From positions 1 to 33,478 of the forward strand of contig NZ_VUMI01000063.1 in the NCBI RefSeq assembly GCF_009696275.1: 33,478 nucleotides of DNA. Direction: 5' to 3'. This DNA is from Eisenbergiella porci (GTDB taxonomy: Bacteria; Bacillota; Clostridia; Lachnospirales; Lachnospiraceae). The notes beneath the pieces are model-generated. The model saw nothing but the letters and a program-made list of their open reading frames with translations, did not search any database and was not told where the DNA came from. Below are positions 1-33,478 of the stretch, in pieces (the stretch's first letter is position 1; each line of letters begins with the position of its first letter). The position numbers and the translations under genes were made by a program.

Positions 1-63
1 CCTTCTGATTTTATCGTTATACCGGAGTATGAACAAGCTGAACTGTCAGACTTTTTGAAATAA
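1..63 (+). CDS. C-terminal end of an unidentified protein (partial)
   Basis: The first frame is open from base 1 and stops at TAA 61-63, giving the last 20 residues of a protein that starts outside the window and ends in SDFLK. The tail is acidic and too short to assign. It reads in the same direction as the following early phage genes and is 56 bases before the next start, so it is probably the preceding early-operon gene. No function can be given. Confidence 0.55.
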   Translation, partial: PSDFIVIPEYEQAELSDFLK

Positions 64-119
64 CGGTTATTCTACAGACTGTGGCCTATAAAAAATCATA
101 AAAGAAATGTGGTGATAAC

Positions 120-377
120 ATGTCAAAAACAAAACCTTTGGGGGTATACGGAGAACGCAAAAACACTGTACGCTGCATTATCAACGCAGGGATAAAGAGA
201 AGGGCACTCAAAAATGCAGACCTTAAAAGTGCTATCAACGAAAATACCCTGGGCAAAAGAAAAAGGTTGCCGGAAACATTCGTACTCGGTGAACTTTGGC
301 GGATAGATGATATTTTGCATTTTACTGATGCGGAGATTTTACAGATGTTTGGAAGAGTTCCGAAGGAAGGAGGATAA
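120..377 (+). CDS. Small basic phage protein, unknown function
   Basis: This 85-residue protein starts at ATG 120 after a weak GTGGTGA leader. It is rich in Lys/Arg in its first 50 residues (KRRALKNADLKSA, GKRKRLP) and ends with a short acidic helix-like part (FTDAEILQMFGRVP). A basic protein in an early phage operon could bind DNA, but no recognised domain is visible. The next gene starts five bases after its stop, which points to cotranscription. Confidence 0.6.
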   Translation: MSKTKPLGVYGERKNTVRCIINAGIKRRALKNADLKSAINENTLGKRKRLPETFVLGELWRIDDILHFTDAEILQMFGRVPKEGG

Positions 378-381
378 GACA

Positions 382-612
382 GTGAATAAAACAGAATGCC
401 TTGAGTTGGAAAACAAAGTCCTTAAGGGAATGCTGTCAGACATCCAGGAATCTATTCAGAAATTGGATAAGGCCTCAACAGTTACCAGTGAGGAACATAT
501 TAGAGAGACATACCGGATGATAGGATGCATCAGACATATTGCTGGTAGCTTCACCGACCGGATGTCCGCGGAGAAATACCGCCGGGGAAATACCGAGGGA
601 GGGCAGACATGA
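382..612 (+). CDS. Small helical early phage protein, unknown function
   Basis: The frame is open further upstream, but GTG 382 is chosen because GGAGG lies at about 368-372 in front of it, and an upstream ATG would overlap the previous gene heavily. The 76-residue product (VNKTECLELENK...) is charged and probably mostly alpha-helical. No domain is recognised. Its TGA overlaps the next ATG in an ATGA arrangement, so translation is probably coupled. Confidence 0.6.
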   Translation: MNKTECLELENKVLKGMLSDIQESIQKLDKASTVTSEEHIRETYRMIGCIRHIAGSFTDRMSAEKYRRGNTEGGQT

Positions 613-782
613 GAGCACTTCAGACAATCGCCTTCCTGGCTCTTGTAGTATCAGCCGGTGGGGTGGAAAACCAAAACGGAGAGCTGCAGCCGGCAGCCAT
701 AGGCATTATGATTGTGGCTTTGGTGGCGCTGCTGATTATCTCCAGAAAGGAGGATGCATGGACGAGACATTGCAGGAATTGA
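609..782 (+). CDS. Small two-segment membrane protein
   Basis: A 57-residue protein begins at ATG 609 inside the stop of the previous gene. It has two hydrophobic stretches: residues 3-16 (ALQTIAFLALVVSAGG) and about 31-47 (AAIGIMIVALVALLIIS), separated by a polar loop and followed by a basic, charged C-terminus. This is a likely inner-membrane hairpin peptide. Small membrane proteins in early operons sometimes act in exclusion or host takeover, but nothing here shows the role. The 3' end overlaps the next gene by 25 bases. Confidence 0.55.
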   Translation: MRALQTIAFLALVVSAGGVENQNGELQPAAIGIMIVALVALLIISRKEDAWTRHCRN

Positions 783-970
783 AATCTATGAGAGGTTTCT
801 TCCTCACAGCGATTGAAGGAAGCAAGCGGAACATTGAAATGCGGCAGAAGAATGTAGATGCGCTTAATGTGGCGATTGCAGAACTTGAAAAGGCACAGAA
901 AATAGAAAATGCTCCGGCCTGCGGCAACAGGACACGGAGCAATAGAAATAATCATTCAAGTGCATTATAG
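758..970 (+). CDS. Small helical phage protein, unknown function
   Basis: ATG 758 is preceded by AGAAAGGAGG at 743-752 and gives a 70-residue product. The first 50 residues (LQELKSMRGFFLTAIEGSK...AIAELEKAQKI) look like one long amphipathic helix or coiled coil. The C-terminus is polar. The frame extends upstream, but the strong SD fixes this start. No family is recognised. Confidence 0.6.
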   Translation: MDETLQELKSMRGFFLTAIEGSKRNIEMRQKNVDALNVAIAELEKAQKIENAPACGNRTRSNRNNHSSAL

Positions 971-986
971 CACGGAAAGGCACGTA

Positions 987-1160
987 ATGGAAGAGAAAAT
1001 GATATATGTCCCCTATGGGGATTTCGTAGATGGTGTGATGGCAAGGGCTGACCTGGACAGCATCAGAGCTATTATTACAAAAGGAACAGGATACTGTTCA
1101 GAAGATATTAAGGCAGTCTTGGGATTGCCAGCGGAGAAGGAAGATGCGGGAAGTGATTGA
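987..1160 (+). CDS. Small acidic phage protein, unknown function
   Basis: ATG 987 follows GGAAAGG at 974-980 and gives 57 residues (MEEKMIYVPYGDFVDGVM...). The protein is acidic with an alternating pattern and a GYCSEDIKAVLGL segment that looks like a short helix-turn-helix. That is only a resemblance. It overlaps the next gene by 17 bases. Confidence 0.55.
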   Translation: MEEKMIYVPYGDFVDGVMARADLDSIRAIITKGTGYCSEDIKAVLGLPAEKEDAGSD

Positions 1161-1353
1161 AAATCGTATGGTTGTTGAATCGGAGTGGCCCACCACCGAG
1201 CGCAAATATGTTACCTGCGCCCGATGCGGCTGCAGAATCTATCAGGAAGATGAAACTGATTACGGTGATGACTGCTATGAAATTGACGGGGAATATTATT
1301 GTGACGATTGCATAGCGGAAGCGGCCAGGGACATCTTCCGGGTTGCGATTTGA
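1144..1353 (+). CDS. Small zinc-ribbon-like protein
   Basis: The 69-residue product has two cysteine pairs, CARCGC near residue 25 and CDDC near residue 53, separated by an acidic strand-rich stretch. This is typical of a zinc ribbon or treble-clef module. Start ATG 1144 lies inside the end of the preceding gene; the GGAGAAGG upstream serves as SD. The role is unknown. Confidence 0.6.
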   Translation: MREVIENRMVVESEWPTTERKYVTCARCGCRIYQEDETDYGDDCYEIDGEYYCDDCIAEAARDIFRVAI

Positions 1354-1365
1354 AAGGAGAGTGTT

Positions 1366-2061
1366 ATGCGATTATTAAAGGCAAAAGAAATCAGCTGTCG
1401 AGTGCAACAGGTTACAGAGAATGGCCTTTCTTTACTTTTATATGTAACCAGCCGGGCGGGACAAAATCTCCTTGATGAAAAATATGGTGAATTAGGATGG
1501 CAGGACAGTTACAGGGAAATCGGAAATGAACTGTTTTGTACAATATCGGCCTGGGATGCGGATAAAAAGTGCTGGGTAAGTAAGGAAGATGTCGGAACTG
1601 AAAGCAATATGGAAAAAACAAAGGGCCGGGCTTCTGACGCATTTAAAAGGGCATGTGTAAAGCATGGAATAGCCAGAGAACTTTATTCAGCACCTTATAT
1701 ATTTATTCCTTCATCAGTTTGTAGGATCAGGAAGAAGCAGGGGCAGAATGGTAGAGACATATTTTATACCATAGACAAATTCCGGGTAAATGAAATCACA
1801 TATACCGCCACCAATGAAATTGACGCACTGACAATTGTAAATCAGGATTTGGATATTGTTTTTAAGAAGTACCCGGCAGGAAAAATTGACAACATAAAAT
1901 ATAAGATATTGCTGGATTTGATGGAAAAAGCTCAGGTCACGGATGAATCAATCCTTGAGTTATGCAATATCTCAGATTTGTCAGACATGGATATAAATGA
2001 ATTTGTTCCTATAACAAGAAAACTTCAGATAACCATAGAAGCGCGGCAGAAACAGGAGTAA
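1366..2061 (+). CDS. Rad52/Sak-like single-strand annealing protein
   Basis: The 231-residue protein matches the Rad52/Rad22-like (Sak) phage recombinase pattern: a WQDSYREIGNELFCTI strand pair, then WVSKEDVGTESNMEKTKG, then ASDAFKRACVKHGIARELY. The conserved K-G-x-A-S-D-A-F-K-R-A helix that follows the beta sheet is present. Such proteins anneal complementary single strands during phage recombination and replication. The neighbours (NinB-like, RusA-like) fit a recombination module. ATG 1366 follows GAAAGGAGAG. The C-terminal 80 residues are less conserved. The assignment rests on motif memory, not a search. Confidence 0.75.
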   Translation: MRLLKAKEISCRVQQVTENGLSLLLYVTSRAGQNLLDEKYGELGWQDSYREIGNELFCTISAWDADKKCWVSKEDVGTESNMEKTKGRASDAFKRACVKHGIARELYSAPYIFIPSSVCRIRKKQGQNGRDIFYTIDKFRVNEITYTATNEIDALTIVNQDLDIVFKKYPAGKIDNIKYKILLDLMEKAQVTDESILELCNISDLSDMDINEFVPITRKLQITIEARQKQE

Positions 2062-2063
2062 TC

Positions 2064-2609
2064 ATGGAATGCACAGGGAAAATAAAAGATGTATCCAGAG
2101 GTCTTGATACAAATAATTTTATCTTAACCTTGGAGGTTTCAGACGTTACGCTTCAGGAGCTCCGAAAAGCCGGAAAACAGGAAAAATTGACCGTTGTGCT
2201 TAAGACATGGAAAAAGAAGCGTTCCCTGGATGCAAATGCCTATTATTGGGTACTGGTTGAAAAGATAGCCACGCTTAATGGCTCCAGCAAAAGTGTGGTA
2301 CACAATATTATGCTGGAGAATTACGGGACGCTTGAACGTACCGAGGACGGTAATTTAATGCCAGTATGCATCCGTGACGATATTGACCACCTGGATTTAG
2401 ACTATATGCACCTCCGGCCAACCAGCAAAACACTGGGAAAAAGCGGAGTGAGATACCGCTGGTATTACCTTATTAAGGGTTCCAGCCAGTACAATACTGC
2501 CGAAATGTCAGCATTAATAGATGGGATTGTATCTGAGTGCAAAGACCTGGAAATAGAAACGCTTCCGCCAGATGAGCTGCGGCGTATGAAGGAGGCATGG
2601 AAACCATGA
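2064..2609 (+). CDS. NinB-like phage recombination protein
   Basis: This 181-residue protein carries the NinB/Orf-type signature KKKRSLDANAYYWVLVEKIA near residues 50-70 and the C-terminal pattern YNTAEMSALIDGIV followed by LPPDELRRMKEAW. NinB proteins bind single-stranded DNA and assist phage recombination. The gene begins two bases after the annealing-protein stop and overlaps the next start as ATGA, so the three are one translational unit. The family call could be wrong in detail, but the recombination context is consistent. Confidence 0.6.
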   Translation: MECTGKIKDVSRGLDTNNFILTLEVSDVTLQELRKAGKQEKLTVVLKTWKKKRSLDANAYYWVLVEKIATLNGSSKSVVHNIMLENYGTLERTEDGNLMPVCIRDDIDHLDLDYMHLRPTSKTLGKSGVRYRWYYLIKGSSQYNTAEMSALIDGIVSECKDLEIETLPPDELRRMKEAWKP

Positions 2610-2926
2610 AAAAGATAAAAAGTATGGTCACAGAGTATCCAGATATATGCTGTATCTGTGGCCGGATCGCTGAGGCTGAACACCATCTGATTTTCGGAAA
2701 TCTCAGGCAGTTGGCAGACACAGATGGTATCACAGTCGGAATCTGCCATGAGCATCATACTGGGCCTGGTAGGGCATTGGATCGGATACACGACAATCCG
2801 GCGGCAGAAAGTCTTTCTAAAATTGCGGGACAACTTGCATGGGAAAAACATGCGGTTGCCGGAGGAATGACGGAAGTGGATGCGCGAAAAGCATTCATGA
2901 GCCGTTACGGTAAGTCATTTTTGTAA
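2606..2926 (+). CDS. Cys/His-rich HNH-like protein
   Basis: Two ATGs are possible. ATG 2606 is preferred because GGAGG at 2591-2595 is ten bases upstream, whereas ATG 2597 is almost touching it. The 106-residue product has CCICG at its N-terminus, then EHHLIFGN and ICHEHH, the spacing of a zinc-bound HNH-like or NinG/DUF968-like fold. The C-terminal part is helical (EVDARKAFMSRYG). It may be a structure-specific nuclease or a DNA-binding partner of the recombination genes. No catalytic assignment is certain. Confidence 0.55.
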   Translation: MKKIKSMVTEYPDICCICGRIAEAEHHLIFGNLRQLADTDGITVGICHEHHTGPGRALDRIHDNPAAESLSKIAGQLAWEKHAVAGGMTEVDARKAFMSRYGKSFL

Positions 2927-2929
2927 TAA

Positions 2930-3045
2930 GGTGTAACGCCGAAAGGCTTACATATATTTGCGAGTGCAGGGACGATATATCGCGAGCCATAGCCTCCTAT
3001 CTATGGGCTGGGCGGTGCCATAGCCGCCCAACGTCCCGCCGCAGG
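2930..3045 (+). ncRNA. Candidate folded RNA between recombination genes
   Basis: This gap has no ORF but several pairings. TGTAA-c-GCC / GGC-TTACA (2932-2952) closes on a GAAA tetraloop. GGGACG (2969-2974) pairs with CGTCCC (3032-3037) and encloses two hairpins: AGCCATAG with CTATGG-g-CT (2985-3009) and TGGGCGG with CCGCCCA (3009-3030). The heptamer GCCATAG occurs twice (2986-2992 and 3017-3023), and CTATGG (3001-3006) can pair with either copy, so two mutually exclusive folds exist. It ends just before the SD of the next gene, which suits a cis-acting leader. No known RNA class could be assigned. Confidence 0.5.
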
Positions 3046-3056
3046 AAGGAACATTG

Positions 3057-3383
3057 ATGAAAATACAATTATTTGATGGTTATTTTATAGAACCTGATCC
3101 TCTCAACCTTGCATTGAAACAGAAATATACAGGGCAAAGCAAAGACGGAAAAGAGCGGGAAGGCGAAAGGATTATTGGATACTGGGGCCGTGGAAACCTT
3201 CCAGGACTTATCAAACGCTTTTGCAGCCTCATAGAGGTGCCAGAAGATGACGACAGGATAATTTCCATGCAGGAATACGCTGACACAGTTGTACAAAGCC
3301 ATAAAAGACTCAGTGAATGGTTGGAGGATAATTATGCAAGAATACAAACTGATATTGAAAGGGACCCTTCCGGGCCTGAATGA
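3057..3383 (+). CDS. Phage hypothetical protein downstream of the folded RNA
   Basis: ATG 3057 follows GGAAGGA (3043-3049); a TTG three bases earlier is less likely. The 108-residue product (MKIQLFDGYFIEPDP...) has an N-terminal strand-rich half and a helical acidic C-terminus. It is typical in size and position of conserved unknown proteins before RusA in Firmicute prophages. The last 50 bases overlap the next gene. No function is known to me. Confidence 0.6.
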   Translation: MKIQLFDGYFIEPDPLNLALKQKYTGQSKDGKEREGERIIGYWGRGNLPGLIKRFCSLIEVPEDDDRIISMQEYADTVVQSHKRLSEWLEDNYARIQTDIERDPSGPE

Positions 3384-3735
3384 TTACCTGCGTGCTGAGA
3401 GGTCATTTACACGCCGTGGAACAAAGGGACATAGCTGTGGTAATGACATGAAGCAGGAATGCCAGATGCTCATAGCAAATGCTATCCGCCTGCAGCTTAA
3501 GCGGTTGATGATACATAACCCGGTATTCATCCGGTACAGTTTCTATGAACCAAACCGGAAACGTGACCTTGATAATATAGCAGGTGTAGCCCACAAGTTT
3601 GTCCAGGACAGCCTTGTAAAGTGTGGAGTGTTGGAAAACGATGGCTGGGACAATATCACAGGCTTTTCAGATCAGTTCTTTCTCGACCGACACAATCCGC
3701 GAATTGAGATTGTAATACAGGAAGAAGGTGAGTGA
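3334..3735 (+). CDS. RusA-like Holliday junction resolvase
   Basis: The 133-residue protein starts at ATG 3334, with GGAGG at 3323-3327. It contains the RusA-type core PNRKRDLDNIAGVAHKFVQD, in which the two aspartates of R-D-L-D-N are the expected metal ligands, and a DGWDNI segment carrying the later acidic residue. RusA enzymes cut four-way junctions formed during phage recombination and replication. The reading frame extends upstream, but the SD and family length favour this start. The neighbours are other recombination genes. Confidence 0.75.
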   Translation: MQEYKLILKGTLPGLNDYLRAERSFTRRGTKGHSCGNDMKQECQMLIANAIRLQLKRLMIHNPVFIRYSFYEPNRKRDLDNIAGVAHKFVQDSLVKCGVLENDGWDNITGFSDQFFLDRHNPRIEIVIQEEGE

Positions 3736-4074
3736 GTGTTTATTGAGAACTATATTCCATTTGGTTACAAAAATCGGATATCCAGAGAAACCCTGGAGGC
3801 ATTAACACGCCAGGGAGATCGGACAAACCGGGAACGCATGGCCGAAGCATTATATGAGCGGCATATCTTGATAGTAAATATAGACAACGCTTATTTCCGG
3901 CCTGATGGAAGCCCTGAAGATACACTAAGGGCAGAAGCGTATTACCGGAGAGAATGCACGCGTACAGGAAGCTGTAAAAAGCGCTGCGATGCTATACGTG
4001 AATGCATAAGACCGAAAAAGCAGGATGAATTATCAAAGAATCAGATAAGCCTTAAGCAGTTCGGGATTGGTTAG
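3736..4074 (+). CDS. Early phage protein, unknown function
   Basis: GTG 3736 follows directly on the RusA stop within GTGAGTGAGTG, with GAAGAAGG upstream as SD. The 112-residue product is basic and helical with several Arg-rich segments (GDRTNRERMAEALYERH, CKKRCDAIRECIR) and four cysteines in its C-terminal half. It might be a small DNA-binding or regulatory protein, but no family is recognised. Confidence 0.55.
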   Translation: MFIENYIPFGYKNRISRETLEALTRQGDRTNRERMAEALYERHILIVNIDNAYFRPDGSPEDTLRAEAYYRRECTRTGSCKKRCDAIRECIRPKKQDELSKNQISLKQFGIG

Positions 4075-4083
4075 GTGGTTGAT

Positions 4084-4740
4084 ATGCGAGATAGTATTGT
4101 TTTTTACCGCAGTTTTTATGAAGCTGTGAAAGACCTCCCTGCTGACCAGTTCAAAGCTTGTGTCAAGGCAATCATGGATTATGGACTTGACGGGACTGTT
4201 CCGGAAACCTGTGGCATAGAAAAAACGGTCTATCTGATGGCAAAACCTCAGATAGATGTAAATAACAAAAGATACCTGAATGGAACCAAAGGTGGCAGGC
4301 CAACAACCAAAAAAGAACCAAACAATAACCAAAATAAAACCGAAGCATATCCAGGCAGTAACCATCCAGTAACCAAAGCCGAACCTAATGTAAATGATAA
4401 TGATAATGTAAATGATATTAAAAAGAAAGACACTAAAGTGTCTAAAGAAAAATCATTTCAACCACCTTCCGTGGAGAATGTAAGGGAATATTGCCAGGAG
4501 GGCGGATACAGGGTAGATGCTGAGTATTTTGTGGATTTCTATACTGCCAAAGACTGGATGGTAGGAAAAAACAAAATGAAAGACTGGAAAGCCGCGGTAC
4601 GGAACTGGACACGGAACAACCGTGAGGAAGGGCAGGCCTGCAGGAAAGCATCCGCAGCGGACAGATACAATCAGGGTATTCTAAAAAATGAGATAGACAT
4701 AGAAGCTTTGGAACGGGATTTACTTGGAGGTATGGGATAA
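4084..4740 (+). CDS. DUF6291-like phage replication protein
   Basis: ATG 4084 sits five bases after AGGTGG. The 218-residue protein starts with FYRSFYEAVKDLPADQFKACVKAIMDYGL and LNGTKGGRP, the N-terminal module seen in Firmicute phage replication-initiation-like proteins (DUF6291). A low-complexity Asn/Lys-rich linker follows (residues about 75-120, with repeated NDNDNVND). The C-terminal part FYTAKDWMVGKNKMKDWKAAVRNW resembles the end of DnaD-type replisome organisers. It probably loads or recruits the helicase. The assignment is by pattern and position. Confidence 0.6.
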   Translation: MRDSIVFYRSFYEAVKDLPADQFKACVKAIMDYGLDGTVPETCGIEKTVYLMAKPQIDVNNKRYLNGTKGGRPTTKKEPNNNQNKTEAYPGSNHPVTKAEPNVNDNDNVNDIKKKDTKVSKEKSFQPPSVENVREYCQEGGYRVDAEYFVDFYTAKDWMVGKNKMKDWKAAVRNWTRNNREEGQACRKASAADRYNQGILKNEIDIEALERDLLGGMG

Positions 4741-4853
4741 GACATTATATTCCTTCCATCAGTGAGAGATTGATCGATATGGGAAAACGATCAGAAAACA
4801 GGAATTAAATATAATAGGAGCGGTATATGAGCCGCAGAAAGGAGTGAGGAGCG

Positions 4854-5693
4854 GTGGCCACCGTAATAGGATATCCTAGCTTCTTTCGAACAATGAAAAC
4901 AGAATTATACAATGATAATTTCCAGAACTTTAAAAGATATGGAATACCTAAAGCGCAGCTGGTAATTGCAGATATTCCGTACAACATCGGCAATAATTTC
5001 TATGGCAGCAATCCCATGTGGTACAAAGGCGGGGACAACAAAAATGGGGAAAGCAAACTGGCAGGCAAAGCCGCCTTTAATACAGATTTTAACTTCAACA
5101 TTGCTGAGTACTTCCATTTTTGCAATCGGCTGCTTAAAAAGGAGCCTGAGAAAAGCAATGGACGAGGAAAATCATCAGATGCACCATGTATGATTGTATT
5201 CTGTTCGTTTGAGCAGATCCAGACCGTTATCAAGTACGCGGAAAAGTATGGATTTAAGCATTACATACCTTTGATATTTTGCAAAAATTACAGTCCGCAG
5301 GTTTTGAAAGCAAACATGCGGGTTTGTGGGGCCACTGAATATGCGCTTGTTCTTTATCGTGAGAAGCTGCCTAAGTTCAGGAACGATGGACATATGGTGT
5401 TCAATTGGTTTGAGTGGAAAAGGGATAGCACGAAAGAATATCCAAAGATTCACCCCGCTCAAAAGCCAGTATCACTTTTAAAACGACTGATTGAAATTTT
5501 TACTGATGAAGGTGATGTGGTAATAGATCCTTGCGCAGGAAGCGGAACCACATTAAGGGCCTGCATGGAATTGAACCGTAACAGCTATGGGTTTGAAATA
5601 TCAAAAGAATTTTACCGACGCTCTAAAGAAGAAATGTTGAACTATTCAGATAATCAAATGAGTATTGCAGATTACCCCGGCATAATGCCATAA
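4854..5693 (+). CDS. DNA adenine methyltransferase (beta-class N6/N4 type)
   Basis: The 279-residue protein has the catalytic motif ADIPYN (a DPPY variant with Ile at position 2) near residue 40 and the AdoMet-binding motif DPCAGSGTT near residue 225. That order (catalytic before AdoMet motif) defines the beta class. It transfers a methyl group from AdoMet to DNA, probably protecting phage DNA or regulating the phage. GTG 4854 follows AAAGGAGTGAGGAG; ATG 4893 is a possible alternative start. No restriction partner is adjacent. Confidence 0.85.
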   Translation: MATVIGYPSFFRTMKTELYNDNFQNFKRYGIPKAQLVIADIPYNIGNNFYGSNPMWYKGGDNKNGESKLAGKAAFNTDFNFNIAEYFHFCNRLLKKEPEKSNGRGKSSDAPCMIVFCSFEQIQTVIKYAEKYGFKHYIPLIFCKNYSPQVLKANMRVCGATEYALVLYREKLPKFRNDGHMVFNWFEWKRDSTKEYPKIHPAQKPVSLLKRLIEIFTDEGDVVIDPCAGSGTTLRACMELNRNSYGFEISKEFYRRSKEEMLNYSDNQMSIADYPGIMP

Positions 5694-5706
5694 AGGAGAA
5701 GAAAAA

Positions 5707-6840
5707 ATGAATAAAAAAGAAGTCCTTGAAATCAGGAAACAATACACCCACGAAAAATGCTCCATTACCCGAATCTGCGGCTGCTACGTGGACGGTGAAA
5801 AGAATATCAAAACGCAAATAAAGAAAGCGTTCCTTTCCCTTCCCGAGGAAGAAACCTTCAAATATTTTAATATTTTCAAACAGACCCTTTCCGGCACCCT
5901 GGGCAAGAACCTGCTGAACCTGGAATTTCCTCTGGATGCGGAAAACCCGGGCGGCCCCCAGGAATTCCTGCTGAAGCTGCGCGACAGCAAACTCCAGGAC
6001 GACGTCCTGCTGGCGGATTTTTACCAGAAAGTTATTAAAAACTATTATTTCCCGGAAAATTACTACATTATCCTCATCCATGTGGCCTATGATATTCCCG
6101 GAAAATCCAGCGACGGCGCGGAAATGTTCGACGCCTCCGAGGATGTGTACGAATATCTGCTCTGCAGCCTCTGCCCGGTAAAGCTCTCAAAGCCCGGCCT
6201 CTTCTATAACACGGAAACCAACAATATTGAAAACCGGATCCGTGACTGGATTGTGGATCCCCCGGTCAAAGGCTTCCTCTTCCCGGCCTTCAACGACCGC
6301 AATTCCGATATCCATTCCATGCTGTATTTTTCCAAACAGGCGGAAGAACTCCAGCCCGAATTCCTGGAAAATATGTTCGGCTGCACCATCCCACTGACGG
6401 CGGAAAGCCAGAAAAAAATCTTCAATTACCTCATTGAAGACACCCTGGGCGAGGACTGCGACTACGAAGTCGTAAAAAACATCCACGACCACCTGACCGA
6501 AATGGTGGAAGAAACCAAAGACTCCCCCGATCCCCTCATACTCACCAAACCGGATGTAAAACGCCTGTTTGAGCTGAGCGGCGTTCCCGGGGAAAAAATG
6601 GAAAACTTTGACCAGATATTTGATGCTGCTGTTGGAGAAAAGGCATCTTTGTTTGCTGCCAATATTGCCGGCGGCAGAAAGTTTAATGTAGAAACACCAG
6701 ATGTTGTCATTAACGTAGAGCCGGAGCGCACGGATTTAATACGGACCAAGGTTATTGATGGTAGGGCCTGCATTGTAATTTCTGCAAATGATCGAATTGA
6801 GGTGAACGGCGTGAATGCCAGGACATTGACTGCCGACTAA
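5707..6840 (+). CDS. DUF4317 family protein (cargo gene)
   Basis: The 377-residue protein starts MNKKEVLEIRKQYT and continues CSITRICGCYVDGEKN, the start of the DUF4317 family common in Lachnospiraceae chromosomes. Its function is unknown. AAAGGAGAAG precedes ATG 5707. From about 5820 to 6590 the third codon positions are GC-rich (CTG, CCC, GAC), unlike the AT-rich phage genes on both sides; from about 6600 to the stop the codon use becomes AT-rich. This suggests a gene captured from a host chromosome, possibly with a mosaic 3' end. Confidence 0.75.
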   Translation: MNKKEVLEIRKQYTHEKCSITRICGCYVDGEKNIKTQIKKAFLSLPEEETFKYFNIFKQTLSGTLGKNLLNLEFPLDAENPGGPQEFLLKLRDSKLQDDVLLADFYQKVIKNYYFPENYYIILIHVAYDIPGKSSDGAEMFDASEDVYEYLLCSLCPVKLSKPGLFYNTETNNIENRIRDWIVDPPVKGFLFPAFNDRNSDIHSMLYFSKQAEELQPEFLENMFGCTIPLTAESQKKIFNYLIEDTLGEDCDYEVVKNIHDHLTEMVEETKDSPDPLILTKPDVKRLFELSGVPGEKMENFDQIFDAAVGEKASLFAANIAGGRKFNVETPDVVINVEPERTDLIRTKVIDGRACIVISANDRIEVNGVNARTLTAD

Positions 6841-6884
6841 ATATATCAGGATACTGCCGGATATCAGCGGAAGGGAGTATATAG

Positions 6885-7325
6885 ATGTTAATGACAGCAG
6901 ATATAAAAATGCAAATAGAAGCAATCAAGAATCCTGGAAGAATGTTTCTTATTGACTACGGGAAAACAGTATTATTAACAGACGGATATAAAGGGCCATA
7001 CATAGAAAAAGCGAAGGCATTAATCAATCTGGAACAAATAAGACACACAGAGTCGGTGAAAGATGATTTTAATCCACAAAGCATGGAAGTTGATAAATTG
7101 ACCAGGACCCGTCATTTAATTGTTACCAGCAGCGGGAAAGTGGCTTGTAGATTTGATACAAATGATGGAGAACAGATTTGGGCAAGGAATGATTGGGTAA
7201 AAGAGTATAAAAATGCTTTCAGCTATGCGACAGAAAAAACTAGAAAGGCTATTATTCCGATTGGTATAAATGGAGAATGTCTTGGAATTATTTTATGCCT
7301 TCATGTTGATGATATAGAAAGCTGA
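6885..7325 (+). CDS. Hypothetical phage protein
   Basis: ATG 6885 is seven bases after AAGGGAG (6871-6877) and gives 146 residues. The sequence alternates short strands and helices (MFLIDYGKTVLLTDGYKG..., HLIVTSSGKVACRFDT, AIIPIGINGECLGIILCL), which suggests a compact alpha/beta protein. No motif is recognised. The codon use returns to the AT-rich phage norm. It is the last intact gene before the disrupted noncoding stretch. Confidence 0.55.
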   Translation: MLMTADIKMQIEAIKNPGRMFLIDYGKTVLLTDGYKGPYIEKAKALINLEQIRHTESVKDDFNPQSMEVDKLTRTRHLIVTSSGKVACRFDTNDGEQIWARNDWVKEYKNAFSYATEKTRKAIIPIGINGECLGIILCLHVDDIES

Positions 7326-7329
7326 ATGA

Positions 7330-7538
7330 AGAATATGCTGTCCTATCGGCTATACGGGGGGCAAGGACGAACGGGTGACCTTGTAAAAAAATCTCTGGAG
7401 CAAAAACCAGATAGGCAATAAAAAAGAGGGTGAGCAGATAACGCGCCGAGGAAGCAACGGGTACGCCACAACCATAGGTGGATGGCAGCCGGGGCCGTCG
7501 ATTGGGCGAGAGCCAAAGCTGGGAGCCAGTACCGGTAA
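7330..7538 (+). other. Highly folded noncoding stretch, possible RNA or mobile-element relic
   Basis: There is no ORF here, but two multi-stem domains can be drawn. CCTATC (7342-7347) pairs with GATAGG (7410-7415) around hairpins CAAGG/CCTTG (7362-7383) and TCTGG/CCAGA (7394-7411). GGTAC (7460-7464) pairs with GTACC (7529-7533) around CCAC/GTGG (7466-7481) and a GGC-GAGA-GCC hairpin (7505-7514). It is richer in GC than the sequence on its right. It lies where the N-terminal part of the following broken gene should be, so it may be an inserted structured element. No group I/II intron core was recognised. Confidence 0.4.
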
Positions 7539-7802
7539 ATTAATCTTTATGGCAATAATAACAGACCATATGTTATTAAAAAAGATTATGGTAATGGGAG
7601 AATAATAAAAAAAGGAGATATTTATATAAGGAAGGGAGCAACTACTTTTAAGGCCTTAAGAAGTGATTTAGATTTTATTTATAGTAAAAAGTGTAGAAAA
7701 CAAGTATCTTTAGGAGATGATTATTTATTTATTGGATGCGTAAATAATGAAGGAAAATCTCCATTTGTAGCAGGAAGTATAAATGAGGATTTAGGCCAGT
7801 AG
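7539..7802 (+). pseudogene. C-terminal remnant of an AlbA_2/Schlafen-like gene
   Basis: An 87-residue open frame runs from just after TAA 7536-7538 to TAG 7800-7802 without a plausible start. It contains RPYVIKKDYGNGRI, GDIYIRKGATTFKALRSD and LDFIYSKK, a pattern typical of the C-terminal part of AlbA_2 (Schlafen-like) domain proteins. The missing N-terminal part and the abutting folded sequence suggest truncation by insertion or rearrangement. The family call is from memory of the motif. The last codons (NEDLG) are made of the recurring linker sequence. Confidence 0.5.
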
Positions 7803-7818
7803 TACGGGAGGAAATAGG

Positions 7819-8007
7819 ATGGAATTTAACAGCCGCGCAGAGTTGCATCCATGCATGAAATGCGAATATGGAGAAGTGTGGAAAGAACAGGGTAAGCCTG
7901 CGGGAAATGTCTGTAAACACACCGAAGTCTGTAAAATCAAAGGTTTGTATCATGGGAGATATCATAGCAAGAAACGAGTACCGGATTGGTGCCCGCTAAA
8001 AAGCTAA
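7819..8007 (+). CDS. Cys-rich small protein (putative zinc binder)
   Basis: The 62-residue product has five cysteines in the pattern CxxC near residue 13, C and C near 34 and 39, and a WCP motif close to the C-terminus. The next gene also has CxxC and WCP, so the two are probably divergent paralogues. GGGAGGAAA precedes ATG 7819. Function is unknown; small zinc-binding proteins are frequent accessory genes of phages. Confidence 0.6.
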   Translation: MEFNSRAELHPCMKCEYGEVWKEQGKPAGNVCKHTEVCKIKGLYHGRYHSKKRVPDWCPLKS

Positions 8008-8037
8008 GTATAATGAGGATTTAATGGAGGTGTCGGA

Positions 8038-8271
8038 ATGCAGAAAAGAAATATAAAGTGCAGTGAATGCGAATTTTGCAAGGATCGGGGGCGGCCCGAA
8101 AATAGCAGACCGAGTTTTTGGTGCGAACATCCAGACACGAAATATATCGCAGATTACTTTTCGCATCATAGGATTCAGAAAATGGAAGGATTTCTGTGTT
8201 TTGGAAAACCGTGGTCGCATGAAGTTACGATTAAAACATCCCCTGCATGGTGTCCTAAAAAAGCGGATTAG
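8038..8271 (+). CDS. Cys-rich small protein, paralogue of the previous gene
   Basis: The 77-residue product starts with CSECEFC, has a WCEH motif mid-way and ends AWCPKKAD. The WCP ending and cysteine spacing echo the preceding 62-residue protein. The gene starts at ATG 8038 behind the recurring linker (TGAGGATTTAATGGAGG at 8014-8030). Metal binding is inferred only from the cysteines. Confidence 0.6.
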   Translation: MQKRNIKCSECEFCKDRGRPENSRPSFWCEHPDTKYIADYFSHHRIQKMEGFLCFGKPWSHEVTIKTSPAWCPKKAD

Positions 8272-8311
8272 CCGGTTAAACTGAAATTTAGGCGAATAGC
8301 CGGAAAGGAAA

Positions 8312-8479
8312 ATGATGAAAAAAATACACTATCATTTAGGGACTGGGTTTACGGGAGCCAGCTATGACGAAGTGGTTGAATTCGAAGATTCTGCAACTGA
8401 AGAAGAAATTAATGAGGCATACGAAGAGTGGAAAAACAACTATCTTGATGCTTCATGGTGGGATTTAAAGGAGGTGTGA
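8312..8479 (+). CDS. Small acidic phage protein (DUF7167-like)
   Basis: A 55-residue ORF starts at the double ATG 8312/8315 after CCGGAAAGGA. It reads MMKKIHYHLGTGFTGA, then an acidic segment EVVEFEDSATEEEINE and a WKNNYLDASWWDL end. I recall this pattern as a conserved small phage protein (DUF7167-like). Its stop lies two bases before the next start, inside AAAGGAGGTGTGAG. Confidence 0.6.
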   Translation: MMKKIHYHLGTGFTGASYDEVVEFEDSATEEEINEAYEEWKNNYLDASWWDLKEV

Positions 8480-8480
8480 G

Positions 8481-8732
8481 ATGAACTGCATTAAAGACGG
8501 AAAATACACAGGTGACAGCCGCTTTGGTTGTCCGGTGAAGGTCGATGAATGTGAAATCAGAGACAAGGTATACCGAAAAAGATGGATTCCGGCGGCGGAG
8601 CGGTTGCCGGGGCAGCTGAATATTGAAGATATAGAAAGGGAACAGAATGAAGATATCAAGGCAGAAAACGAAGAAGAGCCGGATGGCGAGGCAGACGGAA
8701 TTTACAGCCAAGGCCAGGAAAGCGATACATAA
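8481..8732 (+). CDS. Small acidic phage protein, unknown function
   Basis: ATG 8481 follows AAAGGAGGTGTGAG and yields 83 residues. Residues 1-40 contain three cysteines (NCIKDGKY, FGCPVK, DECEIR); the rest is strongly acidic and probably disordered (EEEPDGEADG). It overlaps the following HNH-like gene over its last 86 bases in another frame. No function is seen. Confidence 0.5.
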   Translation: MNCIKDGKYTGDSRFGCPVKVDECEIRDKVYRKRWIPAAERLPGQLNIEDIEREQNEDIKAENEEEPDGEADGIYSQGQESDT

Positions 8733-9093
8733 AAGAGATCAGGAATCCTGTTTCTTCTGTCGGCGGGGTTATCATATGGAAAACGCCTGCCGATACGGCG
8801 GCCTGCAGATTATGCATGTGGTTCCCCGCTCACAGCTGGGCCTGGGTATAGAGCAGAACGGCGCCCTGGGATGTATCGGACATCATGGAATTTTGGATAA
8901 TGGGAACCGTGGCCTGCGAGGAGAAATGCAAGCCATGCTTGAAGACTACATGCAGGGTATGTATCCGGGATGGTCCAGGGAAGCGGTTACATATAGTAAG
9001 TACGGGAAAAAACAGGTTTGGGAAGCTCCAGGCGGCAGCAGGAATACGCAAGATAATATGGATGGAATTTCCTTCCTGGAGGAAATTGTATGA
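8647..9093 (+). CDS. HNH-like nuclease-fold protein
   Basis: The protein carries CFFCRRGYHM, then LQIMHVVPRSQLGLGIEQN and LGCIGHHGILDNGN, the spacing of an HNH/treble-clef nuclease (Cys pair, central His-Val-Val-Pro-Arg, then Cys and His-His). ATG 8647 has AAAGGGA upstream and gives 148 residues; ATG 8683 (MARQTEFTAKARK) resembles the usual family start and is equally possible. HNH proteins occur both as homing endonucleases and as phage DNA-processing enzymes. Confidence 0.65.
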   Translation: MKISRQKTKKSRMARQTEFTAKARKAIHKRDQESCFFCRRGYHMENACRYGGLQIMHVVPRSQLGLGIEQNGALGCIGHHGILDNGNRGLRGEMQAMLEDYMQGMYPGWSREAVTYSKYGKKQVWEAPGGSRNTQDNMDGISFLEEIV

Positions 9094-9203
9094 AGCTAGT
9101 AAAGATGATTGCAATTATCTTAGCCGTGATAATGCTTTCCGGATGTGCGCAGCCGCTGGCGCCAGATCCTTTTACAGACAGCATCTACTGGAGGGGAATG
9201 TAA
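9090..9203 (+). CDS. Small phage lipoprotein
   Basis: A 37-residue ORF begins at ATG 9090 overlapping the previous stop. Residues 1-18 form a signal peptide (MKLVKMIAIILAVIML) ending in the lipobox LSGC, so Cys19 should be lipidated after signal peptidase II cleavage, leaving an 18-residue surface peptide. Tiny lipoproteins of temperate phages often act in superinfection exclusion, an inference only. The spacing GGAGGAAATTGT-ATG gives a good SD. Confidence 0.65.
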   Translation: MKLVKMIAIILAVIMLSGCAQPLAPDPFTDSIYWRGM

Positions 9204-9377
9204 ATGGCAAACAAAGATAAGACAAGGGCAGCAATAAAGGAGTTTATTGTCAGTTATATGCAGGAACATGGATACAGCCCAACATTCGCGGAAATAGGCG
9301 CGGCTGTAGGGCTTAAGTCAAAAAGCAGCGTCAGTGCCCACATAAAAAGGATGTTGGAAACCGGTTTGCTTAACTGA
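9204..9377 (+). CDS. LexA-type winged-helix DNA-binding domain protein
   Basis: ATG 9204 directly follows the lipoprotein stop; GGAGGGGAATG lies in front. The 57-residue product matches the LexA N-terminal winged helix: IKEFIVSYMQEHGYSPTFAEIG, AAVGLKSKSSVSAHIKRM, LETGLL. There is no catalytic peptidase domain, so it is a stand-alone DNA-binding module, possibly a regulator of the accessory cassette or an anti-SOS decoy. Confidence 0.75.
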   Translation: MANKDKTRAAIKEFIVSYMQEHGYSPTFAEIGAAVGLKSKSSVSAHIKRMLETGLLN

Positions 9378-9397
9378 GGATATAGCGGAGGTATAAA

Positions 9398-9700
9398 ATG
9401 CAATTTGTAATTAATGGAATGAAATATAACACTGAAAACATGGAAGAGGTGGCGGAGGTTAGAAAGTGGTATCAAGTAAATAAGTTCTTTTTCAGCGCCA
9501 TGTGTACTGGAAAAGAGATTGGCCGGGAGTACCAGTGTAAATTATGGAAATCTGCAAAAGGGAACTGGCTTTTGACCCATGAAAGAGATTATGGGAAGAT
9601 ATTCGGAGAAGCTATACAGGAAGAGGAAGCCAAGAAACTTTTAATGGATTATGCAACGGCCATTTATGAAACCATGTATGAGAAATTACCAGAAGCGTAA
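9398..9700 (+). CDS. Phage hypothetical protein
   Basis: The 100-residue product starts at ATG 9398 behind the linker TAACTGAGGATATAGCGGAGG. It has a strand-rich start (MQFVINGMKYNT) and a helical C-terminus (EEEAKKLLMDYATAIYETMYEKLPEA). No domain is recognised. Confidence 0.55.
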   Translation: MQFVINGMKYNTENMEEVAEVRKWYQVNKFFFSAMCTGKEIGREYQCKLWKSAKGNWLLTHERDYGKIFGEAIQEEEAKKLLMDYATAIYETMYEKLPEA

Positions 9701-9743
9701 CAGAACAAAAGTTATTGAGCAATTGAGAATTTAGGAGGTACCA

Positions 9744-10094
9744 ATGAAGAAATTATCAGAAATAGACGATGACACACTACTGACCGTCACCCCAAAAGGG
9801 TATGACGGAACAGTGATGGATAAAGAAGAATTTATGCAGTCCAGTTATTACATTGATAGGGATGAGGTGGATGTCGCGATTGCGGAAGAAACATTTGCAT
9901 CTTTCAGCCTCTATTATGCTCTTGAATGTCTGGAAGATGATATGCACGAGGACTGGCTTAGCAATGTGATGTCTGCGATACCAAAAGACGTTAGAGAGCG
10001 GATTGAAGCGGAAATCAACAGTTATTTGGATAAAGAGCCGACTTATTATCCGGGCGAAGCTGTTGATTGGTTAACTGAGGATTTAGGTGAATAA
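9744..10094 (+). CDS. Acidic phage hypothetical protein
   Basis: ATG 9744 follows TTTAGGAGG. The 116-residue product is strongly acidic (about one quarter Asp/Glu) and predicted to be helical after residue 40 (VAIAEETFASFSLYYALECL). Acidic small phage proteins can be DNA mimics, but nothing more specific supports that. Its last codons (TEDLGE) are formed by the recurring linker sequence. Confidence 0.55.
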   Translation: MKKLSEIDDDTLLTVTPKGYDGTVMDKEEFMQSSYYIDRDEVDVAIAEETFASFSLYYALECLEDDMHEDWLSNVMSAIPKDVRERIEAEINSYLDKEPTYYPGEAVDWLTEDLGE

Positions 10095-10111
10095 CCGGAA
10101 GGAGATAAGGA

Positions 10112-10336
10112 ATGCGATATAAATGCATAAATGCAATGGGAATTGAAAAATATGATGAACACGGTTTTCCAACTGGTAGCTATGGCGTAATAACAGAGGG
10201 ATCGGTCTGGTATGAAGATGACGTTAACATGATCGGAGGAGAGGTACATCTTGAGTGCGAGAGTGGTTGTGAGGGATGTGGTTGGATAGAAATCACTAGA
10301 GCGCACTTAGCGGAATGTTTTGAGGTAATAAATTAG
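10112..10336 (+). CDS. Small phage protein, unknown function
   Basis: ATG 10112 follows CCGGAAGGAGATAAGG. The 74 residues read MRYKCINAMGIEKYDEHG, then a beta-rich stretch (GVITEGSVWYEDDVNMIGGEVHLE) and a CEGCGWIEI segment. It looks like a small beta-barrel with one Cys pair. No family is recognised. Confidence 0.55.
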   Translation: MRYKCINAMGIEKYDEHGFPTGSYGVITEGSVWYEDDVNMIGGEVHLECESGCEGCGWIEITRAHLAECFEVIN

Positions 10337-10383
10337 CGGTTCAACTAGGGGGACATTAAGTGAGGATTTAGCGGAGGTAAGAG

Positions 10384-10566
10384 ATGTTTTTCTTGGAGAG
10401 AAAAGAAAGCTATGCAATGCCAAATATTTTAGGAAATTGCTCACAACCGGTATATACATATCGCTGGAAAGCGATAGCAAAAAGTGAGACAGAGCGGCCG
10501 CTATTAGATATGATTAAGGATATGGATGTTGCAACGCACAGGATAGTATCTAATCAACCGAACTGA
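10384..10566 (+). CDS. Small phage protein, unknown function
   Basis: ATG 10384 lies seven bases after the AGCGGAGG of a linker copy (TGAGGATTTAGCGGAGG at 10361-10377). The 60-residue product has no recognised motif; a second ATG (residue 12) is possible. A strong hairpin follows the stop. Confidence 0.45.
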   Translation: MFFLERKESYAMPNILGNCSQPVYTYRWKAIAKSETERPLLDMIKDMDVATHRIVSNQPN

Positions 10567-10608
10567 AATTTACCATTCTGGTGATTGTACCGAGATGGTA
10601 TGTAAATT
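10567..10608 (+). other. Strong intergenic hairpin without T-run
   Basis: AATTTACCAT (10567-10576) pairs with ATGG and GTAAATT (10595-10608), with a four-base bulge or one of two registers. The loop is about 18 bases. There is no run of T after it, so it is not a standard intrinsic terminator. It could be an mRNA-stabilising structure or processing site between two tiny genes. Confidence 0.4.
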
Positions 10609-10639
10609 GGGATAGGCAATTAGCCAGAAAGGAAATTAT

Positions 10640-10864
10640 ATGATACCTGAAGAAATTACTATGAAGTCTTGTATAAAAAGATACGCAACACTTGACAGGG
10701 ACATACACAATGGTGATGGTGAGGGCATGGGAGCAGGATGCAGGGTGCAGATCATTTCAGCCAATAATCGGGGTATGACAATACAAACGGAAAAATGCCC
10801 CTGTTGCCACCAGTTTGCGACAATAAGCAATGTAAAGAGGCGCGATTTAACATTAATCAAATGA
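10640..10864 (+). CDS. Small zinc-knuckle-like protein
   Basis: ATG 10640 follows CCAGAAAGGA. The 74-residue product has a beta-rich core (CRVQIISANNRGMTIQTE) and CPCC near residue 54, plus two earlier cysteines, so metal binding is possible. It belongs to the series of linker-separated small genes. Function is unknown. Confidence 0.5.
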   Translation: MIPEEITMKSCIKRYATLDRDIHNGDGEGMGAGCRVQIISANNRGMTIQTEKCPCCHQFATISNVKRRDLTLIK

Positions 10865-10884
10865 GGATTTGAAGGAGAAACAAA

Positions 10885-10977
10885 ATGAGTGATGAAAAGG
10901 CAGCAATGATTTGCGCAACAGTTATTATTATATCATTTATGATTTTGATGGGTATTGTTTGTTATTTAGTAAGATGA
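10885..10977 (+). CDS. Single-span membrane micropeptide
   Basis: A 30-residue ORF starts at ATG 10885 behind a linker copy (TGAGGATTTGAAGGAG). After MSDEKAAMI, it is almost one membrane segment (CATVIIISFMILMGIVCYLV) with a basic last residue, so the N-terminus should face outward or the peptide forms a simple span. Its SD and linker argue that it is a real gene despite its size. Confidence 0.5.
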   Translation: MSDEKAAMICATVIIISFMILMGIVCYLVR

Positions 10978-10999
10978 GGATTAAATGAGGAATTAACTC

Positions 11000-11188
11000 A
11001 TGAAGAAAACAGAGAACTATGAAATGACAATTAGGCTGTCGAATAAAAAAACTGCTGCATGCGAACTGTGTAAGGGCGCACCGCAATCTGATGAGATATA
11101 CATTTTTCGCAAAAATGGGAACGGTCATTACCTTTGTAGGAAGCATATAGAAGAACTTTTGATGATTGCAGCATTATCAGAAGATTGA
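11000..11188 (+). CDS. Small Cys-rich protein (zinc-ribbon-like)
   Basis: The 62-residue product has CELC near residue 21 and a LCRKH motif near 45, together a Cys4/Cys3His-type site between two strands (EIYIFRKNGNGHYLC). ATG 11000 follows a degenerate linker (TGAGGATTAAATGAGG). Function is unknown. Confidence 0.5.
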   Translation: MKKTENYEMTIRLSNKKTAACELCKGAPQSDEIYIFRKNGNGHYLCRKHIEELLMIAALSED

Positions 11189-11206
11189 TGATTTTGAGGA
11201 AAGAAA

Positions 11207-11302
11207 ATGAGGATTATAAAATTCTATTACGAAAATTGCATGGGTGATAGTGGTTATTTTACAGAGAGAAAAGATAATAACAGAGCCTTAAGCATGGGAT
11301 AA
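11207..11302 (+). pseudogene. Small gene truncated by an IS remnant
   Basis: The ORF begins at ATG 11207 after TGAGGAAAG and encodes MRIIKFYYENCMGDSGYF and a few charged residues, then passes into sequence that is antisense to a transposase fragment from about 11283 and stops at 11300-11302. The good SD and the same direction as its neighbours suggest a once longer small gene whose 3' part was replaced by the IS. Confidence 0.5.
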
Positions 11303-11484
11303 AGAAGATGCCTGCGGGGCCTGCCGGTGGCAGCATGAAAATGGGAAACAAAGGATACCGGAACAATTTCATCAAGGTTAATGGTTTCATCAAGAAGAGA
11401 AAGAAACTTATACTTATCGTTATCAAATTTATTTTGGCAATCGGTAAAAATATCTGCCAAAGAGAGCTGTTTATATGTTATCAT
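11284..11484 (-). pseudogene. N-terminal fragment of an IS transposase
   Basis: On the minus strand, ATG 11484 opens a frame whose first 65 or so residues (ITYKQLSLADIFTDCQNKF, LDEIVPVSFVSHFHAATGR, HLLYPMLKALL) are the N-terminus typical of IS1182-type transposases. Around 11284 the similarity stops and the frame runs into phage sequence. The catalytic DDE part is missing, so the copy is dead. This is the only minus-strand coding relic in the accessory zone. Confidence 0.65.
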
Positions 11485-11640
11485 GTAAGTACATCTCCTT
11501 TTTGGTGGATTGGTTGATAGCTGTTCGTAACTCTATTGTACCATAAACCATTGAGGAGATGTTTTATTTTGTAGAAAAAAGAATCCCGCATTTATGCAGG
11601 TTCTGGCGTTTCGCAAACGCCTAATATGGCAGCAGGAATG
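11284..11640 (-). mobile_element. Deleted IS remnant, left part only
   Basis: The stretch contains the transposase fragment, its upstream SD region (AAGGAGATG on the minus strand near 11490) and a distal end with a perfect 7-bp hairpin GGCGTTT-CGC-AAACGCC (11605-11621). Only one IS end is present; the other was lost together with most of the transposase. The exact outer boundary was not located, since target duplications are not visible. Confidence 0.45.
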
Positions 11641-11656
11641 AAAGGAGATGATACCA

Positions 11657-12085
11657 ATGAAATGTGAAAAAAAGAGCATGACTGAAAATGAAAAAAAGAA
11701 AGATTATCTAAAAGGGTATGAGAGGGCTATAAGGCAAATGGAAAGAAGCGATGAACGAATTAGAGAAATACGTTTAAATAAGATTTGTCCAACGGTGATA
11801 ATGGATGGTATGCCTCATACTTTTGGTGGGAAGGATTTATCAGATTATGCAGCCTTGATGGAAGAGGAAGAAAGGAAATATAGAAAGGCTAGATATCTAC
11901 GAATAAAGCGGTGCCAGGAGATATCGGACAAAATAGAACAAATGAAAAATGAGGATGAAAAGGACGTATTAATGTATAGATATATTAAACGTATGAAGTG
12001 GGAAAAAATATCAGATAAAATGGGATTTGATGTGCGTCAAATATACAATATCCACGGGAAGGCTCTAACTCATTTCGAACTATGA
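11657..12085 (+). CDS. Late-gene transcription regulator (DUF1492/ArpU/RinA-like)
   Basis: ATG 11657 is ten bases after AAAGGAG, better than ATG 11648 which touches it. The 142-residue product is helical, with a C-terminal sigma-region-4-like helix-turn-helix: LMYRYIKRMKWEKISDKMGFDVRQIYNIHGKAL. This is the usual layout of DUF1492/ArpU/RinA-type regulators, which sit just before the packaging genes of Firmicute phages and switch on late transcription. The direct repeat 12086-12102 downstream is a candidate binding site. Confidence 0.75.
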   Translation: MKCEKKSMTENEKKKDYLKGYERAIRQMERSDERIREIRLNKICPTVIMDGMPHTFGGKDLSDYAALMEEEERKYRKARYLRIKRCQEISDKIEQMKNEDEKDVLMYRYIKRMKWEKISDKMGFDVRQIYNIHGKALTHFEL

Positions 12086-12124
12086 TTTCATGGTATTTCA
12101 TGTTTTATTTTGATATGATATAAA
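12086..12124 (+). promoter_or_regulatory. Candidate late promoter with direct-repeat operator
   Basis: TTTCATG occurs at 12086-12092 and again at 12096-12102, ten bases apart (about one helical turn), right after the late-regulator gene. A TATGAT/GATATAA -10-like region follows at 12114-12124. No good -35 box is visible, as expected for an activated promoter. Binding by the upstream regulator is inferred from position. Confidence 0.4.
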
Positions 12125-12166
12125 GTGGAAGAAGTGAAAAGGACACTTGTTCCATTCTTTTGCAAG

Positions 12167-12199
12167 AGGTACCCGGTTGGCTGAACTGGGTACCTTTTT
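12167..12199 (+). terminator. Intrinsic terminator or attenuator before the tRNA
   Basis: AGGTACCC (12167-12174) pairs perfectly with GGGTACCT (12188-12195); four more inner pairs (GGTT with AACT, one wobble) leave a five-base loop, and a run of five T follows (12195-12199). A smaller hairpin AAGTG/CACTT lies just upstream (about 12133-12149). If the late promoter is at 12086-12124, this terminator is in the leader and needs read-through for the tRNA and late genes to be made. Confidence 0.75.
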
Positions 12200-12216
12200 A
12201 TGTAAAAAAAAGTTAA

Positions 12217-12291
12217 AGCAGAGTAGAGCAGTTCGGTCAGCTCGCCAGTCTCCTTAGCTGGAGGTCAGAGGTTCAAATCCTCTCTCTGCAA
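12217..12291 (+). tRNA. Initiator-type tRNA with anticodon CCU (reads AGG)
   Basis: A complete 75-base cloverleaf. The acceptor strands AGCAGAG and CTCTGCA pair at 2:71 to 7:66, leaving A1 opposite A72. The D stem GAGC/GCTC has A11:U24, anticodon stem CCAGT/GCTGG, loop CTCCTTA with U33 and anticodon C34-C35-U36, variable loop AGGTC, T stem AGAGG/CCTCT and T loop TTCAAAT. No CCA is encoded. The 1:72 mismatch, G2:C71, C3:G70, A11:U24, G30:C40, variable loop and T loop are those of bacterial tRNA-fMet; elongators have a paired 1:72 and Y11:R24. It departs from tRNA-fMet in the anticodon, U37, and pairs 29:41 and 31:39. It sits behind a terminator at the head of the late operon, whose genes often have AGG at the start position. 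The amino acid it carries is unknown. Confidence 0.85.
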
Positions 12292-12309
12292 TTAGTTGGA
12301 GGAAAAAAG

Positions 12310-12708
12310 ATGATTTATAAACGTTGTCCCAAATGTGGTAAACGTATTCCTTCCGGAACATCATGTCCTGTTTGCAAGCGTTCATATAAAGCCCCAGAAG
12401 GTGTTTATAAACTGTACCATACACAAAGATGGAGAAACTTACGGGACATGATAATTGCAAGATATAATGGCATTGATCAGTGGGCGTTGCATAAATATAA
12501 CCGGATTGAGTATGCAGAGACAGTTCATCATATTATCCCAACAGTCGATAACATGGCTTTGTTTTTTTTGGATGATAATCTTATACCAGTAAGCAGGTCA
12601 AGCCATGATGAGATACATCGTCTCTATAAAAAACAAAAAAAGGATATACAGGCAGAACTACAGGAAATATTGAAAGGTAATGGGGTAGGGGGGATAAGAA
12701 AAGTTTAG
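12310..12708 (+). CDS. HNH endonuclease, packaging-associated
   Basis: The 132-residue protein has an N-terminal zinc ribbon (CPKCGKRI, CPVCKRS) and an HNH core: VHHIIP near residue 77, LIPVSRSSHDEIH at the C-terminal side. HNH enzymes encoded beside terminase genes work with the terminase in DNA cleavage for packaging in several phages. ATG 12310 follows GGAGGAAAAAAG, a normal start, 18 bases after the tRNA. Confidence 0.85.
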   Translation: MIYKRCPKCGKRIPSGTSCPVCKRSYKAPEGVYKLYHTQRWRNLRDMIIARYNGIDQWALHKYNRIEYAETVHHIIPTVDNMALFFLDDNLIPVSRSSHDEIHRLYKKQKKDIQAELQEILKGNGVGGIRKV

Positions 12709-12785
12709 ACGATTTTCCCACGACCGCTGTCCTACCTTTCTTTACACAAAACTCCAAATAAAAAATTTTGAAATGGAGGGATAAA

Positions 12786-13271
12786 AGGAGCAAAAACAGG
12801 AAGCCATTAGAACGGCAGTCCGGGAACCTTACAAAAGAGGAAAAAGAGCGGAAAATGCTGGAAGAGCAAAGCGTCATAACAGGCATGGAGGATATAGGAA
12901 GGCCCCCATCGTGGCTGATAAATACTATAGCTAAAAAAGAGTATAAAAGGGTATTAAAAGACCTGAAAACAATAGAGATTATTGGAAACCTTGATTTGTC
13001 TAACTTGGCCGGATACTGTAACGCATATGCCATGTACCGGAAAGCAACAGAACAGCTTTCAGGGCAGGATCTTATTGTAGTAAAAGTATCCGCACAGGGA
13101 ACGGAGTATGAGGGAGAAAACCCATTAATCATGATACAGAAAAAATATGCGGAGGAAATGCGCAAGTTTGCATCCATGTGCGGCCTTACGATAGACAGTA
13201 GGTTGAAAGCGGCAGCAATTAAGGTGGACAGGGCAGAGAATGAGATAGAGGAGGAATTCGGTGATATTTGA
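12786..13271 (+). CDS. terS: Terminase small subunit (P27 family), AGG start
   Basis: The protein (161 residues from AGG 12786) has the P27-type beginning SKNRKPLERQSGNLTKEEKE, then GRPPSWL, LDLSNLAGYCNAYAMY and a C-terminal FASMCGLTIDSR-KAAA segment. It recognises viral DNA and partners with the large subunit. GGAGG (12775-12779) is six bases before AGG, and family members begin M-(A/S)-x-x-x-K-P-L at this point. The only canonical upstream start, TTG 12768, has no SD and lies before the SD itself. Initiation at AGG is inferred. Confidence 0.85.
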   Translation, partial: RSKNRKPLERQSGNLTKEEKERKMLEEQSVITGMEDIGRPPSWLINTIAKKEYKRVLKDLKTIEIIGNLDLSNLAGYCNAYAMYRKATEQLSGQDLIVVKVSAQGTEYEGENPLIMIQKKYAEEMRKFASMCGLTIDSRLKAAAIKVDRAENEIEEEFGDI

Positions 13272-15028
13272 TGGAAATAAAGGAAGAGCTGATCCAATAT
13301 TCCAGGGACTGCCTGGAGGATAAGGTTCCATCTGGAAAAAAACATAAACAGGCATGTCAGCGATTCCTGCGCGATTTGGACCTAATAGGGGAAGAGAGTT
13401 TTCCGTATATCTGGGATGAAGAAAAAGCAGGGAAAATTGTGAAGTGGTTTTCGTATCTGCGCCATTCCAAAGGGGAACTGGCCGGAAAGCCTATTCTATT
13501 GACTACATGGCAGAAATTTTTCCTCTGCCAGTTATACGGGTGGAGACATAGAGATACAGGTTATAAGCGGTTTAAAAAATCATTTGTCGAAGTTGCAAGG
13601 AAAAATGCAAAATCACAGATGGAGGCTGGGGTGGCACTGAATGAGATTTCAGAACAGGCCACGCGCAACGGGGAGGTATACGAGTACTACACTGCGGGTG
13701 TAAAGCGGCAGCAGTCAAAAATTATATTCAATGAATGCCGGCTGATGCTGCGGGGATCCCCATTAAAACTAAAGTTTAAAATAACACGGGATATCATTGA
13801 ACATAAAAAAACAGGAAGTTTTATCCTCCCGTTAAGCAAAGAGGATGGGAGATCCGGTGACGGGACAAACCCGGCGGGGCTTATTCTTGACGAATACCAC
13901 CAGCATACAACAACAGATTTTTACGATCTGGGGCTGGGGGCAGCGACAAAGGAACCGCTTCTGATGATTATCACAACGGCAGGTAAAGATTTAAACTGCC
14001 CGTGCTATATCGAAGAATACTCATACTGTTCAAAAATTCTGGATCCGGATGTGGATGTGCATAACGACAACTATTTTGTGGATATCTGTGAAGCGGATGA
14101 CTCAGATGATCCAGAGGATATACGGACGCTGCAGAAAGCAAACCCAATCCGCGCTTTTTTCGATGCGGGTATTGCAAGGCTGCGGGAAGAATGGGAAATT
14201 GCAAAAGAAATCCCTGAAAAACTGATATCTTTTAAAACAAAATGTCTGAATATCTGGATGCAGGCTACGGAAAACGGTTACATGGACATGGCGAAATGGA
14301 AAGCCTGTGAAGTGGTTAGCCTTCCAATAGATACCAGGAACAGGCCGGTATATGTGGGATTTGATATGTCGGCAAAAATAGATTTAACATCCGTAACTTT
14401 TATTATTCCGTTCCAATCTGAGGAATTGGATAAACAGGGGAACAGGGTTGTTAAGTATATTGTATTTTCACACAGTTTTATTCCGTCGCAGGAAAAACTG
14501 CAGGAGCATATACGAAAGGATAAGGCACCGTATGATTCATGGGTAAGGAGGGGATGCCTGGAAATTACTAACAGCCCGATTGTGGATCAAGGCCGTGTAA
14601 TGGAATATGTGCTTCAGACATGCGCGGAAAATGGATGGAAAATACAATGCCTGTGCTTTGATCCATCAAACGCCAACAAGCTTATGAGTGACTTGTCGGA
14701 TGAAGGATATACCGTGGAAGAAGTATTCCAGTCGCAAAAACATTTGAATGAAGCGACACAGGGATTCAGGGAACAGGTATATTGCAAAAATGTAATTTAC
14801 CTTCCAAATCCGCTCCTCAATTATGCCATGAGCAATGCAGTCATCCGGCAGAGCAACGGTATGATTAAGATTGATAAGGACGCAACCACAAAAAGGATAG
14901 ATCCTGTAGATGCAACATTATGCGCCTACAAACTGGCATTATACCATGACTTCAGCGCTGAGGATTATTCAGATTATTTGGAAAGATATCTAAAGGAGAT
15001 GCAGCAAGGAAAATCACAAACAGAATAA
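13271..15028 (+). CDS. terL: Terminase large subunit
   Basis: This is the 585-residue packaging motor. The ATPase part has a Walker-A-like ARKNAKSQ near residue 110 and Walker B GLILDEYH near 203. The C-terminal RNase H-like nuclease has FDMSAKIDLT near residue 363 and late acidic residues in DPVDATLCAY. ATG 13271 overlaps the small-subunit stop as TGATG; TTG 13268 is an alternative. No in-frame AGG is near the start, so this gene uses ordinary initiation, unlike its neighbours. Confidence 0.93.
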   Translation: MEIKEELIQYSRDCLEDKVPSGKKHKQACQRFLRDLDLIGEESFPYIWDEEKAGKIVKWFSYLRHSKGELAGKPILLTTWQKFFLCQLYGWRHRDTGYKRFKKSFVEVARKNAKSQMEAGVALNEISEQATRNGEVYEYYTAGVKRQQSKIIFNECRLMLRGSPLKLKFKITRDIIEHKKTGSFILPLSKEDGRSGDGTNPAGLILDEYHQHTTTDFYDLGLGAATKEPLLMIITTAGKDLNCPCYIEEYSYCSKILDPDVDVHNDNYFVDICEADDSDDPEDIRTLQKANPIRAFFDAGIARLREEWEIAKEIPEKLISFKTKCLNIWMQATENGYMDMAKWKACEVVSLPIDTRNRPVYVGFDMSAKIDLTSVTFIIPFQSEELDKQGNRVVKYIVFSHSFIPSQEKLQEHIRKDKAPYDSWVRRGCLEITNSPIVDQGRVMEYVLQTCAENGWKIQCLCFDPSNANKLMSDLSDEGYTVEEVFQSQKHLNEATQGFREQVYCKNVIYLPNPLLNYAMSNAVIRQSNGMIKIDKDATTKRIDPVDATLCAYKLALYHDFSAEDYSDYLERYLKEMQQGKSQTE

Positions 15029-16287
15029 AAAATGCATGGAATGAACTTGTAAAGCCGGCTGTGTCACTGGAAGATGAAGAGCTGATGAAATGGTTGGGGA
15101 TAGATCCGGCAAAGCAGAAAGCAATCAATGAAGTAACATACTACACATGCCTGAAAATGTTATCTGAGACAATGGGGAAACTCCCGTTGAAATTTTACAG
15201 GACGGAAGGGGAGGGTAGGGTACGGGCGGATCCGGAAGATGGAATCAGCCTGCTAATAAACCGTCCGAATCCGGTAATGACACCAGCGACCTTCTGGACA
15301 ACGATAGAAGCCAATTGCCAGCATTACGGAAACGGGTTTGCGTGGATCCAGACAGTATATATCCCAGCACGGGGAAAGTACGGCGGGGAATATAAAATTA
15401 AATCATTCTGGCCGATGCAGTCAAATTATGTGCAGGTAATTATGGACGATACAGGTTTGTTTGGGAATGCCGGAAAGCTATATTACCGTTACAGCGATCC
15501 AAAAACAGGAAAGACCTATATTTTCCCGCAGGAAAATGTACTGCACTTCAAGACATGGTGTAGTTTTGACGGGATTATGGGGAAATCTGTGCAGGAAATT
15601 CTACGGACAACCGTGGATGGCCTGGGAGAATCCCAAAATTACCTGAATAACCTATATAAACAGGGGCTTACTGCCTCTATGGTATTGCAATACACGGGAG
15701 ATCTGGATCCAAAGCTGCGGAGAAAGCTGCAGCAGGAATATACGGAGCTGATGTCCGGGCCTAAAAATGTGGGGAAAGTGGTTCCTGTCCCTGTAGGGCT
15801 TACACTGCAGGCGCTAAATATAAAACTGACAGACGCACAGTTTTATGAATTGAAAAAGTACACGGCACTGCAGATTGCCGGGGCATTCGGGATTAAGCCA
15901 AACCAGATAAATGATTATGAAAAATCAAGTTACGCGAACAGCGAAACACAGCAGCTTGCATTTTTAGTGGATACCATGCTTTACCGGCTGACGCAGTATG
16001 AACAGGAAATTAATTATAAATGCCTGACAGAAAAACAGCGGGAAGAAGGATACTTTTCAAAATTTAATGAAAAGGCCTTGTTAAGGACAGACGCAAAAAC
16101 ACAGATGGATGTGATAAAAACTGCTGTAAATAATGGGATTTATACACCAAATGAGGCGCGTAGCCTGCTGGATTACCCTGCAAAAGAAGGGGGAGAGGTA
16201 CTGATTGTAAATGGGAATTATGTTCCATTAACGATGGTGGGAGTAGCTTACATGACGAAAGGAAGTGAAGGTGAAGGGCAGAAGTAG
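15007..16287 (+). CDS. Portal protein, AGG start
   Basis: The HK97-type portal has 426 residues from AGG 15007. It forms the dodecameric ring at the capsid vertex. Recognisable parts are KNAWNEL near the start, LEDEELMKWLGID, YTCLKMLSETMGKLPLKFYR, INRPNPVMTPATFW and the C-terminal KYTALQIAGAFGIKPNQIN. AAAGGAG (14992-14998) is eight bases before AGG-AAA-ATC. Between the upstream stop (14959) and AGG there is no ATG, GTG or TTG; the first canonical codon, GTG 15061, lacks an SD and would remove the first 18 residues, including the KNAW motif. Confidence 0.9.
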   Translation, partial: RKITNRIKNAWNELVKPAVSLEDEELMKWLGIDPAKQKAINEVTYYTCLKMLSETMGKLPLKFYRTEGEGRVRADPEDGISLLINRPNPVMTPATFWTTIEANCQHYGNGFAWIQTVYIPARGKYGGEYKIKSFWPMQSNYVQVIMDDTGLFGNAGKLYYRYSDPKTGKTYIFPQENVLHFKTWCSFDGIMGKSVQEILRTTVDGLGESQNYLNNLYKQGLTASMVLQYTGDLDPKLRRKLQQEYTELMSGPKNVGKVVPVPVGLTLQALNIKLTDAQFYELKKYTALQIAGAFGIKPNQINDYEKSSYANSETQQLAFLVDTMLYRLTQYEQEINYKCLTEKQREEGYFSKFNEKALLRTDAKTQMDVIKTAVNNGIYTPNEARSLLDYPAKEGGEVLIVNGNYVPLTMVGVAYMTKGSEGEGQK

Positions 16288-16940
16288 ATATTAGAGGGGA
16301 TATCGTATCAAACGATGACAAATGGATTTATGAATGGCTGGGATGGGACGCAGTAAGCCCGCACGATATAAAAACAGTGATGGACGGTCTGCAGCCTGAG
16401 GAAACTTTAACGGTGCTTGTAAATTCCGGTGGAGGCTCTGTCATGGCAGCGCAGGAAATCTATTCCATGCTGCGGGGCAGGAAAGATGTGGAAATAAAAA
16501 TCCAGTCGATGGCAGGTTCTGCGGCCTCAGTCATAGCTATGGCCAACCATTCGGAAATAAGCCCGGTTGCAATGCTGATGATACATAACGTTTCTATGTC
16601 GGGCGCATCCGGGGATTACCACGACATGCAGAAAAATGCTGAAATCCTAAAAAAAATGAATTCTGCTTTAGCATCTGCGTATGTGGAAAAGACTGGAAAA
16701 ACAGAGGAAGAAATTTTAAAAATGATGGACCGGGAAACCTGGATAAATGCCAACCAGGCATTAGAACTGGGGTTTGTAGATGCCATTACGCAGGATAGCG
16801 TAGTTATGGTAAATACCGTATCCGGTATGCGCCTGACGGATGAAATACGGCAGCAGGTGACAGCAGAAAAGCAGGCAAAGGACCGGGAAGAGGAAGAAAA
16901 GAAACTGTTATTATATGATTTAGACTTTTACGGAGTCTGA
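16275..16940 (+). CDS. ClpP-like prohead protease, AGG start
   Basis: The 221-residue capsid-maturation protease has the ClpP fold: DIRGDIVSNDDKWIYEW at residues 5-21, NSGGGSVMAAQEIYSML, the catalytic serine in GSAAS (about residue 85), the His in MIHN (about 104) and a basic-acidic tail. It overlaps the portal end. TGA 16272-16274 lies immediately before AGG 16275, and the first canonical start, GTG 16377, is residue 35, after the conserved beta-strand. GAAAGGAAG lies 10-11 bases upstream. This is the clearest AGG-start case in the window. Confidence 0.9.
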   Translation, partial: RAEVDIRGDIVSNDDKWIYEWLGWDAVSPHDIKTVMDGLQPEETLTVLVNSGGGSVMAAQEIYSMLRGRKDVEIKIQSMAGSAASVIAMANHSEISPVAMLMIHNVSMSGASGDYHDMQKNAEILKKMNSALASAYVEKTGKTEEEILKMMDRETWINANQALELGFVDAITQDSVVMVNTVSGMRLTDEIRQQVTAEKQAKDREEEEKKLLLYDLDFYGV

Positions 16941-16955
16941 GAAAGAGAGGAAACA

Positions 16956-18116
16956 ATGAATAAAAAACTTCTGGAAATGCTGGACGCTATTAAAGCAGCA
17001 AAGGAAAAGGTTACCAATCTGGTAAATGAAAACAAGCTGGAGGAAGCAAAGGCGGCAAAAGAGGAACTGAAAAATCTGCAGGAACAGTTTGACATTTTAA
17101 AGGACGTTATGGATCCGGAAGGAACCGGAGAAATCACAGACCCTGGAGTGCTGAATGGGATTCCGGCTGGGGAAAAGGATTCCACAAAGGAATTTGCCAA
17201 TGCGGCAAGGGAGGGGTTCCGCAATACAATGGAGGAAGGCGTGCCGGCTGACGGAGGGTATACCGTTCCTGAAGATATCCAGACGCGCGTTAATGAATAC
17301 CGGAGCGCAAAAGCATCCCTGATTGAACTGGTCGATGTGGAAAACGTAACTACCAATAAAGGCAGCAGGACTTTTAAAAAACGCGCACAGCAGACCGGAT
17401 TTTCAAAAGTGGCAGAGGGAGGGAAAATCGGGGCAAAGCCTACGCCGCAGTTTGAACGTCAGGACTATGAAATCGCAAAATATGCCGGTTACCTGCCGGT
17501 TACCAATGAACTGCTTGCGGATACGGATGCCAACATCACAGGGACACTTGTCAGCTGGCTGGGGGACGAAAGCCGAGTGACCCGTAACAATATTATTCTG
17601 GGGGTAGCCAAAACAAAAACAAAAGAAGCTGTTGCAGGCCTTGATGATATCAAAAAAGTGCTGAATGTTACTCTGGGGCAGGCATTTAAGTCTACTTCAC
17701 GGATTGTTACAAATGATGATGGCCTGCAGTGGCTGGATACCCTGAAAAATGATAAGGGGGAATATCTTCTGCAGCCGAACCCTGCGGATCCGATGCAGAT
17801 GAGGCTTTGCGCGGGAGCAACTATTATCCCGGTAACTGTGCTTCCTAATCAGGATTTTCCTTCAGATACAGCAACGTCCGGACACCGCAAGATTCCGTTC
17901 CTGATCGGTGACCTGAAAGAAGGAATCAAGTTCTACGACAGAAATTTAATGTCGATTATGACTTCCAATATTGCGGCAATCGGGAGTTTGAACGCATTTG
18001 AAGAAGATTTAACAATTTTCCGTGCCATTGAACGAGAGGACTGCAAGATTAAGGATTCCGAAGCATTTGTATATGCAGAAATGGATTTATCCGATGCCAG
18101 TGTAACGGGGGAATAA
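16956..18116 (+). CDS. Major capsid protein (HK97 fold)
   Basis: The 386-residue protein has an N-terminal coiled-coil scaffolding/delta region (AIKAAKEKVTNLVNENKLEEAKAAKEEL), which the protease removes, and an HK97 core from about residue 90 (GGYTVPEDIQTRVNEYR, RTFKKRAQQTGF, KIPFLIGDLKEGIKFYDR). It builds the head shell. ATG 16956 follows GAGAGGAAAC, a standard start. The next coding part starts without a clear start codon in the -1 frame (see the HeH entry). Confidence 0.93.
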   Translation: MNKKLLEMLDAIKAAKEKVTNLVNENKLEEAKAAKEELKNLQEQFDILKDVMDPEGTGEITDPGVLNGIPAGEKDSTKEFANAAREGFRNTMEEGVPADGGYTVPEDIQTRVNEYRSAKASLIELVDVENVTTNKGSRTFKKRAQQTGFSKVAEGGKIGAKPTPQFERQDYEIAKYAGYLPVTNELLADTDANITGTLVSWLGDESRVTRNNIILGVAKTKTKEAVAGLDDIKKVLNVTLGQAFKSTSRIVTNDDGLQWLDTLKNDKGEYLLQPNPADPMQMRLCAGATIIPVTVLPNQDFPSDTATSGHRKIPFLIGDLKEGIKFYDRNLMSIMTSNIAAIGSLNAFEEDLTIFRAIEREDCKIKDSEAFVYAEMDLSDASVTGE

Positions 18117-18172
18117 ACAGCTATAGCCTGGGAAGCGGGAATCCCGCGCCGGCGGACGGAGAGCTGCAGGGC

Positions 18173-18286
18173 ATGACGGTCAGCGCCCTGAAAGACCTGG
18201 CAGCTGCGCAGGGCTATAGCATTACAAGAACAAAAAAAGCTGACATTATAGAAGAAATTTTGAGTCAGGAGGCGCAGCATGGATAA
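18173..18286 (+). CDS. HeH/LEM-like short protein or frameshift tail
   Basis: The frame encodes TVSALKDLAAAQGYSITR and TKKADIIEEILSQEAQ, a HeH/LEM (SAP-like) motif that commonly follows the capsid gene in Firmicute phages. ATG 18173, with ACGGAGAG nine bases upstream, gives 37 residues. The frame is open back into the capsid gene and adds a Gly/Ser/Pro-rich linker, but no ATG, GTG, TTG or AGG precedes ATG 18173. It may instead be a C-terminal extension of the capsid made by -1 frameshifting, or start at ATA 18113. Confidence 0.5.
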   Translation: MTVSALKDLAAAQGYSITRTKKADIIEEILSQEAQHG

Positions 18287-18581
18287 GCAGAAAGTAAAGG
18301 AATACCTGCGCGTTGATTTTGACGAAGATGACGGAATTATTGAACAGATGATGCTGGCAGCTGAAAATTATATTATTTCCGCTGTAGGGGAATACGACAG
18401 CAGTAATGAAAAAGCGAACATGCTTTTTATGGCAATCGTACAGGATTTGTACGATAACCGTACGCTGATGGTTACAGAACAGCAGAAAAAAAGAATGTCA
18501 TATACTTTTGCATCCATAATCCTTCAGCTGCAATTAGAATGTCAGGAGGTGGCGGAAGGGGAATTAATCCGGGAAGGCTGA
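18279..18581 (+). CDS. Head-tail connector (gp6-like, head completion)
   Basis: The 100-residue protein (MDKQKVKEYLRVDFDEDDGIIEQMMLAAENYI) matches the phage gp6/YqbG-like connector family, an alpha-helical ring subunit below the portal. ATG 18279 follows AGGAGG, and overlaps the HeH frame's end. Its own 3' end overlaps the next gene. Confidence 0.85.
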   Translation: MDKQKVKEYLRVDFDEDDGIIEQMMLAAENYIISAVGEYDSSNEKANMLFMAIVQDLYDNRTLMVTEQQKKRMSYTFASIILQLQLECQEVAEGELIREG

Positions 18582-18916
18582 AAAAACGCATTACCATCAT
18601 GCGGTATCAGGATACAGAAAATTCCCTTGGAAACCTTGTATCACAGCTTCTTCCGTACAAAACAGTATACGCGGAAATCAGGCCGGTGAGAGGGAAAGAA
18701 TACCAGGAGTATTACAAGGATACAAACAGTCTGGAATATAAAATAACCATTCGTTTTCTGCCGGATCTGCAGCCTGCGGATGTATTGGTATATCATGAGA
18801 AACAATTCCTGATAAACAGCATCATTAACGTAGAGGAACAGGGATACATTCAGGAAATCATGTGTACAGAAAAACTGCAGGACAAAAAAGCGGAGGTGAT
18901 AGCCGGTGGCAGTTGA
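18557..18916 (+). CDS. Head-tail adaptor (closure protein), probable AGG start
   Basis: The 119-residue protein begins GINPGRLKKRITIM and contains VYAEIRPVRGKEYQEYYK, FLPDLQPADVLVY and FLINSIINVEEQ, the pattern of Ad2/SPP1 gp16-type head closure proteins. Family members start M-x-x-x-x-L-x-x-R-I-T-I. AGG 18557 is seven bases after AGGAGG (18544-18549). An in-frame ATG at 18539 exists but lies before the SD and adds a Gly-rich hexapeptide, so the AGG start is preferred, with less certainty than for the protease. Confidence 0.85.
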   Translation, partial: RGINPGRLKKRITIMRYQDTENSLGNLVSQLLPYKTVYAEIRPVRGKEYQEYYKDTNSLEYKITIRFLPDLQPADVLVYHEKQFLINSIINVEEQGYIQEIMCTEKLQDKKAEVIAGGS

Positions 18917-19325
18917 TTTCATGGTGAAAGGCCTGGACGATCTGCAGAAGGATATTGAAGAGTTGATTTCCAAATACCCGGATGAAACGAATGCAAAAAT
19001 GAAACAGATCGGAAAAGAGTTTACAAAAGATTGCAATTCACAGATGCCGCCTTCTTACAAAAAGGGAAAAAGGCCAATTCCTAAAAGTTGGAAAGTCACT
19101 GTGGATGAAGAAAGGCATGTTGCAACACAGACATATATTAAAAATACAGCTCCGCACTTCCATCTTGTAGAAAACGGCCATAAAAAATGGATTAATGGAG
19201 TTGACACAGGCGGTACTGTTCCCGGGAAACATTACGCAGAAAAAACAAGTCATGAATATGAAGAAAAATTCCCGGATGAAATCGAAGCATTCCTTGATGA
19301 AATGTTGAAAGGGAACAAGTTATGA
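18906..19325 (+). CDS. HK97 gp10-like head-tail joining protein
   Basis: The 139-residue protein has the gp10-type pattern: FMVKGLDDLQKDIEEL at the start, TKDCNSQMPPSYKKGK, then HFHLVENGHKKW and a C-terminal LDEMLKG. The GTG start at 18906 follows GGAGG (18892-18896) by nine bases and comes one codon after TAG, so GTG is used. It probably joins tail tube and head. Confidence 0.85.
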   Translation: MAVDFMVKGLDDLQKDIEELISKYPDETNAKMKQIGKEFTKDCNSQMPPSYKKGKRPIPKSWKVTVDEERHVATQTYIKNTAPHFHLVENGHKKWINGVDTGGTVPGKHYAEKTSHEYEEKFPDEIEAFLDEMLKGNKL

Positions 19326-19765
19326 CAGGCTACGGCGATCTGATATGGGAACTTAACAGTCTGCTGAAAAAGAAGTATCCGGACGTTAAAATTTACGGGA
19401 ATGATACAACAGAAGGATGGAGAAAACCATATTTTTTTCTGGAATGTGTGCCATACGGCATGAATTATGTGTCACGGAATTTCATAAAAAAATCATGCAG
19501 CCTTAAAATCACTTATTTTCAACGGGTGCCAGATGAACCGGATCAACTTCAAAAAGTAGAAGAAATCCGGGAAATGATAGGGATGAAGTTCTGCGTAAAG
19601 GATCGGAAACTTGATATTAAGGAATATACCCATGATTACGTGGGGGAATACAACAACATTCTTCAGATTACTCTTGATTTGGAATGGTTTGAAAATTGTT
19701 ACAAAGAACCTGAGGAAGAGAAAATGAAAGAAATAGAGTTGTCAGTGAAAGAAAGGAGAAAATAA
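19322..19765 (+). CDS. Tail terminator / tail completion protein
   Basis: The 147-residue product (GYGDLIWELNSLLKKKYPD, YGNDTTEGWRKPYFFLECVPY) resembles the phage tail terminator family (DUF6838 and YqbJ-like proteins), located between the gp10-like gene and sheath. ATG 19322 overlaps the previous stop as TTATGA. Its own TAA (19763-19765) overlaps the next start as TAAGG, an exact analogue of the usual TAATG. Confidence 0.75.
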   Translation: MTGYGDLIWELNSLLKKKYPDVKIYGNDTTEGWRKPYFFLECVPYGMNYVSRNFIKKSCSLKITYFQRVPDEPDQLQKVEEIREMIGMKFCVKDRKLDIKEYTHDYVGEYNNILQITLDLEWFENCYKEPEEEKMKEIELSVKERRK

Positions 19766-20826
19766 GGGGAGCGCCAGCAATTAACATTATTTTTATCGAA
19801 AAAGCAGAAACAGCGGCACGGAGAGGGGAAAGGGGGATTGTTGGTCTGGTATTGAAAGACAGTACCGAAATGAAAGCAACACTCTTCCCGAATTCAGAAA
19901 TGCCTGAGGGCCTGAGTGCAGATAATCAGGAATTGATTAAGTTTGCGCTGACGGGATATGAAACAACGCCGAAAAAAGTACTTCTGTATGTGATGGATTC
20001 TGCGGGAGAAATTGCAGACGAATACGCGAAGATGCTTAAGTATTTTGAAACCGTGACGGTTAACTGGCTTGTTTTTGCATCCGTAAAAGAGGACAGCAAA
20101 ACAGCGGATATCGTAGAATGGGTGAAGAAACAGCGGCAGGAGAAAAGGACAGTGAAAGCAGTCCTTCCCAGTGTGGCAGCGGATACGGAAGGCATTGTGA
20201 ATGTAGATTCCAGCCTTTTTATTGGGGAAAAAGAGTATCCCCCGGGAAAAGCGGCGGTAAGGGTTGCCGGCCTGCTTGCGGGGACGCCGATCACAATTTC
20301 CTGCGCTTATGCACCGCTTAGGGATTTTACGGACTGTACAAGGCTGGATAGGGCAGCCATGGATACAGCTGTGGACGCCGGGAAATTTATTTTCCTGTGG
20401 GACGGTGAAAAGGTAAAAGTATGCCGGGGAGTAACCAGCCTGACTACGGTATCTGAAACCAAGGGAAAAAGCTTCAGCAAAATAAAAATTGTGGAAGCTA
20501 TGGACATGATACAGGATGATATCACAATCACGGTACAGGACAATTACATTGGGAAATATCCAAATACCTATGATAACAAATGCCTGTTGATTACCGCGAT
20601 CAATGAATATTTCAATGAATTGGCCAGGAGCGGCGTCATCCAGTCAGGAATCTGTGAAATTGATATCCAGGTACAGAGAAAATATCTGGAAGAAAATGGT
20701 GTTGATACACAGGACATGAGCGACCAGCAAATAAAAGAAGCCAATACAGGTTCCCACGTATTTTTAAGGGCCACAGTATCGATCCTTGACGCTATTGAGG
20801 ATATCGATCTGAATATCTATATTTAA
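19765..20826 (+). CDS. Contractile tail sheath protein (XkdK-like), AGG start
   Basis: The 353-residue protein from AGG 19765 opens with GAPAINIIF and a RGERGIVGLVLKD motif, the standard sheath N-terminus, followed by YETTPKKVLLYV and the C-terminal sheath domain ending DIDLNIYI. It is the contractile sheath. AAAGGAG (19752-19758) is six bases before AGG. From the upstream TGA (19711) to residue 30 (TTG 19852) there is no ATG, GTG or TTG, and starting at residue 30 would remove the conserved N-terminal strand. Confidence 0.92.
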   Translation, partial: RGAPAINIIFIEKAETAARRGERGIVGLVLKDSTEMKATLFPNSEMPEGLSADNQELIKFALTGYETTPKKVLLYVMDSAGEIADEYAKMLKYFETVTVNWLVFASVKEDSKTADIVEWVKKQRQEKRTVKAVLPSVAADTEGIVNVDSSLFIGEKEYPPGKAAVRVAGLLAGTPITISCAYAPLRDFTDCTRLDRAAMDTAVDAGKFIFLWDGEKVKVCRGVTSLTTVSETKGKSFSKIKIVEAMDMIQDDITITVQDNYIGKYPNTYDNKCLLITAINEYFNELARSGVIQSGICEIDIQVQRKYLEENGVDTQDMSDQQIKEANTGSHVFLRATVSILDAIEDIDLNIYI

Positions 20827-20837
20827 GGAGGCACGGC

Positions 20838-21266
20838 ATGGAAGGATTTTTAGCAGATAATGTGATAAATGGAAATTGGGGGGAAATGTGGTTTAACAGC
20901 CAGTATATGGCTGAAGTAATTTCCCTGAAAGCGGAGCTGAATATCAAGTATGAAGCGGTTACACGGACAAGGCATTTGATTGATGGCCAGAAAATGACAG
21001 GGATAGAAGGGAAAGGCGAATTCAAATTACATAAGGTTTCCTCTTTTATTATGAAGCAGGTTTCGGAGGCTTTGAAGCAGGGGAAATCACCTACATTTAC
21101 AATCATTTCAAAGCTTGCAGATCCGGATAGTTTCGGAGGGGAACGAATTGCTTTATACGGATGCAAACTTGATAAATCAATCCTGGCAGACTGGGAAGCA
21201 CGGAAAAATGGGGAGGAATCGTATTCCTTCACATTTGAGGATTGGGAAATACTCGACAGCATCTGA
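20838..21266 (+). CDS. Tail tube protein (XkdM-like)
   Basis: The 142-residue protein (MEGFLADNVINGNWGEMWF, then AEVISLKAELNIKYEAV) matches the XkdM-type inner tube family. It polymerises inside the sheath. ATG 20838 follows AAGGAGG, a standard start, 12 bases after the sheath stop. Confidence 0.9.
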   Translation: MEGFLADNVINGNWGEMWFNSQYMAEVISLKAELNIKYEAVTRTRHLIDGQKMTGIEGKGEFKLHKVSSFIMKQVSEALKQGKSPTFTIISKLADPDSFGGERIALYGCKLDKSILADWEARKNGEESYSFTFEDWEILDSI

Positions 21267-21283
21267 AAAGGGGGGAATAAAGA

Positions 21284-21688
21284 ATGAATTTAGCTGAAAA
21301 ACTGATGAAATTGGATCGTGGGAAGCTTACTGAGATTCCCACGGGAACAATGGAAATTAAAAGACTCTCAGAAATGATGGGGGAACCATTCATTGTAAAA
21401 TGCAGGGCAATACCGGGGGAAAGATATACCGAGCTTTCAACGCAGATTATTGGGGATAACGGTGAAGCGGATTACGGGAAAGTATACAGCACAAGTACCC
21501 TTATTGTCGTAGAGGGCATAATGGAACCTAACCTGAAAGACCCGGAACTACTTAAACATTTTGGATGCGCAACGCCGAAAGATTTGGCGGGAATTCTGTT
21601 CCAGGGTGGAGACATGCAGAAAGTTTCTGACCTTATTACAGATCTAAGCGGATTCGGGGATGATACTGATAAAAAAATAAAAAACTGA
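21284..21688 (+). CDS. Tail assembly chaperone, short product (XkdN-like)
   Basis: The 134-residue short chaperone is positioned between tube and tape measure. ATG 21284 follows GGGGGG. Its last codons are AAA-AAC-TGA, preceded by A: the heptamer A-AAA-AAC at 21679-21685 is a canonical -1 slippery site directly before the stop. The long product continues in the -1 frame to 21852, giving about 189 residues. Such paired G/GT products chaperone the tape measure. Confidence 0.85.
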   Translation: MNLAEKLMKLDRGKLTEIPTGTMEIKRLSEMMGEPFIVKCRAIPGERYTELSTQIIGDNGEADYGKVYSTSTLIVVEGIMEPNLKDPELLKHFGCATPKDLAGILFQGGDMQKVSDLITDLSGFGDDTDKKIKN

Positions 21689-21852
21689 TTAACACTGATC
21701 CGGAAGTCCGTCTGATGTATCTGTTATTCCGTGACAAGGGATGGAAACCGTCTGATTATTTTGATATGCCGGAAAGCGATAAACGTATAACAAAAATATT
21801 TATGATAGAAGAGCTGCGCGAACGGGGAAAAGAGGTGGACGCTAAGGAGTAG
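21685..21852 (+). CDS. Frameshift extension of the tail assembly chaperone
   Basis: The -1 frame from the slippery heptamer encodes 55 residues, including EVRLMYLLFRDKGWKPSDYF and IFMIEELRERGKEV, and stops at TAG 21850-21852. It has no SD or convincing start of its own (only an SD-less ATG at 21715), so it is expected only as the C-terminal part of the frameshifted chaperone. It overlaps the tape measure start. Confidence 0.8.
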   Translation: MINTDPEVRLMYLLFRDKGWKPSDYFDMPESDKRITKIFMIEELRERGKEVDAKE

Positions 21853-24058
21853 GACAATAGATGCCATTTTGAGGCTGAGGGATGAATTCAGTGGTAATCT
21901 GGGAAAATCTGTGCAGGCAATGACGAATGCATCCAGAACGGCCGTAAAAATATCCAGGGATATCGAACGGGCAGGGCAGGGTATCACGAACGTAGGAAAA
22001 GGCCTGGCTGCATCAGTAACGACCCCTATTATTGGAGTCGGGGTTGCGGCTGGGAAAATGGCATTGGATTTTGAGGACGGCATAGCGAAAGTATCCACAA
22101 TAGCAGATACAACAGCAATGAGTATGGACAATATACGTCAGGGAATAATTGACCTATCCAACCAGACAGGGATAGCGGTAACGGAAATATCGGAAGCGCA
22201 GTACCAGGCAATTTCTGCAGGGGTAAAAACAGCGGAATCCCTGAAAGTGGTGGAGACAGCAAGCAAAGCGGCAAAGGCCGGTTTTACGGATACCGCAACG
22301 GCAATTGACGGCCTGACCACCGTATATAATTCATATCAGGGTGCGGTTGATTATAGTGCCATTGCCGATCAGATGATGATGACGCAGAATTATGGGAAAA
22401 CAACTTTTGGTGAACTTGCGTCCAGCATGGGACAGGTAACGCCGGTTGCCAATGCGTTAAACGTATCCTCACAGGAACTGTTTTCTTCTATCGCGGTATT
22501 AACTAAAAACGGCATAAATACATCCCAGGCGGTTACTGGAATGAAAGCGGCATATTCTAATATCCTGAAGCCTACGGCAGATGCGCAGAAAGAAGCAAAA
22601 AAACTGGGGTTGGAATTTAATGCAGCCCACTTAAAATCTGTCGGATGGGCGCAGTTCATGGCAGAAATCAGTGAAAAGACAGGCGGGAATACGGAATCTA
22701 TGGCCAAGCTGTTTGGCTCTGTGGAAGCCCTGAATTCTATGACAGTCCTTGCAGGCGCCGGATTCGGTGATTTTAACACAGCCCTTGGAATGATGAATAA
22801 ATCCGCAGGGCTTACGGAACAGTCCTATAAAAAAATGATAACGCCGGCGGAACGCTGGAATATCACTTTAAATAAAATAAAAAATGCGGGAATAAAAGTC
22901 GGTGAAAAGCTGATTCCAACTTTCGAAAAGATTACTGGCATGGTGGAAAAAGCAGCTGATAAATTCAACGGCCTGTCTGATTCCCAGGTGGAAATGGTTA
23001 TTAAGATTGCAGGTATCGCGGCAGCAGTCGGCCCGGCGGTTATCGTATTCGGGAAACTTGTTACAGGTGTAGGAAAGGGGCTGCGGATATTTAATACCCT
23101 TTCAAAAACAGTGAAAGCGGCAGGAAGTATCTTTTCCTTGTTAACGTCTCCGGTTGCTATTGTGGTGATTGGCCTGGTGGCTTTGATAGCGGCGATTGTT
23201 TTGGTAATCAAAAATTTTGACAAAATAAAAGCAGCGGCAAAGCAGTTTGCTTCACATTTTACCAGCGAATTTTCTGCAGTGAGGGGAATCATACAGCAGG
23301 TAAAAAATATTTTTGGTTCGGTAGCCCCTTACTTTCAAGCAGTGGTGGCTAAAATAGGCCCCATGATTGCAAGCATTAAATCATTCCTGCAGCCGATACT
23401 GTCTTTTATAGGTTCCGTTTTTATAACAAAAATAAAATTTGGATTCCAGAATGTAATTAGTTTTGTTACTGCGTTTGTAGGACAATTAGGAACAATTTTA
23501 CACGGGGTTACAACGGTATTGGATGGGATAATCACATTCATCACAGGCGTTTTTTCCGGGAACTGGTCGCAGGCATGGGAAGGAGTACAGAAGATTTTCA
23601 GCGGCGTGTTTGAAGCAATTACCGGGATTGCAAAGGGTGTTATTAATGGCGTAGCATCTGTAATCAATAATGTAATTAGCACGATCAACGGTATGGGATT
23701 TACAATACCGGAATGGGTGCCGAAGATAGGCGGGAATACATTTTCGCTAAATATACCTACGATTCCGATGCTGGCAAAAGGGACAAAATCATGGCCAGGC
23801 GGTATTGCAGGAGTACATGAGCGTGGCGGTGAAATTATTGATTTGCCGCGTGGCAGCAGGGTATATCCTCACGACGAATCATTGCGCATGGCCCGCAGGG
23901 AAGGGGCTGCAGCCGGGAATATCACTATAGCCAAACTTGCGGATGAAATTATTATCAGGGAAGAGAGCGATATTAATAAAATGGCGGAGGCACTGGTGCA
24001 GAAACTGTCAAAAGCACGCGTGAATATGGGAGGAAGTTACAAGGGAAGTATGGCTTAG
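21845..24058 (+). CDS. Tape measure protein, AGG start
   Basis: The tape measure has about 737 residues. It begins SRTIDAILRLRDEFSGN, followed by a helical region (SVQAMTNASRTAVKIS), a TP901-type core, hydrophobic segments near residues 375-395 and 435-455 (VAIVVIGLVALIAAIVLVI) and a C-terminal end with GVHERGGEIIDLPRGSRVYP. It sets tail length and may pass into the host membrane. AGG 21845 is six bases after GAGGTGG; AGG 21833 or 21851 are alternatives. No ATG, GTG or TTG lies between the upstream stop (21806) and TTG 21869, which has no SD. Confidence 0.88.
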   Translation, partial: RSRTIDAILRLRDEFSGNLGKSVQAMTNASRTAVKISRDIERAGQGITNVGKGLAASVTTPIIGVGVAAGKMALDFEDGIAKVSTIADTTAMSMDNIRQGIIDLSNQTGIAVTEISEAQYQAISAGVKTAESLKVVETASKAAKAGFTDTATAIDGLTTVYNSYQGAVDYSAIADQMMMTQNYGKTTFGELASSMGQVTPVANALNVSSQELFSSIAVLTKNGINTSQAVTGMKAAYSNILKPTADAQKEAKKLGLEFNAAHLKSVGWAQFMAEISEKTGGNTESMAKLFGSVEALNSMTVLAGAGFGDFNTALGMMNKSAGLTEQSYKKMITPAERWNITLNKIKNAGIKVGEKLIPTFEKITGMVEKAADKFNGLSDSQVEMVIKIAGIAAAVGPAVIVFGKLVTGVGKGLRIFNTLSKTVKAAGSIFSLLTSPVAIVVIGLVALIAAIVLVIKNFDKIKAAAKQFASHFTSEFSAVRGIIQQVKNIFGSVAPYFQAVVAKIGPMIASIKSFLQPILSFIGSVFITKIKFGFQNVISFVTAFVGQLGTILHGVTTVLDGIITFITGVFSGNWSQAWEGVQKIFSGVFEAITGIAKGVINGVASVINNVISTINGMGFTIPEWVPKIGGNTFSLNIPTIPMLAKGTKSWPGGIAGVHERGGEIIDLPRGSRVYPHDESLRMARREGAAAGNITIAKLADEIIIREESDINKMAEALVQKLSKARVNMGGSYKGSMA

Positions 24059-24077
24059 ACAAGGCGGAAACGAGGTA

Positions 24078-24677
24078 AGGATACCAGTGCTGCCTTCCAA
24101 TTATAATGTGACATCCGGACAGAAAAACAAAGTAATTAACATCAATGCGCTGGGAGAAATCAACCTGATAGGAAACAGGGGATTGACGGAAATAAGTTTT
24201 TCTTCCTTTTTCCCTTATGCCTATCAGACCTATTGTGAATACTCGCCGGTGCAGCCGCCAAAGGCATATGTGGACTCTATCGAGGCTATGAAAAGGGCGG
24301 GAGATGTGCGCCTGACGATTACAGGGACATCCATTAATATGATGGTGACAATTGAAAGCTTCCAACACGCCGAAGAAGATGGAAGCGGTGATGTTTCGTA
24401 TACGCTGGAATGCAAAGAGTACAGGTTGCCAAATGCGGAAGATACAAATCCGGGAGTGAGTACGCTTGATACATCCAGGGAAATGCCGCCGGCAAATGAA
24501 ACAGTCAGTTATCTTGTAAAAAAAGGTGACTGCCTCAGTGCAATAGCAATGAGGCTGACAGGGAAAGCGGACTGGAAAACATTGTATGAACAAAACAAGG
24601 ATGTAATAGGGGGGAATCCAAACCTGATACATCCAGGGCAAACCTTATTAATATCGGGGGCGAGAAAAGGAACATAA
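24078..24677 (+). CDS. LysM baseplate protein (XkdP-like), probable AGG start
   Basis: The 199-residue protein has an N-terminal baseplate part (LPSNYNVTSGQKNKVININ, EINLIGNRGL) and a C-terminal LysM domain (VKKGDCLSAIAMRL, IGGNPNLIHPGQTLLI) that binds peptidoglycan. It corresponds to XkdP. AGG 24078 is ten bases after AAGGCGG. GTG 24087, only three codons later, could also serve, so this case alone does not prove AGG initiation. Confidence 0.88.
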   Translation, partial: RIPVLPSNYNVTSGQKNKVININALGEINLIGNRGLTEISFSSFFPYAYQTYCEYSPVQPPKAYVDSIEAMKRAGDVRLTITGTSINMMVTIESFQHAEEDGSGDVSYTLECKEYRLPNAEDTNPGVSTLDTSREMPPANETVSYLVKKGDCLSAIAMRLTGKADWKTLYEQNKDVIGGNPNLIHPGQTLLISGARKGT

Positions 24678-25639
24678 AACTTTTCAAGAGAAATGGAAGC
24701 CAATACGACATTACACAAATGGCCGAATCGATAGAGTGGGGCGGAGATATAACCTCAGCCGCGAGAACTGCGGATGTGAGCATTATTAATGCCCCATATG
24801 ACCCAAATATGAACCGGATGCCGGAAATAGCATCCGGGGATTATATTTCCATGGAAGATGGAAATGAGTTATTTTATGGACAGTTCCGGGGTATCGAACG
24901 ATCCAGCGAAACAGGGACAATTACATATAATGCATCCGACATAATGATCCATCTGCTGAATTCCAGGGGGAAATATAATTTTAAAAATCTTTCCCCGGAA
25001 GAAATCACACTGATGGTATGCCGTGATATTGGAATGGAAACAGGGCAGATTGCATCAACAGGAATTATTATCCCATCCATGTTATGTGACAGCGATTCTT
25101 ATTATGACATAATCATGAAAGCGTATACAAAAGCCTTTATGGTAAACGGGATAAAATATATGTGTGCAATCAAAAACAGGAAATTAGATGTCATTGAAAA
25201 AGGAAAACAAGCATATGGGATTACACTTTCGGATAAAGTGAACCTGTATAACGCTTCCATTTCTGAAAGTACAGAAGCGGTCATAAACCAGGTAAAAATA
25301 TATGACGGGCAAGGGAACCAGATCGGGGAGGTACGGGACGAATTAAGCATTGCAAAATATGGGATGTTTCAGGAAAATTACACAGCGGAATCAGGAATCG
25401 ATCCAAACACAGCCGCAAGAAACCTGATAAAGGAGCCGGAACAGACCCTTAGCATAGAAGCAATAGGGAATATCAACTGCACGGCGGGAAACGCAGTCAC
25501 TGTAAAGGACGCCGCGACACAGATGCAGGGATTGTATTGGATTAAGTCTGACCGGCATACCTGGCAGGGCGGAGTCCATACAATGCAGCTGGATTTGATA
25601 TTTAAGGACATGATGGATGCAAAAGGCATGGGGGAGTGA
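24668..25639 (+). CDS. Baseplate hub protein (XkdQ-like), AGG start
   Basis: The 323-residue protein from AGG 24668 reads NIKLFKRNGSQYDITQM, MAESIEWGGDI, TADVSIINAPYDPN and ends in a gpD-like fold (WIKSDRHTWQGGVHTMQLDL). It corresponds to XkdQ, part of the hub. GGGGG (24656-24660) is seven bases before AGG, which lies in the end of the previous gene. The first canonical start, ATG 24719, has no SD and would remove the first 17 residues, a strand conserved in the family. Confidence 0.88.
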   Translation, partial: RNIKLFKRNGSQYDITQMAESIEWGGDITSAARTADVSIINAPYDPNMNRMPEIASGDYISMEDGNELFYGQFRGIERSSETGTITYNASDIMIHLLNSRGKYNFKNLSPEEITLMVCRDIGMETGQIASTGIIIPSMLCDSDSYYDIIMKAYTKAFMVNGIKYMCAIKNRKLDVIEKGKQAYGITLSDKVNLYNASISESTEAVINQVKIYDGQGNQIGEVRDELSIAKYGMFQENYTAESGIDPNTAARNLIKEPEQTLSIEAIGNINCTAGNAVTVKDAATQMQGLYWIKSDRHTWQGGVHTMQLDLIFKDMMDAKGMGE

Positions 25640-25643
25640 CACA

Positions 25644-25949
25644 ATGAGCGCATTTGAGGATTTAATAGGAATCATGCAGGAGGAGGGGGAGAAAAATAAT
25701 CCTACAGGCACGCAGCTGGGAGTTATGACCGGGCCGAACACGTGTGATGTTGACGGGCTTTCCCTGATGGCAGAGGATTTATTTTTTGCGGAGCATTTAA
25801 TTCATCCGGTTGCCTTTAAAGTAAAAATCAATGAAGATGGCACGGACGGCAGCGAATACCTTGAGCCGCTAAAAAAGGGAGATATTGTAGCCGTAAAAAA
25901 AATCAGTGACAGCCAGTACCTTGTGCTTGGAAAGATGGTGAGCCTATGA
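25644..25949 (+). CDS. Baseplate protein XkdR-like (DUF2577)
   Basis: ATG 25644 is seven bases after GGGGGAG; the frame is open upstream but this start is the natural one (MSAFEDLIGIMQEEGEKNNP). The 101-residue protein matches DUF2577, a small baseplate component between XkdQ and XkdS. It has a beta-rich C-terminus (KKGDIVAVKKISDSQYLVLGK). Standard ATG. Confidence 0.87.
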   Translation: MSAFEDLIGIMQEEGEKNNPTGTQLGVMTGPNTCDVDGLSLMAEDLFFAEHLIHPVAFKVKINEDGTDGSEYLEPLKKGDIVAVKKISDSQYLVLGKMVSL

Positions 25950-26344
25950 GTATTTTCCCCACATTTGCAGAAAAAGAAAAGCCTGTAAAGACGATAGACA
26001 TACCACGGGAATATGGAATAGATTTTGAAACAGGGGAACTGACAGGGGAAATTGTGGAAGGGCTTGAGGCGCTTAAGGTATGGATATGGATTTGCCTTAA
26101 GGTGGAACGGTTTCGGTATCCTGCATATTCATGGGTTTACGGTTCAGAATTGGAACAGTATATCGGGAAGGCTTATTCTGACGAATTTATTCAATTTGAT
26201 GCGCCGCGTGCCGTGGAGGAAGCATTGAAAGTGAATCCGCACATTCAGGGAATTAAGGATTTTGAATCGATCATAGATGGGGAAAAACTGAGAATGTCTT
26301 TTACAGTAATCAGTGATATAGGGGAGGCGAGTATAAAGGTTTGA
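25946..26344 (+). CDS. Baseplate protein XkdS-like (DUF2634, gp25-related)
   Basis: The 132-residue protein (MSIFPTFAE start; YPAYSWVYGSELEQYIGK in the middle) matches DUF2634, a gp25-like wedge protein that nucleates sheath assembly. ATG 25946 overlaps the previous stop (ATGA). Its last 8 bases overlap the AGG start of the next gene. Confidence 0.88.
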   Translation: MSIFPTFAEKEKPVKTIDIPREYGIDFETGELTGEIVEGLEALKVWIWICLKVERFRYPAYSWVYGSELEQYIGKAYSDEFIQFDAPRAVEEALKVNPHIQGIKDFESIIDGEKLRMSFTVISDIGEASIKV

Positions 26345-27371
26345 AAATCAGACATATGAGCGTATTTTAAAGTCTCTCCGTGAAAGAGTGCCGCAGAAAG
26401 TATCTACTACGGAAGGGACATTAATACATAACGCGCTTGTGCCAGCAGCTTATGAGATCGAAAAAAATTATATTACAGCGGATGTTATATTACAGGAAGT
26501 ATTTACGGATACCGCTTCCAGAGAAAATTTAGTAAGGCGTGCCAAGGAAAGAAACATATATCCTCATCCGGCAACGGCAGCTGTTTGGAAAGGAACTTTT
26601 GTGCCTGAAGATTTGGATGTTCCCAATGGGACCAGATTTAATGGAGGAAAGTTAAATTTTGCTGTTATTGGAAGAGTACAGAATGGGTATGAACTTATAT
26701 GTGAAACGGTTGGAAGCCAGGGAAATGCGTGCCGTGGGAGTATCACACCAATCCGATACCTGCAGGGATTTAAGTCAGCCGAACTGACGGAACTGATTAC
26801 CCAAGGAAATGACGAGGAGGAAACGGAGGCCTTCAGGGAACGTTATCTGACCATACTCCGGAAACCATCCACCAGCGGAAATATCTACGATTATTATAAT
26901 TGGGCTATGGCCTGTAAAGGGGTAGGAGCTGCCAAAATATTCCCGTTGGCCTATGGTCCCGGCACAGTTAAGGTGGTTGTGGCCGATGAGGATAAAATGG
27001 CGGCTACGCCGGCCTTAATAAAGGAAGTCAAAGATTATATTGAAGAAATGCGGCCTATCGGCGCCACGGTCACAGTAGCATCGGCGCAGGAGCTGCCAGT
27101 CAACGTCATGGGGAGAGTAAAGCTTAAGGATGGAATAAACCTCGGTGCAGCGCAGGCTTCCTTCCGGGAAACTTTTGATACATTTTTGCGGGACAACGCC
27201 TTTGACATCTCCTATGTCGGATACGCCCGCGCGGGGAACATCCTCCTGGGGACTACCGGCGTAGAGGATTACGCAGGCCTTACCATAAACGGCTATGAGC
27301 ACAACATAGAGCTTACGGATGAGCAGATAGCGGTCATCGGAACGGTGACACTGGAGGTGATGGGGGAATGA
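26337..27371 (+). CDS. Baseplate J-like protein (XkdT-like), AGG start
   Basis: The 344-residue wedge protein starts FENQTYERILKSLRERVP, followed by EGTLIHNALVPAAYE and the baseplate J core (TRFNGGKLNFAVIGR, EETEAFRERYLTILRKPS). TAA 26334-26336 is immediately before AGG 26337, and GGGGAGG (26321-26327) is nine bases upstream. The first canonical start, GTG 26388, is residue 18 and would delete the YERIL helix conserved across the family. This is a second very clear AGG case. Confidence 0.92.
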   Translation, partial: RFENQTYERILKSLRERVPQKVSTTEGTLIHNALVPAAYEIEKNYITADVILQEVFTDTASRENLVRRAKERNIYPHPATAAVWKGTFVPEDLDVPNGTRFNGGKLNFAVIGRVQNGYELICETVGSQGNACRGSITPIRYLQGFKSAELTELITQGNDEEETEAFRERYLTILRKPSTSGNIYDYYNWAMACKGVGAAKIFPLAYGPGTVKVVVADEDKMAATPALIKEVKDYIEEMRPIGATVTVASAQELPVNVMGRVKLKDGINLGAAQASFRETFDTFLRDNAFDISYVGYARAGNILLGTTGVEDYAGLTINGYEHNIELTDEQIAVIGTVTLEVMGE

Positions 27372-29692
27372 TGGACCTTTCCGTATTTTGCGATAAATTA
27401 AATAAAGTAGATGGAAAAGTTTATGTAATTGAAGAGGAAATCCAGATACCGGACAGCGGGATATATGAGGCGGAGTTGCAGCATGACAATATCGTGGACA
27501 GTACCCTGGCGGTATATACCGGCCCCACCCTGACGGGAGAGCAATTGCAGACTTATGCGCTGTCCACCCCAAGCCTCATGCCCTGGAAAAGGATCATCCG
27601 GATCCAGACGGATAAAAAGGTGGTCTATGTATCCTATGAGACAGACGGCGATACCGTGGAGGCACAGGATATAAACATCGTGCAGGATGCTATCCTTGAA
27701 ACACAGGGCGGCGTAAACGCGGAAGAGGCTAGGGCAAAATCTACAGAGATGGAGTTGAACAGGAACCTGCAGGCTGAAACAGAGCGGGCAACCGGGGAAG
27801 AGCAGCGTCTGGACGGTCGGATCGACACCGAAGCCAGCAGGGCGCAGGAGGCCGAAAATATTTTATCCCTCCGCTTGGATGCGGAGACGGGGAGGGCAGA
27901 AGCGGTAGAACAGAAAAATGCGGATGCCATTGCGGCGGAGGCAGAACGGGCAGCTGGCGCGGAAAAAAAACTGGCCGATAACCTGACCGGGGAAATAAGC
28001 AGGGCGAAAGCCGCCGAAGAGGTAAATGCGGACAATATCACCGCAGAGTCTTCCCGCGCCACGGCGGCGGAAAATAAAAACGCTGAGGATATTAAAGCAG
28101 AAACCACAAGGGCGGAATCTGCGGAGGCATCCATCCGTAGCACCATAAATACAAACAAGCCCATTTGGGATGATAAGTACACTCGGAATGAGGTGGACAA
28201 TAAGTTCTCCACACTGGAAACAGCGATTGACTGGAAAGAGGCTGTAAACTCCTTTGCTGACCTTGCCACGGCTTACCCTAAGCCGGACGACGGGTGGACG
28301 GTAAATGTAAAAGATACAGATTATACATACCGGTGGAGCGGCACGGAATGGGTAGCGATATCCGCCAATGCTATCCCAAAGGCAACCCAGAGCGTAGACG
28401 GTTTACTGAGTAAGGAGGATAAAGCCTATTACGATGATGCCTACAGCAAACGTCATACCCACAGTAACAAGGGCATTATCGATAAGATAACACAATCCCT
28501 GCTTGATGCATGGAATGCAGCATACACCCATATAAGCGATACAGTTATGCATGTTACTGAGGTCGAACGGAATAATTGGGATGATGCCAACAACAAGAAA
28601 CATACCCATAGTAATAAGGGCGTGATTGACAAACTGACGCAGGCCATGCTGGATAAATTATCCGGTATTGCTGCCGGTGCTGAAGTGAATGTGCAGCCAG
28701 ACTGGAATACCACAGATGCTGCCTCAGATGCTTATATAAAAAACAAGCCATCTGCTTTGCCAGCATCGGATGTAAAGGCATGGGCCAAGGCGGAAACAAA
28801 ACCGGCTTATGGCTGGACTGAAATTACTGGAAAGCCTTCTTCTTATACCCCATCTGCACATAACCATACCAAGAGTCAGATAACGGATATGCCTACGAAG
28901 CTGTCTCAGTTCACGAATGATTCTGGCTATATCACGTCGTCTGACGTGGACACCAGTCAGAATCATACACACTCAAACAAGGTCGTGCTGGATGAAATCA
29001 CACAGCCCATGTTGGATAAATGGAATACTGATAGCGATACCAAAGTTACGCAGACCAATACAACCGGCAGTGCAGATTACCGGATGATGCTGTCCGGGAA
29101 TGCCAATGACTCTACGGAAACCAATATTGTCCGTAAATCTACCCATTTCCTGGCAAACCCTGCAACCGGTGAATTTTATGCAAAGGGTTTCAGGCGGATA
29201 AACATAACCGGACAGACTCTGGATATTAATACGTTAAATCTTTCTTCAGGTACACCATGTATTATGCGGTGTATCGAAAAGACCAGTGGGGGTGCAGCCA
29301 ATATTACAAATATTCCTGTAACTGGACAGCCATTCCTGCTTGACATTGAATTAATACGCTGGGCGTCTGCCACGGATTATATTACAATGCAGACTTTTCG
29401 TAATGCTGCTAATCCTGCCAATGAATATGTGCGTTTCTGCACAAGCGGTACGTGGGGCGGTTGGGTGACGCGGGTATTTACGGATACAAAATATTCCCAC
29501 CCTAACAGCGGTGTAACCGCAGGAACCTATAAGAGCGTTACCGTAAATGCGCAAGGGCATGTGACAGGCGGAAGTAACCCTACAACGTTGGCCGGATACG
29601 GGATAACGGATGCCGCAGCAAAAAGTCATAACCATGACACGGTATACTTAAAAAAGGGTGCCATGAAGTGGAATGACTTGGGAGGTGGCTGA
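27368..29692 (+). CDS. Tail fibre with coiled coil, His repeats and knob
   Basis: The 774-residue protein begins at ATG 27368 (or the following ATG 27371). Its first 90 residues are a baseplate-anchor part, residues about 110-260 form a long alanine-rich coiled coil with repeated AExxRAxxAE blocks, and three HTHSNKG repeats (about residues 363, 415, 538) mark trimeric shaft turns. Residues about 615-700 resemble a pyocin-knob domain (RFCTSGTWGGWVTRVF). It recognises the host surface. Ordinary ATG with GGAGG upstream. Confidence 0.88.
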   Translation: MMDLSVFCDKLNKVDGKVYVIEEEIQIPDSGIYEAELQHDNIVDSTLAVYTGPTLTGEQLQTYALSTPSLMPWKRIIRIQTDKKVVYVSYETDGDTVEAQDINIVQDAILETQGGVNAEEARAKSTEMELNRNLQAETERATGEEQRLDGRIDTEASRAQEAENILSLRLDAETGRAEAVEQKNADAIAAEAERAAGAEKKLADNLTGEISRAKAAEEVNADNITAESSRATAAENKNAEDIKAETTRAESAEASIRSTINTNKPIWDDKYTRNEVDNKFSTLETAIDWKEAVNSFADLATAYPKPDDGWTVNVKDTDYTYRWSGTEWVAISANAIPKATQSVDGLLSKEDKAYYDDAYSKRHTHSNKGIIDKITQSLLDAWNAAYTHISDTVMHVTEVERNNWDDANNKKHTHSNKGVIDKLTQAMLDKLSGIAAGAEVNVQPDWNTTDAASDAYIKNKPSALPASDVKAWAKAETKPAYGWTEITGKPSSYTPSAHNHTKSQITDMPTKLSQFTNDSGYITSSDVDTSQNHTHSNKVVLDEITQPMLDKWNTDSDTKVTQTNTTGSADYRMMLSGNANDSTETNIVRKSTHFLANPATGEFYAKGFRRINITGQTLDINTLNLSSGTPCIMRCIEKTSGGAANITNIPVTGQPFLLDIELIRWASATDYITMQTFRNAANPANEYVRFCTSGTWGGWVTRVFTDTKYSHPNSGVTAGTYKSVTVNAQGHVTGGSNPTTLAGYGITDAAAKSHNHDTVYLKKGAMKWNDLGGG

Positions 29693-29693
29693 T

Positions 29694-30419
29694 ATGTACG
29701 GTAAAAATAAATATGGCCTATTACAGTACGCCAGGGATTCCACACCCGGAAGCGTGCAGATGGATTATTATATAGAACTATCTCAATACGTTCCCCAATT
29801 TATAGCTAATATTACTGAAATAAAAGAAATATATAGCACAGAAGGATATGAGTTGGGAATATTACAGAATGTCTTTGAAGATATTTTTTCACAGGGATTT
29901 ATCAGTACAGCAACATGGGGATTGCTCCGCTGGGAAGAGGTTTTTGGTGTTACCACAAATGTGTCCTTGAGTTATGAGCAGCGCCGGGAAATTATCATGG
30001 CTAAAATCAGGGGCCAAGGAACTACCACGGCGGAGATGATTAAGGATGCTGCTGAGGCATTTTCAGGCGGGGAGGTAGAGGTTATTGAGGATAATCCCAA
30101 TTACCACTTTATCGTCCGCTTTATTGGCATTTACGGCATTCCTCGGAACATGCAGGCGTTTATTACAATGCTGGAAGAAATAAAACCCGCGCATCTGTGG
30201 TATACATTTGACTACAAATATGTTAAATGGAATGACCTGAAACCGAAAACATGGAATGACCTGCGGCCTTACACTTGGAATGGATTACGGATAAATGAGA
30301 TAACCCCGTATGTATCCTGGACGGGCCTGCAGGAAGAGGAATACACCTGGAACAGCTTGGCGGCCTATGGCTGGAATAAAGTAAAAGAAATAGAGGAGGC
30401 AAAGAGAATATGCAATTAA
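29694..30419 (+). CDS. Baseplate protein XkdU-like (DUF2313)
   Basis: ATG 29694, eight bases after GGGAGG, gives 241 residues. The pattern YGLLQYARDSTPGSVQM, then YELGILQNVFEDIFSQGFISTA and a C-terminal set of WN-D-L repeats (WNDLKPKTWNDLRPYTWNGL) matches DUF2313/XkdU wedge proteins, usually after baseplate J; here it follows the long fibre. The tail repeats probably form a small beta domain. Confidence 0.85.
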   Translation: MYGKNKYGLLQYARDSTPGSVQMDYYIELSQYVPQFIANITEIKEIYSTEGYELGILQNVFEDIFSQGFISTATWGLLRWEEVFGVTTNVSLSYEQRREIIMAKIRGQGTTTAEMIKDAAEAFSGGEVEVIEDNPNYHFIVRFIGIYGIPRNMQAFITMLEEIKPAHLWYTFDYKYVKWNDLKPKTWNDLRPYTWNGLRINEITPYVSWTGLQEEEYTWNSLAAYGWNKVKEIEEAKRICN

Positions 30420-31180
30420 CACCTAATTTCCGGCTGATGAAGCCGGATGGAACCGATCCTGTAAACGTACAGGACCTTAACGACAACATGGATGTTCTGG
30501 ACGCGGAAGTCGTAAAAAAACTTGATAAAACTGGGGATGCCAGCAATGTGGTAAATAAGTTTACCCAGGCTGGAAGCCGGACAAATTTACTTTCTGGGGA
30601 AAAACTGTCAGTATCATTTGGGAAAATCATGAAATGGTTTGTAGATCTTAAAGATGTTGCGTTTTCTGGGAGGTACTCAGATTTGACGGATAGGCCAACA
30701 ATACCCGCTGGCGGGATTGCCGATAAGTCTAAGATTATTGATAATCTGGACGATATTGCGGCAAATACGCAGACAGGGTATATTGCGGGGGCACTGGCGG
30801 TAAAGGAATTAAATCAGAATTTAGGAGGTTTGTCTTTTTATGAAGATGAAACCGGAAAGTATGTAATAGGTGCTGATTCAGTTCCAAAAAAATTGGGTAG
30901 TGATGTTAAGGTGTATGCTATTACTCAAACTACTAATGGCAGTCTTAACATTTCTTCCGATTTTGCTGATTACGCCAATATTACCGCAGATAACATTAAT
31001 ATTGGGATAACCGGAGGCTGGACAGAGCATACGTATACAAGTGCTACTGGACATACTTACGTTTATGCACAAATAGTTTCCTATGATCCAGCAACGGGAG
31101 TGATAACATATAAATTATACAGTAATGGTAATGTTGGGGCATATCAGCTGAATGGATACATAATCGTTCATGGAAGCTAA
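30410..31180 (+). CDS. Tail fibre with an invertible C-terminus
   Basis: The 256-residue fibre starts at ATG 30410 (MQLTPNFRLMKPDGTDPV). Residues 1-138 are the constant part. At ELNQNL (30806-30823) the sequence crosses a 15-bp inverted repeat, after which a variable C-terminal domain follows (GGLSFYEDE... to YIIVHGS). An alternative domain with the same LNQNL junction lies inverted directly downstream. The variable half probably binds receptors. Confidence 0.85.
   Translation: MQLTPNFRLMKPDGTDPVNVQDLNDNMDVLDAEVVKKLDKTGDASNVVNKFTQAGSRTNLLSGEKLSVSFGKIMKWFVDLKDVAFSGRYSDLTDRPTIPAGGIADKSKIIDNLDDIAANTQTGYIAGALAVKELNQNLGGLSFYEDETGKYVIGADSVPKKLGSDVKVYAITQTTNGSLNISSDFADYANITADNINIGITGGWTEHTYTSATGHTYVYAQIVSYDPATGVITYKLYSNGNVGAYQLNGYIIVHGS
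30809..30823 (+). repeat. Left inverted repeat of the fibre switch
   Basis: TTAAATCAGAATTTA is identical to the reverse complement of 31494-31508. The core is itself an imperfect dyad (TAAAT/ATTTA around CAGA), as expected for a recombinase site. It encodes LNQNL in the fibre frame. Confidence 0.75.
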
Positions 31181-31187
31181 AGCGGGC

Positions 31188-31508
31188 TTAAGCGGTTATA
31201 GCAATAACTGTACCAGTCCATGTCATTGGGCGGCAATATGTAGTACTACCAATACTTATAGTTAATATGCCTGTAGCTGTATTGTAGTTTTTGGCTAGAG
31301 TGCATTGTCCGCCACCGGTGCTTGTCAGGCCGATACCGGCATTCGTGGGTTCAAAATAGCAGGCAATGATTTTACTGATATCTAATCCCATATCATTTAA
31401 GTCAATTTCGTTTTGATACGTACTGCCGCCATTGCCTGTTGTGACAGTGACTGTTTTAGTTGCTATTTTCATCATACCCTCCTGTAGCTCCTGTAAATTC
31501 TGATTTAA
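31188..31508 (-). other. Silent alternative tail-fibre C-terminal module
   Basis: On the minus strand, from the inverted repeat, the frame reads LNQNLQELQEGMMKIATKT..., about 106 residues ending GTVIAITA before TAA 31188-31190. It has no start of its own that makes sense as a gene; the two internal Met are not preceded by a fibre stem. It would become the end of the fibre gene after inversion of about 670 bases, in frame with the constant part. The longer minus-strand ORF beyond 31508 is chance. Confidence 0.75.
31494..31508 (-). repeat. Right inverted repeat of the fibre switch
   Basis: TAAATTCTGATTTAA on the plus strand is the exact reverse complement of 30809-30823. The segment between the copies carries the active and silent C-terminal modules facing each other, with their stop codons 7 bases apart. 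Confidence 0.75.
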
Positions 31509-31568
31509 CGGCAGTAAAGAAATAAAACTATAAACAAAATATCGTAAACAGAAAGGAGGTATGCGTCT

Positions 31569-32297
31569 ATGGCGTACCTTAATTTTTTGCAGTCCAAAGA
31601 TTTTATAAAATGTTCTGTGGTTCCGGCCGGGAATATAGTAACCATTAAATTCCCGGAAGGTACAGAGCCGGTAATAAGTACAAAGGGCTTCCGGCTGTAT
31701 CTGGACGCGGCGGGCGATCTGGATATCGGCGGGGATGATTACCTGGGATACACAACCATATACCGTAACGACGAGGTGACGGCGGCATACAACGGTTATC
31801 AATTATCTTGTGACGGCAGCATATGGACTCCCCCGGAACCTGCCCCTGAACCCGAACCGGCGCCGGAGCCAACGCTTGAAGAATTGCGGGAGTCGAAGGT
31901 ACAGGAAATGAATGCGCTGCAGCAGGCCGCAATCCAGAGCGGCGTTAATGTCACGCTGACAGATGGGACAGTGGAGCATTTCACATTGACGGAGCATGAC
32001 CAGACAAGCCTTGTAGGCCTGCAGAGCCAGGTGGCGGCTGGTGAAGAAAGCATCCCTTGGCATACCAGTAATGAGGAAGAGCATTGTAAGTTTTACAGCA
32101 ATGCAGATATGGGGCTGATTATTACGCAGGCTATGGCATGGGTGACCTGGCATGTTACATACTTCCGGGATCTGCGGATTTATATCCGGAGTCTGGAGTC
32201 CAAGGAGGAAGTAGCTGGCATAGTTTATGGGATGGAACTTCCAGAAGAATGTCAGTCTGAGCCGCTTAAGGTTATGATTGCGGCTCAGACAATATGA
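31569..32297 (+). CDS. Fibre-associated protein (DUF4376-like)
   Basis: ATG 31569 lies ten bases after AAAGGAGG; ATG 31561 is in another frame. The 242-residue product has an N-terminal beta part (AYLNFLQSKDFIKCSVV), a Pro-Glu linker (PEPAPEPEPAPEP near residue 90) and a helical C-terminal domain (VTLTDGTVEHFTLTEHDQTSL), a pattern of DUF4376 proteins found beside fibres. It may be a fibre chaperone or part of the tail. Confidence 0.7.
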   Translation: MAYLNFLQSKDFIKCSVVPAGNIVTIKFPEGTEPVISTKGFRLYLDAAGDLDIGGDDYLGYTTIYRNDEVTAAYNGYQLSCDGSIWTPPEPAPEPEPAPEPTLEELRESKVQEMNALQQAAIQSGVNVTLTDGTVEHFTLTEHDQTSLVGLQSQVAAGEESIPWHTSNEEEHCKFYSNADMGLIITQAMAWVTWHVTYFRDLRIYIRSLESKEEVAGIVYGMELPEECQSEPLKVMIAAQTI

Positions 32298-32707
32298 GGG
32301 CAGTAAGGCCGTTGGTGCTGTGCAGCATCGGCGGCCTGCTGTATGTGCTTTGTGAGTTTATATTCCGGGGGTGTAGCCATTGGACTATGTTTCTGGTCGG
32401 CGGCCTCTGCTTTTGGCTGATTGGACTTATCAACGAGGTTATTCCCTGGGAGATGCCACTTTGGAAGCAGTGCATCATCGGAGCAGTTATTATAACTACG
32501 GTGGAGTTTATAGCCGGATGCATAATTAATATTGGTCTGGGATGGCAGGTCTGGGATTACTCAGGGCTGCCTTTTAACATCATGGGGCAGGTATGTCTGC
32601 CTTTTGCAGTGTTGTGGGTAGTGGTGGCAGCTGTAGGTATTGTATTGGACGACTATTTGAGATACTGGATTTTCAGACAAGAAAAACCACTTTATAAATT
32701 ATTTTAG
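32294..32707 (+). CDS. Multi-span membrane protein (putative ABC-transporter-like, PF06541-like)
   Basis: ATG 32294 overlaps the preceding TGA. The 137-residue protein has four hydrophobic segments (about residues 7-22, 33-45, 62-78, 100-120). A CEFIFRG-x6-M-F-L-V-G-G pattern resembles small membrane proteins often placed near phage lysis genes. It may help lysis, such as an antiholin or a second holin, but this is not shown. Confidence 0.6.
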   Translation: MRAVRPLVLCSIGGLLYVLCEFIFRGCSHWTMFLVGGLCFWLIGLINEVIPWEMPLWKQCIIGAVIITTVEFIAGCIINIGLGWQVWDYSGLPFNIMGQVCLPFAVLWVVVAAVGIVLDDYLRYWIFRQEKPLYKLF

Positions 32708-32720
32708 GAGGATTAAAACT

Positions 32721-33197
32721 ATGAAACAGACATGTTATGCAATTCATGCAGGGGCTGCGGCCCTTCTTGCCTGGCTCTCTGCGCGTCTGGGAATTTTGCT
32801 GCCAGTCATTGCTATTCTGGCCGTTGTGATGGTCATTGACTATATCACCGGCATATTGGCAAGCAAGCAGGAGGCGCTGGAGCATCCGGATAATCCGGCC
32901 TACGGATGGAGTTCAAAAAGAGGAAAACAGGGAATAATCAAAAAAGTCGGATACCTATGCGTGATTGCTGCGGCTATGGTTGTGGATTATATTATCCTTC
33001 ATGTGGCAGCGCAGACCGGTATACAGGTAAGCCTCAAGGCATTTTTTGGCCTTCTGGTGGCCGTATGGTATATTCTGAATGAACTGCTGTCCATTATCGA
33101 AAACGCTGGTAGAATGGGTGCAAATGTTCCCACATGGCTATCTAAATATGTGGCGGTACTTAAAAACAAAATAGATTCACAGGGGGAGGGGGAGTAA
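32721..33197 (+). CDS. Phage holin (holin_4/phi29-like toxin secretion)
   Basis: The 158-residue protein has an N-terminal signal-like span (YAIHAGAAALLAWLSARLGILLPVIAIL), a second span (VMVIDYITGILASK) and more spans at 75-95 and 105-120, with a conserved KKVGYLCVIAAAMVVDYII motif of the holin_4_1 family. It makes holes in the membrane to release the endolysin. ATG 32721 follows TAGGAGG. Confidence 0.87.
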   Translation: MKQTCYAIHAGAAALLAWLSARLGILLPVIAILAVVMVIDYITGILASKQEALEHPDNPAYGWSSKRGKQGIIKKVGYLCVIAAAMVVDYIILHVAAQTGIQVSLKAFFGLLVAVWYILNELLSIIENAGRMGANVPTWLSKYVAVLKNKIDSQGEGE

Positions 33198-33227
33198 TCC
33201 CCTTCCTTTCTTTTCAGGAGGAAAACT

Positions 33228-33478
33228 ATGAGAATTAATATACACGCCGGACATAACCCGGACGGAATGACCGCATGTGGCGCTGTAGGCCTGATTCGGG
33301 AGTCAACGGAAGCACGGGCGGTGAAAGATAAGGTTATAGAAAAATTAGTGTCTATGGGACATACAGTGCATGACTGCACCTGTAATAACGGCGCCAGCCA
33401 GCAGGACGTGCTCAAGCGGATAGTGGCGGCCTGTAATGCCCATGAGGTGGATCTGGATGTATCTATCCATTTCAATGC
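33228..33478 (+). CDS. N-acetylmuramoyl-L-alanine amidase endolysin (N-terminal part)
   Basis: From ATG 33228 (after CAGGAGGAAAAC) the frame is open to the window edge: MRINIHAGHNPDGMT, LIRESTEARAVKDKV and VDLDVSIHFN. These are the first Zn ligand His (HAGH), the Glu helix and the second His (SIHFN) of amidase_3. The enzyme cuts the sugar-peptide bond of the wall at lysis. The C-terminal part lies outside. Confidence 0.88.
   Translation, partial: MRINIHAGHNPDGMTACGAVGLIRESTEARAVKDKVIEKLVSMGHTVHDCTCNNGASQQDVLKRIVAACNAHEVDLDVSIHFN

What the first reader, a model, noticed from the sequence alone, without database searches (positions are those of the whole stretch)
12786..26339. Nine late genes have AGG at the start codon position
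AGG sits exactly where homologues have ATG, usually 6-10 bases after an SD: small terminase 12786, portal 15007, protease 16275, adaptor 18557, sheath 19765, tape measure 21845 (or 21833/21851), LysM 24078, XkdQ-like 24668, XkdT-like 26337. For portal, protease, sheath, XkdQ-like and XkdT-like, no canonical start preserves the conserved N-terminus; small terminase has only an SD-less upstream TTG. Adaptor and LysM have weak alternatives. AGG after an SD in so many genes, together with a CCU initiator tRNA, is unlikely to be chance. Genes upstream of the tRNA use ATG/GTG.
Basis: partly seen in the sequence, partly recalled or inferred. Interest (0 to 1): 0.98.

Follow-up and report, generated by a model that had tools for sequence, protein, structure and literature searches.

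The report
Phage with its own start codon
A bacterial virus appears to carry a changed starter tRNA that lets it begin several particle-building genes at the codon AGG instead of ATG, and other viruses seem to have made the same kind of switch with other codons, a way of starting proteins that I otherwise found only in engineered systems.

Summary
The observation largely holds. Nine late genes have AGG at or near the place where relatives start. Seven are well supported; XkdQ and the adaptor are weaker, and the LysM start must be moved from 24078 to AGG 24042. The tRNA at 12217-12291 (anticodon CCU) has the initiator marks A1xA72 and A11:U24, whereas the host has an ordinary elongator tRNA-Arg(CCU).

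Relatives with such a tRNA swap AGG and ATG gene by gene. The stretch between AGG and the next canonical codon evolves as coding sequence (pN/pS 0.30 against 0.29). Other phages carry initiator-type tRNAs with CUU, CGU, GUU or UAU, and virion genes there start at AAG, ACG, AAC or ATA. Orphan AGG starts: 23 of 59 genes in CCU carriers, 9 of 472 in controls. Nucleotide 37 of these tRNAs tends to pair with mRNA base -1 (37 of 43 private starts, 33 of 93 ATG starts). Some carriers show no private starts.

Best reading: phage-encoded initiator tRNAs create private start codons for virion genes. The starting amino acid and the advantage are unknown. My literature searches listed engineered systems only.

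The parts
12217..12291 (+). initiator-type tRNA, anticodon CCU, U37, no encoded CCA
   Evidence: ARAGORN, Rfam tRNA 55.1 bits, A1xA72, A11:T24, anticodon stem CCAGT/GCTGG
12164..12199 (+). terminator-like hairpin followed by T run, just before the tRNA
   Evidence: fold of 12160-12200: -23 kcal/mol, z -5.7; not listed by the simple consensus scan
11648..12085 (+). DUF1492 / phrog_36 transcriptional regulator, probable late regulator
   Evidence: Pfam, PHROGs; role in late transcription is inference
12310..12708 (+). small gene between tRNA and terminase, HNH-like by the look of its residues, ATG start
   Evidence: ORF; relatives aligned with ATG; no Pfam match at 0.001; HNH name is mine
12786..13271 (+). 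small terminase, AGG start
   Evidence: phrog_83; aligned ATG in 5 of 7 non-carriers, AGG in L400 and L424; SD-less TTG 6 codons upstream
15007..16287 (+). portal, AGG start
   Evidence: phrog_12; AGG in L054, L400, L424; no canonical codon upstream, next at +18
16275..16940 (+). head maturation protease, AGG start
   Evidence: phrog_94; ATG at the aligned codon in L054, L400, L056; stop just before AGG
18557..18916 (+). head closure protein (adaptor), probable AGG start
   Evidence: phrog_25; AGG in L055, L400, L097; not aligned with canonical starts of 15 non-carriers
19765..20826 (+). tail sheath, AGG start
   Evidence: phrog_1480, profile matched from position 2; canonical codon aligned in 14 of 17 non-carriers
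21845..24058 (+). tape measure, AGG start
   Evidence: phrog_991; canonical codon aligned in 10 of 13 non-carriers, AGG in L400, L424, L097
24042..24677 (+). LysM protein, AGG start at 24042 (not 24078)
   Evidence: phrog_380; ATG or TTG aligned in 12 of 12 non-carriers, ATG in L400 and L424
24668..25639 (+). XkdQ-like tail protein, probable AGG start
   Evidence: phrog_400; ATG in L400, GTG in L422 at the aligned codon; next canonical codon at +17
26337..27371 (+). XkdT-like baseplate wedge, AGG start
   Evidence: phrog_6; canonical codon aligned in 5 of 5 non-carriers, AGG in L400; stop just before AGG

Best explanation
The phage encodes an initiator-type tRNA whose anticodon is CCU instead of CAU. 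Charged by a host synthetase and formylated, it enters the ribosomal P site and pairs with AGG behind a Shine-Dalgarno sequence, so that AGG is a private start codon for about nine head, tail and packaging genes; internal AGG still means arginine through the host's own tRNA. Pairing is probably extended to four base pairs, since U37 can pair with A at mRNA position -1. Shown by comparison: tRNA type, start positions, match of codon to anticodon across phages, and the 37/-1 trend. Inferred: charging, formylation, P-site use, and why it is kept. I think most likely that a spare phage initiator changed its anticodon, that start codons then drifted one by one, and that the tRNA became indispensable once essential genes depended on it.
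For: Initiator marks. AGG at aligned starts in relatives with the tRNA and gene-by-gene exchange with ATG: protease ATG in L054, L055, L400 but AGG in the window; capsid AGG in L055, L400, L056, L057, L424 but ATG in the window; small terminase ATG in L054; LysM ATG in L400. In L400 small terminase and portal have no canonical codon for 82 and 52 codons after AGG, in L055 capsid none for 92. pN/pS 0.30 (165 codons) against 0.29 (2682 codons). Codon follows anticodon: AGG 23 of 59 with CCU, 0 of 20 with CUU, 0 of 11 with CGU, 1 of 14 with GUU, 9 of 472 controls; AAG 8 of 20 with CUU against 35 of 472; ACG 5 of 11 with CGU against 19 of 472. ATA small terminase in a UAU carrier aligned with annotated ATG starts of two isolate phages. 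Base -1 complementary to nucleotide 37 in 37 of 43 private and 33 of 93 ATG starts. Nearest phage relatives of the tRNA by BLAST are, where annotated, tRNA-Met. Engineered initiators with new anticodons work in E. coli (PMC2268962, passages).
Against: No protein or RNA data. The tRNA lacks the three G:C pairs 29-31:39-41, although only 30 of 114 CAU initiators parsed here have the GGG/CCC form. ATG and AGG genes are mixed in one operon. Carriers without private starts: L404 (CGU) and L413 (CUU), whose portals do not start at the cognate codon; L033 (CCU), with an ATG major head gene; UAU carriers other than L258, and CAG, CAC, GAC, CCA carriers. L012 shows too little downstream. The 37/-1 match is weak in L399 (A37: 5 of 9 against 5 of 13 ATG starts) and fails in L026 and in L412 (A37, two AGG starts with A at -1). 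Adaptor and XkdQ starts are uncertain.
Confidence: 0.92

Rival explanations
1. AGG is not a start: the proteins begin at canonical codons further down, or at upstream ones without SD, or by coupling with the gene before; AGG is only SD-like sequence.
For: Small terminase and adaptor have an SD-less TTG or ATG 6 codons upstream; overlapping genes make coupling possible; AGG is part of SD sequences. The adaptor does not align with canonical starts of relatives.
Against: pN/pS between AGG and the next canonical codon equals that of the rest; relatives with the tRNA have no canonical codon for 52 to 92 codons; the codon changes with the anticodon in other phages.
Confidence: 0.05
2. AGG is read by the host's ordinary fMet tRNA because of strong SDs, and the phage tRNA is an elongator or a relic without a part in it.
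For: Weak initiation at unusual codons is known (PMC10158994 cites such work; passages).
Against: In vitro, first and second codon base need Watson-Crick pairs (PMC10158994), which CAU with AGG lacks; the tRNA has initiator, not elongator, marks and the host has its own tRNA-Arg(CCU); start codon follows anticodon across phages.
Confidence: 0.02
3. About its use: the private codon serves as a lock that ties virion proteins to a late phage RNA, so that they are not made before the tRNA is present. This accepts the best explanation and rivals the ratchet.
For: In the window, L399, L402 and L411 the tRNA stands just before the late genes. The genes concerned are head, tail and packaging genes.
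Against: tRNA and genes seem to share one operon, so the delay may be short; in L403/L266 private-start genes, portal included, lie upstream of the tRNA; the set of private genes changes between close relatives.
Confidence: 0.25
4. About its use: the changed anticodon loop resists toxins that cut initiator tRNA (VapC type), so that virion genes are still translated when the host initiator is destroyed. This also accepts the best explanation.
For: VapC targets tRNA-fMet, and phage tRNAs with changed anticodon loops are proposed to evade such defences (PMC10264068 and PMC12482277, passages). Pair 31:39 and nucleotide 37 are changed along with the anticodon.
Against: Essential genes that keep ATG in the same operon would still fail. 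I looked for no such toxin in the hosts.
Confidence: 0.15
5. Sequencing or assembly error, or RNA editing that restores AUG.
For: None found.
Against: The same codon at the same places in independent records (IMG/VR contigs, L. defluvii genome, G136), with other codons in phages with other anticodons.
Confidence: 0.01

Closest known systems
Engineered initiator tRNAs with changed anticodons (U35A36 for UAG, G34C36 for GUC, PMC2268962; sets in vitro, PMC10158994 and PMC13232202)
   Same: initiator body, new anticodon, initiation at the cognate codon; AAG/CUU and AUA/UAU work well in vitro
   Different: natural, phage-encoded, matched with many natural genes; nucleotide 37 and pair 31:39 also changed; UAG-reading engineered form is charged with Gln, here the amino acid is unknown
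Phage-encoded CAU initiator tRNAs (for example Clavibacter phage CN1A)
   Same: same tRNA body, in several cases close to terminase or head genes
   Different: CAU anticodon and A37 in 113 of 114 parsed; no private codon expected
Phages with reassigned stop codons and suppressor tRNAs (recalled, not searched)
   Same: a phage tRNA changes the meaning of codons, often in late genes
   Different: there elongation at stop codons is recoded; here only initiation
Rare natural start codons read by ordinary fMet tRNA (such as GTC in sigR, PMC5472188, listing only)
   Same: non-AUG start behind an SD
   Different: single genes, read by the CAU initiator; no dedicated tRNA

Membership tests
bacterial initiator tRNA (tRNA-fMet) | no Watson-Crick pair at 1:72 | tested here: met
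   A1xA72. Not universal among phage CAU initiators: T1:A72 in 22 of 114
bacterial initiator tRNA (tRNA-fMet) | A11:U24 in the D stem | tested here: met
   but GAG was required by the parser and by the search pattern, so it is a finding only for the window tRNA itself
bacterial initiator tRNA (tRNA-fMet) | three G:C pairs 29-31:39-41 | tested here: not met
   AGT:GCT in the window
bacterial initiator tRNA (tRNA-fMet) | anticodon CAU, charging with methionine | tested here: not met
   anticodon CCU; charging not testable here. So it is of initiator type and works like one, but is not filed as tRNA-fMet
bacterial initiator tRNA (tRNA-fMet) | formylation and P-site entry with IF2 | not testable with these tools
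   needs biochemistry
elongator tRNA-Arg(CCU) | paired 1:72 and the elongator D arm seen in the host's own copy | tested here: not met
   phage copy A1xA72 and A11:T24; host copy reads TAGCTCAG...GAGC

The most novel reading that the evidence does not exclude
Phages of several lineages have privatised translation initiation: an initiator tRNA with a changed anticodon and a matched nucleotide 37 reads a four-base start (such as A-AGG, A-AAG, A-ACG, A-AUA), so that virion genes can be started only when the phage tRNA is present, and their proteins begin with an amino acid other than methionine, set by the new anticodon.
Probability: 0.45. Interest if true: 0.98.

Novelty: categorically new. Interest (0 to 1): 0.96.

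Why it matters
The start signal of translation is held to be nearly fixed; natural recoding known to me (recalled) concerns stop and sense codons. A natural, repeated change of initiation through a changed initiator tRNA would show how a start signal can be rewritten, would offer start codon and tRNA pairs made by evolution, and would mean that gene callers miss or truncate virion genes of such phages, because no usual start codon is there.

Tried and rejected
LysM start at 24078: rejected after alignment. Tape measure at 21833 or 21851: 21845 fits relatives and SD spacing. SD scan as sole evidence: rejected; it gives chance hits (window 24608), misses XkdQ, and fails in L414, where 4 of 27 genes have an SD-preceded canonical start. 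L057 portal 'ACG': AGG one codon later has the SD. L419 portal 'ACG': GTG three codons before it is a likely start, read from sequence. Portal as a rule without exception: rejected; 11 of 13 carriers with an annotated portal have a cognate start, L404 and L413 do not. T1:A72 or A37 as a sign of non-users: rejected, since L026 (T1:A72 by eye) and L399 (A37) have AGG starts. tRNA BLAST in the phage collection gave 48, 83, 59 and 7 records; I opened 18: 17 have CAU and one CAA, two of the CAU cases read by eye because ARAGORN reported no tRNA there (L430, L459). Portal and capsid of L402 in phage isolates were too distant at the start, likewise the L399 head gene. Genome survey with a strict pattern: only this genome among 391 of the class; it also missed the diverged copy of G136, so it undercounts. 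The output was cut in the middle (adaptor and neighbours); one search repeated the nine genes as counts.

Papers: passages of PMC10158994 and its section 6; passages of PMC13232202, PMC9841429, PMC12588516, PMC12482277, PMC10264068, PMC2268962; all others only as search listings. None of these ten searches listed a natural non-CAU initiator tRNA with cognate start codons; the library lacks most subscription papers and bioRxiv as a whole. The extended-pairing study of Esposito and others was seen only as a reference entry.
Full report
What is there. The window is one contig (G000:C110) of a 6.1 Mb draft genome and reads as a phage with a sheathed tail. Aligned with relatives, seven genes start well at AGG: small terminase, portal, protease, sheath, tape measure, LysM and XkdT. 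LysM starts at 24042, not 24078: relatives read MEIWLKQG with ATG or TTG at the aligned codon in 12 of 12, the window REVWLRQG behind GGGAGG. XkdQ is weaker, and the adaptor weakest: relatives start 2 codons later or 3-4 earlier, so AGG rests on its SD and on L055 and L400, which have no canonical alternative before codon +14. All nine have A just before AGG. Other late genes use ATG or GTG.

The tRNA. ARAGORN and Rfam find a tRNA at 12217-12291, anticodon CCU. It has A1xA72 and A11:U24, marks of initiators, but not the three G:C pairs of the anticodon stem. The host draft has an ordinary tRNA-Arg(CCU) with the elongator D arm, so the phage copy is not needed for internal AGG, of which the nine genes hold 37. 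No CAU initiator was found in the draft by strict patterns; of 45 tRNA matches only the 30 fetched were read for anticodons. I take that for a gap, unproven.

Relatives. L054, L004 and L055, the closest portal relatives in IMG/VR, carry such a tRNA and have AGG at aligned starts; so does a prophage of Lacrimispora defluvii PI-S10-B5A (L400). The codon changes gene by gene: protease AGG in the window, ATG in L054, L055, L400; capsid ATG in the window, AGG in L055, L400, L056, L057, L424; small terminase ATG in L054; LysM ATG in L400. For L056, L057 and L097 the contig ends before the tRNA region, so their tRNA is unknown. Of 299 genomes searched in the family, 8 including the window's own have a sheath homologue at E 1e-30. 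Of the seven fetched, L424 has AGG starts and a diverged CCU tRNA (T1xT72, A11:T24); no CCU tRNA was found in the stretches of the other six, and the sheath aligns with ATG in five of them and with a start two codons upstream in L425.

Is the stretch after AGG translated? Between window and L400, 165 aligned codons between AGG and the first canonical codon have pN/pS 0.30, the other 2682 codons of these genes 0.29. In L400 small terminase and portal, and in L055 capsid, no canonical codon follows AGG for 82, 52 and 92 codons. In window protease and XkdT a stop stands directly before AGG.

Other phages, other codons. Patterns for the initiator body with anticodons other than CAU found further tRNAs in IMG/VR (anticodons). 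With CUU: in L402 small terminase, portal, major head, tail and tape measure genes start at AAG; in L411 small terminase, portal, head and tail tube do, the tape measure less surely. With CGU: portal (L266), tape measure and other head or tail genes (L403) start at ACG. With GUU: one gene of unknown function starts at AAC (L405, L408). With UAU: L258 has a small terminase at ATA, aligned exactly with annotated ATG starts in Ruminococcus phage RG-TP1 and Lactococcus phage 50901. L399, an unrelated CCU phage, has nine AGG candidates after the tRNA, among them portal, major head and tape measure. L414, where few genes have SDs, has a tape measure that starts at AGG next to the tRNA. Of 13 distinct carriers with an annotated portal, 11 have it at the cognate codon (window, L054, L400, L424, L399, L013, L045, L412, L402, L411, L266) and two do not (L404, L413).

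Numbers. Among genes without an SD-preceded canonical start, SD-positioned AGG occurs in 23 of 59 (12 CCU contigs), 0 of 20 (CUU), 0 of 11 (CGU), 1 of 14 (GUU) and 9 of 472 (108 controls: 80 contigs with a CAU initiator, 28 relatives); AAG in 8 of 20 with CUU and 35 of 472; ACG in 5 of 11 with CGU, 3 of 14 with GUU and 19 of 472; AAC in 3 of 14 with GUU and 16 of 472 (Fisher for the first three pairs 2e-17, 1e-4, 7e-5). The GUU case is too small to weigh. Some contigs are related, so the values are guides. The UAU, GAC, CCA and CAG groups show no such set in this count, nor do the two CAC contigs.

Nucleotide 37. Of 114 distinct CAU initiators parsed, 113 have A37; of 15 with CCU, CUU, CGU or GUU, 9 have T, 2 C, 4 A (L026, L033, L045, L054 were not parsed by that script). 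In phages with T37, A precedes 31 of 33 private starts and 28 of 79 ATG starts. Over all types the -1 base fits nucleotide 37 in 37 of 43 private and 33 of 93 ATG starts (Fisher 3e-8); L408 was left out as a near copy, only three AGG starts of L400 entered, and L054, L424, L412, L414, L258, L266 were not in this count. With homology-called starts of window, L054, L400, L424, A precedes 22 of 25 AGG and 14 of 37 canonical starts (counted by me). L399 (A37) shows little, L026 and L412 do not fit. So the four-pair model is likely but less sure than AGG initiation. Pair 31:39 is pyrimidine-G in 14 of 15 against 13 of 114; I cannot explain it.

How it most likely works. The tRNA lies behind a terminator-like hairpin and a DUF1492 regulator, at the head of the late genes. 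It is charged, formylated, carried to the P site and pairs with AGG. Engineered initiators with new anticodons do this in E. coli and are charged by the new anticodon (Gln for UAG, Val for GUC; PMC2268962, passages); in vitro AAG/CUU and AUA/UAU gave more full-length product than AUG/CAU (PMC10158994). By that logic these virion proteins may begin with arginine, lysine, threonine, asparagine or isoleucine; this is inference.

Why it exists. I favour a ratchet: phages carry spare CAU initiators, some close to terminase or head genes; one changes its anticodon, start codons then drift one by one, and the tRNA becomes essential. Timing, or resistance to toxins that cut initiator tRNA, could add selection. 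The gene-by-gene exchange of AGG and ATG between close relatives fits the ratchet best.

Noticed in passing
L424:1-60: The contig begins with what looks like a sequencing transposon adaptor (recalled), so the assembly end is artificial (sequence).
   Followed up: no
L426:2871-2947 (MT835577): Initiator-type tRNA with anticodon CAA in a human gut phage contig, which would read TTG starts.
   Followed up: partly
L415, L416, L417, L418, L272-L278: Initiator-type tRNAs with CAC or CAG anticodons, which would read GTG or CTG; no set of CTG starts was seen in L415, L416 and L278.
   Followed up: partly
L054:1146-1221: This CCU tRNA has C at the place of the otherwise constant U33 (read), and L054 keeps AGG in fewer genes; it may be decaying.
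   Followed up: no
L057 and L097: These relatives with unknown tRNA often have G before AGG (portal and protease in L057, adaptor and sheath in L097); if nucleotide 37 matters, their tRNA may have C37.
   Followed up: no
window 7780-11230: A leader-like motif GAGGATTTA is repeated before several small early genes (seen in the sequence).
   Followed up: no
window 5707-6840: A complete DUF4317 gene (Pfam 3.7e-160) among early phage genes.
   Followed up: no
L428:6606-6682, L432:6000-6076, L431:6001-6077: CAU initiator tRNAs in Clavibacter phage CN1A, Myoviridae sp. ct7L0027 and Erythrobacter phage ZS04 that the records do not list.
   Followed up: partly
all private-type tRNAs: Pair 31:39 is pyrimidine-G in 14 of 15 private-type tRNAs and in 13 of 114 CAU initiators; reason unknown.
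   Followed up: partly
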